Below, piece after piece: positions 1 to 64,000 of a stretch of DNA of 64,000 bases (positions are counted from its first letter, which is position 1; the number at the start of each line of letters is the position of its first letter). Under the pieces are notes generated by a model. The model was not told where the DNA came from, made no database searches, and saw only the letters and a list, made by a program, of their open reading frames with translations. Source of the DNA: Agromyces archimandritae (GTDB lineage: Bacteria; Actinomycetota; Actinomycetes; Actinomycetales; Microbacteriaceae); assembly GCF_018024495.1 (NCBI RefSeq), contig NZ_CP071696.1, forward strand, positions 2,294,001-2,358,000, read 5' to 3'. The position numbers and the translations under genes are program-made.

Positions 1-2
1 AT

Positions 3-1106
3 GCGGGGGAGTGCCGTTCGTGCACCCTCATGGGCGTGCCGTACCCGGAGCAGCTCCGGGGCAAGGAGGAGGCGCTGCGCGGGCTGCTCGCGGCGCATGA
101 GGGCATCCACTGGCTGCCGACCGTCGCGAGCCGCGAATCCGGCTACCGCAACAAGGCGAAGATGGTGATCGGCGGCACGATCGAGGCGCCGACGATCGGC
201 CTGCTCGGGCCGGGCGCCCGCGGCGTCGACATCCGCGAGTGCGGGATCTGCGAACCCGGCCTCGTCGACGTGTTCCCGGCGCTCGCGCGCTTCATCGGCC
301 TCGCCCGCCTCGAACCCTACGATGTGCCGGCCCGCCGCGGCGAGCTGAAGGCGGTGCTCGTCACCGAGTCGGCCGTCGGCGAACTCATGCTGCGCTTCGT
401 GCTGCGCTCCGAGGAAGCCCTCGCCCGCATCCGCAAGCACCTCCCGGCGCTGCTCGCGGAGGTGCCGCGGCTCGCGGTCGTCACCGTGAACCTGCAGCCG
501 AAGCCCGCCGCGATCCTCGAGGGGGAGCGCGAGATCGTCCTCACCGAGTCGAGTCTGCTGCGGATGCCGGTCGGCGGCCTCGACCTCGCGCTCCGGCCGC
601 AGGGCTTCTTCCAGACGAACACGGCGATCGCCGAGGCGCTGTACGGGCAGGCGGCCGAGTGGGCGGGCGAGCTCGACCCGGCGAGCGTGTGGGACCTCTA
701 CAGCGGGGTCGGCGGGTTCGCGCTCGCCACCGCGGACGGACGCCGCGAGGTCCTCGGCATCGAGGTCAGCGCGGACGCGGTCGAGGCGGCCCGGGCGGCC
801 GCCCGCGAGGCCGGTCTCGAGCGGGTGCGCTTCGAGGCGGGCGATGCGACGGAGTTCGCGGAGCAGGCGGCATCCGCCCCCGAACTCGTCATCGTGAACC
901 CGCCGCGTCGCGGCATCGGGCCGCGCCTGGCGGCCTGGCTCGAAGCATCCACCGCACGCTACGTCGTCTACTCGAGCTGCAACGCCGAAACGCTCGCGAG
1001 CGACCTCGCGGCGATGCCGTCGCTCGTGCCGACGCGGGTGCGGATGCTCGACATGTTCCCGCAGACCGCCCACTTCGAGGCGATCGCGCTGCTCGAACGC
1101 GCCTGA
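3..1106 (+). CDS. rlmC: RlmC-like 23S rRNA uracil-C5 methyltransferase, 5' end outside window
   Basis: SAM-dependent methyltransferase of the RlmC/RlmD/TrmA family, which makes 5-methyluridine in 23S rRNA. The frame is open to the window edge, and the visible residues before the first ATG (AGECRSCTL) carry two of the iron-sulfur cluster cysteines that start RlmC proteins, so the true start is upstream and the ATG at 30 is internal. A further Cys pair (CGIC) follows near 70 residues in. The SAM loop is DLYSGVGGFAL. The catalytic loop near the C-terminus is YSSCNAETLASDL, with the nucleophilic Cys; the NPPRRG motif precedes it. The C-terminus DMFPQTAHFE is typical of the family. RlmC is the best family fit; RlmD or another paralogue is possible without the N-terminus. 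Confidence 0.85.
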   Translation, partial: AGECRSCTLMGVPYPEQLRGKEEALRGLLAAHEGIHWLPTVASRESGYRNKAKMVIGGTIEAPTIGLLGPGARGVDIRECGICEPGLVDVFPALARFIGLARLEPYDVPARRGELKAVLVTESAVGELMLRFVLRSEEALARIRKHLPALLAEVPRLAVVTVNLQPKPAAILEGEREIVLTESSLLRMPVGGLDLALRPQGFFQTNTAIAEALYGQAAEWAGELDPASVWDLYSGVGGFALATADGRREVLGIEVSADAVEAARAAAREAGLERVRFEAGDATEFAEQAASAPELVIVNPPRRGIGPRLAAWLEASTARYVVYSSCNAETLASDLAAMPSLVPTRVRMLDMFPQTAHFEAIALLERA

Positions 1107-1143
1107 GCGCTACCCGCGCTCGGCGTGACTGCGGTCGAACGCG

Positions 1144-1203
1144 GCCTCTCCTGGGCCGACGACGGCGGTTGCGGTCGCAGGCCCGTCCTGAGGCAGGAGA
1201 GGC
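1144..1203. terminator. Inverted repeat between convergent genes
   Basis: Perfect 10-bp arms GCCTCTCCTG (1144-1153) and CAGGAGAGGC (1194-1203) with a 40-nt loop, placed between the end of the methyltransferase gene and the end of the convergent pseudogene. It could act as a bidirectional terminator, but the loop is long and there is no T-run. Confidence 0.25.
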
Positions 1204-2548
1204 TCGGGAATACCGCCCAGGTCAAGTGATCGGTTTGGTTGCGGCCGGAACGAAATACCGTCGATGTCGACTCTGCGGAGCGGCCGTCGCTTCGACCCAT
1301 CCGTCGTCGACGAGTCGGCGCAGGCGCACTCTCAACGCACCGACTGAATAGCCGCTCCACTCAGAAATCTCATGGATGCTCTGCGGCTCGGTACTCGACA
1401 ACCCACGGATGATCTCCGCGTCCGCACCGCGGGGAAGCGGTGATCCAGTGGCGGTGACATACGCTCCGCCGCCGATCCCCCGGAGGATGCCTTCGCTGCG
1501 CAGTTTCGCGAGGATCTGCCTTGCCTCGTCCGAGTCAATCCGGAGTGCTTCGCGCAGGCTCTCTACCGAGACTCGTCCTTCACGGCGCGAAATCAGTAGT
1601 GCGGTGTCTTCGTCGGAGAGAGCTCTCGATCTGCCAACGCACGAAGCCATGCGCGATGCTCGGGAATCTCTGCGCCGTGACGCCTGAGTGTGACCTTGAC
1701 CTGATCTGCAGAAGCCGTGAAAAGCGGCCGATCGAGGGCATGCGCCTCCATCTCGGTGAACATCGAGCGCACCCCGCCACCCTGTCCTTCTACGGTGAAT
1801 CCGGATTGTCCGCGCGGAGAAACGTGCTGCATGAGCGGCAGGAGCACCTGGTTCCTGCATCGGGAGGTCCCGTCGTCGAGATTGTCGGTGGTCTTCCCGC
1901 CCCAGAGCCCACCGGGGTTCGTGACCTCGACCCGGTCCGAGAAGACATCGACCGAGACCGGCTGGCCGAGGAAGATCGGAGAGTATTCGCGATGCAGTAC
2001 TGCGTTCGCGATCGCTTCACGAATGACCGCGACAGGAATCTCGGGGACATCGTGTCGTGTGGCTCCATCAACGGTCGAGTACGTTCGCAGATTCCGGACG
2101 ACCGCATTGACGGCGTCTTCGACGACGTCGGCGAGCATGCCGACGCACTCCGCGCGGTCGAGGAAGCGGAGTGCTGTGCCGGTGGCCGACTTCTCCCTCC
2201 CCGGGTGCGTCGTGACATCGACGAGAAGCCTGGGGAAGAATTGCTGGGGGTAGTGCCCAGTCGCAAGCAGACCTGCGAGCCGGACGCCTCCGCGCTTATC
2301 GACCACGTTCAGCCGTGCGAGTTGCTCGCGGCGGGTGACTGCACCGTGGAGGACCTTGGAAGCGGACCGCCGTGCAATGAGTTCGTCCAGCACTTGCCTG
2401 TCGAGATCGCTCTCCTCCGCATCCGGCACGATCCGGCGGTCGGCGCCCGAGGGTACCAGCTCGTGCTGCAACCCTGCGTGTCAGGGTTGGGTGAGTCCAC
2501 CGGTTCATAGCAAGTTCGCCTGCGGGGCGTGAAGGATCACCCAATCTG

Positions 2549-2989
2549 ATGAGTTCGAGTTCTCTGGCCACGGTTCCCGCGGCCACCGATGATGGAGTGG
2601 TGTCTGCCCCGTCGAATCCTGCCGGTCGCGCCCGTCGCCGTACGTTCACGCCGGCGCAGAAGCTGAAGTACCTGTCCGAGTATGAGACCGCGTGCGAGAC
2701 CGGTGGGGGGAACGCGTTCCTGCGGGGCGAGGGCCTGTACTCGTCGTTGATCTCGGAATGGCGCAAGCAGCGCGACGCGGGTCTTCTCGAAGGCAAGCAG
2801 CCCGGCGAGGCGGTGGGGCGGCCCTCGCGTGAGCAGGCCGAGATCGCGGCGCTGCGCCGGCAACTCGCGAAAGCGGAACAGAAACTCGCGACGACCGAGA
2901 TGGCGTTGCAGATCATGGGAAAAGCACACGCGCTCTTGGAACAGCTCTCCGAGAGCGCGGACACCGACCCGACGCCGAAACGCCGCTGA
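2549..2989 (+). CDS. IS3-family transposase OrfA (HTH subunit)
   Basis: 146 residues. The helix-turn-helix region lies around residues 30-75 (RRRTFTPAQKLKYLSEYE, then LYSSLISEWRKQ), followed by a Leu/Ala-rich coiled coil (residues 90-130, AALRRQLAKAEQKLATTEMAL) typical of the DNA-binding OrfA of IS3 elements. The last A of its TGA is the first base of the OrfB ATG (TGATG), so OrfB is probably translated by coupling, in contrast to the -1 frameshift fusion used by many IS3 members. Confidence 0.88.
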   Translation: MSSSSLATVPAATDDGVVSAPSNPAGRARRRTFTPAQKLKYLSEYETACETGGGNAFLRGEGLYSSLISEWRKQRDAGLLEGKQPGEAVGRPSREQAEIAALRRQLAKAEQKLATTEMALQIMGKAHALLEQLSESADTDPTPKRR

Positions 2990-4005
2990 TGGACGCGTAC
3001 CGGGAGCTGGCCTTGGCTGGCACGCCGACCCGGGATGCGGCTGCACTGACCGGGGTTCCACGGGCGAGCGCGGTTCGACGGACTGGTCGTGAGCGGCGCC
3101 CTGACCGGGAGCCTCCGCTGCCGCGTCCGGCGCCGGCGAACAAGCTCGACTGCGACGAGCGGGCCCGCGTGCTCGCGGTGCTCAACAGCGACGAGTTCGT
3201 CGATAAGCCGCCGTTGCAGGTCTACGCGATCCTCCTCGAACAAGGCCAGTACATCGGCTCGGTCTCGACGATGTACCGGGTACTGCGGGAGAACACGCAG
3301 GTGCGGGAACGGCGACGGCTTGCCACACACCCGCCGCGGAAGATCCCGGAGCTGATCGCGACCGGGCCCGGGCAGGTGTACTCGTGGGACATCACGAAAC
3401 TCGCCGGCCCCGTGAAAGGCGTCTACTACGACGCGTACGTGATGATCGACATCTTTTCCCGGTACATCGTCGGCGCGATCGTGCATGCCACCGAGGACGG
3501 CATCCTCGCGAAAGAGATGATGCTGGACGCGTTCGGGATCCACGGCACCCCGCAGGTCGTGCACTCCGATGGTGGCCCGTCGATGACCTCGAAGACCGTG
3601 ACCACGCTGCTGTCCGATCTCGGTGTCACGAAGTCGAGGTCGCGCCCGCACGTCAGCAACGACAACCCGTACTCCGAGGCACTGTTCAAGACGATGAAAT
3701 ACCTGCCCGACTTCCCCGAACGATTCAGTTCCCTCACCGCGGCCCGCGAGTTCCTGGACGAATTCGTCAACGCGTACAACCACCATCACCGGCACACCGG
3801 GATCGGGATGCACACCCCCGCCGACGTCCACTACGGCCACGCGGACGCCATCGACCGTGACCGTGACACCGCGCTCGATCAGGCCCGCCGCGCGCACCCC
3901 GAACGCTTCGGCACCCGCGCTCAGACCCGCCCGAAGATCCTCGACCGCGACCCAGCCGCCTGGATCAACCAGCCACCAGCGGACGAGCTCCAACTCGCCG
4001 CATAA
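2989..4005 (+). CDS. IS3-family transposase OrfB (DDE integrase)
   Basis: 338 residues with an rve-type catalytic core. The DDE triad is visible: D134 (YSWDITKL), D194 (VHSDGGPSM) and E230 (NDNPYSEALF), with the D-to-E spacing of 35 residues that defines this superfamily. The N-terminal third has an HTH_21-like segment. The C-terminus NAYNHHHRHTGIGMHTPADVH is a hallmark of the group. All catalytic residues are present and the frame is intact, so the element may still be active. Confidence 0.93.
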   Translation: MDAYRELALAGTPTRDAAALTGVPRASAVRRTGRERRPDREPPLPRPAPANKLDCDERARVLAVLNSDEFVDKPPLQVYAILLEQGQYIGSVSTMYRVLRENTQVRERRRLATHPPRKIPELIATGPGQVYSWDITKLAGPVKGVYYDAYVMIDIFSRYIVGAIVHATEDGILAKEMMLDAFGIHGTPQVVHSDGGPSMTSKTVTTLLSDLGVTKSRSRPHVSNDNPYSEALFKTMKYLPDFPERFSSLTAAREFLDEFVNAYNHHHRHTGIGMHTPADVHYGHADAIDRDRDTALDQARRAHPERFGTRAQTRPKILDRDPAAWINQPPADELQLAA

Positions 4006-4494
4006 CACCCACCGGCCTCATCCGCCTTGACAAATTCCGCAACTCGAAGACCTCGGCCGCCGAGAGCTTGATGTCTTTGTCGTCGATCCGTTTGTATGCG
4101 CCACCCGGCAATCCTTTGGCGGTGACGAAGCATGGTCTATTGCCCGGTGCGTTCGCTGCGATGGTGATGAGGAGAACGGGTTGCTCGTCGACCGTTTCTC
4201 GGATCATCCCATAGGCGGGAGGGTTGCTGATCTTCGCTCCTGTCGCACCGCCGTCGCCGATGCCTTCGACGAACTGATCGCGTACCCCGTCGATGTCGAA
4301 CCCCTGGGCCGGACGGAATCCGTCTTGTTCGGACAGGCCGAGGATGATGTGCCCGCCTGCTGTGTTGGCGAATGCACTCACACTGTCCCAGATGTCGGAA
4401 CTCAGCTTCCTGGCGCTGGTTTTGACCTCAACGAGTGCGTCGTCGGTTCCCTGCGCACGTATGCGGTCGATCGTTTCGCTGAAACTGGTGTCCA

Positions 4495-4578
4495 TCAGTG
4501 CTCCTCACTTCGCTCAGTGAACATCACTAGCGATCAGTGTATGTCACTGTTGTTCAGTGTGGTGCAGTCTTCGTCAGT
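4495..4578. promoter_or_regulatory. Array of 13-bp palindromes with a 19-20-bp period (operator of the disrupted regulator gene)
   Basis: TCAGTG recurs at 4496, 4515, 4535 and 4555, and TCAGTC at 4575. Each of the first four starts a 13-bp unit of the form AGTG-N5-CACT: AGTGCTCCTCACT (4497), AGTGAACATCACT (4516), AGTGTATGTCACT (4536) and the degenerate AGTGTGGTGCAGT (4556). Unit starts are 19, 20 and 20 bp apart, about two helical turns. The array covers the start codon and upstream region of the minus-strand AlbA-type gene, so autoregulation by cooperative binding is the simplest reading. TCAGTG coordinates are given to about one base. Confidence 0.7.
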
Positions 4579-4658
4579 CGATCCCTATCCGGCAGTCGCT
4601 TGCGGAAGCCTGCGAAGATCCTCCACGGTCAGCCCGTCCGTTCGGACACGGCCTCGGT

Positions 4659-5402
4659 TCAGCCGCGCTCGGCGAGCATGTCCTCCATGAGGGCGATCTC
4701 GGCCAGCTGGCTCGTGACGACGGCGCGGGCGAAGGCGGTGACCGTGGGGCGGTCGCCGATGTCGAGGTAGGCCTCGGCCATCTCGAGGGCGCCGCGGTGG
4801 TGGGCGATCATGAGCTCGAGGAAGAGACGCTCCGCGTCGATGCCGGATGCGTTCCGCAACTCTTCGAGTTCGGCGGGCGTCGCCATGCCGGGCATGAGGG
4901 CACCGCCCGGCGACGCGGGCGTGCCGCCGTGCTCGTGACCGCCCTCGGCCATCCACGTCATCGGCGGTTCGGAGCCGGCCTGCGGCAGCCCCCATTCGGC
5001 GAGCCAGCCGTACATCTGCCCCGACTGCTGCGATTGGGTGCGGGCGATGTCGTAGGCGAGCAGGCGCACTGCCTCGTCGTCGGTGCGGTCGCGGACGATG
5101 AACGCCATCTCGACGCCCTGATCGTGGTGGACCTGCATGTCGCGGGCGAAACCGGCCTCGGCGCTCGTGCCCGACGGCGGGGCGTCGACGGTCGCGGTGA
5201 GCCGGCCGAGCGAAAAGGCCACGAGGGTGGCGGCGACGACCGCGACGAGCGCGACCACGGCGACGAGGGCCCGCCCGCGGCGGTCGGGCGCCGGATGCGG
5301 GGCGCCCGCGGCATCCACTGCGGCCTCGGCGTGCGTGCCGGCGACCCCGGCGCCCGCAGCATCCGTGCCGGCGGCCCCCGCGCCCGCGGCCTCGGGCGTC
5401 AC
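4659..5402 (-). CDS. DUF305 membrane-anchored protein
   Basis: 247 residues from a GTG start two bases after the upstream gene's stop codon, so translationally coupled. The N-terminus is Ala/Gly-rich and cytoplasmic, with one membrane span near residues 45-70 (ALVAVVALVAVVAATLVAF). The extracytoplasmic DUF305 domain has the paired His motifs of this ferritin-like family: DMQVHHDQGVEMA and ELMIAHHRGALEMAEAYL. Several DUF305 proteins bind copper or other metals; nothing else here proves that role. It forms an operon with the DUF3105 gene. A larger frame on this strand that reads through both genes is not the true gene. Confidence 0.85.
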   Translation of the reverse strand: MTPEAAGAGAAGTDAAGAGVAGTHAEAAVDAAGAPHPAPDRRGRALVAVVALVAVVAATLVAFSLGRLTATVDAPPSGTSAEAGFARDMQVHHDQGVEMAFIVRDRTDDEAVRLLAYDIARTQSQQSGQMYGWLAEWGLPQAGSEPPMTWMAEGGHEHGGTPASPGGALMPGMATPAELEELRNASGIDAERLFLELMIAHHRGALEMAEAYLDIGDRPTVTAFARAVVTSQLAEIALMEDMLAERG

Positions 5403-5404
5403 CG

Positions 5405-6076
5405 TCAGGACACCTTGCCCGGTCCGTCGTAGGCACCGGTGCAGGCGGCGCCGACCTCGGGCACGTTCTGGCTCTTCCAGTACTCCTCGAAGAACTCGGC
5501 GATGCGGGGGTCGTCGGCCGAGTCGACCTTGAGCTGCGCGTTCCAGGCGCTCAGCGCGATGGGGGTGTCGAGCCCCTCGAAGGGCGAGAGGATGACGTAG
5601 GTGCCCGGCAGTTTCGCACGCAGCGTCGAGAGCTCCTCGTCGCTCAGGGCGTCGGCGTCGTAGGTGACCCAGACGGCGCCGTGCTCCAGGGAGTGCACGG
5701 CCGCCTCGCTCGGCACGACCTCCTCGTAGACGCCGCAGTTCAGCCAGACCGGGTTGTGCGGGCCGCCGGCGGGCGGGGTCTGCGGGTAGTCGACCTCGGT
5801 CTCGACGTGGTCGGAGACGTTGTCGAAGGTTTCGACGCCTTCGATCTCGGCCCCGGTGCCGCCCTCGGAGTAGCTCGCGGGCTTCGGCGCGAGCACGAAC
5901 GAGGCCACGAGCAGGGCGGCGACCGCGACGACTGCGGTGACGCCGCCCCAGATGCCGATGAGGCGGTTGCGGCGGCGGCGGGCCTCGCGCTTCTTGAACT
6001 CGGCGGTCTTCATCGCACGGGATGCGGCGCGCTGCTGCTTGACGGTGAGCGGTCGCTCGGGGGACTCGGGGGTCAC
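5405..6076 (-). CDS. DUF3105 single-pass membrane protein
   Basis: 223 residues. A basic N-terminus (KTAEFKKREARRRRNRL) leads into one membrane helix near residues 38-62 (LIGIWGGVTAVVAVAALLVASFVL). The extracytoplasmic DUF3105 domain shows DYPQTPPAGGPHNPVWLNCGVY and AVHSLEHGAVWVTYD, with conserved His and Cys. The start is GTG at 6076, supported by GAGAGG 7 bases upstream; TATAGA on the minus strand at 6108-6103 is a likely -10 box. DUF3105 and DUF305 genes often travel together in actinobacteria, and are co-transcribed here. Function is not established. Confidence 0.85.
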   Translation of the reverse strand: MTPESPERPLTVKQQRAASRAMKTAEFKKREARRRRNRLIGIWGGVTAVVAVAALLVASFVLAPKPASYSEGGTGAEIEGVETFDNVSDHVETEVDYPQTPPAGGPHNPVWLNCGVYEEVVPSEAAVHSLEHGAVWVTYDADALSDEELSTLRAKLPGTYVILSPFEGLDTPIALSAWNAQLKVDSADDPRIAEFFEEYWKSQNVPEVGAACTGAYDGPGKVS

Positions 6077-6223
6077 GTCGGGCCTCTCGTTCGGGGGACA
6101 CCTCTATACGAGCGCATCGAGCACAGGTGCGCGCCCCCGGGATGACACCTCGCAGGGCATTCCCAGGCGGAGAGCGGATGCCGGGCCGCCGCCAGCCTGC
6201 TCGCCCGTGTCGGCTGCTGCCGC

Positions 6224-6235
6224 TACGCTGAACGG
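6224..6235 (+). promoter_or_regulatory. -10 box of a leaderless transcript for the cbs leader
   Basis: TACGCT (6224-6229) fits the actinobacterial TAnnnT -10 box. It lies 6 bases before a GTG at 6236, the spacing seen for leaderless starts elsewhere in this window. Confidence 0.55.
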
Positions 6236-6271
6236 GTGACTGTGCGCCTCGGCTGTCGTTGTCGTTCCTAG
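6236..6271 (+). CDS. Cys-containing leader peptide upstream of cystathionine beta-synthase
   Basis: GTG at 6236 opens an 11-codon frame, MTVRLGCRCRS, ending in TAG at 6269-6271. Two Cys codons (TGT) lie at positions 7 and 9, near the end. The -10 box predicts transcription starting at the GTG itself. Short leaderless Cys-rich leader peptides that sense cysteine supply are known from mycobacteria upstream of sulfur-assimilation genes; here the downstream gene is cystathionine beta-synthase. A hairpin (CCGGCGC 6290-6296 with GCGCCGG 6304-6310) lies between the leader and the cbs ribosome-binding site. The role as an attenuator is inference. Confidence 0.55.
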   Translation: MTVRLGCRCRS

Positions 6272-6336
6272 ACGACCACCGATCCATGCCCGGCGCCCGG
6301 ATCGCGCCGGCGCGGTACGACCCGAGGAAGGCCAGC

Positions 6337-7707
6337 ATGAAGTACGCAGAGACCATCGTCGATCTCGTCGGCGACACCCCGCTCGTCAAGCTCACCCGCG
6401 TGACGGAGGGCGTCACGCAGGCGACGGTGCTCGTCAAGCTCGAATACCTGAACCCGGGCGGCAGTTCGAAGGACCGCATCGCGGCCCGCATCATCGACGC
6501 CGCCGAGGCCGAAGGCAAGCTGAAACCGGGCGGCACGATCGTCGAGCCGACGAGCGGCAACACGGGCGTCGGGCTCGCCCTCATCGCCCAGCAGCGCGGC
6601 TACCGCTGCGTGTTCGTCTGCCCCGACAAGGTCGGCGAGGACAAGCGCAACGTGCTCACCGCCTACGGCGCCGAGGTCGTGGTGACGCCGACGGCGGTCG
6701 CCCCCGACAGCCCCGAGTCGTACTACGGCGTCTCCGACCGGCTCGCCCGCGAGATCCCGGGCGCGTTCAAACCGAACCAGTATGCGAACCCGAATGGTCC
6801 GCGCAGTCACTACGAGACCACCGGCCCCGAGATCTGGCGCGACACGGAGGGCAAGGTGACGCATTTCGTCGCCGGCGTCGGCACGGGCGGCACGATCACC
6901 GGCACCGGCCGGTACCTCCGCGAGGTGTCGGACGACCGGGTGCGGATCATCGGCGCCGACCCCGAGGGCTCCGTCTACTCGGGCGGCACGGGCCGGCCGT
7001 ACCTCGTCGAGGGCGTCGGCGAGGACTTCTGGCCGAGCGCCTACGACCCGGACGTGCCGCACGAGATCATCGCGGTCAGCGACGCCGACTCGTTCGCGAT
7101 GACCCGCCGCCTCGCGCGGGAAGAGGGCATCCTCGTCGGCGGTTCGAGCGGCATGGCGGTCGTCGCCGCGCTCGAGGCGGCGAAGGATGCGGGCCCCGAC
7201 GACGTGTTCGTCGTGCTGCTGCCCGACGGCGGCCGCGGCTACCTCGGCAAGATCTTCAACGACAAGTGGATGCGCGCCTACGGCTTCTCGAACGCGCCCG
7301 CCGGCCACACGGTCGCAGACGTGCTGCGCGCGAAGGCCGACCGCACCGCGCCCCTCCTGTACGTGCACCCGAGCGACACGATCCGCGAGGCCATCGACCG
7401 GATGACCGGGGCGGGCGTCTCGCAGCTGCTCGTGCTGTCGGCCGAGCCGCCGGTCGTGCTCGGCGAGGTCGTCGGCGCCGTGCACGAGGAGTCGCTCATG
7501 GAGCTCGTCTTCTCCGGCGGCGCGCAGCTGACCGACAAGATCGAGACCGTCGTCGGCGACGCCCTGCCCCTCATCGGCGTGAACGAGCCGGTCGCCGCCG
7601 TACGGCAGGCCTTCGCGTCGACGCCCGCGCTGCTCGTCACCGACGGCGGCAAGGCGCTCGGCGTCATCAGCCGGGCCGACCTGCTCGGCTACCTCGCGAC
7701 CGCATGA
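6337..7707 (+). CDS. cbs: Cystathionine beta-synthase
   Basis: 456 residues, cytosolic PLP enzyme joining homocysteine and serine to make cystathionine. The start is ATG 6337, preceded by GAGGAAG at 6324-6330; the frame is open further upstream but without a better start. PLP-binding Lys is K45 in NPGGSSKDRIA. The phosphate loop is SGNTG at 73-77, and GTGGTITGTG contacts the cofactor. The C-terminal third (about 330-456) is a pair of CBS domains, as in eukaryote-like and mycobacterial CBS, unlike plain cysteine synthase. It is followed by metB, so the pair can run forward or reverse transsulfuration. Its regulation is probably by the Cys leader at 6236. Confidence 0.92.
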   Translation: MKYAETIVDLVGDTPLVKLTRVTEGVTQATVLVKLEYLNPGGSSKDRIAARIIDAAEAEGKLKPGGTIVEPTSGNTGVGLALIAQQRGYRCVFVCPDKVGEDKRNVLTAYGAEVVVTPTAVAPDSPESYYGVSDRLAREIPGAFKPNQYANPNGPRSHYETTGPEIWRDTEGKVTHFVAGVGTGGTITGTGRYLREVSDDRVRIIGADPEGSVYSGGTGRPYLVEGVGEDFWPSAYDPDVPHEIIAVSDADSFAMTRRLAREEGILVGGSSGMAVVAALEAAKDAGPDDVFVVLLPDGGRGYLGKIFNDKWMRAYGFSNAPAGHTVADVLRAKADRTAPLLYVHPSDTIREAIDRMTGAGVSQLLVLSAEPPVVLGEVVGAVHEESLMELVFSGGAQLTDKIETVVGDALPLIGVNEPVAAVRQAFASTPALLVTDGGKALGVISRADLLGYLATA

Positions 7708-7725
7708 TCCGACCGTACGGCCCGA

Positions 7726-7747
7726 GTGGATGCCCCGGGGCATCCAC
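7726..7747. repeat. Perfect 22-bp palindrome between cbs and metB
   Basis: Arms GTGGATGCCCC and GGGGCATCCAC with no loop. A third CGGCATCCAC copy follows at 7754-7764. The same arms GTGGATGCC/GGCATCCAC recur in intergenic palindromes at 12126, 25028 and 51079. Confidence 0.7.
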
Positions 7748-7792
7748 CGCGCCACGGCATCCACACCCGAGAACCACACGGAAGGCCACCCC

Positions 7793-8935
7793 ATGAGCCA
7801 CGGCTTCGACACCACCGCCATCCACGCCGGCCAGGACTTCGACCCCACGACGGGCGCCGTCATCCCGCCGATCTACCAGACCTCGACGTTCGTGCAGGAC
7901 GGCATCGGGGGCCTCCGCGGAGGCTACGAGTACTCGCGCGGCGGCAACCCCACCCGCACCGCCCTCGAAACCCAGCTCGCCGCGATCGAGGGCGCAGCCC
8001 ACGGGCTCTCCTTCGCCTCGGGGCTCGCCGCCGAGGATGCACTGCTGCGCACCGTGCTCGCCCCCGGCGACCACGTCGTCATCGGCAACGACGTCTACGG
8101 CGGCACGCACCGGCTCATCCGCCTCATCCACGGCGCCTGGGGCATCGAGCACACCACCGCCGACACGAGCGATGCGGATGCCGTGCGCGCCGCCATCCGC
8201 CCCGAGACGAAAGTGCTCTGGGTCGAAACCCCCTCGAACCCGCTCATGAAGGTCACCGACATCGCCGCCGCGGCCGCCCTCGCCCGCGAGGCCGGCATCC
8301 TGCTGGTCGTCGACAACACTTTCGCGAGCCCCGCGCTGCAGCAGCCGATCGCGCTCGGCGCCGATGTCGTCGTGCACTCGACGACGAAGTACCTCGGCGG
8401 CCACTCCGATGTCGTCGGCGGCGCCGTCGTGCTGAACGACGAGGAGCTCGCCGCGAAGGTGCGCTTCACCCAGTTCGCGGCCGGCGCCGTGTCGGGGCCG
8501 TTCGACGCGTTCCTCACCTCCCGCGGCATCAAGACCCTCGGGGTGCGGATGCAGCGGCACTCGTCGAACGCCCTCGAGATCGCCCGCCGCCTCGATGAGC
8601 ATCCCGCGGTCGTCCGCGTCTACTATCCGGGGCTCGAATCGCACCCCGGGCACGAGCTCGCCGCCCGCCAGATGTCGGGCTTCGGCGGCATGCTCTCGCT
8701 CGAGCTCGCCGACGGCGCCGCCGCCCGGCGTTTCGCGGAATCCACGCAGCTGTTCCAGCTCGCCGAGTCGCTCGGCGGCGTCGAATCGCTCGTGAACCAC
8801 CCGTGGTCGATGACGCACGCCTCGGTGCGCGGCACCGACGCGGAGGTGCCGGAGGCGATCGTGCGCCTTTCGGTCGGCATCGAGGATGCCGCCGATCTGC
8901 TCGCCGACATCGACGGAGCGCTCGCGGCCGTGTGA
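7793..8935 (+). CDS. metB: Cystathionine gamma-synthase/gamma-lyase (Cys/Met metabolism PLP enzyme)
   Basis: 380 residues. It belongs to the Cys/Met metabolism PLP family, and makes or splits cystathionine. The start is ATG 7793, with GGAAG 8 bases upstream. PLP Lys is K199 in STTKYLGGHSD. Other family signatures are SRGGNPTR, FASGLAAEDA and LVVDNTFASP; the C-terminus has the SLGGVESLVNHPWSMTHA loop. It is 85 bases from cbs on the same strand. Sequence alone does not separate gamma-synthase (MetB) from gamma-lyase (Cth); the cbs neighbour favours a transsulfuration role either way. Confidence 0.9.
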   Translation: MSHGFDTTAIHAGQDFDPTTGAVIPPIYQTSTFVQDGIGGLRGGYEYSRGGNPTRTALETQLAAIEGAAHGLSFASGLAAEDALLRTVLAPGDHVVIGNDVYGGTHRLIRLIHGAWGIEHTTADTSDADAVRAAIRPETKVLWVETPSNPLMKVTDIAAAAALAREAGILLVVDNTFASPALQQPIALGADVVVHSTTKYLGGHSDVVGGAVVLNDEELAAKVRFTQFAAGAVSGPFDAFLTSRGIKTLGVRMQRHSSNALEIARRLDEHPAVVRVYYPGLESHPGHELAARQMSGFGGMLSLELADGAAARRFAESTQLFQLAESLGGVESLVNHPWSMTHASVRGTDAEVPEAIVRLSVGIEDAADLLADIDGALAAV

Positions 8936-8988
8936 CGGGGCGGCGCGGCTCGACTCCGCCCGGCTCCGCCGTAGCGGGCGGGCGGGCC

Positions 8989-9225
8989 TCAGGCGTCGTC
9001 GCGACGTGCCCGCGTGTGTCGGGTGTCGTCGTGAAGCGCCCGCGGGAGGAAGGCCCGCCGTCGCTCGCGCACGAACTGTGAAACGATCCCTGCCGCTGTG
9101 CATGACACGGCGAATACGACGGGCACCAGCCACTCGCGAACGCCGGACGGCGTCTGCCCGGCGAGCGCGACGAGCACCATGACGACGACGCCGATGAACA
9201 GCGGCGTCGTCAGCCTCTCCACCAT
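8989..9225 (-). CDS. Small two-span membrane protein, unknown function
   Basis: 78 residues with two hydrophobic segments (LFIGVVVMVLVALAGQ and WLVPVVFAVSCTAAGIVSQFV) and a basic C-terminal tail (RERRRAFLPRAL). The start is ATG 9225 behind a very strong AGGAGG ribosome-binding site (on the minus strand at about 9231-9237), so this is likely a real gene. I do not recognise the family. It is convergent with metB. Confidence 0.65.
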   Translation of the reverse strand: MVERLTTPLFIGVVVMVLVALAGQTPSGVREWLVPVVFAVSCTAAGIVSQFVRERRRAFLPRALHDDTRHTRARRDDA

Positions 9226-9332
9226 GACATGCCTCCTCTCGGGAAGCGTACCACCGCGCGATGGCAGGATTTCGACGAACCTTGTCGTAACTGCCAGCGG
9301 CGCCGCTGGTGCGGGGTGGTGATGATCGAGAC

Positions 9333-10658
9333 ATGACCATCACCGAAAGCGAAGCGAGCATGACCGAAGCGGCCCCCGCCCGCGGCGGCGCCCTCGGGCT
9401 CGGCCGTGGCACCGCCCTCTACGTCGCCGCCGTGCTCGGCACCGGCATCCTCGTGCTGCCGGGGCTGGCCGCATCGGCCGCCGGCCCGGCATCCATCGTC
9501 GCCGTCGCCGCCGTGCTCGCCCTCTCGATCCCGCTCGCCGGAACCTTCGCCGCGCTCGCCGCGCGGTTCCCGGATGCCGGGGGCGTCGCGAGCTTCGTGC
9601 GCCGCGCCCTCGGCGACACGGCCGCCCGCATGACCGGGTACTGGTTCTTCTTCGGCGTCTGCGTCGGCTACCCCGTCGTCGGCATGCTCGGCGGCGAATA
9701 CGTCGTCGCCGTGCTCGGCGTCGATCGCGCGGCCGTGCCGATCGTGGGGCTGGCGATCCTCGTCCCGCCGTTCATCGTCAACTGGTTCGGGGTGCGGGTG
9801 GCCGGGTGGCTGCAGTTCGCCCTCACCGGGCTGCTGCTCACCGTCGTCATCGGCACGGTCGCCGTCGCGTTCCCGCACGTCGAACCCGGCAACCTCACCC
9901 CGTTCCTGCCGAACGGCTGGGGCGGCGTCGGCACCGCGATCGGCCTCTTCGTGTGGGCCTTCGCCGGCTGGGAGGTCGGCACCCACATCGCCGGCGAATT
10001 CAAGAACCCCCGCCGCACCATCCCGATCGCCACCGGCATCGCGATCGTCGTCGTCGGCGCCGGCTACCTCGCGCTGCAGTTCATGACCGTCGGGGTGCTG
10101 GGGGTGGATGCCGGCGGCAGCGCCGTTCCCCTGCTCGACCTCGCCGCCGTCGCCGCGCCCGGCGTCGGGCCGGTGCTCGTCGCGATCATCGCGGCGGTCG
10201 TGACCCTCGGCGTCCTGAACTCCTACATGCCCGCATTCGGCAAGCTCGGCGCGGCGCTCGCCCGCGACGGCGACCTGCCCCGACCCCTCGCGCGCGGCGC
10301 CGAGGAGGGCGGGATCCCGCGCCCGGCGCTCGCCGTCACCGGCGTGCTGATCCTCGTCTACACGGCTCTCATGATCGGCAACGGGCTCGACCTGACCGCC
10401 TTCATCCTCATCCACACGAGCAACATGGTCGCCATCTACGCCGCCGGCATGGTCGCCGCCGTGCTGCTGCTGCGCCGCGGCAGCGCCGGCTGGTGGCTCG
10501 CCGTCGTCGCCGCCGCCTGCACCGCCGCCCTGCTCCTCCTCGCCTGGCAGAATCTCGCCGTGCCGCTCGCCCTCGCCGCCGCGGCGCTCGTCGTGGCCGC
10601 CGTGAAGCGCCGCCGGGCGGCGACCCCGGAAACCGAGCTGCGGAAGGACCCCGCATGA
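9333..10658 (+). CDS. APC-superfamily amino-acid permease
   Basis: 441 residues, about 12 hydrophobic spans, inner-membrane amino-acid transporter of the YjeH-like branch of the APC superfamily. The family glycine-rich first helix is visible (LYVAAVLGTGILVLPGLAA), as is the FAGWEVGTHIAGEFKNPRRTIP loop, which resembles the signature before helix 7. Start is ATG 9333; a second ATG at 9360 is possible, and neither has a strong ribosome-binding site. The substrate cannot be read from sequence. The gene stands alone, divergent from the small membrane protein. Confidence 0.85.
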   Translation: MTITESEASMTEAAPARGGALGLGRGTALYVAAVLGTGILVLPGLAASAAGPASIVAVAAVLALSIPLAGTFAALAARFPDAGGVASFVRRALGDTAARMTGYWFFFGVCVGYPVVGMLGGEYVVAVLGVDRAAVPIVGLAILVPPFIVNWFGVRVAGWLQFALTGLLLTVVIGTVAVAFPHVEPGNLTPFLPNGWGGVGTAIGLFVWAFAGWEVGTHIAGEFKNPRRTIPIATGIAIVVVGAGYLALQFMTVGVLGVDAGGSAVPLLDLAAVAAPGVGPVLVAIIAAVVTLGVLNSYMPAFGKLGAALARDGDLPRPLARGAEEGGIPRPALAVTGVLILVYTALMIGNGLDLTAFILIHTSNMVAIYAAGMVAAVLLLRRGSAGWWLAVVAAACTAALLLLAWQNLAVPLALAAAALVVAAVKRRRAATPETELRKDPA

Positions 10659-10759
10659 CCGGGCCCGCCGCCCGCACCTCCGCGCCCCGCCCCGCCGCCC
10701 CCTGGGCGCGAGGGGCGCGGTTCCTCGCCATGCCGTTGCCGATCTGCGAGACTGAACGC

Positions 10760-11065
10760 ATGGAGGCGGTCGCGTTCCTCGATACCGAGGCGATCCGGCG
10801 CGCCTGCGAGCGTCACGGAGTGGAACGGCTTCGCGTTTTCGGCTCGGTGCTCACCGATCGGTTCGACCCCGAGACGAGCGACGTCGATTTCCTCGTCGCT
10901 TTCCGGCCCGGGAGGCAGAACCTGTATGACGACTTCTTCGGGCTGAAAGCCGAACTCGAGCGGATCGTCGGCAGAGGCGTGGATCTCGTCGTCGAGCGGT
11001 CGATGAAGAACCCCTTCTTCCGGGCTTCGGTCCTCGGGAGCGCGCAGGACCTCTATGCGGCCTGA
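10760..11065 (+). CDS. MntA-like minimal nucleotidyltransferase antitoxin
   Basis: 101 residues. Minimal nucleotidyltransferase with the GS-x11-D-x-D pattern: G28-S29 (VFGSVL) and D41, D43 (SDVDFLV); the third carboxylate is probably D75 (GVDLVV). In MntA/HepT systems this protein AMPylates the HEPN toxin. The following frame overlaps it by 11 bases and is a HepT remnant (see 11055-11222), so the antitoxin is now without a complete toxin. Start is ATG 10760; a longer upstream frame exists but lacks family similarity. Confidence 0.85.
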   Translation: MEAVAFLDTEAIRRACERHGVERLRVFGSVLTDRFDPETSDVDFLVAFRPGRQNLYDDFFGLKAELERIVGRGVDLVVERSMKNPFFRASVLGSAQDLYAA

Positions 11066-11222
11066 ATCCGGTGCCCATCTCTGGGACGCTGCCGAGGCGG
11101 CTCGGCTGGTCCGCGACATCGATTACGAGATCGTGTGGCGGGCGGCGACGACCAGCATTCCCGCGCTGATCCCGGTCCTGGACGGACTCGTCGACGAGGC
11201 GAAGGGCGCCGCCGGGCTGTGA
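11055..11222 (+). pseudogene. Internally deleted HepT-like HEPN toxin
   Basis: A 55-codon frame overlapping mntA. Its first 19 residues (MRPESGAHLWDAAEAARLV) look like the start of a HepT protein, and the rest (RDIDYEIVWRAATTSIPALI) looks like its last helix. The middle of the usual 110-140-residue HEPN fold, including the R-x4-6-H nuclease motif, is absent. The frame is kept, as expected for a clean internal deletion. The product should be inert as a nuclease. Confidence 0.65.
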
Positions 11223-11286
11223 CGGCGACGCGCCGGATCGCGGCGAGGGGTCGCGCGCAGGGCGCCGGGTGCGCGAGCATGGAAGG

Positions 11287-12117
11287 ATGAGCGTCCCCTC
11301 GTATTCACTCCGCGACGGCAACTCCATTCCGGCCATCGGGCTCGGCACCTACGGTTTGAACGGGCCGGCTGGCACCGAGGCGATCGAGTCGGGCATCCAG
11401 GCCGGCTACCGCCTCGTCGATACCGCGGTGAACTACGGCAACGAGGCCGAGGTTGGGCAGGCGATCGCCGGCAGCGGGGTGGATCGGGGCGAACTCTTCC
11501 TGACGACGAAGCTGCCGGGCCGCCACCACGGCTACGACGAGACGCTCGCGAGCTTCGAGGAGTCGCGCGAGAAGCTCGACGTCGACTGGGTCGACCTGTA
11601 CCTCATCCACTGGCCGAACCCGTCCGTCGACAAGTACGTCGAGAGCTGGCGGGCGATGATCAACCTGCGCGAGCGGGGCCTGGCCCGATCCATCGGGGTG
11701 TCGAACTTCACGGCCCCGATGCTCTCGCGCCTCATCGACGAGACGGGTGTCGTGCCGGTCGTGAACCAGGTAGAACTGCACCCGTACTTCCCGCAGGAGG
11801 AGTTGCGCGCCTTCCACGACGAGCACGAGATCCGCACCGAGGCGTGGAGCCCGCTCGGGCGCAAGAGCGATCTGCTCGCCGAGCCCGTGCTCGCCGAGAT
11901 CGCCGCCGAGCACGGGGTGAGCGTCGCCCAGACGGTGCTCCGGTGGGACGTCGAGCACGAGGTCATCCCGATCCCGAAGTCCGCGCACGCCGCTCGGCAG
12001 CGCGAGAACCTCGACGTCTTCGGCTTCACTCTGCGCACCGAGGAGGTCGAGGCGATCTCCGCGCTCGCACGCGGGCGCATCTGGGGCGCCGACCCCGACG
12101 TGCACGAGGAGATGTAG
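11287..12117 (+). CDS. Aldo/keto reductase (2,5-diketo-gluconate reductase type)
   Basis: 276 residues, NADPH-dependent cytosolic oxidoreductase of the AKR5-like branch. Catalytic residues are in the expected places: Asp and Tyr in YRLVDTAVNYGNE, Lys in LTTKLPG and His in YLIHWPNP. The NADPH-binding tail is IPIPKSAHAARQREN. The start is ATG 11287, with GGAAGG directly upstream. Physiological substrate unknown. It is convergent with soxR. Confidence 0.9.
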   Translation: MSVPSYSLRDGNSIPAIGLGTYGLNGPAGTEAIESGIQAGYRLVDTAVNYGNEAEVGQAIAGSGVDRGELFLTTKLPGRHHGYDETLASFEESREKLDVDWVDLYLIHWPNPSVDKYVESWRAMINLRERGLARSIGVSNFTAPMLSRLIDETGVVPVVNQVELHPYFPQEELRAFHDEHEIRTEAWSPLGRKSDLLAEPVLAEIAAEHGVSVAQTVLRWDVEHEVIPIPKSAHAARQRENLDVFGFTLRTEEVEAISALARGRIWGADPDVHEEM

Positions 12118-12125
12118 GCCACGTC

Positions 12126-12154
12126 GGTGGATGCCGTGGCCCGCGGCATCCACC
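12126..12154. terminator. Hairpin between convergent genes, GTGGATGCC palindrome family
   Basis: Arms GGTGGATGCCG (12126-12136) and CGGCATCCACC (12144-12154), extendable by a G-T pair and two G-C pairs. It lies between the converging ends of the aldo-keto reductase and soxR, where a two-way terminator is expected. Confidence 0.6.
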
Positions 12155-12158
12155 CGCG

Positions 12159-12620
12159 TCAGTCCTCCTCGGTCCACCGCCTGGGGCCGGGGCCCGCGGC
12201 GGCCAGCCGATCGGCGGGGTTCTCGAGGGTGCAGACGCCGAGGCTCAGGCAGCCGCAGCCGATGCAGGTCGCGAGGTCGTCGCGCAGGTGCTCGAGGTCG
12301 GCGATGCGGCGTTCGAGGGCTTCGTGCCAGCGCGCCGAGAGGTGCATCCAGTCGCGGCGGGTCGGGATGCGCCGATCGGGCAGGCCGTCGAGGGCGTCGC
12401 GGATCTCGGCCAGGGGGATGCCGACACGCTGCGCGACCCGGATGAAGCTGATGCGGCGCAGCTCGGCCCGGCGGTACCGGCGGCGGTTGGCGTCGTCGCG
12501 CTCGGGGGCGAGAAGGCCCTCGCGCTCGTAGAAGTGCAGCGTCGAGATCGGCACGCCGCTGCGTGCGGCGACCTCGCCGACGGTGAGGCGGTCGTCTTTG
12601 CTGGGATGCACCGTGTCCAT
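12159..12620 (-). CDS. soxR: Redox-sensing MerR-family regulator SoxR
   Basis: 153 residues. The MerR winged-helix head is at the N-terminus (LTVGEVAARSGVPISTLHFYEREGLL). The [2Fe-2S] ligands are C119, C122, C124 and C130 (CIGCGCLSLGVC), the exact SoxR spacing CX2CXCX5C. The protein senses redox-active compounds. A minus-strand TATTGT (12634-12629) inside the SoxR box sits 8 bases before its ATG, so soxR is probably leaderless and autoregulated. Confidence 0.93.
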   Translation of the reverse strand: MDTVHPSKDDRLTVGEVAARSGVPISTLHFYEREGLLAPERDDANRRRYRRAELRRISFIRVAQRVGIPLAEIRDALDGLPDRRIPTRRDWMHLSARWHEALERRIADLEHLRDDLATCIGCGCLSLGVCTLENPADRLAAAGPGPRRWTEED

Positions 12621-12650
12621 TGACCTCAACAATACTTGAGGTTCTACGCT
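12620..12650 (+). promoter_or_regulatory. SoxR box in a long-spacer promoter
   Basis: Perfect inverted repeat ACCTCAA-N6-TTGAGGT (12623-12642), matching the known SoxR site. On the plus strand it sits between TTGACC (-35, 12620-12625) and TACGCT (-10, 12645-12650) with a 19-bp spacer, the over-long spacing that MerR-family activators correct by twisting DNA. Predicted transcription starts at or next to the efflux gene's start codon. Confidence 0.85.
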
Positions 12651-12661
12651 CGGGAAACGTG

Positions 12662-14044
12662 ATGACCGAAGACGCCGGCGCGCCGGCCGCGACCCGCCCT
12701 CCCGGCCCGCTCGCCCCCGAGGTCCGCTGGCTGTCGATCGGCATGTGCGCCCTCGTGTTCCTCGCCGCCTTCGAACAGCTCGCGGTGACGACCTCGATGC
12801 CGCTCGTCGCCCGCGAGCTCGGCGGCGAATCGCTCTACGCGCTCGCCTTCGCCGGGCCGCTGGCGATCGGGGTCGTCGGCACCGTCGTCGCCGGCAACTG
12901 GTGCGACCGCGCTGCCGTGCGCGCACCGCTGCTCGTCGGCGTCGGTCTCTTCGTCGCCGGGCTCCTCATCGCCGGCCTGGCCGTCACGATGCCGATGCTC
13001 GTCGTCGGCCGGCTCGTGCACGGCATCGGCGGCGGTGCGATCACGGTACCCCTCTACGTGCTCGTCGCGCGCGCCTACGCGCCGGCCGTTCGCCCGCGCA
13101 TCCTCGCCGGCTTCGCCGCCGCCTGGGTCGTTCCGGCCCTCATCGGGCCGGCGATCGCCGGCATCGTCGCCGACACAATCGGCTGGCGCTGGGTGTTCCT
13201 CGGCGTGATCCTGCTCGTGCTGCCGGCGCTCGCCGTCGTGCTGCCGGCGCTTCGGGGCCGGGATGCCGGGCCCGAAGCCGCGTCCGCGCCCTGGAACGCG
13301 CGGGCGATCGCCTGGTCGGCGGTCGCGGCCGTCACGGTCCTCGCGCTGACCTTGTCGGCCGAGCTGCCGCGGCCGGCTTCCTTCGTCGTCGGCGGGCTCG
13401 CCTTCGCCGCAGTGCTCGCCGCGATCCGCCCGCTGCTCCCGGCCGGCGTGCTCACCGCCCGGCGGGGCATGCCGTCGGTGGTGCTGCTGCGCCTGCTCAT
13501 CGGCGGCGCGTTCGTCGGCACCGAGGTGTACCTGCCGTACCTGCTGACCGGGCACTACCGCCTCGACGCCGCCGTCGCCGGCATCGCCCTGACGGGGTCG
13601 GGGCTCGCCTGGTCTGCGGCGTCGTGGCTGCAGGGGCGGGCGGGCGAGCGCCTGTCGAACGAGGCCGCGTTCCGCATCGGGACGGCTTCGCTCGCGCTCG
13701 CGATCGTCTGCTCGCTGGCGACGACGGTGTTCGCGTGGCCGGCGTGGGTCGCGATCGTCGGGTGGATCTTCGCCGGCTCCGGCATGGGACTCATGTTCCC
13801 GCGGACGATGGTCGCCGTGCTCGCCGATGCGGATCCGGCCGCGCAGGGGTTCGTGAGCTCGGCGGTGCAGGTGGTGGATGCCGTCGGACCGGCGCTCGCG
13901 CTCGCCCTCACTGCGGCGATCACCGCCGTCGTCGGTCACGGCGGCACGACATCGATCGTCCTCGGCTTCTGCCTGACGCTGGGGATCATGCTCGCCGCCG
14001 GCGCGCTCGCCTGGTCGGGCCGTACACGCCCCGCCTCGCACTGA
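12662..14044 (+). CDS. MFS drug-efflux transporter under SoxR control
   Basis: 460 residues with about 14 hydrophobic spans, major facilitator of the EmrB/QacA kind. The loop-2 motif is degenerate (AGNWCDRAAVRAPLLVG), while LVHGIGGGAITVPLYVLVARAYAP matches the motif near helix 5. The start is ATG 12662 or the GTG directly before it (12659), both predicted to be at the 5' end of the transcript. It is divergent from soxR, so a natural role is export of redox-active antibiotics or dyes. Confidence 0.87.
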   Translation: MTEDAGAPAATRPPGPLAPEVRWLSIGMCALVFLAAFEQLAVTTSMPLVARELGGESLYALAFAGPLAIGVVGTVVAGNWCDRAAVRAPLLVGVGLFVAGLLIAGLAVTMPMLVVGRLVHGIGGGAITVPLYVLVARAYAPAVRPRILAGFAAAWVVPALIGPAIAGIVADTIGWRWVFLGVILLVLPALAVVLPALRGRDAGPEAASAPWNARAIAWSAVAAVTVLALTLSAELPRPASFVVGGLAFAAVLAAIRPLLPAGVLTARRGMPSVVLLRLLIGGAFVGTEVYLPYLLTGHYRLDAAVAGIALTGSGLAWSAASWLQGRAGERLSNEAAFRIGTASLALAIVCSLATTVFAWPAWVAIVGWIFAGSGMGLMFPRTMVAVLADADPAAQGFVSSAVQVVDAVGPALALALTAAITAVVGHGGTTSIVLGFCLTLGIMLAAGALAWSGRTRPASH

Positions 14045-14228
14045 GCGCGGCGCGCACCCCTCCGCGCGCACTCCTCGGCACGCGCCGCGCACCCCCGCCC
14101 GCCCCGCAACCACGCTTCCGGAGATAACCCCGGTTTCGGATGGAATGAGCTGGATCCATCCGGAACGGTGGCGATCTCCGGAACGGTGGCGGTGCGGGGG
14201 CCGCGCCGGACTCGCCCGTTCGGGGTCC

Positions 14229-14276
14229 TTGACACCGGGCGGTTGCACGATGAGAATCGCGATGTGAACGGTCACA
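14229..14276 (+). promoter_or_regulatory. Promoter and LacI-type operator of the first sugar ABC operon
   Basis: TTGACA (14229-14234), 17-bp spacer, GAGAAT (14252-14257), then the palindrome TGTGAACGGTCACA (14263-14276) over the predicted start site. The same 14-mer lies upstream of araD. The preceding 180 bases (14045-14228) hold no gene that I can support. Confidence 0.75.
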
Positions 14277-14295
14277 CGAGGACGGCGAGGTCCGG

Positions 14296-15852
14296 GTGAA
14301 CGCAAGGCATGGGGCAGCACCGCTCCTCGAGATGCGCGGCATCACGAAGGAGTTCCCCGGCGTGCGCGCGCTCGCCGACGTGACGCTGACCGTGCGGCGC
14401 GGGGAGATCCACGCGATCTGCGGCGAGAACGGCGCCGGCAAGTCCACCCTCATGAACGTGCTCTCGGGCGTGTACCCCTTCGGCACCTATACGGGCGACA
14501 TCGTCGTGGACGGCGAGGTGATGCGCTTCGCCGGCATCCGCGCCTCCGAACAGGCCGGCATCGCGATCATCCACCAGGAGCTCGCGCTCATCCCCGAGCT
14601 GTCGATCACCGAGAACATCTTCCTCGGCAACGAGGTCGCAACCGGCGGCCGGATCGACTGGGTCGAGGCGACGTCCCGAGCCCGCGAACTGCTCGAACGC
14701 GTCGGCCTCCGCGAGGACCCGGACACGCAGATCAAGCACCTCGGCGTCGGCAAGCAGCAGCTCGTCGAGATCGCCAAGGCGCTCTCGCGCGATGTCGAAC
14801 TGCTCATCCTCGACGAACCGACCGCCGCCCTGAACGAGGGCGACTCGCGGCACCTCCTCGACATCATCCGCACCCTGCAGGGCCGCGGAATGACCTCCAT
14901 CATCATCAGCCACAAGCTCGCCGAGATCGAGGCGATCGCCGACTCCATCACGATCATCCGCGACGGCCGCGTCGTCGAGACCCTCGACGTCGGTGCGGGC
15001 GGCGTCGACGAGGACCGCATCATCCGCGGGATGGTCGGCCGCAGCCTCGACCGCCGCTTCCCCGACCGCACGCCCGACATCGGCGAGGTGTTCTTCGAGA
15101 TCCGCGACTGGACGGTGCAGCACCCGGCCATCCCCGAACGGCTCGTCGCGAAGAGCGCGAGCCTCACCGTGCGCCGCGGCGAGATCGTCGGCCTCGCCGG
15201 GCTCATGGGCGCCGGCCGCACCGAGCTGGCGATGAGCATCTTCGGACGCAGTTACGGCACCTACCTGTCGGGCACGATGTTCAAGGACGGCCGTCCCATC
15301 GTGCTGCACAACGTGCAGTCCGCCATCGACCACGGGCTCGCCTACGTCAGCGAGGACCGCAAGCAGCTCGGCCTGAACCTGCTCGACACCGTCAAGCGTT
15401 CGATCGTCTCGGCGGGGCTCGGCAAGATCGCGCGTGCCGGCGTCGTCGACGACACCCGCGAGTTCCGCGTCGCCGAGGACTACCGGCAGCAGCTCCGGAT
15501 CAAGACGCCGAGCGTCGACGACGGCGTCGGTACGCTCTCGGGCGGCAACCAGCAGAAGGTCGTCCTCGCCAAGTGGATGTTCACGGATCCCGAACTGCTC
15601 ATCCTCGATGAACCCACCCGCGGCATCGACGTCGGCGCGAAGTACGAGATCTACACGATCATCCAGGCCCTCGCGGCCGCCGGCAAGGGCGTGCTGCTCA
15701 TCTCGAGCGAGCTGCCCGAGCTGCTCGGGATCGCCGACCGCATCTACACCGTCTTCGAGGGGCGCATCACCGACTGCATCGATGCGGCCGGAGCGAGCCC
15801 GGAGGCCCTCATGCGCAGCATGACCCGGACGAGGAAGAAGGACGTAGCGTGA
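14296..15852 (+). CDS. Sugar ABC importer ATP-binding protein, system 1 (MmsA/GguA type)
   Basis: 518 residues with two fused ATPase domains, as in RbsA/XylG/GguA/AraG. First domain: Walker [10 protein letters not shown], signature [13 protein letters not shown], Walker [11 protein letters not shown]. Second domain: a degenerate Walker A (LMGAGRTEL), signature [14 protein letters not shown] and Walker [15 protein letters not shown]. The start is GTG 14296. Its stop overlaps the permease start (GTGA). It energises the permease encoded next, and is probably part of L-arabinose uptake given the operator shared with araD. Confidence 0.92.
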
Positions 15853-17189
15853 GCGAGCAGGGCAAGCGCGGCGGCTTCGCCGACATCCGCAAGATGTTCG
15901 GCGGCGGCCAGTCGACGCTCAGGCAGTTCGGCATCCTCGGCAGCCTGATCGTCATCATCGTGATCTTCCAGATCTGGACCGACGGGCTGACCCTGTCGCC
16001 GACGAACCTCATCAACGTCGTCAACCAGTACAGCTACATCCTGATCCTCGCCATCGGCATGGTGATGGTCATCATCATGGGCCACATCGACCTCTCGGTC
16101 GGATCCATCGCCGCGTTCGTCGGCATCGTCGTGGCGACCTCGATGGCCGACTGGGGGCTGCCGTGGTGGGCGGCGATCATCCTCGGCCTCGTCGTCGGGG
16201 CGATCATCGGCGCCTGGCAGGGCTTCTGGGTCGCCGTCGTCGGGGTGCCGGCGTTCATCGTGACCCTGGCGGGCATGCTCATCTTCCGCGGCGCGAACCA
16301 GTACTGGGGCAACTCGACGACGGTGGCCGTGCCCGAGGAGTTCTGGGTGATCGGCTCGGGCTACCTGCCCGAGCTGGACGTGCCGTTGGACTTCAACGTG
16401 CTGACGATGGTGCTCGGCATCCTCGGGGCCGGATGGATCGTCTTCCACGAGTGGAATCAGCGGCGCGTGCAGAAGAAGATGGGATCCGAACGCGCACCCG
16501 TCTGGGTGAGCGTCGTGAAGGTCGTCGTCGTCGCCGGCGTCATCCTCTGGGCGGCGTGGCTGTTCGCGACCGGCCGGCCCGGCACGAGTTTCCCGGTCTC
16601 GGGCATCATCCTCGTCGCCCTCATCATCGTGTACTCCTTCATCACCCGCCGCACGGTGCTCGGCCGGCATATCTACGCGGTCGGCGGCAACCGCGCCGCC
16701 GCGACCCTGTCGGGTGTGAAGGATCGCTGGGTCGACTTCTTCGTCATGATGAACATGTCGGTGCTGGCGGCCCTGGCCGGCATGATCTTCGTGGCGCGCG
16801 CCCGGGCATCCGGCCCGCAGGACGGCAACGGCTGGGAGCTCGACGCGATCGCCTCGGTCTTCATCGGCGGCGCGGCCGTCTCGGGCGGTATCGGCACCGT
16901 GATCGGCTCGATCGTCGGCGGCCTCGTGATGGCGTTCCTGAACAACGGCCTGCAGCTCATCGGTGCCGGCGCCGACGTCGTGTCGATGGTCAAGGGCCTC
17001 GTGCTGCTCCTGGCCGTGGGGGTGGATGTGCTGAGCAAGCGGCAGGGCCGCCCCTCGATCCTCGGGATCTGGAGCCGGCGCCGACGTGCGCGCCTGTTGT
17101 CGGGCGCGCCCGAAGAACCTCCGCTCGTCGAACCGACGAGCGGAACCCCGGAGACGGTCGAACCGGCCGACGTGCCTCGCAACAGCTAG
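15849..17189 (+). CDS. Sugar ABC importer permease, system 1 (MmsB/GguB type)
   Basis: 446 residues, about 10 membrane spans, of the BPD_transp_2 family (RbsC/XylH/AraH). Recognisable segments are [23 protein letters not shown] and [21 protein letters not shown], and [19 protein letters not shown] is the typical cytoplasmic loop. GTG start overlaps the ATPase stop by four bases. The C-terminal tail after the last span is about 45 residues and hydrophilic ([11 protein letters not shown] then a Glu/Pro-rich end), longer than in system 2. Confidence 0.9.
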
Positions 17190-17226
17190 CGCGCGACCGC
17201 CTCCACGAGCAGAAAGTGACGGATCG

Positions 17227-18348
17227 ATGAAGAGAATCGCATTTCCCGCGCTCGTCGTCGTCGCGGCGGCCGCCCTGGCCCTCTCGGGCTGCTCCGGCGA
17301 ACGCGGCGGCGGCGCATCCACCGACGACGCGACCGGCTCGGCCGGTTTCGCCGCAGACGCCCTGATCGGCGTCGCCCTGCCCGACAAGACGAGCGAGAAC
17401 TGGGTGCTCGCCGGCGCGCTCTTCGAGGACGGCCTCGCCGAGGCCGGCTTCGACGCCGATGTGCAGTACGCACCGGCATCCAACACCGTCGCCGAGCAGC
17501 AGAACCAGATCTCGGCGATGGTCACCAACGGCGCCAAGGTCATCGTCATCGGCGCGAAGGACGGCAAGCAGCTCGGCGATCAGTTGCAGCAGGCGGCGGA
17601 TGCCGGGGTGAAGATCATCGCCTACGATCGCCTCATCGAGAACACGGAGAACGTCGACTACTACGTCGCGTTCGACAACTTCGAGGTCGGCCGGTTGCAG
17701 GGGCAGGCCCTGCTCGACGGCCTCGAGGCACGCTCGGCCCACGGTGCGCCGTGGAACATCGAGCTGTTCTCGGGCTCGCCGGACGACGCGAACTCCGCCG
17801 TGTTCTTCGGCGGGGCGATGGAGGTGCTGCAGCCGAAGATCGACGACGGAACCCTGGTCGTCGCCAGCGGCCAGACCGAGATCGCCCAGACCGCCACCCA
17901 GGGCTGGGAGGCGGAGAATGCGCAGAGCCGTATGGACTCGATCCTCACCTCGGCATACGCCGACCAGGAGGTCGACGGCGTGCTCTCGCCGAACGACACC
18001 CTCGCCCGCGCCATCCTCACCTCGGTGAAGCAGGCCGGCAAGGACGTCTCGAAGTTCACCGTCACCGGGCAGGACTCCGAGGTCGAGTCGGTCAAGTCGA
18101 TCATGGCCGGCGAGCAGTACTCGACGATCAACAAGGACACGACGCTGCTCGTCGAGCAGACCATCAAGATGATCCAGGCGCTGCAGGCCGGGGAGGACCC
18201 GGAGGTCAACGACACCGAGCAGTACGACAACGGCGTGAAGGTCGTGCCCGCGTACCTGCTGCCGCCGGTGATCGTGACGAAGGAGAACGCCGCGGAGGCC
18301 TATGCGAACGTGCCGAACCTGCTGGAGATCGTGGAGGGAGCGCAGTAG
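17227..18348 (+). CDS. Sugar-binding lipoprotein, system 1 (ChvE type)
   Basis: 373 residues, periplasmic-binding-protein-like domain 4. The lipoprotein signal is residues 1-21 with lipobox LALSGC. The mature part starts with LIGVALPDKTSENWVLAG and includes KIIAYDRLIENTENVDYYVAFDN and VLSPNDTLARAILTSV, close to ChvE/XylF-like proteins. Third gene of the operon. It is about 55-60 percent identical by eye to the second binding protein at 21043. Confidence 0.9.
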   Translation: MKRIAFPALVVVAAAALALSGCSGERGGGASTDDATGSAGFAADALIGVALPDKTSENWVLAGALFEDGLAEAGFDADVQYAPASNTVAEQQNQISAMVTNGAKVIVIGAKDGKQLGDQLQQAADAGVKIIAYDRLIENTENVDYYVAFDNFEVGRLQGQALLDGLEARSAHGAPWNIELFSGSPDDANSAVFFGGAMEVLQPKIDDGTLVVASGQTEIAQTATQGWEAENAQSRMDSILTSAYADQEVDGVLSPNDTLARAILTSVKQAGKDVSKFTVTGQDSEVESVKSIMAGEQYSTINKDTTLLVEQTIKMIQALQAGEDPEVNDTEQYDNGVKVVPAYLLPPVIVTKENAAEAYANVPNLLEIVEGAQ

Positions 18349-18377
18349 GAGCCGGGTGAGGATGCCCGGTGCCGGCC

Positions 18378-18872
18378 TCAGGCGCCGGGCGTCCCGCCGT
18401 TGCGGGGCGCGGCGGGCCTCGGCGCGGTGTCGCTGCGACCGGCGAGGAAGCGGATGAGGTCGGCTGCCGGGGCTTCGAGCACGGGACCGCGGCCGAATTC
18501 CCAGCCGGCGTCGCTCGCGCGGAGCGCGTGCCCGCCGATGACGGCGCGGATCTCGGTGGGCGCCTTGGCTGCGAGGAAGAGGGCGACGGCGCCGCTCGTG
18601 CCGGATGCGAGTTCGGCGGGTGCGGATGCCTCGCGGGCGAGCTCGAGGTATTCGAGCACGGCGCGGGCGAGGATGCGCACCGGGACGCGCCGGCCGCCCC
18701 GGGCGTCGGCCGCGAGGGTGTGGAGCCGGGCGGCCTCGCCGGCGTCCGGCTCGCCCGCGTCGCTCCGAAGCGCGGCGGTTTGCTCGAGCACTTCGGCGTA
18801 TTCGAGGCGCCGATCGGAGTGCACGCCCGACTCGTCGACGCGTCCACGCCGGCTCAGCGGCAGTTCGTCCAT
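18378..18872 (-). CDS. Small protein with an MDMPI/SCP2-like C-terminal segment
   Basis: 164 residues. The C-terminal half (AVIGGHALRASDAGWEFGRGPVLEAPAADLIRFLAGR) resembles the C-terminal domain of maleylpyruvate-isomerase-like mycothiol-dependent proteins, but the metal-binding N-terminal DinB-like domain is missing. The start is ATG 18872 with GGAGG 12 bases upstream; a GTG nine bases earlier is too close to it. It is divergent from the LacI gene, with the operator cluster between them, so it may share that regulation. Function unknown. Confidence 0.6.
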   Translation of the reverse strand: MDELPLSRRGRVDESGVHSDRRLEYAEVLEQTAALRSDAGEPDAGEAARLHTLAADARGGRRVPVRILARAVLEYLELAREASAPAELASGTSGAVALFLAAKAPTEIRAVIGGHALRASDAGWEFGRGPVLEAPAADLIRFLAGRSDTAPRPAAPRNGGTPGA

Positions 18873-18907
18873 GAAGTCCGGCACGCCTCCATTGTGCGCG
18901 CTCAGCG

Positions 18908-18987
18908 ATGTGACGGTCACATTTGTGACGGTCACATGCCGCAAGGCGACTGCGGCATACTGGAGCGGCACAGTGTGACCGTGCACA
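18908..18987. promoter_or_regulatory. Cluster of three LacI-type operators upstream of the repressor gene
   Basis: Two 13-bp palindromes TGTGACGGTCACA at 18909-18921 and 18924-18936, 15 bp apart, then an imperfect 14-bp copy TGTGACCGTGCACA at 18974-18987. CATACT (about 18956-18961) is a likely -10 box for the LacI gene, which puts the third copy at the start of transcription. The 13-mers have a one-base centre; the copies at 14263 and 20111 have a two-base-wider centre (ACGG). Confidence 0.75.
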
Positions 18988-19005
18988 TTCCGGAACGGGG
19001 GTGAC

Positions 19006-20025
19006 GTGACCGAGGAGACGCGCCGGGGCCGGGCCCCGAGCATCCGCGACGTCGCGCGCCTGGCCGGCGTCTCGCACCAGACGGTGTCGCGCGTCCTGAA
19101 CCATCACCCGAGCATCCGCCCCGAGACGAAGCAGCGCGTGCTCGACGTCATGGGCGAGCTGCAGTACAAGCCGAACCGGGCGGCGCGCGCCCTCGTCACG
19201 AGCCGTTCGCGCACCTTCGGCATCCTGTCGGCGTCGAGCACCGAGTACGGGCCGGCGTCGACGATCGCCGCGATCGAGGAGGCCGCGCGCGAGGCCGGCT
19301 ACTGGGTGACGACGGCGAACATCGAGTCGCAGGATGCCGCGTCGATCGCCGAGGGCCTCGCGCATCTGGCCGCACAGGGCATCGAGGGCCTCGTCGTCAT
19401 CGCCCCGCAGGTGCGCGTCTTCGACACCCTCGCCGAGCTGCAGATCGACGTGCCGTGGGTGACGATGCAGTCCACCGGCCGGGACGACGCGCACGCCCTC
19501 TCGGTCGACCAGATCGCCGGCGCCCGCATGGCGACCCGGCACCTCATCGAGCTCGGCCACCGCAACATCTACCATCTCGCCGGGCCGCAGGACTGGATCG
19601 AGGCGGAGGCGCGGATGCGCGGCTTCCTCGAGGAGATGAGCGCGCAGGATGTGGCCACGACGGCGCCGATCCTCGGCGACTGGACGGCCGGCTTCGGCTA
19701 CCACGCCGGCCGCGAGCTGCTCACGGTGCGCGACTTCACGGCGATCTTCGCCTCGAACGACCAGATGGCCCTCGGGCTCATGCACGCCGTGCACGACGCC
19801 GGGCTCTCGATCCCGGGGGACGTGTCGATCATCGGATTCGACGACATCCCCGAGGCGGCGCACTTCTGGCCGCCGCTCACGACGATCCGGCAGGACTTCG
19901 CCGAGCTCGGGCGGCGGTGCGTGGGCATCCTGCTCGGCGAGGTGGATCCGGCCTCGCCCGAGCATCGCTGGACGATCGAGCCCGAACTCGTGCTGCGCGC
20001 CTCGACGGGCCCCGCGGCGTTCTGA
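19006..20025 (+). CDS. LacI-family repressor of the arabinose locus
   Basis: 339 residues. N-terminal HTH with hinge: SIRDVARLAGVSHQTVSRVL, then YKPNRAARALVTSRS. The core is a periplasmic-binding-protein-like sensor domain (LGHRNIYHLAGPQDWIEAEAR, FASNDQMALGLMHAVHDAG, IIGFDDIPEAAHFWPPLTT). GTG start at 19006 with a GGGGG run 5 bases upstream. It sits between the two ABC systems with its own operators and matching operators at 14263 and 20111, so it most likely represses both halves of the locus. The inducer is presumably arabinose or a related sugar. Confidence 0.9.
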   Translation: MTEETRRGRAPSIRDVARLAGVSHQTVSRVLNHHPSIRPETKQRVLDVMGELQYKPNRAARALVTSRSRTFGILSASSTEYGPASTIAAIEEAAREAGYWVTTANIESQDAASIAEGLAHLAAQGIEGLVVIAPQVRVFDTLAELQIDVPWVTMQSTGRDDAHALSVDQIAGARMATRHLIELGHRNIYHLAGPQDWIEAEARMRGFLEEMSAQDVATTAPILGDWTAGFGYHAGRELLTVRDFTAIFASNDQMALGLMHAVHDAGLSIPGDVSIIGFDDIPEAAHFWPPLTTIRQDFAELGRRCVGILLGEVDPASPEHRWTIEPELVLRASTGPAAF

Positions 20026-20068
20026 GCGGGCCGAGCCCGCAGCATCCCGGGCCGTCGGGCGCTCCCGG

Positions 20069-20125
20069 TTGACACGGATGCGCGGCGTGTGCGTACTATT
20101 GGCAGCGCCATGTGAACGGTCACAT
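20069..20125 (+). promoter_or_regulatory. Promoter and LacI-type operator of the araD operon
   Basis: TTGACA (20069-20074) and TACTAT (20094-20099), 19-bp spacer, followed by ATGTGAACGGTCACAT (20110-20125). The 14-bp core is identical to the site at 14263. Confidence 0.8.
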
Positions 20126-20149
20126 CGAAACATCCCGACCGGCACGCAC

Positions 20150-20183
20150 GCAGTACCGCGCAGACGGCAGTACCGCACAGACG
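20150..20183 (+). repeat. Two tandem 17-bp units in the araD leader
   Basis: GCAGTACCGCGCAGACG (20150-20166) and GCAGTACCGCACAGACG (20167-20183) differ at one base and lie just before the GAAGGAG ribosome-binding site. Confidence 0.75.
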
Positions 20184-20197
20184 AAGGAGTCAGCCCG

Positions 20198-20938
20198 ATG
20201 AGCACGTTCGGCCCGCAGATCGAGGTCGCGATCGCACGCGTCCGGGCCGACGTCGCGAAGCTGCACGGCGAACTCGTGCGCGCCGGCCTCGTCGTGTGGA
20301 CCGGCGGCAACGTCTCGGGCCGCGTGCCCGGCGCCGAACTCTTCGTCATCAAGCCGAGCGGCGTCGCCTACGACGAGCTCGCCCCCGAGAACATGATCCT
20401 CTGCGACCTGGGCGGCGAGGTCGTGGCCGGCACGCCCGGCTCCGAACGCGCATCCTCCTCGGACACCGCGGCGCACGCCCACGTGTACCGGCACATGCCC
20501 GAGGTCGGCGGCGTCGTGCACACCCACTCGACGTACGCGACGGCCTGGGCGGCCCGCGGCGAGGAGATCCCCTGCGTCCTCACGGCCATGGCCGACGAGT
20601 TCGGCGGCCCGATCCCGGTCGGCCCTTTCGCGATCATCGGCGACGACTCCATCGGCCGCGGCATCGTCGAGACCCTCGCCGGGCACCGCTCCCGGGCCGT
20701 GCTCATGCAGAACCACGGCCCCTTCACGATCGGCGTCACCCCGAAGGACGCGGTGAAGGCCGCCGTCATGGTCGAAGACGTCGCCCGCACCGTGCACCTC
20801 GCGCGCGCGCAGGGCGAGCCGATCCCGATCCCGCAGGCGTCGATCGACGCGCTCTACGAGCGCTACCAGAACGTGTACGGGCAGACCGGGGATGCCCGGC
20901 GCCCCGAAGCCGGGCGCGACCCGGCATCCACCGCATGA
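20198..20938 (+). CDS. araD: L-ribulose-5-phosphate 4-epimerase
   Basis: 246 residues, class II aldolase/adducin fold, converts L-ribulose 5-phosphate to D-xylulose 5-phosphate. Zinc ligands are visible as AHAHVYRH (two His) and the later QNHGPFTIG (His). Phosphate-binding loops are TGGNVSGR and SSSDTAAH. The start is ATG 20198 behind GAAGGAG. First gene of the long arabinose transcription unit. The last 15 residues are Ala/Arg-rich and not conserved. Confidence 0.92.
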
Positions 20939-21042
20939 ACTTCCCGCAGCCCCACGGCGGGCGGAAGACGAGGCCGGCGAGGACGCCGCCGGGCCCCGGT
21001 CACCAGAGGACGACGTCCACCGACACAGTGAAAGGACACACC

Positions 21043-22158
21043 GTGAAGAACGCGAAGAAGGCGCTCCTCGCGACGATCGCGGCCGGCTCGATGCTCGCGC
21101 TCGCCGCGTGCGCGGGCGGCAGCGGCGGCGGAGAGGGCGACGGCGGCCTCATCGGCGTGGCGATGCCGACGAAGAGCTCGGAGCGCTGGATCCAGGACGG
21201 CAAGGCCGTCAAGGAGCAGCTCGAGGAGCAGGGCTTCAAGGTCGACCTGCAGTACGCGGAGGACGACATCCCCACGCAGGTCTCGCAGATCGAGAACATG
21301 ATCACCAAGGGCGCCGAAGCCCTCATCATCGCCTCGATCGACGGCACGACGCTTTCGGAGGTGCTGCAGCAGGCCGCCGACAGCGACATCCCCGTGATCG
21401 CCTACGACCGGCTCATCCGCGACTCCGAGAACGTCGACTACTACGCCTCGTTCGACAACTACCTCGTCGGCGTGCAGCAGGCGACCTCGGTGCTGAACGG
21501 CCTCGGGCTCGTCGACCTCGACGGCGAGGCGCTGCCGGATGCGCCGAAGGGCCCGTTCAACATCGAACTGTTCGCCGGTTCGCCCGACGACAACAACGCG
21601 ACGTTCTTCTGGAACGGCGCGATGGACACGCTGAAGCCCTACCTGGACGACGGCACGCTCGTCGTCGCGAGCGGGCAGACCGGCTTCGAGCAGGCCGCCA
21701 TCCTGCGCTGGGACGGCGAGACCGCCCAGAGCCGCATGGAGGACATCCTCACCGCCAAGTACTCGGACGGCACCAAGGTCAACGCGGTGCTCTCGCCCTA
21801 CGACGGCATCTCGCGCGGCATCATCTCGGCCCTCACGGACGCCGGGTACACGGTCGGCGAGGGCTGGCCGGTCATCTCGGGGCAGGACGCCGAGATCGAC
21901 TCGGTGAAGGCGATCAACCGCGGCGAGCAGTTCGCGACGATCTTCAAGGACACCCGTGAGCTCGCCACCGTCGCCGTCGACATGGCCACGGCCGTGCTGA
22001 ACGGCGAGGAGCCCGAGGTCAACAACACGAAGGACTACGACAACGGCGTGAAGGTCGTGCCCTCGTACCTGCTCGACCCGGTCATCGTCGTGAAGGACAA
22101 CATCACCGAGACCCTCGTCGACACGGGGTACTGGACCGAAGAGGAGATCGCGGGCTAG
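21043..22158 (+). CDS. Sugar-binding lipoprotein, system 2 (ChvE type)
   Basis: 371 residues from GTG 21043, which has AAAGGA 7 bases upstream. Lipoprotein signal with lipobox LALAAC at about residue 22, then a Gly-rich linker. Mature sequence [41 protein letters not shown] and [16 protein letters not shown] match the system 1 protein throughout. The ABC genes here are ordered binding protein, ATPase, permease, unlike system 1. Confidence 0.92.
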
Positions 22159-22213
22159 TCCCTCGATCGACCGCGCCGCCGGGGCCGGCGCATGCGGCGG
22201 AGCAGGAGCAAGG

Positions 22214-23743
<1,530 letters not shown>

Positions 23744-23766
23744 CCGGCGCGAACACAGGAGACCCC

Positions 23767-25020
23767 ATGTCGAACACCCAGGCTCCCGCCCCCGCACCCG
23801 CCGGCGAGTCCCAGGCCGTCGGCGGCAACATCAACCCGCCCGACAACCGTTTCACCCGCTGGCTCGGGCATGTGCTCGGCGACCTCGGCAAGAACGGCAT
23901 CTTCATCGCGCTGCTCGCCGTCGTCGTGCTGTTCTCGATCCTCACCGACGGCATCCTGCTCCGGCCCCAGAACATCTCGAACCTGATCGTGCAGAACGGG
24001 TACATCCTCGTCCTCGCGATCGGCATGGTGATGGTCATCATCGCCGGCCATATCGACCTGTCGGTGGGTTCGGTCGCCGCGTTCGTCGGCGCCTGCTCGG
24101 GCGTCTTCGCCGTCCAGCTCGGGATGCCGTGGTGGCTCTCGATCATCCTGTCGCTCGCGATCGGCGCACTCGTCGGCGCGTGGCAGGGGTTCTGGATCGC
24201 CTACGTCGGCATCCCGGCGTTCATCGTGACGCTGGCCGGCATGCTCATCTTCCGCGGCCTCGCGCTCGTCGTGCTCGGCAACGCGAACATCGGCTCCTTC
24301 CCGACCGAGTACCGGGCGCTCGGCAACGGCTTCCTGTCGAACGTGTTCGGCGAATTCGAGCTGGATCCGCTCACCCTCGGCGTCGGCGCGATCGCGATCG
24401 TCGCACTCGTCGTGCAGCAGACCCGCACCCGCCGCGGCCGGCAGAAGTACAGCCAGGACGTGGAGCCGGCCGTGTGGTTCGTCACGAAGCTCGTGCTGGT
24501 GTCGGCGGCGATCGCGTTCTTCGCCTACGCCCTCGCCTCGTACAAGGGCATCCCGGTCACCCTCATCATCCTCGCCGTCCTCGTGCTCGTGTACGGCGTC
24601 GTGATGAACCGAACCGTCTTCGGCCGCCACATCTACGCGATCGGCGGCAACCGGCACGCGGCCGAGCTGAGCGGCATCAAGACCCGCTGGGTGGACTTCT
24701 GGCTGTTCGTGAACATGGGCGTGCTCGCCGCGCTCGCCGGCCTCATCTTCACCGCCCGGCTGAACCTCGCCGGCCCGAAGGCGGGCGATGGCTTCGAGCT
24801 CGAGGCGATCTCGGCGGCGTTCATCGGCGGCGCGGCGGTGCAGGGCGGCGTCGGCACCATCGGCGGGGCGATCATCGGCGGTCTCATCATCGGCGTGTTG
24901 AACAACGGCATGTCGATCATGGGCATCGGCATCGAATGGCAGCAGGCCGTCAAGGGCCTCGTGCTGCTGCTCGCGGTCGCGTTCGACGTGTACAACAAGC
25001 GGCGCAACGGCGGCCGGTGA
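23767..25020 (+). CDS. Sugar ABC importer permease, system 2 (MmsB/GguB type)
   Basis: 417 residues, about 10 spans, BPD_transp_2 family. Characteristic stretches: [44 protein letters not shown] and GRHIYAIGGNRHAAELSGI. ATG 23767 with CAGGAG upstream. It ends at the last span (VYNKRRNGGR), without the hydrophilic tail of the system 1 permease. Confidence 0.93.
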   Translation: MSNTQAPAPAPAGESQAVGGNINPPDNRFTRWLGHVLGDLGKNGIFIALLAVVVLFSILTDGILLRPQNISNLIVQNGYILVLAIGMVMVIIAGHIDLSVGSVAAFVGACSGVFAVQLGMPWWLSIILSLAIGALVGAWQGFWIAYVGIPAFIVTLAGMLIFRGLALVVLGNANIGSFPTEYRALGNGFLSNVFGEFELDPLTLGVGAIAIVALVVQQTRTRRGRQKYSQDVEPAVWFVTKLVLVSAAIAFFAYALASYKGIPVTLIILAVLVLVYGVVMNRTVFGRHIYAIGGNRHAAELSGIKTRWVDFWLFVNMGVLAALAGLIFTARLNLAGPKAGDGFELEAISAAFIGGAAVQGGVGTIGGAIIGGLIIGVLNNGMSIMGIGIEWQQAVKGLVLLLAVAFDVYNKRRNGGR

Positions 25021-25027
25021 CGGCATA

Positions 25028-25081
25028 GTGGATGCCGTGGGGCGGCGGCGCGGGCGACGCGGGGCGACCCCCGGCATCCAC
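25028..25081. repeat. Long-loop hairpin, GTGGATGCC palindrome family
   Basis: Arms GTGGATGCC (25028-25036) and GGCATCCAC (25073-25081) lie between the permease and the kinase gene. With adjacent GTGGGG/CCCCC pairs the stem can extend. It could reduce read-through inside the operon. Confidence 0.5.
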
Positions 25082-25102
25082 CTGGACGAAGGAGTCACCC
25101 CG

Positions 25103-26800
25103 ATGCAACCCGACCGTTCCGATACGGCCGCCGACATCCTCGCGGGGCGCACCGCGCTCGGCATCGAACTCGGCTCGACCCGCATCAAGGCCTGCCTCGT
25201 CGGCGCCGACCCGGGCGAGGTGCTCGCCGTCGGCGGCTGCGAATGGGAGAACGAGTACGCCGACCGGCGCTGGACGTATTCGCTCGACGCCGTGCACGCC
25301 GGCCTCCGGGCCGCCTACGCCGACCTCGTCGCCGAGGTGCGGCGCCGCTACGACGTCACCCCCGAGACCTTCGGCGCGATCGGGGTGTCGGCGATGATGC
25401 ACGGCTACCTCGCCTTCGACGCCGCAGACCGGCTGCTCGTCCCGTTCCGCACCTGGCGGAACACCTCGACCGGGCCGGCCGCCGCGGAACTGTCGGAGCT
25501 GTTCGGCGTGAACATCCCGCTGCGCTGGTCGGTCGCGCATCTGCACCAGGCGGTGCTCGACGGCGAAGCCCATGTGCCCGACGTCGCCTCGATCACGACC
25601 CTCGCCGGCTACGTGCACCGGCGGCTCACGGGGGAGCGGGTGCTCGGCGTCGGCGACGCCTCCGGCATGTTCCCCATCGACGCGGCCGGCACCGACTACG
25701 ACGCCGAACTGCTCGCCCGCTACGACCGGCGCACGGCAGGCACGGCGCTCACCGCGCCCCTGCGGCGGCTGCTGCCCGAGGTGCGGGTCGCCGGGCAGGC
25801 GGCCGGGCGGCTCACCGCCGACGGCGCCGCACTCCTCGACCCGAGCGGGGCGCTCGCCCCCGGAATCCCGTGCTGCCCGCCTGAGGGCGACGCCGGCACC
25901 GGCATGGTCGCCACGAACGCCGTCGCCCCCCGTACCGGCAACGTCAGCGCCGGCACGAGCATCTTCGCGATGGTCGTGCTCGAGCGCCCCCTCGCGCATC
26001 CGCACCCCGAACTCGACCTCGTCACCACGCCCGCCGGCGACCCGGTCGCGATGGTGCACTGCAACAACGGGGCGAGCGAACTGGCCGCCTGGGCCGGGCT
26101 CTTCGGCCGCTTCGCCGAGGCCGCCGGCGTGCCGCTGGAACCCGACGCCGTCTACGAGACGCTCTTCCGCGAAGCCCTCACCGGCGACGCCGACGGCGGC
26201 GGCCTGCTCGCCTACAACACCCTCGCCGGCGAACCGATCGCCGGCCTCGACGAGGGCCGGCCGATGGTCGTCCGCACCCCCGACAGCCGCCTCACCCTCG
26301 GCAACTTCATGCGCGCCCAGCTCTACGGCATGTACGGCGCCCTCGCGCTCGGCATGCGCGTGCTCGCCGAAGAGGGCGTCGGCATCGACCGCATGTTCGG
26401 CCACGGCGGCGTGTTCCGCACCGCCGGGGTCGCCCAGCGCTTCCTCGCCGGGGCGCTTGCCGCGCCCGTCGCCGTCGGCGAGACCGCCTCGGAGGGCGGC
26501 GCATGGGGCATCGCGGTGCTCGCCGCCTACCTTCGGGATGCGGGCGGGGCGGATGCCCGTGGTGCCGCCGGCGTTGCTCCCGCCGCGGGCGGGGCGGATG
26601 TGCGCGGCGCCGCCGCCGGCGGTGCTCCCGCCGTGGGCGGGGCCGAGGCGCTGTCCGCCTACCTCGCCGAGCACGTCTTCGCCGGCGCCGCCGTCGACAC
26701 CGTCGACCCCGACCCGGCCGACGTCGCCGGGTTCGCCGCCTACCTCGAACGCTTCCGCGCCGGCCTCGCCGCCGAGGAGGCGGCCGCCCGGGCGCTGTGA
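25103..26800 (+). CDS. araB: FGGY-family pentulokinase, probable L-ribulokinase
   Basis: 565 residues. ATP-dependent sugar kinase of the FGGY family: the phosphate-1 loop is [15 protein letters not shown], and [27 protein letters not shown] and [14 protein letters not shown] follow. ATG 25103 has GAAGGAG upstream. The position between araD and araA argues for L-ribulokinase, although this branch is often annotated as xylulokinase. Odd feature: after [12 protein letters not shown] near residue 480 there is a 35-residue Gly/Ala insert (ADARGAAGV.., [10 protein letters not shown]..) encoded by a DNA tandem repeat, ahead of the normal C-terminal helices. Confidence 0.85.
26540..26644 (+). repeat. 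In-frame tandem repeat inside the ribulokinase gene
   Basis: Units begin GCGGGCGGGGCGGATG at 26540 and 26585 (45 and 48 bp, both multiples of three), and a partial third unit GTGGGCGGGGC starts at 26633. The encoded peptide is Gly/Ala-rich ([22 protein letters not shown]). Confidence 0.8.
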
Positions 26801-26845
26801 CCGCCGGCGGCGGGCGCGGCGGCGCCGGGCCGGGCGGGCCGCCCT

Positions 26846-26950
26846 CCGGCATCCGCACCCGGCAACAGCACCCCGGCATCCAGACCGGCATCCGCACCCG
26901 GCATCGACGCCCCGGCATCCGCACCCGGCATCGACGGCCCGGCATCCACC
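26846..26950 (+). repeat. GGCATCC-rich tandem repeat between araB and araA
   Basis: CCGGCATCCGCACCCGGCA occurs at 26846, 26885 and 26912; the last two are identical over 25 bases with a 27-bp period. Two more CCCGGCATCC copies flank them. No gene is present in the 167 bases between araB and araA; the araA ribosome-binding site GAAAGGA follows the repeats. Confidence 0.75.
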
Positions 26951-26967
26951 CGCGAAAGGACCAGCCC

Positions 26968-28491
26968 ATGACCCGCACCCCGCTCACCACCTCGCTCGAC
27001 GCGTACGAGGTGTGGTTCCTCACCGGCAGCCAGCACCTCTACGGGGAAGAGACGCTCCGGCAGGTCGCCGAGCAATCGCGCGCCGTCGCCGCCCTGCTCG
27101 GCGAGGCCGAGGAGGTGCCCGTGCGGGTCGTGTGGATGCCCGTGCTCACCGACTCCGCCGCCATCGCACGCGTGATGCGCGAGGCGAACGCCGCCCCGAA
27201 CGTCATCGGCGTCGTCGCGTGGATGCACACCTTCAGCCCCGCCAAGATGTGGATCGCCGGCCTCGACGCCCTGCGGAAGCCGCTCGCCCACCTGCACACG
27301 CAGGCGAACGTCGCACTGCCCTACGACGACATCGACTTCGACTTCATGAACCTCAACCAGGCCGCGCACGGCGACCGGGAGTTCGGCTACATCCAGACCC
27401 GCCTCGGCGTGGCGCGGAAGACGATCGTCGGCCATGCCTCCGACCCCCGCGTGCGGCGCGAGTTCGGAACCTGGCAGCGGGCGGCGGCCGGCCTCGCCGC
27501 ATCCCGGGACCTGAAGCTCGCCCGCTTCGGCGACAACATGCGCTACGTCGCCGTCACCGAGGGCGACAAGACCGAGGCCGAGTTGCGCTTCGGCGTGCAG
27601 GTGAACACGTGGGGCGTCACCGAGCTCGCGGATGCCGTGCACGCCGCATCCGACGCCGAGATCGACGAACTCGTCGCCCTCTACGACGAGCTCTACGACG
27701 TCGCGCCCGAACTGCGGCGCGGCGGCGAACGGCACGCCTCGCTGCGATACGGGGCGGCGATCGAGCTCGGGCTGCGCGCGTTCCTCGAAACGGGCGGGTT
27801 CGGGGCGTTCACGACCTCGTTCGAAGACCTCGGGGGGCTCAGGCAGCTGCCCGGGCTCGCCGTGCAGCGTCTGCAGGCCGACGGCTACGGCTTCGGCGCC
27901 GAAGGCGACTGGAAGACCGCCGTGCTCGTGCGGATCGCGAACGTCATGGGCGCGGGCCTGCCCGGCGGCGCCTCCCTCATGGAGGACTACACCTACGACC
28001 TCACCCCGGGCGACGAGCTCATCCTCGGCGCGCACATGCTCGAGGTCTCGCCGTCGCTGACGACCTCCCGGCCCTCGCTCGAGATCCACCCGCTCGGCAT
28101 CGGCGGCCGCGAAGACCCCGTCCGCCTCGTCTTCACCGCCGATCCGGGGCCGGCCGTCGTCGTCGCCCTCTCCGACATGCGCGACCGGTTCCGGCTCACG
28201 GCGAACGCCGTCGAGAACGTCACGCCGCCGCGCGCCCTGCCGAAGCTGCCCGTCGGGCGGGCCGTCTGGCGCCCCGCGCCCGACTTCCGCACCTCGACGA
28301 CGGCCTGGCTCGAGGCCGGCGCCGCCCACCACACGGTCATGTCGACCGCGGTCGGCCTCGACGTCTTCCGCGACTTCGCCGACATGGCCGGCGTCGAGCT
28401 CCTCGCGATCGACGACGACACCACCGTGCGCGGTTTCGCCCGCGAGCTGCGCTGGAACGCCGCCTACTACCGCCTCGCCCAGGGGCTGTAG
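26968..28491 (+). CDS. araA: L-arabinose isomerase
   Basis: 507 residues, converts L-arabinose to L-ribulose. The family metal and substrate residues are visible in order: Glu in GAEGDWKTA, Glu in MEDYTYDL and His in [11 protein letters not shown], with a further His in [10 protein letters not shown]. The N-terminus [17 protein letters not shown] and [11 protein letters not shown] are signatures of AraA. Start ATG 26968 behind GAAAGGA. It completes the araA/araB/araD set for making D-xylulose 5-phosphate. Confidence 0.95.
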
Positions 28492-28535
28492 GGGCGGCGG
28501 GGCCGTGCCGGCCGCGCCGCTCATCGCTGCATTCG

Positions 28536-28585
28536 CGATGGAGGTCGCGTATCCCGCACCTCCAACGGGAGAACGACCTCCATCG
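28536..28585. terminator. Inverted repeat downstream of araA
   Basis: 12-bp arms CGATGGAGGTCG (28536-28547) and CGACCTCCATCG (28574-28585), 26-base loop, 45 bases after the araA stop. Possible operon terminator; no T-run follows. Confidence 0.4.
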
Positions 28586-28630
28586 AGCGGCAGCCGCCGT
28601 GCGCACCCGCATCCCGTCTCCTCGCGTGTC

Positions 28631-28725
28631 AGGAGTGCCGATCTCCCGCCGGAGTTCCGACTTCCCGACACTCCGGCGGGAGATCGGCACTTCTGGGGCG
28701 TCGTATTCGGGAGATCGGCACTCCT
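28631..28725. repeat. Intergenic hairpin repeat, copy A
   Basis: Perfect 22-bp arms at 28634-28655 (start AGTGCCGATCTCCCG) and 28670-28691, 14-base loop. A third segment CGGGAGATCGGCACTCCT (28708-28725) can pair instead with AGGAGTGCCGATCTCCCG (28631-28648). Related units occur at 36373-36514. Confidence 0.8.
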
Positions 28726-28749
28726 ATGCGGATGCGGCGGGGTGGATGC

Positions 28750-28845
28750 GTGGTGGCAGCCGTGCTCGGCGACACCGATGCGGCACCGCCCGCCGCGGGC
28801 GTGCCGGTGCTCGTCGAACGGGCGTCGACCCGCCGGCTCGACTGA
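28750..28845 (+). pseudogene. Probable C-terminal remnant of a LacI-family regulator
   Basis: The frame reads VVAAVLGDTDAAPPAAGVPV then LVERASTRRLD and a stop at 28843-28845. The ending resembles the last residues of LacI regulators (short acidic linker, then LVxRxST). Nothing upstream continues the protein; copy A of the hairpin repeat lies there instead, and an IS110-type element follows within a few bases. Short and low-complexity, so uncertain. Confidence 0.35.
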
Positions 28846-28846
28846 T

Positions 28847-30356
28847 ATGTAGTTCTGTTTGTCAAGTGGGCAGGGTGAAGCGCCGCCGGGCTGGCTGCCT
28901 GGCGGCGCTTCGTCGTCCGTCCCTGGGGCATTGGTGCGTGGATGCGGCGTGTCTAGTGACGCGTGGTCAGTCTGATATGCGCGGGTTGGGTACCGCATGA
29001 CCCTGTTTCGGTGGGAGCGTTCGAGCGTGTCTGAGGTCGAGCGTGGCCTTGCGGCTGCTCACAGCCGAACCGCTGGTTTGCTCCTCACGCTGCATGCGTT
29101 CACGTACCGGTGTGCCGGGGCGGACGAGTCTGGTGGGTTCAGTCCATGACGGCCAACGACCAGCACCAGCCGGCCAGTTCACGGGCGATCGCAGTGTTGG
29201 CGACGGTGTGCTTCTTTCGGTGGCCGGCCAGTACCTGCCACCGGTGATGCAGGCGGCGGTTGCCGGCACCGCCGCGCGCGGCGGCCTCGGCGGGTGCGGC
29301 GGCCCACCGGTCGGTCATGGTCTTGCCCGGCGTGTAGCGGGGCTTGTGGTGCCAGGCCGCTTCGATCAGCAGACGCCGGGCGTGGGTGTTGCCGGTCTTG
29401 GTGATCGCCCCGAGCGAGCGCGACTGCCCGGATGAATGCTCCGATGGCACGAGGCCGAGGTACGCGGCGATGCTGCGGCCGGTGAAACGATCCCAGTCGC
29501 CGAGTTCAACGGCCAACCCGAACCCGGTGAGGGTGTTGATGCCCCGCAAGCAGCACAACCGTCTGGTGACCGCGGTGAACTGCGAATCGGCAGCCATCGC
29601 CGTGATGTCCCGGTCCAGGCGCTCCCGTCGCGCCAGCGTCATCGTGACCGTGTCGTAGGCGGCGTCGAAGGCCGCCAGCGTGCCGGGCCCGGCCGCGGCC
29701 AACCCTTCCCGGCGGGCCGCACGCAGCCACGCGTCGTGGGCGCCCGTCCACGCCCGGCCGTCGTACACGAACCCGTGTCGCAGCAGCAGCTTGGACAACC
29801 GGTGCCGGGCCGCCATCAAGTCCGTGCGGACATCATCACGGGCACGCACGAGATCCCGGGCCGCTTCCTCGGCGATCGTGGGCACCCGCACGGCGGTCAG
29901 TTCGTCCATACGCAGCAGCCGGGCCAGCAGGATCGCGTCGCGGGCGTCGGTCTTGACCCGGTCCCCGGACGGCCGGACGATCTTCGACGGTGCCGCGACC
30001 GTGCACGGGATGCCCGCGGTACTCAGCGACCGTGCCAGGCCGAACCCCGTCGGCCCGGCCTCGTAGACCACGCCCACCGGGCCGAGCCGGTCGGCGATCC
30101 CGGCGACCCACGCCAAAGCCGCGTCCGTGCTGCCGGGCAAGCGCGCTTGGACGAGCTCGCCCGTGACCGTATCCAGGGCTGCCGCCCGTATCGATCGGGC
30201 ATGCACGTCCAACCCGATCGCCGTACGCTCGTTGAACACCAGGGCCTCCAATGCATGTCGGCACCCCGACGGCCCATACCGCCGGGAATGATCCACGAAT
30301 CTGCACTGCGAGGCCCTGGGCCACAACCCCCACCAGAACCCCACCCTCATAGGGTC
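28847..30356 (-). mobile_element. IS110-family element, ends approximate
   Basis: The element consists of one DEDD transposase gene (29139-30239, minus strand) with about 290 bases of gene-free DNA downstream and about 115 bases upstream. The ends are guesses: CTGATATG occurs at about 28842 and 28974, and ACCCTCATAGGGT at 30343-30355. IS110 elements have no long terminal repeats, so the ends cannot be fixed by eye. The downstream region has a strong hairpin: GAAGCGCCGCC (28877-28887) with GGCGGCGCTTC (28901-28911). Confidence 0.6.
29139..30239 (-). CDS. IS110-family transposase (bridge-RNA-type recombinase)
   Basis: 366 residues. The N-terminal DEDD RuvC-like domain shows the first Asp in AIGLDVHARSI, Glu in VVYEAGPTG and the Asp pair in VKTDARDA. 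The C-terminal Transposase_20 domain has LRGINTLTGFGLAVELGDW and the Ser-containing loop SGQSRSLGAITKTGNTHARRLL. The start is GTG 30239, with GGAGG 5 bases upstream. The frame is intact. It lies between the arabinose locus and the VOC gene and disrupts neither. Confidence 0.93.
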   Translation of the reverse strand: MFNERTAIGLDVHARSIRAAALDTVTGELVQARLPGSTDAALAWVAGIADRLGPVGVVYEAGPTGFGLARSLSTAGIPCTVAAPSKIVRPSGDRVKTDARDAILLARLLRMDELTAVRVPTIAEEAARDLVRARDDVRTDLMAARHRLSKLLLRHGFVYDGRAWTGAHDAWLRAARREGLAAAGPGTLAAFDAAYDTVTMTLARRERLDRDITAMAADSQFTAVTRRLCCLRGINTLTGFGLAVELGDWDRFTGRSIAAYLGLVPSEHSSGQSRSLGAITKTGNTHARRLLIEAAWHHKPRYTPGKTMTDRWAAAPAEAAARGGAGNRRLHHRWQVLAGHRKKHTVANTAIARELAGWCWSLAVMD

Positions 30357-30400
30357 TGAGCGCGGCATCCACTCGCCGGCGCAGCCTGCGAACCCCGCTT

Positions 30401-30775
30401 TCAGTCGCGCGGCGGCAGCTGCTGGAAGGTGAGCCGGTTGCCGTCGGGGTCGGCCACCGTCACGAAGCGGCCCCACGGCTGCTCGTCGACGCCCTCGGCC
30501 GCGACCCCCTTCGCGCGCAGCTCGGCGAGGAACGCGTCGGCGTCGTCGATCACGGCCTGGATGACGTGGAGCGTGCCCGGCTCCTGATCGCTGCCGATGC
30601 CCTCGCCGATCGCGATCGAACACGCCGAGCCGGGCGGCGTCAGCTGCACGAAGCGGATGTCGTCGCTCACGCGGTGGTCGAAGTCGGCGTTGAAGCCGAG
30701 CCGGTCGACGTAGAAGGCCTTGGCCCGGTCGATATCGCTGACGGGCACGAAGATGAGTTCGATGCGGATGTCCAT
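30401..30775 (-). CDS. VOC-family (glyoxalase/dioxygenase fold) protein
   Basis: 124 residues with two beta-alpha-beta-beta-beta halves of the vicinal-oxygen-chelate fold: IELIFVPVSDIDRAKAFYVDRLGF and ending in GRFVTVADPDGNRLTFQQLP. The metal-binding His/Glu set of true glyoxalase I is not obvious, so this could be an antibiotic-binding or unknown-substrate member. ATG 30775 lacks a good ribosome-binding site. Confidence 0.8.
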   Translation of the reverse strand: MDIRIELIFVPVSDIDRAKAFYVDRLGFNADFDHRVSDDIRFVQLTPPGSACSIAIGEGIGSDQEPGTLHVIQAVIDDADAFLAELRAKGVAAEGVDEQPWGRFVTVADPDGNRLTFQQLPPRD

Positions 30776-30880
30776 GCTGCGAGTCTGCGCCCGACCACCG
30801 ACACACCGGGAACGCCGCTGCGGCCGGACGCACGTCGGGCCGGGGTGGATGCCCGAGCGCACCGGTGCTTGGATGGAGGC

Positions 30881-31456
30881 ATGGCACTGCACATCACGGG
30901 GGACGAGGCCGCCGACCGGTTGCTCGGAGACGATGCGTTCGCGCTCATGGTCGGGATGCTGCTCGACCAGCAGATCGCGATGGAGACGGCCTTCGCCGGC
31001 CCCGAGAAGATCCGGGAGCGGACGGGCACCATCGACCCGGCCGAGATCGCCGCGTACGACCCCGAGGCGTTCGCCGCCGTGTTCAAGGAGTCGCCGGCCG
31101 TGCACCGCTTCCCGGGGTCGATGGCCGCGCGCGTGCAGGCACTCGCGGCCGCGGTCCGCGACGACTGGCACGACGATGCCGCCGCCATCTGGACGGACGG
31201 CGAGCCGAGCGGCGCCGAGGTGCTGAAGCGGCTGAAGGCGCTGCCCGGCTTCGGCGAGCAGAAGGCGAAGATCTTTCTCGCGCTGCTCGGCAAGCAGTGC
31301 GGGCTCACCGCGCCCGGCTGGCGCGAGGCGGCGGGCGCGTACGGCGAGGAGGGCTCGTTCCGCTCGGTCGCCGATATCGTCGACCCGGGATCGCTCGCGA
31401 AGGTGCGCGAGACGAAGCGCGCCGCGAAGGCGGCGGCCAAGGCAGCGAAGGGCTGA
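30881..31456 (+). CDS. HhH-GPD-type base-excision repair-like protein
   Basis: 191 residues. Similar to the small actinobacterial HhH-GPD family (MVGMLLDQQIAMETAFAGP near the start). The helix-hairpin-helix LKALPGFGEQKAKIFLALLGKQ precedes a GWREAAG segment that sits where the catalytic region of larger glycosylases would be. The C-terminus is Lys/Ala-rich. ATG 30881 follows GGAGG closely. Activity on DNA is not proven for this short family. Confidence 0.8.
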   Translation: MALHITGDEAADRLLGDDAFALMVGMLLDQQIAMETAFAGPEKIRERTGTIDPAEIAAYDPEAFAAVFKESPAVHRFPGSMAARVQALAAAVRDDWHDDAAAIWTDGEPSGAEVLKRLKALPGFGEQKAKIFLALLGKQCGLTAPGWREAAGAYGEEGSFRSVADIVDPGSLAKVRETKRAAKAAAKAAKG

Positions 31457-31644
31457 CCGGGGACCGTTCGCGCGGTGAGATGAGGCCGGCTCGGCTCCGT
31501 GTCGGTGGGTGCTGCGAGCATGGAAGCATGACGGCATCCACTCGAGGAATCGGGACTCGCGCAGGGCGGAACCGCGGCCCGCACAGGGCGCTCGCGCCCG
31601 CGCCCGGAGGTGCCTTGCGCGACACGCCGCGACACGCCCGGGAA

Positions 31645-31765
31645 TCGTCCACAGCGACGAACGGCCGTGTTCGCCGGGGTGTGGATAAGGCGTCGGGCGC
31701 CCGCGGAAAACCGCCGGTCGGAGGCGCGTGGCCTGTTGATGGATCGGTGGAGAAGCCGTGGATAA
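31645..31765. promoter_or_regulatory. DnaA boxes upstream of nrdHIEF
   Basis: TGTGGATAA (31680-31688) is an exact DnaA box. CGTGGATAA (31757-31765) has one mismatch and TCGTCCACA (31645-31653) two. The stretch 31457-31890 otherwise has no convincing gene. E. coli nrdAB is regulated through DnaA boxes in its promoter; the same link is proposed here by inference. Confidence 0.5.
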
Positions 31766-31778
31766 CTACACGAATGTA

Positions 31779-31827
31779 ACTACAGCATGTTGTGCCCGTT
31801 CTGTTTGCCAGGCACTAGATGTAGTAT
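31779..31827 (+). promoter_or_regulatory. Pair of NrdR-like boxes
   Basis: ACTACAGCATGTTGTG (31779-31794) and GCACTAGATGTAGTAT (31812-31827) resemble the actinobacterial NrdR box (ACTAGATGTTGTG-like, partly palindromic). Their centres are about 33 bp apart, close to the three-turn spacing of paired NrdR sites. TAGTAT (31822-31827) may double as a -10 box, so NrdR binding would block the promoter. Confidence 0.65.
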
Positions 31828-31890
31828 TGGAAGTCCAGTGAGGTACTGGGGGAGCGGCTCCTCCGGGAGCCAGGGAACAAGGGGAAAAAC

Positions 31891-32124
31891 ATGACGGTCA
31901 CGGTCTACACGAAGCCATCCTGCGTCCAGTGCGCGGCGACGTATCGGGCGCTCGACAGCAAGGGCATCGAGTACGACGTGCTCGACGTCTCGGCCGACGA
32001 GCACGCGCTCGAACAGGTCAAGGAACTCGGCTATCTGCAGGCCCCGGTCGTCATCACGGACGAGGGCCACTGGTCCGGGTTCCGGCCCGACAAGATCGAC
32101 GAGCTCGCCGCTCGCCTCGCGTAA
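31891..32124 (+). CDS. nrdH: NrdH-redoxin
   Basis: 77 residues, glutaredoxin-like thiol donor for class Ib ribonucleotide reductase. The redox motif is CVQC (residues 11-14), and the C-terminus has [12 protein letters not shown], the NrdH thioredoxin-reductase-contact signature. ATG 31891 follows GGGGAAAAAC. First gene of nrdHIEF. Confidence 0.95.
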
Positions 32125-32224
32125 GGCTCGGATCGCGGGCGGCCCGGCCGCCGCATCTCGGCCCCCGACCGAGGCACGACGGCTCAGCCGCCCGCATCCG
32201 CAGCACGACCGCCGAGGAGGAACC

Positions 32225-32650
32225 ATGACGGATCTGGTCTACTTCTCGAGCGTCTCAGGCAACACCGACCGCTTCATCCGGAAACTCGGCCGCCCGGCCG
32301 CGCGCATCCCGCTGTACCCGAGCGAGGCACCGCTCCGGGTCGACGAACCCTATGTGCTCGTCGTCCCCACCTACGGCGGCGGCGACGGCAAGGGCGCGGT
32401 TCCGAAGCAGGTCATCCGCTTCCTGAACGACGAGAAGAACCGCTCGCTCATCCGGGGCGTCATCAGCGCCGGGAACACCAATTTCGGGACGGCCTTCGGC
32501 CTCGCCGGCGACATCGTCGCCGCCAAGACCGGGGTGCCGCACCTCTACCGCTTCGAAGTATTCGGAACCCCCGACGACGTCCGCGCCGTCGACGAAGGAT
32601 TGGACGCATTTTGGTCACGACAAGCACGGCATCCGCAGCCGACGGCGTAG
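32225..32650 (+). CDS. nrdI: NrdI flavodoxin
   Basis: 141 residues. The FMN-binding loop is [13 protein letters not shown] at the N-terminus, and the later [17 protein letters not shown] and [10 protein letters not shown] loops complete the site. It supplies oxidant to build the dimanganese-tyrosyl radical of NrdF. Ribosome-binding site GGAGGAACC directly upstream. The 3' end overlaps the predicted nrdE start. Confidence 0.95.
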
Positions 32651-34782
32651 CGCTCATGGAGAAGCCGCGCACGGGGATGGACTACCACTCGCTGAACGCG
32701 ATGCTGAACCTCTACGGCGCGAACGGCGAGATCCAGTTCGACAAGGACCGCGAGGCCGCGCGCGAGTACTTCCTGCAGCACGTCAACCAGAACACGGTCT
32801 TCTTCCACTCCCTGAAGGAGCGCCTCGACTACCTCGTCGAGAAGGAGTACTACGAGCCCGAGGTGCTCGAGCAGTACTCGTTCGAGTTCATCCAGAAGCT
32901 GAACGACCTGGCGTACTCGAAGAAGTTCCGCTTCGAGACCTTCCTCGGCGCGTTCAAGTACTACACGAGCTACACGCTGAAGACCTTCGACGGCAAGCGC
33001 TACCTCGAGCGCTTCGAGGACCGCGTCGTGATGACCGCCCTCGGTCTCGCGCAGGGTGACGAGCAGCTCGCGATCGACCTCGTCGAGGAGATCATCGGCG
33101 GCCGGTTCCAGCCGGCGACGCCGACGTTCCTGAACACGGGCAAGGCGCAGCGCGGCGAGCTCGTCAGCTGCTTCCTGCTGCGCATCGAAGACAACATGGA
33201 GTCGATCTCGCGCGGCATCAACTCCGCCCTGCAGCTCTCCAAGCGCGGCGGCGGCGTCGCCCTGCTGTTGTCGAACATCCGCGAGGCCGGCGCCCCGATC
33301 AAGCAGATCGAGAACCAGTCCAGCGGCATCATCCCGGTCATGAAGCTGCTCGAGGACTCGTTCAGCTACGCGAACCAGCTCGGCGCACGGCAGGGCGCCG
33401 GCGCCGTGTACCTGTCGGCGCACCACCCCGACATCATGAAGTTCCTCGACACCAAGCGCGAGAACGCGGACGAGAAGATCCGCATCAAGACCCTCTCGCT
33501 CGGCGTCGTGATCCCCGACATCACCTTCGAGCTCGCCAAGAACAACGAGGACATGTACCTCTTCAGCCCGTACGACGTCGAGCGCGTCTACGGCAAGCCC
33601 TTCGGCGACGTGCCGATCAGCGAGCACTACCGCGAGATGGTCGACGACGCGCGCATCAAGAAGACGAAGATCAACGCGCGCGCCTTCTTCCAGACCCTCG
33701 CCGAGATCCAGTTCGAGTCGGGCTACCCGTACATCGTGTTCGAAGACACGGTGAACAAGGCCAACCCGATCAAGGGCCGGATCAACATGTCGAACCTGTG
33801 CTCCGAGATCCTGCAGGTGAACACGCCGACGACGTACCACGAGGACCTCTCGTACGACGTCATCGGCAAGGACATCTCCTGCAACCTCGGCTCGCTGAAC
33901 ATCGCGCGCACGATGGACTCGCCCGACTTCGGCAAGACCGTCGAGACCGCCATCCGCGGCCTCACCTCGGTGTCGAACCAGTCGCACATCTCCTCGGTGC
34001 GCTCGATCGAGGACGGCAACGACAAGTCGCACGCCATCGGCCTCGGGCAGATGAACCTGCACGGCTACCTCGCGCGCGAACGGATCTTCTACGGCAGCGA
34101 AGAGGGCATCGATTTCACGAACCTCTACTTCTACACCGTGCTGTTCCACGCGCTGCGCGCCTCGAACCGCATCGCGATCGAGCGCGGCGAGGTCTTCGAC
34201 GGCTTCGCCGAGTCGAAGTACGCGTCGGGCGAGTTCTTCGACAAGTACACCGACGCGGAGTGGATGCCGGCTACCGAGCGTGTCTCGGAGCTCTTCGCGA
34301 CCGCCGGCGTCCGCATCCCGACGCAGGACGACTGGCGCGAGCTGAAGGCATCCGTCCAGGAGCACGGGATCTACAACCAGAACCTGCAGGCCGTGCCGCC
34401 GACCGGATCCATCTCGTACATCAACAACTCGACGGCCTCGATCCACCCGATCGCCTCGAAGATCGAGATCCGCAAGGAGGGCAAGCTCGGTCGCGTGTAC
34501 TACCCGGCGGCGTACATGACGAACGACAACCTGGAGTACTACCAGGACGCCTACGAGATCGGCTACGAGAAGATCATCGACACCTATGCTGCGGCGACGC
34601 AGCACGTCGACCAGGGCCTCTCGCTCACGCTCTTCTTCAAGGACACGGCGACGACGCGAGACATCAACAAGGCGCAGATCTACGCCTGGCGCAAGGGCAT
34701 CAAGACGATCTACTACATCCGCCTGCGGCAGATGGCGCTCGAGGGCACGGAGCTCGACATGTGCGTCAGCTGCATGCTGTGA
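32611..34782 (+). CDS. nrdE: Class Ib ribonucleoside-diphosphate reductase alpha subunit
   Basis: 723 residues. Close match to mycobacterial NrdE from [20 protein letters not shown] to the redox-active C-terminal pair in CVSCML. The active-site Cys segments are [16 protein letters not shown] and SEI then [20 protein letters not shown] carries the family Asn. Start chosen as TTG 32611 (GAAGGA about 9 bases upstream), overlapping nrdI by 40 bases; ATG 32656 is the alternative. No ATP-cone is evident, as expected for class Ib. Confidence 0.95.
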
Positions 34783-34790
34783 CCGTCTGA

Positions 34791-35804
<1,014 letters not shown>

Positions 35805-35824
35805 GTCGCACGAATCGATGATCG

Positions 35825-35869
35825 GGACGAGCCCCGGACCTTGCAACCCTGCGGATCCGGGGCTCGTCC
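35825..35869 (+). terminator. Hairpin after nrdF
   Basis: Perfect 14-bp arms GGACGAGCCCCGGA (35825-35838) and TCCGGGGCTCGTCC (35856-35869), 17-base loop, 20 bases after the nrdF stop. Likely operon terminator; only a weak T-content tail follows. Confidence 0.7.
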
Positions 35870-35924
35870 GTCTGCTGCGGCGAGTACTCCCTCCGGTACC
35901 GTGATGAGCTGACAGGAGATCCGC

Positions 35925-36371
35925 ATGCGCATTGTCGAGACCGTCGACATCGATGCGGCGCCCGAAGCCGTCTGGCGGGTGCTCACCGAATTCGGCGAGT
36001 ACGCGTCGTGGAACCCGTTCATCGTCGCGTGCGCCAGCACCCTGGTGCCCGGCGATCCGATCGACATGCATGTGCGACTCGGCCCGGGAGAGCCGCGCGA
36101 GCAGCGCGAGTGGATCACCTCGTACGCCGCAGGGGCAGGCTTCGCGTACTCGATGAAGCCGATCCCGTTCGGGGCACTGCGGAGCCATCGCTCCCACGAG
36201 ATCGTTCCGCTCGGCGACGGACGCAGCCGGTACACCTCCCGCTTCGAGGTGCACGGGTGGCTCGCCCCGCTCGTCGTCGCCATGCAAGGCGCCGCCCTGC
36301 GGCGCGGTTTCGCCGGGATGACGGACGGCCTCCGCCGCCGCGCCGAGACGCTGGCCGCGGGCGAGGGATAG
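35925..36371 (+). CDS. SRPBCC-family (START-like) protein
   Basis: 148 residues. The N-terminus RIVETVDIDAAPEAVWRVL and the segment FGEYASWNPFI are typical of the polyketide-cyclase/SRPBCC hydrophobic-pocket family. The C-terminus ends in a long helix (VVAMQGAALRRGFAGMTDGL). ATG 35925 has CAGGAG upstream. Ligand unknown; single gene. Confidence 0.85.
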   Translation: MRIVETVDIDAAPEAVWRVLTEFGEYASWNPFIVACASTLVPGDPIDMHVRLGPGEPREQREWITSYAAGAGFAYSMKPIPFGALRSHRSHEIVPLGDGRSRYTSRFEVHGWLAPLVVAMQGAALRRGFAGMTDGLRRRAETLAAGEG

Positions 36372-36372
36372 C

Positions 36373-36514
36373 GATGCCGGTTTCCCGCCGGAGTGTCGGT
36401 TTCCCGAACGGCGCATCCTTGGAGTGCCGGTTTCCCGAATGCCGCACCCTTGGAGTGCCGGTTTCCCGCTGGAGTGCCGGGAAGTCGGCACTCCAGCGGG
36501 AGATCGGTACTCCT
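36373..36514. repeat. Intergenic hairpin repeat, copy B
   Basis: Two tandem 31-bp units start GGAGTGTCGGTTTCCCGAA (36390) and GGAGTGCCGGTTTCCCGAA (36421). A third partial unit (36452) leads into a hairpin with arms CCCGCTGGAGTGCCG (36465-36479) and CGGCACTCCAGCGGG (36486-36500). The far end GAGATCGGTACTCCT echoes copy A at 28631. Nothing gene-like is seen from 36372 to about 36700. Confidence 0.8.
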
Positions 36515-36744
36515 CTGGCCACCGGGCGCCGCTCGTTCTTCGCGCCCGGGTCCCACCAGCACCGCGACGACCGAGCTGTGGATGCCGGTCGAACCCGCCT
36601 GACGCGCGAACTCGCGCCGATGCGCGATGCGTGCGACTGCCGCCACCGTCGCGCTGGATTTTATCATCGGCGCCCGCTCGGCGCGTGTTTCGTTGCGTGA
36701 CGCCGGGATTCGGCATTCGGTGGGGCGTGAGGTGGACTCGTTCG

Positions 36745-37713
36745 GTGATCGAAGTACAGAACCTCACCAAGGTGTTCGGTGAGCCGCCGAACCGGGTTCG
36801 CGCGCTCGATGACGTCAGCCTGCGGGTGGAGCCGGGGGAGATCCTCGCCGTGGTCGGGGCGAGCGGATCCGGCAAATCCACGCTCGTGCGCTGCCTGACC
36901 CTGCTCGAGCAGCCGACGAGCGGCACCGTGATCGTCGGCGGGAACGCGATCACCGAACTCGACGAGCGGCGGCTGCGCGAGGCACGCCGTGCGATCGGCC
37001 AGGTGTTCCAGCACGCCAACCTGCTCGACAACCGCACCGCGAAGCGCAACGTCGAATACCCGCTCGAGGTCGCCGGCTGGGGCAAGAAGGAGCGCGAGGC
37101 GCGGGCGAGCGAACTGCTCGCGCTCGTCGGCCTCGCCGACCGTCAGCACACCTATCCGTCGCAGCTCTCCGGCGGGCAGCAGCAGCGCGTCGGCATTGCC
37201 CGGGCGCTCGCCTCGAACCCCGAGGTGCTGCTGTGCGACGAGCCGACCTCGGCGCTGGATCCGACCACCACACGGGGCCTGCTCGACCTGCTCGCGCGCC
37301 TCCGCGACGAACTCGGCGTCACGATCCTCATCATCACCCACGACCTCGGCGTCGTGCGGCGCATCGCCGACCGGGTCGCCGTGCTCGATTCCGGCCGCAT
37401 CACCGACATCGGCCGCGTCGACGAGGTCGCCACCCGCCTCTCCTCGACGCTGCTCAGCGACCTCTCCGCCGACGGCGAGCTCGGCGAGACCGAGCTGCGC
37501 GTCATCGGCGGCAGCGGGCAGGCATCCATCCCGTTCATCTCGCGGCTGACCGCCGAGCTCGGCGTCGAGGTCCGCCTGATCTCGGGTGGATCCCACGCCA
37601 TCGGCGAGCACCACGTCGTCAAGGCCGACCTCGGATTCGGCACCCGCGAGGAACGCGACCGCGCCGGCGCCTGGCTGCAGGAGAACGAGTTCACGGTGGT
37701 GACGGCCGCATGA
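36745..37713 (+). CDS. metN: Methionine ABC importer ATP-binding protein
   Basis: 322 residues. Walker A GASGSGKST, signature LSGGQQQRVGIARAL, Walker B VLLCDEPTSALDP and the H-loop IITHDLG. The C-terminal ~90 residues form the NIL domain (IPFISRLTAELGVEVRLISGG) that gives feedback inhibition by methionine in MetN. GTG 36745 is the preferred start; in-frame GTGs exist upstream. Its stop overlaps metI (ATGA). Confidence 0.92.
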   Translation: MIEVQNLTKVFGEPPNRVRALDDVSLRVEPGEILAVVGASGSGKSTLVRCLTLLEQPTSGTVIVGGNAITELDERRLREARRAIGQVFQHANLLDNRTAKRNVEYPLEVAGWGKKEREARASELLALVGLADRQHTYPSQLSGGQQQRVGIARALASNPEVLLCDEPTSALDPTTTRGLLDLLARLRDELGVTILIITHDLGVVRRIADRVAVLDSGRITDIGRVDEVATRLSSTLLSDLSADGELGETELRVIGGSGQASIPFISRLTAELGVEVRLISGGSHAIGEHHVVKADLGFGTREERDRAGAWLQENEFTVVTAA

Positions 37714-38483
37714 CCGCGAAGGACGACGACTTCTGGAACGACCTCGTCACGAACCCCGTCATCGCCCACGCCGTGCCGCAGGCCACCGGCGAAACCCTGT
37801 ACATGGTGCTCGTCGCCCTGGTCATCGCGATCGTCTTCGGCGTGCCGCTCGGCGTCTACCTGTGGAACAGCAGCGCCGTCGGCCTCGACCCGAACCGCGG
37901 GCCGAACCGCATCGTCGGCGCGATCGTCAACGTGGTGCGCTCGCTGCCGTTCGTGATCCTCATGGTGCTGCTGCTGCCGTTCACCCGCCTCGTCGCCGGC
38001 ACGACGCTCGGGCCGACGGCATCCATCGTGCCGCTCGCGATCGGCGCGATCCCTTTCCTCGCCCGCCTCGTCGAGGCCTCCCTCCGCGAGGTGCCCGCCG
38101 GCAAACTCGAGGCATCCATCGTCTGCGGCGCCGGCAAACGCCGGACCATCGTCAAAGCCCTGCTGCCCGAGGCGCTGCCGAGCATCGTCTCCGCCTTCAC
38201 GACCACCGCCATCACCCTCGTCGCATACTCGGCGATGGCCGGCCTCGTCGGCGGCGGCGGGCTCGGCTACCTCGCCGACGCATACGGGTACAAACGGTTC
38301 GACCTGCCCGTGCTCATCGTCGCGACCATCCTGCTGATCGTCATCGTGCAGCTCATCCAGACCATCGGCGACCGTGTCTCGCGCAGCCTCGATCACCGTT
38401 CGACCGCGTCGGGCAGCGCATCCCGTCGACCCGCTCGCCTGTTCGCCGGGTTCCGCATCCCGAACCCCGCCCAACCGAAGTAG
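37710..38483 (+). CDS. metI: Methionine ABC importer permease
   Basis: 257 residues, about five spans, with the ABC permease loop VEASLREVPAGKLEASIVCGAGKRR (EAA motif). AMAGLVGGGGLGYLADAYGY near the C-terminus is typical of MetI. The last 35 residues are a hydrophilic Arg/Ser-rich tail. ATGA overlap with metN shows translational coupling. Confidence 0.92.
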   Translation: MTAKDDDFWNDLVTNPVIAHAVPQATGETLYMVLVALVIAIVFGVPLGVYLWNSSAVGLDPNRGPNRIVGAIVNVVRSLPFVILMVLLLPFTRLVAGTTLGPTASIVPLAIGAIPFLARLVEASLREVPAGKLEASIVCGAGKRRTIVKALLPEALPSIVSAFTTTAITLVAYSAMAGLVGGGGLGYLADAYGYKRFDLPVLIVATILLIVIVQLIQTIGDRVSRSLDHRSTASGSASRRPARLFAGFRIPNPAQPK

Positions 38484-38494
38484 AAGGAACACCC

Positions 38495-39349
38495 ATGTCA
38501 CCGAAACCGTCCACCCGCCTGCGCATCCTCGGGCTCGGCGCCGCAGCGACCCTCGCCCTCGGGCTCTCGGCCTGCGCCTCGACCGACGACACGGCCGGCG
38601 GCGGCGAAGTCGAGCTGTCGACGCCGTTCAAGGTCGCCGCGACCGACGTGCCGCACGGCGACATCCTCGCCTTCGTCAAGGAGAACCTCGCCGAGGACGC
38701 CGGCATCGACTTCGAGATCGTGTCGTTCACCGACTACCCGCTCGGCAACCAGTGGCTGTCGGAGGGCGAGGTCGACGCCAACTACTTCCAGCACCGCCCC
38801 TACCTCGACGCGCAGATCGAGGAGTTCGGCTATGAGATCGAACCCCTGAGCGACGTGCACGTCGAACCGTACGCGGCGTTCTCGGAGAAATACGACTCGG
38901 TCGCCGACCTCCCCGATGGGGCGAAGATCAGCGTCACCAACGACGCCTCGAACCAGGAGCGCGCACTCGACCTGCTCGCGCAGGAGGGCCTCATCGAGCT
39001 GCCCGAAGACGGCGAGGTCAGCGCCCTCGTCATCGAGAACAGCGCCGAGTACAACCCGCACGGCTTCGACTTCATCGAGGCCGACCCCGCCTCGCAGGCC
39101 CGCGCCCTGCCCGACGTCGACCTCGGCATCCTGAACGGCAACTACTTCCTCGACGCCGGCTACAGCCTCGAAGACGCCCTCATCGTCGAACCGCTCGAGG
39201 GCAACGTCTACGCGAACTTCCTCGCGGCACGCACCGACAACGCCGACGACCCGCGCATCCAGAAGCTCGACGAACTCCTCACCTCGCCCGAGGTGAAGGC
39301 GTACATCGAGGAGACCTGGCCGGGCGGCGACGTCTCGCCGGCGTTCTGA
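38495..39349 (+). CDS. metQ: Methionine-binding lipoprotein MetQ (NlpA family)
   Basis: 284 residues. Lipobox LGLSAC at about residue 27. The mature NlpA domain shows VAATDVPHGDILAFVKENL, the Tyr/His-rich methionine pocket segment NYFQHRPYLDAQ and LGILNGNYFLDAGY. ATG 38495 with AGAAGGA upstream. Third gene of metNIQ. Confidence 0.92.
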   Translation: MSPKPSTRLRILGLGAAATLALGLSACASTDDTAGGGEVELSTPFKVAATDVPHGDILAFVKENLAEDAGIDFEIVSFTDYPLGNQWLSEGEVDANYFQHRPYLDAQIEEFGYEIEPLSDVHVEPYAAFSEKYDSVADLPDGAKISVTNDASNQERALDLLAQEGLIELPEDGEVSALVIENSAEYNPHGFDFIEADPASQARALPDVDLGILNGNYFLDAGYSLEDALIVEPLEGNVYANFLAARTDNADDPRIQKLDELLTSPEVKAYIEETWPGGDVSPAF

Positions 39350-39362
39350 GTCGTGCGATTTC

Positions 39363-39389
39363 GAGGGGCGTCCGGATCGGGCGCCTCTC
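39363..39389. terminator. Hairpin between metQ and the convergent response regulator
   Basis: GAGGGGCG (39363-39370) pairs with CGCCTCTC (39382-39389) with one G-T pair. It sits between converging genes and could stop both transcripts. Confidence 0.5.
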
Positions 39390-39441
39390 GGTCGTGCGCG
39401 GCGCGAGCGGCCGGGCCACGGCGGGCGGCCGGGCACGGGTG

Positions 39442-40128
39442 TCAGCGGCGCGCCGAGTAGAGCAGTTCCGGCCTGCCCGGCCCGCCGTACCTGGGCGCGC
39501 GATCGGCGAGGTCCGACTCGACGAGGCGTTCGAGGTAGCGGCGAGCGCTCACCCGTGACATCCCGAGGGCGTCGGCGACCTCGGCGGCCGACACGCGCCC
39601 GGCGGCGTCGGCGAGTACCTGGGCGACCGTCTCGAGCGTGACCGACGAGACCCCCTTCCGGGAGCCGGCGGCGGCGATCGCGTCTCGGCGGAGGATGGCG
39701 TCCACCTCGGTCTGATCGAGTTCGCCTTCGGCGCGCAGGCGCTGGTCGCGCATGTGGGTCTTCCAGACGTCGTCCAGCCGTTCGTGCAGCAGCTGGATGC
39801 GGAACGGCTTGACCAGATAGTGGTGCACCCCGTGCGCGCGGGCGAAGCGGACCGTCTCCAGGTCGCGTGCCGCAGTGACCGCGATCACCTCCGCGCGGGA
39901 TCCGGCGGCCCGCGCGCGAGCCAGCACGGCGGTGCCCGACATGTCCGGCAGGTACATGTCGAGCAGCACCGCATCCGGGTGGATCTCGCCGATCAGCTTC
40001 AGCGCGTCGGCTCCGGTGCCGGCGACGGCGACGGCCTCGAAACGGGGATGCTGCTCGACGAAGCGCCTGGTGACGTGTGCGACGGCGAAGTCGTCTTCCA
40101 CGATCAGCGCGCGCAGCGCGTGGGTCAT
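39442..40128 (-). CDS. CitB/DcuR-type response regulator
   Basis: 228 residues. Receiver domain with acidic pocket (IVEDD), phosphoacceptor D57 (DAVLLDMYLPDMSG) and K107 (HHYLVKPF). The C-terminal HTH (AAEVADALGMSRVSARRYLERL) is the CitB-family type. Start overlaps the kinase stop (ATGA), so it is the second gene of the pair. It most likely controls the adjacent tctCBA operon. Confidence 0.92.
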   Translation of the reverse strand: MTHALRALIVEDDFAVAHVTRRFVEQHPRFEAVAVAGTGADALKLIGEIHPDAVLLDMYLPDMSGTAVLARARAAGSRAEVIAVTAARDLETVRFARAHGVHHYLVKPFRIQLLHERLDDVWKTHMRDQRLRAEGELDQTEVDAILRRDAIAAAGSRKGVSSVTLETVAQVLADAAGRVSAAEVADALGMSRVSARRYLERLVESDLADRAPRYGGPGRPELLYSARR

Positions 40129-41720
40129 CGGAGCACCTCCGTCGGGACGATGGGAAGCCGTGCCGTGATGCGGGCGCCGCCCGACGGGGAATCGGCGACG
40201 GTCGTGGCTCCTCCGCGACGGGACGCGACACGTGCGACGAGCGTGAGCCCGTACCCGCGCGGACGGTCGCCGGGCTTCGTGGAGTAACCCTGGTCGAACA
40301 CCCGGTCGCGGTCGGCGGCGGCGACGCCGGGCCCGTCGTCGTCGACGCGGATGACGACGGCATCCGGGGTCTGCTCGAGATCGATCTCGATCCGCCCGTG
40401 CGCGCCGGCGGCATCGAGCGCGTTGTCGATCAGGTTGCCGAGCACCGTGACGAGGTCGACGCCGTCGACGTCGTCGGAGAGGGAGGAGGTCGGGGTGACC
40501 GCCAGGTCCACCCCGAGCTCGCGGGCGCGGGCGCGTTTGGCGAGCAGGAGCGCGGCGACTTCGGGGTGCCCGATCCCGGAATCCCGGGTCGCGTGCGTCA
40601 GCGCACCGCCGTCGCTTGCGCGTTCGACGACCCGGCGTGCCGCATCCGCTTCGCCGAGATCGATGAGCCCGCCGATCGTGTGCAGGGTGTTCGCGAACTC
40701 GTGCTGCTGCGCGCGCAGGCTCTCGGCGAGGCTCTGGGCGCCGGCCAGTTGCCGCAGCGCATGATCGACCTCGGTGCGGTCCATGAGGATCACCACGGTG
40801 CCGGCGACCTCGCCGCGGATGCGGAGGGGCGTCGCCCGGGCGAGCAGCGCGCGCTCGCCCGCCAGGACGATCCGCTGCGGGGCGGAGGGCGACGGCTCGG
40901 TGTCGGCGGTCTCGCCGACGAGCGCGACGAGTCCGCCGTCGGCGAGGGAGGAGACGGGGGAGCCGACCACGGATCCCGGGTCGTCGACGGCGAGCAGGGC
41001 CGCGGCCGCATCGTTGCAGAGTGAGACGCGCCCCTGCGGATCGAACGCGATGAGGCCCTCGTGGATGCCGTGGAGGGCCGCGTCGCGGGTCTCCAGGAGC
41101 GCGCGGATGTCTTCCGGCTCGAGGCCGTAGATGCGCCGCCGCACCAGTCGCGTGACCCCTTCGGCGGCGACGATCGCGACCAGGGTGGCGGCACCGAGCA
41201 CGAGCATGAGCACCGTGGCATCGCCCGCGAAGTCCTCGGCGATGTCGGACTCGAGGATCCCGACGGAGACCTGGCCGATCACCTCCCCGTCACGGTGCAC
41301 GGGCACTTTGACGCGCCACGACTCGCCGAGCGTTCCGGTCTGGGTGCCGATGTAGATATCGCCGGTGAGCACGGCATCCGGCGGCGTCGACGCGACCTCG
41401 CCGATGTTGTCCGGGTTCGGATGCGAGAAGCGGACGCCGTCGGCATCGGTGACGACGATGTAGGTCACGTCCGAGGCGCTGCGGATGAGCTCGGCCAGCG
41501 GCTGGATGGTCACGGCGGGGTCGGGGTCGTCGTACGCATCGATCACGACCGGCAGCTGGGCGACCGATTGGGCGACGGCGATCATCCGGTCACGGGATGC
41601 CTCGCGGATCTGCTCGCTCTGCATCCACAGGGCGGCCAGGCCCGCCGTGATGACGATGACGAGGACGACGACGACCTGCAGCAGCAGCATCTGCATGCGG
41701 AGCGACATCGCCTTCCTCAT
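40125..41720 (-). CDS. CitA/DcuS-type sensor histidine kinase
   Basis: 531 residues. A membrane span near residues 8-30 (LLLQVVVVLVIVITAGLAALWM) is followed by an extracytoplasmic PASp/CitA-type sensor (about 35-175) and a second span (VLMLVLGAATLVAIVAAEG). A PAS domain (about 215-320) and the SPOB-type H-box QQHEFANTLHTIGGLIDLGE follow, then the ATP-binding domain (NLIDNALDAAG, DDGPGV, GYGLTLVARVASRRGG). ATG 41720. Sensors of this class bind citrate, malate or other carboxylates. Confidence 0.92.
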   Translation of the reverse strand: MRKAMSLRMQMLLLQVVVVLVIVITAGLAALWMQSEQIREASRDRMIAVAQSVAQLPVVIDAYDDPDPAVTIQPLAELIRSASDVTYIVVTDADGVRFSHPNPDNIGEVASTPPDAVLTGDIYIGTQTGTLGESWRVKVPVHRDGEVIGQVSVGILESDIAEDFAGDATVLMLVLGAATLVAIVAAEGVTRLVRRRIYGLEPEDIRALLETRDAALHGIHEGLIAFDPQGRVSLCNDAAAALLAVDDPGSVVGSPVSSLADGGLVALVGETADTEPSPSAPQRIVLAGERALLARATPLRIRGEVAGTVVILMDRTEVDHALRQLAGAQSLAESLRAQQHEFANTLHTIGGLIDLGEADAARRVVERASDGGALTHATRDSGIGHPEVAALLLAKRARARELGVDLAVTPTSSLSDDVDGVDLVTVLGNLIDNALDAAGAHGRIEIDLEQTPDAVVIRVDDDGPGVAAADRDRVFDQGYSTKPGDRPRGYGLTLVARVASRRGGATTVADSPSGGARITARLPIVPTEVLR

Positions 41721-41817
41721 GGAGTCGAGCCTAAGCGGCGCCGAGGGCGGCCGTGAGCCCGCCCCCTGGCGGAGGGTGGCCGGCCGTGAACAGAACGACC
41801 GAAACCCGATCCCGTGA

Positions 41818-41854
41818 CCAGAATCTGGCCCTCCGCCGATCGGGCTCATAGCAT
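41818..41854 (+). promoter_or_regulatory. Palindrome and -10 box upstream of tctC
   Basis: CCAGAATCTGG (41818-41828) is an 11-bp palindrome 20 bases upstream of TAGCAT (41849-41854, TAnnnT). It is a candidate site for the CitB-type regulator encoded on the other side of the gap; assignment by position only. Confidence 0.4.
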
Positions 41855-41900
41855 CGGCGAGGCCCGGCGGAGCGCCGGCCACGGACTCGAGGAGGAGCCC

Positions 41901-42911
41901 ATGTCACCGCAGCCCATCATCCGTCGCATCGCATTCGGCGGTATCGCCGCCGTCGCCGCGCTCGCGCTCGCCGCCTGCTCGGGCGGCGGATCCGCCGATG
42001 CAGGATCGTCCGCGATCGACTCGGTCGACATCATCGTGCCGGCAGACCCGGGCGGCGGCTGGGACCAGACCGGGCGCGCCCTCGGGCAGGCGGCGACCGG
42101 CTCGGGCACGGTCAAGTCGGCGCCCGTCAGCAACATCGGCGGTGCGGGCGGCACCGTGGGCCTCGCGTCGCTGGCCACCGAGAAGGACCCGAACACGCTG
42201 ATGATCACCGGCAGCGTCATGGTCGGCGCCGTCGAGACGAACGCGTCGGCCGACCGCATCGAAGACATGACGCCGATCGCGAAGCTCACCGAGGAGCCGC
42301 TCGTCGTCGTCGTCCCGGCCGACTCGCCCTATGAGAGCATCGGCGACCTGCTCGACGGCTGGGTCGAGGAGGGTGCCGGCATGGCGATCACCGGCGGCTC
42401 GGCCGGCGGCATCGACCACATCCTCGCAGGCATGCTGCTGCTCGAAGCCGGCGTCACCGCCGACGAGGTGCCCGACACCCTGAACTACATCGCGAACTCC
42501 GGCGGCGGCGAAGCCCTCACGATGCTGCTCGGCGGCCAGGTCGACGCCGGCATCTCGGGCGTCGGCGAGTTCGCCGAGCAGGTCGAGGCCGGCAAGCTCC
42601 GGGCGCTCGCGGTCTCATCCGGCGAACCGGCCGAGCTGCTCCCGGACGTGCCCACCCTCACCGACGAGGGCGTCGCGATCGAACTCACCAACTGGCGCGG
42701 CCTGATCGCACCCGGCGGCATCGGCGACGACGAGAAGGCGGCGCTCGTCGAGACCGTGGACGCCATCCACTCGAGCGATGAGTGGACGGAACTGGTCGAG
42801 ACGAACGGCTGGACCGACGCCTACCTGACGGGGTCGGACTTCGACGAGTTCCTCGCCGCCGACATCGCGACCACGCAGGAGACCCTGCACACGATCGGTC
42901 TGCTCGAATGA
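41901..42911 (+). CDS. tctC: Tripartite tricarboxylate transporter binding protein
   Basis: 336 residues. Lipobox LALAAC at about residue 25, then a Gly/Ser linker. The mature Bug/TctC domain has VDIIVPADPGGGWDQTGRAL and the loop NIGGAGGTVGLASLATEK, which binds the carboxylate. ATG 41901 with GAGGAGGAG upstream. The ATGA overlap with tctB marks an operon. Confidence 0.9.
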   Translation: MSPQPIIRRIAFGGIAAVAALALAACSGGGSADAGSSAIDSVDIIVPADPGGGWDQTGRALGQAATGSGTVKSAPVSNIGGAGGTVGLASLATEKDPNTLMITGSVMVGAVETNASADRIEDMTPIAKLTEEPLVVVVPADSPYESIGDLLDGWVEEGAGMAITGGSAGGIDHILAGMLLLEAGVTADEVPDTLNYIANSGGGEALTMLLGGQVDAGISGVGEFAEQVEAGKLRALAVSSGEPAELLPDVPTLTDEGVAIELTNWRGLIAPGGIGDDEKAALVETVDAIHSSDEWTELVETNGWTDAYLTGSDFDEFLAADIATTQETLHTIGLLE

Positions 42912-43450
42912 CGTCCTCCCCGGACATCGCCGGTGCGGCGGGCGCGGAAGCACGCGCCCGCCGCACCGGCGAACTCGTCTTCGTCGGGGTGCTGTTCGCG
43001 TTCGCGGTGTTCGCGCTCGCCCTGAGCTTCACGATCCGCGAGCCGATCGGCTCGTCGAACGTGCTCGGCGCCCGCGTGCTGCCGATCATCGTGACCGTGT
43101 TCATGGCGGTCACCTCGGCGATCGCGTTCATCGCCGTGCTGCGCGGCGACGTCGGCGAAGCAGACGAGGGCGAAGACGTCGACCCGGACGTGCGCACCTC
43201 GTGGCGGACCGTGCTGTTCATCGTGCTCGCCTTCGCCTCGCTGATCGTGGTGATCCCGCTCGCGGGGTGGCCCCTGGCGGTCGTCGTCCTCTTCACCTGC
43301 TCCTCGCTCGCGCTCGGCGGGAAGAGCTGGTGGAAAGCCGCGCTGATCGGCCTCGGCCTCGGCCTGCTCACGCAGATCCTGTTCGGAACGCTGCTCGGGC
43401 TCTCCCTGCCGGCGTTCGGCGACTACCTGCCGGAGGTGTTCGGTGGATAG
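42908..43450 (+). CDS. tctB: Tripartite tricarboxylate transporter small membrane subunit
   Basis: 180 residues with four hydrophobic segments ([19 protein letters not shown] first), the usual TctB size and topology. It overlaps tctC by four bases and tctA by eight. Sequence conservation in this family is low; the identification rests mostly on position and topology. Confidence 0.88.
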
Positions 43451-45026
43451 CGTCCAGCTGCTCATCGACGGATTCGCCCAGGCGCTGCAGCCGCAGTACC
43501 TGATGTTCGCGTTCCTCGGCGCCATCCTCGGCACCGCGGTGGGCGTACTGCCGGGCATCGGTCCGGCCATGACGGTGGCCCTGCTGCTGCCGCTCACCTA
43601 CACGCTCGACGTCACCAGCGCGATCATCATGTTCGCCGGGATCTACTACGGCGGCATGTACGGCGGATCCACGACGTCGATCCTGCTCAACACCCCCGGC
43701 GAGTCCGCCTCGATCGTGACGGCCCTCGAGGGCAACAAGATGGCGCGGATGGGCCGCGCGACGGCGGCACTGGCGACGGCGGCGATCGGCTCGTTCATCG
43801 CCGGAACGCTCGCGACCGTCCTGCTGACCCTGGCGGCGCCGTGGATCGCGGACTTCGCGGTCACCCTCGGCCCCGCCGACTACTTCGCCCTGATGGTCCT
43901 CGCCTTCCTGACGGTCGGCGCGCTGTTGTCCGGCAGCGCCGTCCGCGGGCTGATCTCGCTGTCGCTCGGCCTGTTCCTCGGACTGGTCGGCACGGATACC
44001 CTCACCGGTCAGGCACGGTTCACCTTCGGCATCCCGAACCTCGGCGACGGGATCGACGTCGTGATCATCGCCGTGGGCCTGTTCGCGGTCGGCGAGGCGC
44101 TCTACGTCGGGTCGCGACTGCGGCACGGAGCGCTGCCGCTGATCCCCGTGTCGGGGAAGTGGCGCACGTGGATGACCCGGAACGACTGGAAGCGGTCGTG
44201 GAAGCCGTGGCTGCGCGGCACCGCGATCGGCTTCCCCATCGGGTCGGTGCCGGCCGGCGGTGCGGATGTGGCGACGTTCCTGTCGTACGCGACCGAGCGC
44301 AAGCTCGCCGAGGAGCCGTACAAGAAGCAGTTCGGCAAGGGCGCCATCGAAGGCGTGGCCGGACCGGAAGCGGCCAACAACGCGGCCGCCGCCGGCGTCC
44401 TGGTGCCGCTGCTGACGCTCGGGCTGCCGACGACGGCGACCGCGGCGATCATCATCTCCGCGTTCCAGACCTACGGGATCCGCCCCGGGCCGCTGCTCTT
44501 CGAGACGCAGCCGGCCCTGGTGTGGGCCCTCATCGCGAGCCTCTACATCGGCAACGTGGTGCTCGTCATCCTGAACCTGCCGCTGGTCGGCATCTGGGCG
44601 AAGGTGCTGCAGATCCCGCGGCCGTACCTCTACTCGGGCATCCTCGTCTTCGCCGGCCTCGGTGCGTATGCGGCGAACTTCACCGTCTTCGACATCGGGG
44701 TGCTGCTCGTGCTCGGCATCATCGGCTTCCTGATGCGCCGGCACGGGTACCCGGTCTCGCCGATGGTGGTCGGGGCGATCCTGGGGCCGATGGCCGAGGA
44801 GCAGTTGCGCAAGGCGATGGCGATCAGCCAGGGCGACCCGATCATCCTGGTGCAGGGCGCCCCGTCGATCGTGATCTACGCGGCCCTGGCGGTGTTCCTC
44901 GTCGGCGGCCTCTGGCTCAAGCGGCGTCGACGTCGCTTCGAGGAGGTCGATATGGCGGCCGACACCGACACGAGCACGATGCACGCCGTCGAGGCCGACA
45001 TCGAGGCGGAGACCCGGCGCGACTGA
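43443..45026 (+). CDS. tctA: Tripartite tricarboxylate transporter large membrane subunit
   Basis: 527 residues, about 12 spans. TctA signatures: [42 protein letters not shown] and the second half repeat [29 protein letters not shown] 43443. Completes TctCBA, a sodium- or proton-driven importer of tricarboxylates or related acids. Confidence 0.93.
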
Positions 45027-45036
45027 GTGAGGCCCG

Positions 45037-45423
45037 TCACCCCTCCCCGTCGAACTCCCGGCGCAGGTACTTCGGCGCCTGCACGCGCCAGGCCTCGGTG
45101 ACGAGTTCGGCGAGGTGATCGAGCTCGATGCCGGCCATGCGGAACGAGACCTTCGGTTCGTTCCACGGCGTGGTGGTGCGGAGGAACACCGCCGGCTCCA
45201 TCTGCACGAGGGCGAGGGCGTCGATGGGCCGCTCGACCATCACCGAGACGACGAGTTCGCGTGCGACGATCTCGCGGATGTCGTCGGGGATGCTCGGCCA
45301 CGGGCGGCATTCCCATGCGTACGGTTTGCGGCGGACGAGCCATGAGGCGCCGCTGCTCGACGTCCGCTCCTCGCTGCCGGGCAGCTCGGCGGCGATGCGG
45401 CGCACATCATCCAGGGTGGGCAC
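45037..45423 (-). CDS. MmcQ/YjbR-family protein
   Basis: 128 residues, YjbR-like fold. Segments PWNEPKVSFRMAGIELDHLAEL and EAWRVQAPKYL are typical of the family. The start is GTG 45423; a minus-strand TAGGCT (45435-45430) lies exactly 6 bases upstream, so the mRNA is probably leaderless. Biochemical role unclear. Convergent with tctA. Confidence 0.85.
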   Translation of the reverse strand: MPTLDDVRRIAAELPGSEERTSSSGASWLVRRKPYAWECRPWPSIPDDIREIVARELVVSVMVERPIDALALVQMEPAVFLRTTTPWNEPKVSFRMAGIELDHLAELVTEAWRVQAPKYLRREFDGEG

Positions 45424-45464
45424 GCGGCGAGCCTACGCGGACCCGCCGACACCCGGGGCCGCAC

Positions 45465-45890
45465 TCAGCCCGGGTCGGGCAGGTCGGCCGGGTAGACGAC
45501 CTCGATGTCGGTGATCGTGCGGGGGAAGTCCTTCGTGTTGTTCGTGAGGAAGCGGTCGGCGCCGGCGACGACCGCGGTCGCGAGGTGGGCGGCATCGGCG
45601 GCGCGGAGCCCGTAGTCGGCGGCCAGCACCGTCGCCAGGCGGGCGGTCGCCTCGTCGAACGGGCGCAGTTCGAGGCGCGCGATGAGACCGAGCAGGGCAG
45701 CCGCCTCCGCCGATTCGGGATCGCGTCGCACCGGCTTCGCAAGCACCTCCGGCAGCAGGAGCGTCGATCCGATGCCGATAGGCGCCTCGTCGACCGTGTC
45801 GAAGAGGGGAAGGATGCGTCGCCCGAGCGGATGGCCGGCGTTCGCCGTGTAGATCAGAACGTCGGCGTCGAAGGCCGTGAGCACGGTCAT
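45465..45890 (-). CDS. PIN-domain toxin (VapC-like)
   Basis: 141 residues. PIN nuclease residues visible: D8 and D10 in FDADVLIYT, Glu in LLPEVLAKP, Asp in AADAAHLATAVV and the Asn/Asp region FLTNNTKDF. Start ATG 45890 overlaps the antitoxin stop (ATGA). Likely a ribonuclease toxin neutralised by the upstream Phd-type protein. Confidence 0.88.
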   Translation of the reverse strand: MTVLTAFDADVLIYTANAGHPLGRRILPLFDTVDEAPIGIGSTLLLPEVLAKPVRRDPESAEAAALLGLIARLELRPFDEATARLATVLAADYGLRAADAAHLATAVVAGADRFLTNNTKDFPRTITDIEVVYPADLPDPG

Positions 45891-46183
45891 CGCGGTGCGC
45901 GGTCGTCGCGCACCGCCTGCGCGAGGCGATCGATGCGGCGACGGTTGGCGGCAACGGGGCGCACCGGCTGCCGCCTGCTCTGCTCGAGGCGGGTTCCGAG
46001 TTCGTCCGCACGTGCTGTCCGCTCGGAAGACCGGCGAAGGCGCAGAGCGTCGGGGCTCACGAGCACGGCGACCACTCGGCCGTGCCGCGTGATCTCGATC
46101 TCCTCGCCGCGCTCGACACGGTCGAGTTGCGCCGGCAGGGATTGGCGGGCCTCCGAGGCCGATACGGCAGACATGTACACCAT
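45887..46183 (-). CDS. Phd/YefM-family antitoxin
   Basis: 98 residues from ATG 46183, or 95 from ATG 46174, which fits the family start better (MSAVSASEARQSLPAQLDRV). The Phd/YefM DNA-binding half is followed by EEIEITRHGRVVAVLVSP. The C-terminal half is basic and should wrap the PIN toxin. Operator repeats cover the start codons. Confidence 0.85.
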   Translation of the reverse strand: MVYMSAVSASEARQSLPAQLDRVERGEEIEITRHGRVVAVLVSPDALRLRRSSERTARADELGTRLEQSRRQPVRPVAANRRRIDRLAQAVRDDRAPR

Positions 46184-46198
46184 TGTACGTGTATGTAC
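46174..46198 (-). promoter_or_regulatory. TGTAC operator repeats of the toxin-antitoxin pair
   Basis: TGTAC occurs at 46174, 46184 and 46194, exactly 10 bp apart; the first is TGTACA, the core hexamer of known YefM operators. The repeats overlap the antitoxin start and its upstream region, as expected for autorepression. Confidence 0.65.
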
Positions 46199-46234
46199 GA
46201 AGTTCGTTCGTTCGCGCGGCTGCTGAGCGAACGC

Positions 46235-46885
46235 CTACCCCCAGATCAGCGGCAGGGCGCTGAAGGCGGCCCAGAACGCGGCGGCGACGAGCACGGCGCC
46301 GCCGGCGGCCAGGATCGCGTCGCCGAGGCGGCGCCGGCCGAGTGCGGCAAGAGCCACGGCCAGTGCGAGCGCGGCACCGAGGGCGAGTTCGATCCACCAC
46401 CACACCGGGCTCGTCGTCTCGGAGACGACGGTGAGGCCGTACACGCCCTCGCCGAGGAGGATGCCGCCGAGGATCGCGGCGCCGGCCGCACGGCGGCGAG
46501 GCCGTCGCAGGGCGAACGCCGACAGGCCGACGACGGGCCCGGCGACGACGCCGATGAGGCTCCACGCGAGCGGATCGAAGGGGAAGCCGCGCGCGGTGGA
46601 TGCCAGCGCGTAGCCGAGCGTGAGGGCGACGAACGCGAGCGCACCGCCGACCGCGGCCTCGCCGCGACCGCGCGCGAGCAGGCCGACGACGATCGCCGTG
46701 GGGATGGTCCATCCGCCTGCCGAGTTCGCCAAGGACGCCAGGGCGTCCGGCAGCGCCGCCTGCCCGAACGACGTCAGTGCGCCCAGCACGAGGGCGATCG
46801 CGAAGGCGGCGGCCAGCCGGCCGACGGTGCGCAGAGCCGGGCGGGCGGATGCCCGGGCCGATGCCCGGGGCGGCGCAGAGGTCAT
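46235..46885 (-). CDS. Polytopic membrane protein (DUF6518-like)
   Basis: 216 residues with about six hydrophobic spans, the first after a short Ala/Arg-rich N-terminus (LAAAFAIALVLGALTSFGQAAL). [30 protein letters not shown] and FDPLAWSLIGVVAGPVVGLSAFALR are typical of a small family seen in actinobacteria. Function unknown. Confidence 0.7.
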   Translation of the reverse strand: MTSAPPRASARASARPALRTVGRLAAAFAIALVLGALTSFGQAALPDALASLANSAGGWTIPTAIVVGLLARGRGEAAVGGALAFVALTLGYALASTARGFPFDPLAWSLIGVVAGPVVGLSAFALRRPRRRAAGAAILGGILLGEGVYGLTVVSETTSPVWWWIELALGAALALAVALAALGRRRLGDAILAAGGAVLVAAAFWAAFSALPLIWG

Positions 46886-46931
46886 GCGGCAACGTTAGGG
46901 CCTGTGGCACGCAGCGTGCGTGCACGGGGTG

Positions 46932-48188
46932 CTATCCAGCATTGAACTGCCAGATCGCGGAGATGGGCGCGCCGAAAAGCCGGTCGGCATAGCGATAGCC
47001 TTGCGAACCCGAGTTCAAGACGATTCCTGCCTGGAAGCGATCGCCGAGACGTTCTCGGAGCCGGGCGAGCCCTGTGAAGTGCCGCGAGCTGAAGGATGTC
47101 GATGCCTTGACCTCGAGAGCGATGACCGCTCCATCGTCGAACTCGAGGATGATATCGACCTCGTCCGTATTGCGTTCGCGGTAGTGGAAGAGGTCGAATC
47201 GTCGCTGTGACCAGGTGCGCTGCCGAAGGAGCTCTGCGGCGACGAACCCTTCGAGCATGGCGCCGAAAGCCTCGCCGTATTCGATCCTGGTGAGCTGAGC
47301 GGGTGTGAGGCGTGCGAGCCACATCGCCACGGCGGAGTCGATGACGAATGTCTTCGATCGGCCGATCTCCCGCTTCGAGATGTTGGGGGTCCACGGAGGG
47401 ATGCTTGCAATAAGGCCGACATCGTGAAGGAGATCGAGGTATCCCGTGATGGTTCGGGGCGGCACCGCGGTTTCTTCGGCGAGCCTGCTTTTCACGAGCT
47501 CCGCGGACTGGCGGCCTGCGAGCGTCCGGAGAACTGCCATGGCGCGGCCTGGTTGAACCTCCCGGCGCAGCTCCACCATGTCGCGCCCGATGATGCCTTG
47601 AAGGTAGGCGTCGATCCACGCAGCCCTGATCGATGGTCGCGCATCTCGGATCTCCGGATATGCGCCGGCGGCGAGGATCTCGGTGTACCCGGCTCGGCTG
47701 TCGATTGACGTGAACGTCGGGAGCTCGTCGAGGCGATCGCCGAGCGCAGTGGCGAAATCATCGCGGGTTCCAGCGGCCTCTCCGCGGCTGAGCCCGTACA
47801 GGGGGAGGCGTGCAACGCGGCCGGCGAGGCTATCGGCGGTGCCTTTCACCCGAAGCAGGCTTGAGGATCCCGTGATGATGAAACGAGCAGCTCGTCGGTC
47901 GGCGTCGATGGCGGACTTGACGGCGAGGGTGAGTTCGGGAACGCGTTGGATCTCGTCAATGACGAGCTGGGCCCCTTCCGCTTGCGCCACGAATCCGCTC
48001 GGATCCGCTTCTGCTGCGGCGCGCGTCTGTCGATCGTCGAGGTTCAGGATGCGCGCGTCAGGGCGCGCGAGTCGTCGCGCGATCGTGCTCTTCCCGACCT
48101 GGCGGGCACCTTCGATGATCAATCCCGGGAAGAACTCGAGGAGTTCGTGCCCGATGGGGGTCGCATGTCGGTCCAGAAGGGCGGCCAT
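46932..48188 (-). CDS. AAA ATPase with DUF4143 domain
   Basis: 418 residues. The N-terminal AAA_14 domain has Walker A IIEGARQVGKSTIARRL, Walker B QLVIDEIQRVP and sensor FIITGSSSLLRV. The C-terminal DUF4143 region has the PD-(D/E)XK-like pattern RERNTDEVDIILEFDDGAVIALEVKAS. The start is ATG 48188. This family is common and its role uncertain; it has been linked to mobile DNA and toxin-like systems. A 22-bp repeat array lies 45-120 bases upstream. Confidence 0.9.
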   Translation of the reverse strand: MAALLDRHATPIGHELLEFFPGLIIEGARQVGKSTIARRLARPDARILNLDDRQTRAAAEADPSGFVAQAEGAQLVIDEIQRVPELTLAVKSAIDADRRAARFIITGSSSLLRVKGTADSLAGRVARLPLYGLSRGEAAGTRDDFATALGDRLDELPTFTSIDSRAGYTEILAAGAYPEIRDARPSIRAAWIDAYLQGIIGRDMVELRREVQPGRAMAVLRTLAGRQSAELVKSRLAEETAVPPRTITGYLDLLHDVGLIASIPPWTPNISKREIGRSKTFVIDSAVAMWLARLTPAQLTRIEYGEAFGAMLEGFVAAELLRQRTWSQRRFDLFHYRERNTDEVDIILEFDDGAVIALEVKASTSFSSRHFTGLARLRERLGDRFQAGIVLNSGSQGYRYADRLFGAPISAIWQFNAG

Positions 48189-48232
48189 GCAGGGAGTATA
48201 CGGTTTCGCGGATCGAATCGGAGCAAAGAACT

Positions 48233-48310
48233 CGCCGATTTGCTGCCTCCAATCCGCCGATTTGCTTCATCTGGTTCGCCGATTTGCTGCCGGCGATCCG
48301 CCGAATCGCT
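48233..48310. repeat. Four direct repeats with an exact 22-bp period upstream of the AAA ATPase
   Basis: CGCCGATTTGCT at 48233, 48255 and 48277, and the variant CGCCGAATCGCT at 48299. The conserved 12-mer alternates with 10-bp variable spacers. Two turns of DNA separate the units, as in operator or iteron arrays. It lies upstream of the minus-strand ATPase gene and before the divergent hydrolase gene. Confidence 0.85.
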
Positions 48311-48441
48311 TCGCCCGATGCGGTGATCCGCATCCGCGTGCGGTTGCGAGCAGCTCACGCGCACGCCCCGTGCGGCGCGGGGCGCCGGAGCGGGTGGGAT
48401 CCGGCATCCGCACCCGGCGAAGAACCGTTAGCGTGGTGCAG

Positions 48442-49626
48442 GTGAATTCCCCTGTCAATGCCGAGGTCGTCGGTCGGCTCGGCCGCCTCGGCCTCAACCG
48501 ACCCGACTCGATCAACGCCATCGACCTCGAGATGATGCACGCCCTGACCGAGACGCTCGACGCGTGGGCGACGGACCCGGCCGTGTCGGCGATCCTGCTC
48601 GAGGGCCTCGGCGACTACGGCTTCTGCGCCGGCGGCGACTTCCGTGAGATCCTGACCCGCGCGGCCGAGGGCATGACGATCGGCACCGTGTTCTTCCGCG
48701 ACGAGTACCGCCTCATCGCCAAGCTCGCCGAGCACCCCAAGCCGATCGTGTCGATCATGCACGGCATGACGATGGGCGGCGGCATCTCGCTGGCCGGTCA
48801 TGTGGGCCTCAGGGTCGTCAGCGACCGCGTCAAGCTCGGCCAGCCCGAGACCGGCTACGGCTTCGTGCCCGACGGCGGGGCGACCTGGCGCCTCGCGCGC
48901 ACGCCCGGCGAGATCGGCACGTATCTCGCCCTGAACTCGGCAGATATGGCGGCGGCGGATGCCGTGGCGCTCGGCTTCGCGGATGCCGTCGTGCCCGCGG
49001 CGCGCATCGGGGAGCTGACCGCCGCCCTCGCCGATGCGGTGGATACGGCCGCTCCCGAGGAGAAGGTGCGGCGTTTCGCCGTCTCGCCGGGGGAGTCGGC
49101 GGTGATGGCCCGCCGCGACTGGATCGACGCCTGCTATTCGGCCGACACCGTGCAGGAGATCCTGGAGCGCCTGTGGGTGTTCTCGAGCGGCCGCGAGGTC
49201 GGGGGGCTGCGGGCATCGGAGTCGATGGATCCGGATGCCGCCGCGCACGCGACCGAAGCCGCCGACACGCTGCTCGGGCTCTCGCCGACGGCGCTCGTGG
49301 CGACCCTGCGCTCGGTGCGGGCCGCGCGCGACGGCGAGACCCTGCGCGAGGCGCTCGAACGCGAGCTCCGCCTCGCCCGCTGGTTCACCACGCAGCCCGA
49401 CATGTTCACCGGCGTCCAGGCCCTCGTCGCGCAGAACACCGAGACGCTGCACCAGGCGGTCGTGCCCGACTGGAAGCCGGCCGACCTCTCCGCCGTCGAC
49501 GTCACCGACATCGTCGCCGCGATGGAGACCCCGCTGCGGCACAGCGTGTTCCCGCGCGGGCTCGGCATCCCCGAGGATGAGCAGGCCGCGGCCGCGGCCG
49601 CCGGGCGGGGGGCGCGCCGGGCGTAG
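48442..49626 (+). CDS. Enoyl-CoA hydratase/3-hydroxyisobutyryl-CoA hydrolase family protein
   Basis: 394 residues, crotonase superfamily, HIBCH-like size and architecture. The oxyanion-hole segments are FCAGGDFREI and MHGMTMGGGISLAGHVGLRV; the catalytic Glu lies in LGQPETGYGFVPDGGA, and the C-terminal extension has FTTQPDMFTGVQALV. The start is GTG 48442, with TAGCGT (48429-48434) 7 bases upstream, fitting a leaderless transcript; GTG 48433 is in frame. Predicted to hydrolyse a branched 3-hydroxyacyl-CoA, which agrees with the catabolic genes that follow. Confidence 0.85.
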   Translation: MNSPVNAEVVGRLGRLGLNRPDSINAIDLEMMHALTETLDAWATDPAVSAILLEGLGDYGFCAGGDFREILTRAAEGMTIGTVFFRDEYRLIAKLAEHPKPIVSIMHGMTMGGGISLAGHVGLRVVSDRVKLGQPETGYGFVPDGGATWRLARTPGEIGTYLALNSADMAAADAVALGFADAVVPAARIGELTAALADAVDTAAPEEKVRRFAVSPGESAVMARRDWIDACYSADTVQEILERLWVFSSGREVGGLRASESMDPDAAAHATEAADTLLGLSPTALVATLRSVRAARDGETLREALERELRLARWFTTQPDMFTGVQALVAQNTETLHQAVVPDWKPADLSAVDVTDIVAAMETPLRHSVFPRGLGIPEDEQAAAAAAGRGARRA

Positions 49627-49718
49627 AGGCGGTCGAGGCGGGGCGCGCCGGCGGGCTGCGCCCCGGTTTCGCGCGCCCCGGCATCCGCTCACGATCGGCG
49701 ATTCCGCGCGCCGCTCTT

Positions 49719-49759
49719 GTGAACCTGCATTCACTTCCGTAAGTTAACGCACGTTCACC
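49719..49759. promoter_or_regulatory. Two TetR-type operators upstream of lcp
   Basis: GTGAACCTGCATTCAC (49719-49734) and GTTAACGCACGTTCAC (49744-49759), starts 25 bp apart. Both fit the 16-bp palindrome found at 51149, 56884 and 59740. Confidence 0.75.
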
Positions 49760-49844
49760 AGTGCGGATGGATTCGCGGGTTCCACGGTGCCGCCCCGACG
49801 ACGGCGCTTGCGGGACCGTCCGCTGTTCACAAGCAGGAGGCAAC

Positions 49845-51074
49845 GTGGCCGACATGAACCGACGCACCGTCTTGACGCTGGGAGCAGCCCTCGGGCTGGG
49901 CGGCGTCTTCGCACCGCAGGCCGCACAGGCCGCGCAGGCAGGCAGGTCCCCGTGGACCTGGTCGCCGACGCGATCCGTGCTCGGCAGCGGATCAGGAACC
50001 GACCCGCAGTGGGTCTGGGACGACGACATCGACCGCATCATGGCGAACGTCATCGACAGCGGCCAGGTGCCGGCCGTCAACCAGGCGATCCTGCCGTGGG
50101 TGCACAACAACCAGCCCCTGCCCACGGGGCTGCCGCCCGAACTGTCGACCTGGCTGCAGTCGAGCACGCAGATGCCCGAGTGGGCCGACATGACCAAGCT
50201 CCGCCGTGCGGCCGACTTCAACCGGCGCAAAGACCTCTACCTCTTCGTCATCTACGGCATCGGCGGCGGCATCATGTCGACCGTCATCCCCCGCGAGGCG
50301 AAGTCGGTGTACTGGTCCAAGGGCGGCGCCGACATGCAGGACCGCGCGGCGAAGACCTTCTCCTTCGGGTACGACCTGAGCGACATCGACGCCTTCGAGC
50401 AGAGCGGCGAATTCGTGGTCACCTCGAACAAGACGCGCATGGTGCACGCCGCCGTGCGGCATCTGCTGCCGCAGTCGCCGCACTGGCAGGCGGTCGCCGA
50501 CGAGGAGATCCCGATCTCGAACCAGGACATCCTCGTCACCTTCCACTCCACGGGCACCTTCGCGCACCGGAAGCTCCGCGAGTGGCGGGTGCCGATGACG
50601 CGCGCCGACGAGGAGGCCTTCCTGCACTCGTGGCAGGTCGCCCTGCACTTCCTCGGCGTGCGCGACGAGTACATCCCGGCGACGTGGGATGCCGCGCATG
50701 CGCAGGCCGCCGAGATCCTCACCCCGCAGCTGACCTGGACCCAGGAGGGGCAGGAGCTCGCCGAGGTGCTCCTCGGGCTGACCGCGCAGGTCGACCTGGG
50801 CGTCACGCGCGGCTTCCTGAACGAGTTCGTGCGCTACCAGCTCGGCAACGAGGTCGGCGACTGGCTCGGGCTGCGCCGCGACTACGTGGCCGCGGCGACC
50901 ATCCGCGCCGGGTGGCCGACGTACATCGCCTTCCGCGAGGGGCTGCTGCCGGTCGCGCCGGTGAGCTTCTACATGTTCGACCAGTTCGTGCGTGCGCTCG
51001 CGATGGCGTTCCTGAACCGCGGGGAGTCGGGGACGACGACGCCCATCACGATCCCCGACATGAACCGCCCGTGA
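49845..51074 (+). CDS. Latex-clearing-protein-like oxygenase (Lcp/rubber oxygenase, DUF2236)
   Basis: 409 residues. GTG 49845 is fixed by AGGAGG five bases upstream. A twin-arginine signal (MNRRTVLTLGAALGLGG, cut after AQA) sends it out folded, as for Lcp heme proteins. The rubber-oxygenase domain carries IPREAKSVYWSKGGADMQDR and KTRMVHAAVRHLLPQSPHW. The residues I recall as conserved in Lcp of Streptomyces K30 (E148, R164, K167, T168, H198, H203) fall at E151, R167, K170, T171, H201 and H206, a constant offset of three, and H201 would be the heme ligand. It should split polyisoprenoid double bonds to aldehyde and ketone ends. Another prenyl substrate is possible. Confidence 0.85.
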   Translation: MADMNRRTVLTLGAALGLGGVFAPQAAQAAQAGRSPWTWSPTRSVLGSGSGTDPQWVWDDDIDRIMANVIDSGQVPAVNQAILPWVHNNQPLPTGLPPELSTWLQSSTQMPEWADMTKLRRAADFNRRKDLYLFVIYGIGGGIMSTVIPREAKSVYWSKGGADMQDRAAKTFSFGYDLSDIDAFEQSGEFVVTSNKTRMVHAAVRHLLPQSPHWQAVADEEIPISNQDILVTFHSTGTFAHRKLREWRVPMTRADEEAFLHSWQVALHFLGVRDEYIPATWDAAHAQAAEILTPQLTWTQEGQELAEVLLGLTAQVDLGVTRGFLNEFVRYQLGNEVGDWLGLRRDYVAAATIRAGWPTYIAFREGLLPVAPVSFYMFDQFVRALAMAFLNRGESGTTTPITIPDMNRP

Positions 51075-51078
51075 AGAC

Positions 51079-51125
51079 GACGGGGCGGGTGGATGCCGTG
51101 CGGCACGGCATCCACCCGCCCCGTC
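51079..51125 (+). terminator. Very strong hairpin after lcp, GTGGATGCC palindrome family
   Basis: Perfect 23-bp arms (51079-51101 and 51103-51125) around a single central G; the core reads GTGGATGCCGTGC. It begins four bases after the lcp stop and separates lcp from the racemase operon. A TCTGTTC tail follows. Confidence 0.85.
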
Positions 51126-51148
51126 TGTTCGACGACCCGACCCAAAAA

Positions 51149-51164
51149 GTGAATCCGGATTCAC
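51149..51164. promoter_or_regulatory. TetR-type operator upstream of the racemase operon
   Basis: Perfect palindrome GTGAATCCGGATTCAC, 85 bases before the racemase start. Best-conserved copy of the regulon motif. Confidence 0.8.
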
Positions 51165-51249
51165 GTTTTCGGCTTGACCGCGCGGCCGCCGATGGCAGAA
51201 TGGCCGCGAGGCGACCCGACGGTCGCCCTGATCCCGAAGGAGTGATCGC

Positions 51250-52473
51250 GTGAGCACGGCACCGGCGGCGAAGGCGGCCCCCTACGGCGGGCCCGCCGCG
51301 CCGGGCGCGGCATCCGCCGGGGAACCGGCCGCCCGGCCCGCTGCACGGACCGCGGCATCCGCCCGGGAGTCGGCCGCAGGCCCGACACCCCTCGCCGGCA
51401 TCCGCGTCGTCGAGTTCGCCGGCGCCGGCCCCGCCCCCTTCGCCGCGATGCTCCTCGCCGATCTCGGCGCCGACGTCGTGCGCATCGAGCGCCCCGAGCC
51501 CGGCGAACTGCCCGCCGACCCGGCCGACACCATGCTCCGCCGCCGCACGATCGTCGTCGCCGATCTGAAGGACGCCGACGACCTCGCCCGGGTGCGCGCG
51601 CTCGCCGCAAGCGCCGACGTGCTCGTCGAGGGCTTCCGGCCCGGCGTCATGGAACGCCTCGGGCTCGGCCCCGAAGAACTGCGGACCGCCAACCCCCGGC
51701 TCGTCTACGGCCGCATGACCGGCTGGGGGCAGAGCGGGCCGTGGGCGGATCGCGTCGGCCACGACCTCGGCTACCTCTCGATCACGGGGATGCTGCACGC
51801 CATCGGCCCCGCCGAGCACCCGGTCGTGCCGCTGAACCTCGTCGCCGACTACGGCGGCGGCGCCATGTTCCTCGTCACCGGCATCCTCGCCGCCCTCCTC
51901 GAACGCACCCGCACCGGGCGCGGCCGCACCATCGACGCCGCCATGATCGACGGCGTCGCCCAGCTCGGCCACGCCCAGTTCTCCCTCGCCGCTTCCGGGC
52001 GGTGGCGCGACGAACGGGCCGCGAACCTCATCGACGGCGGCGCCCCCTTCTACACCGTGTACGCGTGCGCCGACGGCCGGCACGTCGCCGTCGCCGCCCT
52101 CGAGGCACGCTTCTACGGTGCCCTGCTCGACGGTCTCGGCCTCGACGCGGCAACCCTGCCGGCGCGCGACGACCCCGCGAACTGGCCCGAGCTGCGGGGC
52201 CGCCTCGCCGCCGCGTTCGCGAGCCGCACCCGCGACGAGTGGGCCGCCGCCTTCGACGGCACCGAGGCGTGCGTGACGCCCGTGCTGTCGATGCGCGAGG
52301 CCCCGGCGCACCCGCAGGCCGTCGCCCGCGGCATCCACCTCGACCATCACGGTCGGCTCGCGCCGGCCGCCGCCCCGCGCTTCGACGGCGCCGCACCCGG
52401 CCGGACCCCCGCCCGGCCCGCGCGCAGCACCCTCGACGACGCCCTCGCCGCCTGGACCATGGAGGAAGCATGA
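51250..52473 (+). CDS. Alpha-methylacyl-CoA racemase/CaiB-family CoA transferase
   Basis: 407 residues, CaiB/BaiF family. After a 48-residue Ala-rich extension (low complexity) come LAGIRVVEFAGAGPAPFAAMLLADLGADVVRIE, the family Asp in RVGHDLGYLSITGML, and GGGAMFLVTGILAALLERTRTGRG. The GHDLNY-like motif and overall order resemble alpha-methylacyl-CoA racemases, which invert methyl-branched acyl-CoAs before beta-oxidation. GTG 51250 with GAAGGAG upstream. Overlaps etfB (ATGA). Confidence 0.87.
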   Translation: MSTAPAAKAAPYGGPAAPGAASAGEPAARPAARTAASARESAAGPTPLAGIRVVEFAGAGPAPFAAMLLADLGADVVRIERPEPGELPADPADTMLRRRTIVVADLKDADDLARVRALAASADVLVEGFRPGVMERLGLGPEELRTANPRLVYGRMTGWGQSGPWADRVGHDLGYLSITGMLHAIGPAEHPVVPLNLVADYGGGAMFLVTGILAALLERTRTGRGRTIDAAMIDGVAQLGHAQFSLAASGRWRDERAANLIDGGAPFYTVYACADGRHVAVAALEARFYGALLDGLGLDAATLPARDDPANWPELRGRLAAAFASRTRDEWAAAFDGTEACVTPVLSMREAPAHPQAVARGIHLDHHGRLAPAAAPRFDGAAPGRTPARPARSTLDDALAAWTMEEA

Positions 52474-53246
52474 GAATCCTGGTGCTCGTCAAAGACGTGC
52501 CCGACACCTACGGCGCCCGCGCCCTGCACCTCGAGACGGGGCTCGCCGAACGCGAGGCCGGCGAGCGGGTGATCGACGAGATCGACGAACGCGCCCTGGA
52601 GCTCGCGCTGCGCCACCGCGACGAACACCCCGGCACCGAGGTGGTCGCCCTCGCCATGGGGCCGGCCGCCGCCGCGTCGAGCCTGCGCCGCGCCCTCGCG
52701 ATGGGCGCCGGGCGGGCCGTGCACGTCGTCGACGAGGCCCTGCTCGGGGCCGACCTCGGCCTCACCGCCGAGACCCTCGCCCGCGCGATCGACCGCATCG
52801 GCGCCGAGCTCGTCATCGCCGGCGACCGGTCCACCGACGGGGGAGGCGGCGTCGTGCCGGCGATGATCGCCGAACACCTCGGCATCGCCCAGCTCACCGG
52901 GCTCGACTCCGTCGAGATCGGCGACGGCCGCGTCGACGGCGTACGCGCGACCGAATACGGGGCCGTGGCCGCGGGCGCCGAACTGCCCGCGATCGTCTCG
53001 GTCACCGAGAAGCTGCCCGACGCCCGACTCGCGAGCTTCAAGGGCATCATGGCCGCCAAGAAGCAGACCATCGAGACCCTGGACCTCGCCGAGCTCGGCA
53101 TCGACGCCGACGACCACGCATCCGCCCGATCGATCATGATCGCCGTCGCGCCGCGGCCGCCGCGCGCAGCCGGCGTGAAGATCATCGACGAAGGCGACGC
53201 CGGCGAACGCCTCGCCGAGTTCCTCGCCGCCGAACGCCTCGCCTGA
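52470..53246 (+). CDS. etfB: Electron-transfer flavoprotein beta subunit
   Basis: 258 residues. Signature MRILVLVKDVPDT at the N-terminus, AMGAGRAVHVVDE and the typical EtfB loop DRSTDGGGGVVPAMIAEHLG. The C-terminal dehydrogenase-recognition region includes KLPDARLASFKGIMAAKKQTIETL. Accepts electrons from acyl-CoA dehydrogenases with EtfA. Confidence 0.94.
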   Translation: MRILVLVKDVPDTYGARALHLETGLAEREAGERVIDEIDERALELALRHRDEHPGTEVVALAMGPAAAASSLRRALAMGAGRAVHVVDEALLGADLGLTAETLARAIDRIGAELVIAGDRSTDGGGGVVPAMIAEHLGIAQLTGLDSVEIGDGRVDGVRATEYGAVAAGAELPAIVSVTEKLPDARLASFKGIMAAKKQTIETLDLAELGIDADDHASARSIMIAVAPRPPRAAGVKIIDEGDAGERLAEFLAAERLA

Positions 53247-53315
53247 GCACCGGACGCCGACCACCGCCAGCCCCGCCCGCTCGCGGGCCCAGCCCCACCC
53301 ATGAAGGAAGCCGAG

Positions 53316-54311
53316 ATGCCAGACCCAGCCCCCGTCCTCGTGCTGCTCGACGTCGCCCCCGACGGCGGCCTCGCCGGCACGGCGGCCGGCCTCCTCGCCG
53401 CCGCCGACGCGATCGGCGAGCCCGTCGCCCTCATCGCCCCCGCCGACGAGTCCGCCGGCGATGCCCTCGCCGCCGCGGCCGCCGCCCTCGGCGCGGCACG
53501 CGTGCTGCTCGCCGCCGGGGCTGCGCCCGTCGCCGGCGGCACCGTCGCCGTGCCGCTCGCCGACGCCCTGGACACCGCCGCCGCGGCCGTCGGACCGGTC
53601 GCCGTGCTCGCGGCGCACACGCTCGACGCGCGCGAGGCCGCCGCCCGCTACGCCGTGCGGGCACGGGCGGCGCTCGCCGTCGACGCCGTCGGAGTCGACC
53701 GCGACGAGGAAGGCGTCATCGTCCGGCACTCCGCATTCGGCGGCGCCTACGACGTCGTCTCGGCGGCCACCCACGGCGCCCCCGTCATCACGATCCGCCC
53801 CGGTGCGGTCACGGCCCGTGCGGCGGCGCGCCCGACCGTCGCCGAACGTCTCGCGGTGCCGCCGAGCGGTCGGCCCGCGGCCCGTATCGCCTCGGTCGAA
53901 CCACGCGTCGCCGACAGCACCCGCCCCGAACTCCGCGGTGCCGAGAAGGTCGTCTCGGGCGGACGCGGGCTCGGCTCCGCCGAGGGCTTCGCGCTCGTCG
54001 AACGGCTCGCGGATGCGCTCGGCGCCGCGGTCGGCGCCTCGCGCGCGGCCGTCGACGCCGGCTACGTCGCCCAGCAGAGCCAGGTCGGTCAGACCGGCGT
54101 CTCGGTGTCGCCGCGCCTGTACATGGCCCTCGGCATCTCGGGCGCGATCCAGCACCGTGCCGGCATGCAGACCTCGCAGACCATCGTCGCGATCAACACC
54201 GACGCCGACGCGCCCATCTTCGACATCGCGGACTTCGGCATCGTCGGCGACGTGTTCCGGGTGGTTCCCCAGCTCATCGCCGCCCTCGAATCGGAGCGGG
54301 TGTCCTCGTGA
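53316..54311 (+). CDS. etfA: Electron-transfer flavoprotein alpha subunit
   Basis: 331 residues. FAD-binding C-terminal domain: [54 protein letters not shown] and the end [26 protein letters not shown] 53316 with GGAAG upstream; an ATG 15 bases earlier is in frame. Its stop overlaps the next gene's GTG start. Confidence 0.94.
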
Positions 54312-55726
54312 GCGCTCCGACGCTCCGCCGCGGGCTGCCGCGGGTGCCGGGCGGCGAGCCGTGGCCGCCGGTGGGGGAGGTGCCGGGGTCGGCCGCTTCA
54401 GGCCTCGACGCGGAGTCCGCTGCGGTGGATGCCTCGGGCACCGTTGCTGCGGGCGCCGCCGGTGTCGCGGCGGTCGATGCCGCGGGCGCGGTCGCGGTGC
54501 CTGCATCGGGGCCTGCGGGGGTGGACGACCCTGGTGCCGGTGCTGCCGCCGATTCTTCGGGGGTGGATGCCGCGGGCGCCGTCGCAGGTATCGCCGGCCC
54601 GGACGTCGCGGTCTCCGCATCGGCGGGGTCCGCCGGGGCCCCGCTCCGTCGCGGACTGCCGCGGGTGCCCGGCGGCGAGCCGTGGCCGCCCGCCGGATTC
54701 GCGCCGGCGCCGCCGGTCTCGGGCGCGCCCGCCGTCGCACCTGCGGCATCCACCGCCCCTGAGGCATCCACCGCCCCAACGGCATCCACTGCGCCCCCGG
54801 CATCCACTGCGCTCTCGGCATCCACCGCCCCCGAAGCCACTGCCCGCCGCCGGGCCGCCCGCTGGGCGCTGGTGGCCGCGGGCGTCGTCGTCGCCGTGCT
54901 CGCGGTGGTGCTGCTCGCGCGCTGGCTGCGCGGCCTCGAGCCCGTGCAGGCGTTCCTCGCCGAATACCCCGGCGAGGCGCCGCTGCCGGCCGCGGCGCCC
55001 GTCGGCATCCCGGCCTGGCTCGGCTGGCAGCACTTCTGCAACGTGTTCCTCATGGTCCTGATCGTGCGTTCGGGCCTGCAGGTGCGCCGCGAACGGCGGC
55101 CGGCGGCGTACTGGGCGTCGCGTCGCCGGCCCGAGCGGAAGATCCCGCTGAACGCGTGGTTCCACCAGAGCCTCGACGTGCTGTGGCTGGCGAACGGCCT
55201 CGTGTTCGTCGTGCTGCTCGCGGTGACGGGGCAGTGGATGCGGATCGTGCCGAGCGACTGGGCCGTCGTGCCGAACGCGGCGTCTGCGCTCCTGCAGTAC
55301 GCCTCGCTCGACTGGCCGGTCGAGCACGGCTGGACGAACTACAACGCCCTGCAGCAGCTCGCGTACTTCGCGACGGTGTTCCTGGCGGCGCCGCTCGCGG
55401 CCGTGACGGGGGTGCGGATGTCGGGCTGGTGGCCGGCACGTGCCGAACGGCTGAACCGGGCGTATCCGATCGAGCTCGCGCGGGCGATCCACTTCCCGGT
55501 CATGCTGTATTTCGTCGCGTTCGTCGTGATGCACGTCGGCCTCGTGTTCGCGACCGGGGCGTTGCGCAACCTGAACCACATGTACGGCGGGCAGGATGCG
55601 GTGAACTGGGTCGGCTTCGCCGTCTTCTGCGCCTCCCTGCTCGTCATCGCGGCCGCGTGGATCGCCGCCCGTCCGCTCGTGCTCGCGCCCATCGCGGGCC
55701 TGTTCGGGCGGGTGAGCCGGCGATGA
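54308..55726 (+). CDS. Membrane cytochrome b-type protein with duplicated N-terminal motif
   Basis: 472 residues. The N-terminal 180 residues are soluble and low-complexity, with the motif [16 protein letters not shown] at residues 6-21 and again at 113-128, then five AST(A)P-type hexapeptides (147-177) encoded by 18-bp DNA repeats. The rest has about five spans of a cytochrome b561/b6-like fold: [55 protein letters not shown]. The His residues in these spans could bind two hemes. GTG start overlaps etfA, so it probably takes ETF electrons to the membrane quinone pool (inference). Confidence 0.8.
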
Positions 55727-56844
55727 GCGAGCAGACGCGCGAGGCCGGGCCGGTGCTCACCGAGCGGCCCGACGGCCGCGACGTCGCGGCGACCGCGGAA
55801 GAGGCGGCGCGGATGCCGGTGCCGCCGCTGCTCGTCCTCGACGCCGTGACCGCCTTCCTCGACGAGCGCGGCCTCGGCGACGGTCCGGTGGAGTGGGCGC
55901 GGATCGGCGACGGGCAGTCGAATGCGACCTTCCTGCTGCGCCGCGGCGGCGTCGAGGCGGTGCTGCGTCGCGGCCCGCGGCCGCCGCTGCCGCCGTCGGC
56001 GCACGACATGCTGCGCGAGGCGCGCATCCAGCTGCTGCTCCGGGATGCCGGGGCGTCGGTCGCCGAGGTGCTCGCCGTCTGCGAGGACCCGGAGCCCCTC
56101 GGGGTGCCGTTCTACCTCATGCGCCGTCTGCACGGCGACGTCATCACCGACGAGGTGCCGGCCCGTTTCGACACCGCCCGGGACCGCCGCGGCGTCGCCG
56201 AGGCCGCCGTCGATGCGCTCGCCGCCCTGCACGCGATCGACGTCCGCGAGGGTCCGCTCGCCGGTTACGGTCGGCCCGAGGGGTACCTCGAACGGCAGGT
56301 GTCGCGCTTCGCGGGCCTGTGGGGCAAGGTGTCGCGCCGCGAGCTGCCGCTCGTCGGCGAGCTCGCCGAACGGCTGGCGGCGACGATGCCGGCGACGCAG
56401 CGCCACGCGCTCGTGCACGGCGATTTCCGGCTCGGCAATCTCATGTTCGGCACCGGGCGGCGGCCCGAGGTGGCCGCCGTGCTCGACTGGGAGCTGTCGA
56501 CGCTCGGCGATCCGCTCGCCGATCTCGGGTATCTCGTCGCGACCTGGTCCGAGGCGTCGGGCGGCGTGCCGACGACGATGGAGCTCTCGCCGGTGACGGC
56601 CCGCCCGGGCTTCCTCGACCGGGCGGGGCTCGCAGAGCGCTACGAGCGGCTGACGGGTGCGGATGCGAGCCGGCTCGGCTGGTACCGCGCGCTCGCACTG
56701 TGGAAGTCGGCGGTGTTCAGCGAGGCGATCTACACGCGTTGGCTGGACGGGGAGCGCCCGGACGACACGACGTTCGCCCCGGGCCTCGAGGCCGGCGTGC
56801 CGCGTCTGCTCGAGGTCGCCGCCGAGGCGCTCGCCGAACGCTGA
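55723..56844 (+). CDS. APH-family phosphotransferase (acyl-CoA catabolism type)
   Basis: 373 residues. Aminoglycoside-phosphotransferase fold with catalytic D234 (VHGDFRLGNLMF) and metal-binding D255 (AVLDWELSTLGDPLADLGYL), plus the N-lobe nucleotide loop IGDGQSNATFLLRR. This version (DWELSTLGDP) is the ACAD10/11 or LvaA type that phosphorylates hydroxyacyl-CoAs, more than antibiotic kinases. Overlaps the cytochrome gene (ATGA); an acyl-CoA dehydrogenase lies at the right edge. A role on 4-hydroxyacyl-CoA intermediates is inference. Confidence 0.85.
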   Translation: MSEQTREAGPVLTERPDGRDVAATAEEAARMPVPPLLVLDAVTAFLDERGLGDGPVEWARIGDGQSNATFLLRRGGVEAVLRRGPRPPLPPSAHDMLREARIQLLLRDAGASVAEVLAVCEDPEPLGVPFYLMRRLHGDVITDEVPARFDTARDRRGVAEAAVDALAALHAIDVREGPLAGYGRPEGYLERQVSRFAGLWGKVSRRELPLVGELAERLAATMPATQRHALVHGDFRLGNLMFGTGRRPEVAAVLDWELSTLGDPLADLGYLVATWSEASGGVPTTMELSPVTARPGFLDRAGLAERYERLTGADASRLGWYRALALWKSAVFSEAIYTRWLDGERPDDTTFAPGLEAGVPRLLEVAAEALAER

Positions 56845-56883
56845 GGGCGCGCCTCTTGCCGCAGGGGCCGCCGCACGGCTAAT

Positions 56884-56899
56884 GTGAATCAGCATTCAC
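56884..56899. promoter_or_regulatory. TetR-type operator upstream of the aldehyde dehydrogenase
   Basis: GTGAATCAGCATTCAC, 51 bases before the dehydrogenase start. One of the five regulon sites; the arms GTGAAT/ATTCAC are perfect. Confidence 0.8.
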
Positions 56900-56949
56900 T
56901 TGATGCCGGATCCACACCAGCCCACCCGTTCAACGTCGAAGGGACGGCC

Positions 56950-58443
56950 ATGACCCTCATCGCCGACGGCTCCGCCGAACTGACCTCCACCGATCCCCGC
57001 GACGGCTCCGTCGTCGCCGCATACCCGCTCGCGTCGCCTGCCGACGTCGAACGTGCCGTCTCCGAGGCCCGCGCGGCCGCGGAGAGCTGGCGCGCACTCG
57101 GCCCCGGCGGCCGCCGCGAGGCACTCCTCGCCTGGAAGGCCGAGATCGCCGCCGGCGCCCGCGAACTCGCCGGCGTCATCTCCCGCGAGACCGGCAAGAC
57201 GCCCGACGACGGCGTGCTCGAGATCACCCTCGCCCTCACCCACCTCGACTGGGCCGCCAAGCATGCCGAGAAGGTGCTCGCCCGCCGGAAGGTGCCCTCG
57301 GGGCTCGCCAGCTACAACCAGTCGGCGAGCGTCGGCTACGAGCCCTACGGCGTCGTCGGCGTCATCGGGCCGTGGAACTACCCCGTCTACACCCCCATGG
57401 GATCCATCTCCTACGCGCTGGCCGCCGGCAACGCGATCGTCTTCAAGCCGAGCGAGCTCTCCCCGGCCACCGGCCGCTGGCTCGCCGACGCCTGGCGCCG
57501 CGCCGTACCGCAGAGGGCCGCGTTCACCGTCGTCATCGGCGACGGGGCCACCGGTGCGGCCCTCGCCGCATCCGACGTCGACAAGATCGCCTTCACCGGT
57601 TCGCCCGGCACCGCCCGGCGCGTCATGGCCGCCTGCGCCGAACGCCTCACGCCGGTCGTCATCGAGGCCGGCGGCAAGGACGCCATGATCGTCGCCCGCG
57701 ACGCCGACCTCGACCAGGCCGTCGCCTTCGCCGTATTCGGCGGCATGGGCAACGCCGGCCAGACCTGCGCCGGCGTCGAACGCGTCTACGTCGAAGCGCC
57801 CGTCCACGACGAGTTCCTCGAGCGCCTCGCCGCTGCGGTCGCGGCGCTGAAGCCCGGCCCCGAGGCATCCGCGAGCTACGGGCCGATGACCATGTCGAAG
57901 CAGCTCGGCATCGTCTCCGCCCACATCGGCGAAGCCATCGAACGCGGGGCCCGGGCCGTCGCCGGCGGCGCCGACGCCGTGCAGGGCGCCTACGTCGCCC
58001 CCGTCGTGCTCACCGAGGTGCCCGGGGACTGCGCGGTCGTGCGCGAAGAGACCTTCGGGCCGGTGCTCGTCGTCGAGCGCGCCGCCTCCCTGGACGACGC
58101 CGTCGCGAAGGCGAACGACACCGCCTACGGTCTGGCCGCATCCGTCTTCACCCGCGATCTGAAGCAGGGGCGGCGGATCGCCCTCCGGCTGCGGGCCGGC
58201 GCCGTCAGCGTGAACTCCGTGCTCGGCTTCGCCGGCATCCCCTCGCTGCCGTTCGGCGGCCGCGGCGAGTCGGGCTTCGGCCGCATCCACGGCGCCGACG
58301 GCCTGCGCGAGTTCTCGGTCGCGAAGTCGGTGGCCGTGCAGACGAGCAAGCCCTTCATCGATCTGCTGCGCATCGACCGCTCGGCACGCGACATGCACCT
58401 CGCCGAGCGGATGCTGCACATGCTGCACGCCAAGCGGAAGTGA
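56950..58443 (+). CDS. NAD(P)-dependent aldehyde dehydrogenase
   Basis: 497 residues. Catalytic C273 (GNAGQTCAGVER), general base E239 (VIEAGGKDAMI), oxyanion N143 (GPWNYPVYTP) and Rossmann loop FTGSPGTARRV. ATG 56950 with GAAGGGA upstream. The expected substrate in this context is the long oligo-isoprenoid aldehyde released by the Lcp-like oxygenase, giving an acid for CoA activation. Convergent with the TetR gene. Confidence 0.92.
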   Translation: MTLIADGSAELTSTDPRDGSVVAAYPLASPADVERAVSEARAAAESWRALGPGGRREALLAWKAEIAAGARELAGVISRETGKTPDDGVLEITLALTHLDWAAKHAEKVLARRKVPSGLASYNQSASVGYEPYGVVGVIGPWNYPVYTPMGSISYALAAGNAIVFKPSELSPATGRWLADAWRRAVPQRAAFTVVIGDGATGAALAASDVDKIAFTGSPGTARRVMAACAERLTPVVIEAGGKDAMIVARDADLDQAVAFAVFGGMGNAGQTCAGVERVYVEAPVHDEFLERLAAAVAALKPGPEASASYGPMTMSKQLGIVSAHIGEAIERGARAVAGGADAVQGAYVAPVVLTEVPGDCAVVREETFGPVLVVERAASLDDAVAKANDTAYGLAASVFTRDLKQGRRIALRLRAGAVSVNSVLGFAGIPSLPFGGRGESGFGRIHGADGLREFSVAKSVAVQTSKPFIDLLRIDRSARDMHLAERMLHMLHAKRK

Positions 58444-58446
58444 GGC

Positions 58447-59691
58447 TCAGCGACCCAGCGCCGCTCGCACCAGGCATGCGACCCGCGCCCGCGTCGCCGG
58501 CGCGTCGTCGAAGTGCACGAGCCGGCCGAGGTCGACGACGACGTTGAGCCCGGCGTGCACCCGGAACCTCGCCGCCTGCGCGGTGAGATCCGGGTGTACG
58601 GCCCGCAGCAGGCCGACCCACTCGTCGACGTGCCGGCGCTGGATGCCCCGCAGCCGCTCCTGCTCGTCGCCCGGCAGCGCGCCGATGTCGGAGAAGTACA
58701 CGCTCATGAGCTCGTGGTGCGTGAAGCTGTGGGCGATGTAGCCGTCGATGAGGCGGTCGAGGGCCTCGGCGGGGCCCGCGGCGCCCTCGAGGGCGTCGGC
58801 GGTCGTCGCCCCGAGGCGTTCGGCGGCCCGCACGCAGGCCTCGAGCAGCAGCTCGGACTTGCTCGCGAAATGCCGGTAGAAGCCCGACTGGGTGAGGCCG
58901 ACGGCGGCGCTCAGTTCCTCGATCGAGGTCTCGTGGTAGCCGCGCTGCTGGAACAGGCGGAGCCCTTCGCGCACGATCAGCTCGCGCTTGGATGCCGGCG
59001 GAACGCCGGGGGTGTCGGGCGCGGCGGATCCGGCCGGCGCGGGAAGGCGGGCGTCGGCGACGTCACGGGCCGAATCGCCGAGCAGTTCGGCGAGCTGGCG
59101 GCGCCCCAGGCTCGCGTGGTGCGAGGTGATCGAGGCGACGACGCTGAGCGCGGCGGCTGCGATCATGCGCGCGTCGTCCTCGCCGAGCCCCGGCCGCATC
59201 CGCTGCACGGCGCGGCGGACGCGCGCGCCGAGCTCGGCGAAGTCCCCGCCGAGCCGACGCCGGTCGTCGGGGTGCAGGTAGCGGCCCTCCCAGCGGTAGA
59301 GGCCGCCGGTGCGGCGGTTGTCGATCGTGGCCTCGACGAGGGCGTGGACGAGGGCGTCGTAGTCGGCGCCGGCCGGGTCGGTGCGGGCGGGATCGGTGCT
59401 CGCGGCATCCACTGCGGGCCCCTCGCCGCCCGCGAAGGGCTCGGTGACCTCGAGGAGCCCGTGCACGAGGCGCTCGGCGGCATCGAGGAAGAGGGCGTAC
59501 TTGTTCGGGAAATGCCGGTAGAGGGCCGGGGCCGAGATGCCCACCTCGGCGGCGACCTCGCCGAGGCTCACCTGGTGGTAGCCGCGTTCCGAGAACAGGG
59601 TCGCGGCGGCCATCGCGATGCGCTGCTTGCGGTCCTTCGGGCGGGTGCGGCGGGGCGCGGCGGTGGATGCGGTCGCCGACGTCGTGCCCAT
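58447..59691 (-). CDS. Double-length TetR-family regulator with two DNA-binding heads
   Basis: 414 residues, about twice the family's usual length. First TetR HTH near residues 23-70 (RIAMAAATLFSERGYHQVSL, GISAPALYRHFPNKYALF) with its own ligand-domain-like region, then a second complete TetR HTH near 235-282 (IVREGLRLFQQRGYHETSIE, GLTQSGFYRHFASKSELL). ATG 59691 is 6 bases after a minus-strand TAGCCT (59703-59698), so it is probably leaderless. An operator lies in the divergent gap (59740). Likely regulator of the lcp regulon. Confidence 0.9.
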   Translation of the reverse strand: MGTTSATASTAAPRRTRPKDRKQRIAMAAATLFSERGYHQVSLGEVAAEVGISAPALYRHFPNKYALFLDAAERLVHGLLEVTEPFAGGEGPAVDAASTDPARTDPAGADYDALVHALVEATIDNRRTGGLYRWEGRYLHPDDRRRLGGDFAELGARVRRAVQRMRPGLGEDDARMIAAAALSVVASITSHHASLGRRQLAELLGDSARDVADARLPAPAGSAAPDTPGVPPASKRELIVREGLRLFQQRGYHETSIEELSAAVGLTQSGFYRHFASKSELLLEACVRAAERLGATTADALEGAAGPAEALDRLIDGYIAHSFTHHELMSVYFSDIGALPGDEQERLRGIQRRHVDEWVGLLRAVHPDLTAQAARFRVHAGLNVVVDLGRLVHFDDAPATRARVACLVRAALGR

Positions 59692-59739
59692 CCCGACAGG
59701 CTAGCGCAGGCCGCTCGGCCCGCCATGAGCGGCAACGAT

Positions 59740-59755
59740 GTGATTCCGGATTAAC
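59740..59755. promoter_or_regulatory. TetR-type operator between the regulator and the ligase
   Basis: GTGATTCCGGATTAAC, two mismatches to the perfect site at 51149. Placed 37 bases upstream of the TetR promoter and about 95 bases before the ligase start, so it can act on both. Confidence 0.7.
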
Positions 59756-59850
59756 AAAAGTCGTGACATCCGGCCCGCGGCCGTGCATACTGGGGCCACC
59801 TGCGTCGCCCGCGAGCGGCGACGGTACAGCGTCGTACGAAGGGATTCCGA

Positions 59851-61479
59851 ATGAGCACCGAAGCCCCGCCCCTCGCCGAGGCGGCACCCCGCACAGAAAC
59901 CGCACCCGGCCCCGGGCCCTCCGCCATCCCGGCGGCCGCCCGCCGCAACCACTGGATGAACCAGGTCGCCGCCCACGCCGCCAACCGGCCCGACTCCCTC
60001 GCGTTCCGCTACCTCGACCGCGACACGAGCTGGGGGCAGGTGCACGAGCACGTCAACGCCCTGGCCGCAGCCCTCCGCCGCCGCGGCGTCGAACACGGCG
60101 ACCGGGTCCTCCTCCTCACCCTGAACAGCCCCGAGGTCGTCGAAGCGGTCTTCGCGATCAACACCCTCGGCGCCATGGCCGTGCCGATCAACATCCGCCT
60201 CTCGCCCGCCGAGATCGCCTACATCGTCGACGACGCCGACGCCGGCGTCATCCTCGTGGATGCCCCGCTCGCGCCCCTCGTCGGCGCCGTCGCCGCCCTC
60301 ACCACGCGCATCGAGCAGGTCCTCGTCTTCGGCGAAGCCGGCGACGGGCAGGAATCCGTCGCGGACCTCGTCGCCGAAGACCCCGGCGACTTCACCGCCC
60401 CCGACGTCGCCGAAGACACCACCGCGCTCATCATGTACACCTCGGGCACCACCGGGCGGCCCAAGGGCGCCATGCTCGACCACCTGAACCTGTACGCGCA
60501 GGCCATCACCTGCATCCGCGCGAACGGCATCGTCGACGAGAGCGACATCGCCTTCCTCACCGCACCGCTCTTCCACATCGCCGGCCTCGGTTCGATCGCA
60601 CCGAACTTCATCATCGGCATCCCGACGATCTTCCACCCCCTCGGCGCCTTCGATCCCGCCGCGATCGTCGACGCCTGGGAGCAGTCGCGCGCGACGATCG
60701 TCTTCAACGTGCCCCAGCAGTGGCAGGCGATCTGCGCCCTGCCCGGCATCGAGGACAGGGACCTCGCGCTCCGCATCATCAGCTGGGGCGCCGCGCCGGC
60801 CACCGACGGCGTGCTGCGGGCGATGGAGGAGAAGTTCCCGGACGCGATGAACGTCGCCGTCTTCGGCCAGACCGAGATGTCGCCGATCACCTGCGTGCTG
60901 CGCGGCGCCGACTCGCGCCGCAAGATCGGCTCCGTCGGCAAGCCGATCCCCACCATCCAGACCCGCGTCGTCGACGAGGACTTCCACGACGTCCCCGTCG
61001 GGGAGGTCGGCGAGATCGTCTACCGGGGGCCGACGCTCATGAAGGGGTACTGGCGGAAGCCCGATGAGACCGCGGCGGCCTTCGAGGGCGGCTGGTTCCA
61101 CTCCGGCGACCTCGTTCGGCAGGACGAGGAGGGCTTCGTCTGGGTCGTCGACCGCAAGAAGGACATGATCATCTCCGGCGGCGAGAACGTCTACTGCGCC
61201 GAGGTCGAGAACGCCCTCGACGCCCACCCCGACATCCTCGAGGTCGCCGTCTACGGTCGAGCCGACGAGCGCTGGGGCGAGGTCCCGGTCGCGGCGATCG
61301 CGCCGATGCCGGGCGCGGCGGCGCCGACCGTCGACGAGCTCGAGGCCTTCCTCGACGGCCGCCTCGGCCGTTTCAAGCGGCCCAAGCACGTCGTCGTGGT
61401 CGAGGCGCTGCCCCGCAACGGCGGCGGCAAGGTCGACAAGGGCGTGCTGCGCGCAAGCGACCCGGTGACCGCCCGGTGA
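59851..61479 (+). CDS. Acyl-CoA ligase (AMP-forming)
   Basis: 542 residues, ANL superfamily. Adenylation motifs: MYTSGTTGRPKGAMLDH (A3), VFGQTEMSPITC (A5), GWFHSGDLVRQDEEGFVWVVDRKKDMIISGGENVY (A7-A8) and catalytic Lys in LPRNGGGKVDK. ATG 59851. Expected to activate the acid produced by the aldehyde dehydrogenase. Stop overlaps the alcohol dehydrogenase start (GTGA). Confidence 0.93.
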   Translation: MSTEAPPLAEAAPRTETAPGPGPSAIPAAARRNHWMNQVAAHAANRPDSLAFRYLDRDTSWGQVHEHVNALAAALRRRGVEHGDRVLLLTLNSPEVVEAVFAINTLGAMAVPINIRLSPAEIAYIVDDADAGVILVDAPLAPLVGAVAALTTRIEQVLVFGEAGDGQESVADLVAEDPGDFTAPDVAEDTTALIMYTSGTTGRPKGAMLDHLNLYAQAITCIRANGIVDESDIAFLTAPLFHIAGLGSIAPNFIIGIPTIFHPLGAFDPAAIVDAWEQSRATIVFNVPQQWQAICALPGIEDRDLALRIISWGAAPATDGVLRAMEEKFPDAMNVAVFGQTEMSPITCVLRGADSRRKIGSVGKPIPTIQTRVVDEDFHDVPVGEVGEIVYRGPTLMKGYWRKPDETAAAFEGGWFHSGDLVRQDEEGFVWVVDRKKDMIISGGENVYCAEVENALDAHPDILEVAVYGRADERWGEVPVAAIAPMPGAAAPTVDELEAFLDGRLGRFKRPKHVVVVEALPRNGGGKVDKGVLRASDPVTAR

Positions 61480-63089
61480 CCGCTGCGCTCGCCGCCGTCG
61501 TCGCCGGGCGGGGGCACGCGCCCGTGCCCTCGCCCGTGCGCCTCGACGAACTCCGGGACGACGAGGTGCTCGTGCGCATCGCCGCCTCGGGGATCTGCCA
61601 CACCGACCTCACGGCGATCGACGGCGCGGTGCCGTTCGGCTTCCCCGCCGTGTTCGGGCACGAGGGCGCCGGCGTCGTCGAGGCGACCGGATCGGCGGCG
61701 GCGGGCGTGGAACCGGGCGACCGGGTCGTGCTCACCTTCGATTCGTGCGGGGTGTGCGCGCGCTGCGCGAGCGGGCACCCCGCGTACTGCGAGCAGTTCG
61801 GGCGGCGGAACTCGGCCGGGGCCAGGCCCGACGGCTCGGCGACCCTGCGGGGCGAGGGCGGCGAGGTCATCTCCGGGTCGTGGATGGCGCAGTCCTCCTG
61901 GGCGACCTTCGCGATCGCACGGGCCTCGAACGTCGTGCCGATCGACGACGACGTTCCCTTCGCGATCGCCGCGCCTCTCGGCTGCGGGGTGCTGACGGGC
62001 GCCGGCACGGTGCTCGGCACCCTGCGGCCCGGCCCCGGCGACCGGCTCGTCGTCCTCGGTGCCGGCGCCGTCGGGCTCTCGGGGATGCTCGCCGCCCACG
62101 TGAGCGGATGCGGCGATGTCGTCGTCGTCGAACCCGATGCCGGACGACGGACGCTCGCCCTCGAACTCGGGGCGACGGCCGCCGTCGAACCCGAGGAGCT
62201 CGCCGCCCTCCTCCGCGCCACGCGGCCGGCCGACCGGGTGCTGGACACCGTCGGCACCCCGGCCGCGGTCGAGGCGGCGCTCGCCGCGCTGGCCTCGCCG
62301 GGCGCCTGCGCGACGGTCGCCCTGCGGTCCGGCGCGAATCCCGTGACCGTGAGCCAGTCGCGCCTGCTCTGGGGGCGCTCGATCTCGGGTGTCATCGAGG
62401 GCGACGCGCGGCCCGCCGCATTGGTCCCGATGCTCGCCCGGCTCTGGCGGGCCGGGCTCTTCCCGGTCGACCGCTTCATCCGCACCTTCGCCTTCGGAGA
62501 CGTCGACGAGGCGGTCGCCGCCGCGCGCTCGGGGTCGGCGGTGAAGCCGGTGCTCGTCATGGACCCCGCCGATGCGGTGCCGCCGGCACCGGCCCCGACC
62601 ACCGTCCCCGCACGCCTTCGGGCGCTCGCGGCGCCCGGTGTGCGGGCCGACGTCGACGAGCTGCTCGCGATCTGGGACGTGCTGCCGACCGTCGGCCCGG
62701 CCGAGCTCCGCGGGTTCTGGCGCGGGCGTGCGTTCGACACCGGGCACGGGATGCTCCGCACGCTCGAGCGGGCCGCGTGGGTCGGCAAGCATTTCGTCTC
62801 GGACGAGACGGTGCGGCCTATCGTGTGCGACGACGGCGCCGGCGGCCTCGTGGCCGACCTGCGCCTTTCCCGCGGCGGCGGGGCGAGCCTCGTGCGCATG
62901 GAGCATCGCGGCCGCGTGACGGCGACGATGCTCTACGACCGGATGCCGGTGCACGACCATTTCGTGCGGGTCGACGCCGACACGCTGCTCGGCGTCATGG
63001 CGGGGGAGGGCACGCTCGACGCCGGGCGCCCGTTCCTCTTCCTGCTCGAGCGTGCGGAGGACCCGGGCGAGATCCCGAGCCGCGGCTGA
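61476..63089 (+). CDS. Zinc alcohol dehydrogenase fused to a GXWXG/DUF4334 domain
   Basis: 537 residues. Residues 1-368 are a zinc-dependent medium-chain dehydrogenase: catalytic zinc C41, H62 and E63, structural zinc C91, C94, C97 and C105, NAD site VLGAGAVGLSGMLA. After a Pro-rich linker (about 370-385), residues 390-530 form a separate domain with RGFWRGRAFDTGH near 411-423, which is the GXWXG motif, and a DUF4334-like second half (VTATMLYDRMPVHDHFVRVD). Such a fusion is unusual. GTG 61476 overlaps the ligase stop. The gene ends convergent to the SDR gene. Confidence 0.88.
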   Translation: MTAALAAVVAGRGHAPVPSPVRLDELRDDEVLVRIAASGICHTDLTAIDGAVPFGFPAVFGHEGAGVVEATGSAAAGVEPGDRVVLTFDSCGVCARCASGHPAYCEQFGRRNSAGARPDGSATLRGEGGEVISGSWMAQSSWATFAIARASNVVPIDDDVPFAIAAPLGCGVLTGAGTVLGTLRPGPGDRLVVLGAGAVGLSGMLAAHVSGCGDVVVVEPDAGRRTLALELGATAAVEPEELAALLRATRPADRVLDTVGTPAAVEAALAALASPGACATVALRSGANPVTVSQSRLLWGRSISGVIEGDARPAALVPMLARLWRAGLFPVDRFIRTFAFGDVDEAVAAARSGSAVKPVLVMDPADAVPPAPAPTTVPARLRALAAPGVRADVDELLAIWDVLPTVGPAELRGFWRGRAFDTGHGMLRTLERAAWVGKHFVSDETVRPIVCDDGAGGLVADLRLSRGGGASLVRMEHRGRVTATMLYDRMPVHDHFVRVDADTLLGVMAGEGTLDAGRPFLFLLERAEDPGEIPSRG

Positions 63090-63125
63090 CGGCTGGGCGC
63101 CCGGCCCCGGTGACGCGGTGCCCGC

Positions 63126-63875
63126 TCAGGCCTGGAACAGGCTGCCCGGCCGGTTCACCGCCAGGCGGGGCACGGCGGCGTGCCGCGAGAGCCGGGTGAG
63201 GGCGACGGCGAGCTCGGCGATGTCGTCGGCGCGGATCATCTCCTCGGCGGGGATCTCGTCGGTCTTCCAGGCGGCGAGTTCGGTGTCGACGTATCCCGGG
63301 CAGATCGCCGTGGCGCTCACGCCGCGGGTGCCCTCTTCGAGGCACACCGATTCGCAGAGGGAGACGAGTGCGGCCTTCGTCGCGGAGTATGCGGCGAGGT
63401 CGGGTTCGGGCATGAGGCCGGCGAGCGAGGCGAGCGCGATGATGCGGGCGCCGCGCGCGTCGAGTGCGGCGGTGCGGCGCAAGAGCGGCAGCGCGGCTGA
63501 GACGAGGGCGAACGGGCCGCGGAAGTTCAGGGCGACGTGTTTGTCGACGCGGCGCAGCGGGGTCTCTGCGATGGGGCTGCCGAAGCCCATGCCGGCGTTC
63601 AGCACGAGGGCGTCGAGGCGGCCGTGCTCCGCTTCGTGCCGGGCGAGGAGCGCGGCGAGGGCATCGGGGTCGGCGGCGTCGGCGGGCACCGCGACGACGC
63701 GGGTGCCGGGGCCGGCGAGCTCGGCGGCGGCTGCTTCGAGGGGTTCCGGGGTGCGGGCCGAGAGGGTGAGCGCGTAGCCTTCGGCGGCCAGCCGCCGGGC
63801 GACGGCGAGGCCGATGCCGCGCGAGGCGCCGGTGATGAGTGCGGCGCGCGGGGCGGGCTCAGCGGGCGAGGTCAT
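63126..63875 (-). CDS. Short-chain dehydrogenase/reductase
   Basis: 249 residues, classical SDR. Cofactor motif ALITGASRGIGLAVARRL, NAG motif ALVLNAGMG, catalytic Ser-Tyr-Lys as ALASLAGLM and YSATKAALVSL. ATG 63875 follows GAGGAAGGA by 7 bases; the ATG at 63893 is internal to the upstream dehydrogenase gene. It overlaps the end of that gene by 17 bases, so both are one minus-strand operon. May act as a 3-hydroxyacyl-CoA dehydrogenase. Confidence 0.9.
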   Translation of the reverse strand: MTSPAEPAPRAALITGASRGIGLAVARRLAAEGYALTLSARTPEPLEAAAAELAGPGTRVVAVPADAADPDALAALLARHEAEHGRLDALVLNAGMGFGSPIAETPLRRVDKHVALNFRGPFALVSAALPLLRRTAALDARGARIIALASLAGLMPEPDLAAYSATKAALVSLCESVCLEEGTRGVSATAICPGYVDTELAAWKTDEIPAEEMIRADDIAELAVALTRLSRHAAVPRLAVNRPGSLFQA

Positions 63876-64000
63876 GGCGGCGTCCTTCCTCATGGGCGCG
63901 CACGGCGCGCCGGGCGATCGACCAGCGATGGGTTTCGCTGGATCCGTCGTAGATGCGGAACGGGCGCACCTCGCGCCAGTACCGGGACAGCAGGAGTTCC
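63859..64000 (-). CDS. Acyl-CoA dehydrogenase, C-terminal fragment at window edge
   Basis: Minus-strand frame open to the right edge, ending at TGA 63859-63861. The visible end is ELLLSRYWREVRPFRIYDG then SSETHRWSIARRAVRAHEE. RIYDGSSETHRWSIARR is the conserved C-terminal FAD-contact segment of acyl-CoA dehydrogenases, including the ACAD10/11 type. Most of the gene lies beyond the window. It would donate electrons to EtfBA encoded at 52-54 kb. Confidence 0.85.
   Translation of the reverse strand, partial: ELLLSRYWREVRPFRIYDGSSETHRWSIARRAVRAHEEGRRHDLAR

Follow-up and report, generated by a model that had tools for sequence, protein, structure and literature searches.

The systems closest to the locus described here are the latex clearing protein (Lcp, a rubber oxygenase) of Streptomyces sp. 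K30 (LcpK30), the double TetR regulators LcpR-BA3(2) of S. coelicolor and ACTI_69510 of Actinoplanes OR16, mammalian ACAD10/ACAD11, the lva operon of Pseudomonas putida (LvaA kinase, LvaC acyl-CoA dehydrogenase [ACAD], LvaE ligase and LvaD, which we take to be its SDR), and the racemase of PDB entry 1x74, presumably MCR of Mycobacterium tuberculosis. According to the portion of PMC9871534 consulted, Lcp fragments end in CHO-CH2- and -CH2-COCH3. In published models, as far as the excerpts consulted describe them, beta-oxidation of the rubber fragments starts at the aldehyde end. What becomes of the ketone end? Its fate could be explained by a kinase/ACAD pair of a kind that animals and Pseudomonas use to degrade 4-hydroxy acids. 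Our literature searches found no proposal of a levulinyl-CoA module in rubber degradation, and the word stem 'levulin' had 0 occurrences in the available portions of the rubber papers queried.

The window analyzed here is a 64,000-nucleotide stretch of the Agromyces archimandritae genome, and it encodes what is probably a regulon for polyisoprenoid catabolism, centred on Lcp and with a branch for levulinyl-CoA. The first-pass annotation had proposed that an Lcp homologue here is surrounded by a regulon for polyisoprenoid degradation; the identity of the Lcp, a shared operator and the co-occurrence of lcp with the cluster all support this proposal. The product of lcp (49845..51074, + strand) matches LcpK30 (5o1l/5o1m) over its full length (E 1.4e-131, phmmer against the PDB), and its structure model (mean pLDDT 74.4) matches the fold of 5o1l in Foldseek with 51% identity and TM 0.85/0.92. 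The haem-ligand and pocket residues R164, K167, T168 and H198, reviewed for LcpK30 in the consulted part of PMC6311187, are invariant in a 22-sequence alignment and stand at their LcpK30 numbers when counted from the ATG of MNRRTVL. The constant offset of three noted earlier arises because the GTG start lies three codons upstream of this ATG. By eye, NRRTVLTLG at the N-terminus resembles a Tat signal. E148, which we take to be a further LcpK30 pocket residue, is found at the same number and is likewise invariant in the alignment. By homology, then, the product is a true Lcp, about 51% identical to LcpK30, and not a DUF2236 protein of another kind lacking the haem residues. The locus differs from the Lcp system of Streptomyces sp. 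K30 in that oxiAB was not found among the scanned neighbors of lcp.

Downstream of lcp lies an operon for an alpha-methylacyl-CoA racemase (51250..52473), EtfB (52470..53246, its start codon overlapping the racemase stop), EtfA (53316..54311), a cytochrome b561-type membrane protein (54308..55726) whose start is uncertain and whose N-terminal stretch is rich in Pro and Ala, and an APH-fold kinase (55723..56844), all on the + strand. The first of these belongs to the CoA-transferase-III family; it scores 401 bits against 1x74 and at most 120 against chains not named racemase, which places it, by similarity, with the MCR/AMACR racemases rather than the CoA-transferases, as first annotated. It differs from MCR in its setting, an operon with EtfBA, cytochrome b and a kinase behind an lcp-type operator. 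Then follow genes for an aldehyde dehydrogenase (ALDH; 56950..58443, +), a double TetR regulator (58447..59691, -), an AMP-forming acyl-CoA ligase (59851..61479, +), a Zn alcohol dehydrogenase (ADH) fused to a lipocalin-like GXWXG-DUF4334 barrel (61476..63089, +), and an SDR oxidoreductase (63126..63893, -) whose start overlaps the end of the gene for a first acyl-CoA dehydrogenase, ACAD1. Family or domain matches confirmed the initial calls for EtfB, EtfA, the cytochrome, kinase, ALDH, double TetR, ligase, ADH fusion and SDR. The acyl-CoA dehydrogenase was also called correctly, but only its 3' end (63859..64000, -) is in the window, the gene running to 65070. Beyond it, outside the window, lie a second acyl-CoA dehydrogenase (ACAD2), a thiolase and a FadB-like enzyme. 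The crotonase-type hydrolase (48442-49626) is of the ECH_2 family, as noted, but probably falls outside the system since it has no upstream operator, has no homologue near lcp in any of 80 loci, and was not seen in the related cluster loci compared. The earlier view that every step is encoded was too strong, for one with regard to 2,4-dienoyl-CoA reductase.

The genes around lcp appear to form one regulon, as indicated by the palindrome GTGAAY-N4-RTTCAC, which precedes lcp, the racemase-kinase operon and the ALDH gene. Upstream of lcp are a putative operator with an exact match (GTGAACCTGCATTCAC, 49719..49734) and a second with one mismatch (GTTAACGCACGTTCAC, 49743..49758). The latter resembles the GTTAAY...TCAC site that precedes lcp in many other genomes, a survey of 84 loci (two genomes duplicated) whose counts carry no chance estimate. 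A perfect palindrome (GTGAATCCGGATTCAC, 51149..51164) lies before the racemase operon and another exact match (GTGAATCAGCATTCAC, 56884..56899) before the ALDH gene. Between the double TetR and ligase genes there is a possible degenerate operator (59740..59755) with two mismatches, a level at which about three sites are expected by chance per window; an exact or one-mismatch site occupies 3/4 of the corresponding TetR2x-ligase intergenic regions, the exception being the window's own. Three of the genome's five exact sites are inside the cluster. Across 30 Microbacteriaceae loci, the window included, 23/26 sites are found no more than 300 bp upstream of a cluster gene, including 12/12 for ALDH, and the sites are kept even where lcp is elsewhere in the genome. 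This survey took gene matches of at least 43% identity, demanded a pyrimidine and a purine at positions 6 and 11, and left out genes whose upstream 300 bp ran past the locus end; its gene counts overlap because ALDH/TetR24 and LIG/TetR2x share intergenic regions. A control search with the reversed pattern returned 0 sites. In the same 30 loci, no LcpR-type site was found directly upstream of ACAD1 (0/13), ACAD2 (0/13), APH (0/10) or SDR (0/5). A second conserved palindrome is present in the divergent ACAD1/ACAD2 promoter in 11/13 loci, a pattern derived from the loci in which it was counted, so that only its rarity, as the sole exact site in the whole genome, is independent.

The regulator resembles LcpR-BA3: it has two TetR_N stretches, and its two halves, as from a duplication, are 36% identical over 91 aa (E 1.6e-13). 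Double TetR proteins adjoining lcp, LcpR-BA3(2) and ACTI_69510, have been published, as has binding of relatives to a palindrome before lcp (PMC7413915, consulted in part). The likeness is one of domain architecture and context, namely a pair of TetR domains within a single chain, the presence of homologues close to lcp and a GTTAAY...TCAC-type palindrome before lcp; the difference is that here a palindrome also stands before the racemase-kinase operon and ALDH. Homologues (37-44% identity) occur near lcp in 64/80 loci, comprising 0/12 in Microbacteriaceae and 64/68 elsewhere, and also in at least 10 genomes without lcp in the family sample (best four or fewer candidates scored per genome). 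In our provisional assignment of regulators to sites, the double TetR would control lcp, the racemase-kinase operon, ALDH and perhaps the ligase via GTGAAY-N4-RTTCAC. The locus had been suggested to be a version not yet described; neither the published double TetR nor the ADH/GXWXG genes, found near lcp in 19/80 loci, bear this out, but the kinase is relevant to the question, being one member of an ACAD11/LvaAC-type pair.

Judged by residues, the kinase and ACAD1 are a split form of mammalian ACAD11, of the Pseudomonas LvaA/LvaC type, with relatives of solved structure that include ACAD11 in both cases. We took the diagnostic residues from the accessible part of PMC12440821. Equivalents of D220, N225 and R176 are kept in the kinase and throughout its alignment (27/27). 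As for R86, which stands beside the alpha-C glutamate, an Arg-Glu pair is present in 26/27, the remaining sequence being incomplete, although the Arg does not align at residue 86, which leaves the R86 assignment unsure. The equivalents of R626, R631, H634, R637 and D753 are kept in ACAD1 and in 31/35 relatives; in ACAD1, R626, the HCMR motif (H634-R637) and the catalytic Asp753 are seen as QVRLAPARLTHCMRW and RIYDG. ACAD2 keeps only R631, a residue common to ACADs. The pair shares the diagnostic residues of both halves of ACAD10/ACAD11, but in two separate proteins rather than one fusion. With the lva operon it shares, by family, motif and gene content, a clustered kinase, HCMR-motif ACAD, SDR and ligase; here, however, the set lies inside an Lcp regulon.

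From the Lcp identity, enzyme families, diagnostic residues, conserved sites and co-occurrence read in the sequence, we infer the substrate, the pathway order, the input to the kinase route and the role of the SDR. Lcp would be exported and cleave cis-1,4-polyisoprene, or some other polyprenoid, to give fragments that have an aldehyde end and a methyl-ketone end. ALDH would oxidize the aldehyde and the ligase form the CoA ester, after which ACAD2, the FadB-like enzyme, the thiolase and the racemase would break the methyl-branched chain down to acetyl-CoA and propionyl-CoA, EtfBA and cytochrome b accepting the electrons. Since the fragments end in a methyl ketone, beta-oxidation should leave 4-oxopentanoyl (levulinyl)-CoA as the final piece of each internal fragment, an input for the LvaAC-type route. 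The SDR, a candidate levulinyl-CoA (4-oxoacyl-CoA) reductase, would yield 4-hydroxyvaleryl-CoA, the kinase would phosphorylate its 4-hydroxyl, and ACAD1 would eliminate the phosphate to give pentenoyl-CoA for beta-oxidation. Whether such rubber or polyprenoid degraders carry a dedicated levulinyl-CoA module (SDR with ACAD11-type kinase/ACAD) for the methyl-ketone end of every Lcp fragment, controlled together with the oxygenase by a network of two operators, we consider evenly balanced. Such a network would make Lcp cleavage and keto-end removal one regulated pathway. If true, the module would fill a missing last step of rubber catabolism and tie a bacterial pathway for polymer breakdown to the ACAD10/11 chemistry seen in animals. 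The locus points to three genes for dealing with the ketone end, the scheme predicts one levulinyl-CoA per internal fragment, and the operator sequences allow the regulon to be listed in other genomes.

Could the kinase and ACAD1 instead serve general 4-hydroxy acids, such as those from lactones, hydroxylated lipids or lignocellulose levulinate, within a polyisoprenoid regulon? The two would then be clustered because both functions feed the same beta-oxidation enzymes. We regard this as possible, if somewhat unlikely. Six Microbacteriaceae genomes encode SDR-ACAD1-APH but neither lcp nor the other cluster genes, and just 1/80 loci has ACAD1 and APH within 10 kb of lcp. In the lcp genomes searched (50 of the 80 loci, 49 genomes; best 38 or fewer candidates scored per genome), at least 35/49 have an ACAD1 match at 1e-60: 24 close HCMR-type, 10 distant HCMR-type and one the paralogue only. 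Close relatives are thus in at least 24/49, and a close pair was not found in half. The distant ACADs (34-36% identity), found in at least 10 further lcp genomes, have the same residues, so the HCMR motif as such is not specific to lcp clusters. Against this reading, the kinase ends an operator-controlled operon with the racemase, and in Actinophytocola oryzae the SDR-APH-ACAD1 trio sits between lcp genes. Moreover, all 3 of the lcp carriers among 398 Microbacteriaceae belong to the 9 that have a close ACAD1 relative (Fisher p 8e-6; best four or fewer candidates per genome, at a 1e-80 cut that leaves the distant HCMR clade uncounted), and in this sample relatives of at least 63% identity are in those three lcp genomes only.

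It is doubtful, though conceivable, that the substrate is a shorter or biological prenoid (polyprenols, squalene, carotenoid side chains) and the Lcp homologue has shifted specificity. In the papers that our literature searches gave, no pure strain of the Microbacteriaceae was proven to grow on rubber, and no Mce/MlaD protein is encoded in the genome. In the consulted part of PMC7413915, Actinoplanes Lcp3, beside the same kind of double TetR, had 0.22 U/mg on latex versus 4.02 for Lcp1; Lcp3 of OR16 nevertheless still consumes O2 with latex. The fold and pocket residues of the window's Lcp, at 51% identity, are also like those of LcpK30, and the downstream pathway would presumably be identical for other 1,4-prenoids. 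The available parts of two further papers tabulate Microbacterium lcp genes (PMC8235351) and report that natural rubber lost 5% weight with a consortium holding Microbacterium laevaniformans (PMC10731047). The locus itself suggests that Microbacteriaceae may be little-studied latex degraders. The source organism is a soil actinobacterium.

Finally, a chance neighborhood, in which a fatty-acid or methyl-branched-acid cluster lies beside an unrelated lcp, is very unlikely: although the cluster is absent from the fetched lcp flank (up to 10 kb) in 12/12 Microbacteriaceae lcp loci, lcp and the cluster share one operator in trans and co-occur, and near lcp in the 68 loci outside Microbacteriaceae there are homologues of the double TetR (64), ligase (19), ACAD2 (14) and racemase (8).

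The gene at 49845-51074 was the sole match to MPAB_Lcp_cat at E 0.001 in the 3.45-Mb single-contig genome that contains the window (2294001-2358000), and its product matched LcpK30, the Streptomyces sp. K30 reference of solved structure, over the full length (E 1.4e-131). Structural comparison bore out its first-pass annotation as a latex clearing protein gene (lcp): the predicted model, with a mean pLDDT of only 74.4, superposes on the LcpK30 structures 5o1l/5o1m with TM-scores of 0.85 (query) and 0.92 (target) at 51% identity. The key Lcp residues claimed there are also present, with the haem-pocket residues R164, K167, T168, and H198 (PMC6311187) invariant at LcpK30 numbers in a 22-sequence alignment.

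In the window, lcp and a catabolic cluster adjoin each other. Pfam supports the families originally assigned to the neighbouring genes: racemase family, EtfB, EtfA, cytochrome b561, APH kinase, aldehyde dehydrogenase (ALDH), double TetR, ligase, ADH-GXWXG, and SDR. The racemase clusters with MCR (401 bits), not with CoA-transferases. The EtfB start overlaps the racemase stop, the start of the kinase gene (55723-56844) overlaps the cytochrome b stop, and the cytochrome b start overlaps the EtfA stop, provided that its GTG start is correct. The cytochrome b561 reading frame opens with a Pro/Ala-rich, partly repeated stretch (54308-54840), and its start codon is uncertain. Beyond the window end lie most of an acyl-CoA dehydrogenase gene (ACAD1, 63859-65070, minus strand), followed on the plus strand by a second such gene (ACAD2), thiolase, and FadB-like genes, and a second TetR gene on the minus strand. 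Tripartite tricarboxylate transporter genes TctC/TctA are found just upstream (41814-45026).

The best PDB relatives of the kinase are 9o56, 3dxp, and ACAD11, and those of ACAD1 are 4hr3 and ACAD11. R626, H634, and R637 are reported to separate ACAD10/11 and Pseudomonas LvaC from other ACADs, with Asp753 catalytic; in the corresponding kinases D220 is catalytic, with N225 and R176 (PMC12440821). ACAD1 reads QVRLAPARLTHCMRW ... RIYDG where ACAD11 reads QGRLGPGRIHHCMRT ... RLADG. Five positions (R626, R631, H634, R637, D753; R631 is common to ACADs) are kept in ACAD1 and in 31 of 35 relatives scoring ≥300 bits, and R631 is the only one kept in ACAD2. The type named for its H634-R637 motif, HCMR, has H, R, and D where the other four relatives (L146, L148, L149, L150) have F, N/S/A, and E. 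In Amycolatopsis acidicola, one of these four paralogues is situated ~6 kb away from an lcp gene. Equivalents of kinase D220, N225, and R176 are kept in 27/27 sequences. A close HCMR-type ACAD1 was found in 24 of 49 searched lcp genomes (11/12 for Microbacteriaceae), with a kinase homologue on the same fetched stretch in 21 of those 24. Ten more lcp genomes encode distant ACADs (L188-L197; 34-36% identity to ACAD1) with the same five residues, and ACAD11-type enzymes are present in at least 34/49. Therefore, ACAD11-type chemistry is more widely available across lcp genomes, and the HCMR motif is no distinguishing mark of lcp clusters. The distant ACADs read QARLGPGRIHHCMR and in this motif are closer to mouse ACAD11 than ACAD1 itself is.

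What might this pair do beside a rubber oxygenase? The fragments released by Lcp carry CHO-CH2- at one terminus and -CH2-COCH3 at the other (PMC9871534). On paper, beta-oxidation would convert each isoprene unit to acetyl-CoA and propionyl-CoA, racemisation of 2-methylacyl-CoA would precede propionyl-CoA release, and the final five carbons would remain as 4-oxopentanoyl-CoA (levulinyl-CoA). The Lva/ACAD11 route is one known return of the 4-hydroxy form to beta-oxidation (PMC12440821). We infer the substrate of the cluster, a role for levulinyl-CoA, and a place for the SDR (63126-63893) in this route. The fate of the ketone end is untreated in the available portions of PMC8235351, PMC6311187, PMC9108482, and PMC10731047, and no paper in the full-text literature searched, which left most subscription papers outside its scope, links levulinic acid, levulinate, or levulinyl-CoA to rubber breakdown; the single paper to turn up concerns bioplastic. 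Because so few subscription papers were covered, this is weak evidence that the idea is new.

Among 398 Microbacteriaceae, lcp is present in 3, close ACAD1 relatives in 9, and the double TetR in 13, all 3 lcp genomes being among both sets (Fisher p = 8e-6 for ACAD1 and 2.7e-5 for double TetR, uncorrected for relatedness). ACAD1 identity is 63-100% in the lcp genomes versus 52-56% in the other six. The fetched lcp flanks of Microbacterium/Agromyces contain the catabolic cluster in 0/12 loci, but in 11 of these 12 genomes ACAD1 and some or all of the cluster genes were found away from lcp, the exception being a MAG (G402). Near lcp at 68 loci outside Microbacteriaceae are genes resembling the ligase (19; 58-64%) and ACAD2 (14; 71-78%), ADH or GXWXG (19), ALDH (22), racemase (8), thiolase (8), and FadB (7). 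ACAD1 and APH are near lcp at 1/80 loci, and in Actinophytocola oryzae lcp genes flank SDR-APH-ACAD1. Since this trio also occurs without lcp (six genomes), and half of the searched lcp genomes yielded no close form of it, it is a frequent partner of Lcp systems, not a defining part.

The palindrome GTGAAY-N4-RTTCAC, a candidate operator, has five exact sites genome-wide, three of them in this cluster (49719, 51149, 56884). At ≤1 mismatch there are 10 genomic places, four in the cluster (including 49743), against one for the reversed control; a two-mismatch copy at 59740 is weak taken alone. Across 30 loci (616 kb) of lcp-bearing Microbacteriaceae, including the window, 23/26 sites lie ≤300 bp upstream of cluster genes (reversed control, 0): before ALDH in 12/12, TetR24 in 9/12 (a region shared with ALDH), ligase/TetR2x in 3/4, racemase in 1/1, and lcp in 4/14. 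Within the same limit, none precedes ADH (0/4), SDR (0/5), the hydrolase (0/1; 48442-49626), ACAD1 (0/13), ACAD2 (0/13), or APH (0/10). The operator usually precedes ALDH in Microbacterium/Agromyces clusters located away from lcp.

At ≤2 mismatches the operator is found in 56/84 lcp promoters, frequently as GTTAAY...TCAC, and is absent from 28. GTTAAY...TCAC is the form reported for LcpR-BA3(2) and for ACTI_69510, the second being a duplicated TetR which binds the promoters of lcp genes (PMC7413915). Homologues (37-44%) of the double TetR (58447-59691, minus strand) lie near lcp at 64/80 loci, comprising 64/68 outside Microbacteriaceae versus 0/12 inside. One further locus (L177, genus g74) encodes a double TetR ~45% identical, with none of the other cluster genes found in 20 kb. 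Pairings of regulator with operator are putative.

A second palindrome, TTTCTAAT-N4-TDTARAAA, lies within the divergent ACAD1/ACAD2 promoter at 11/13 loci (≤2 mismatches). Here it reads TTTCTAATNNNNTDTARAAA (L002:3171-3190, genome 2359171-2359190), the only exact copy of the pattern genome-wide. It may be the operator of the TetR_C_24 protein.
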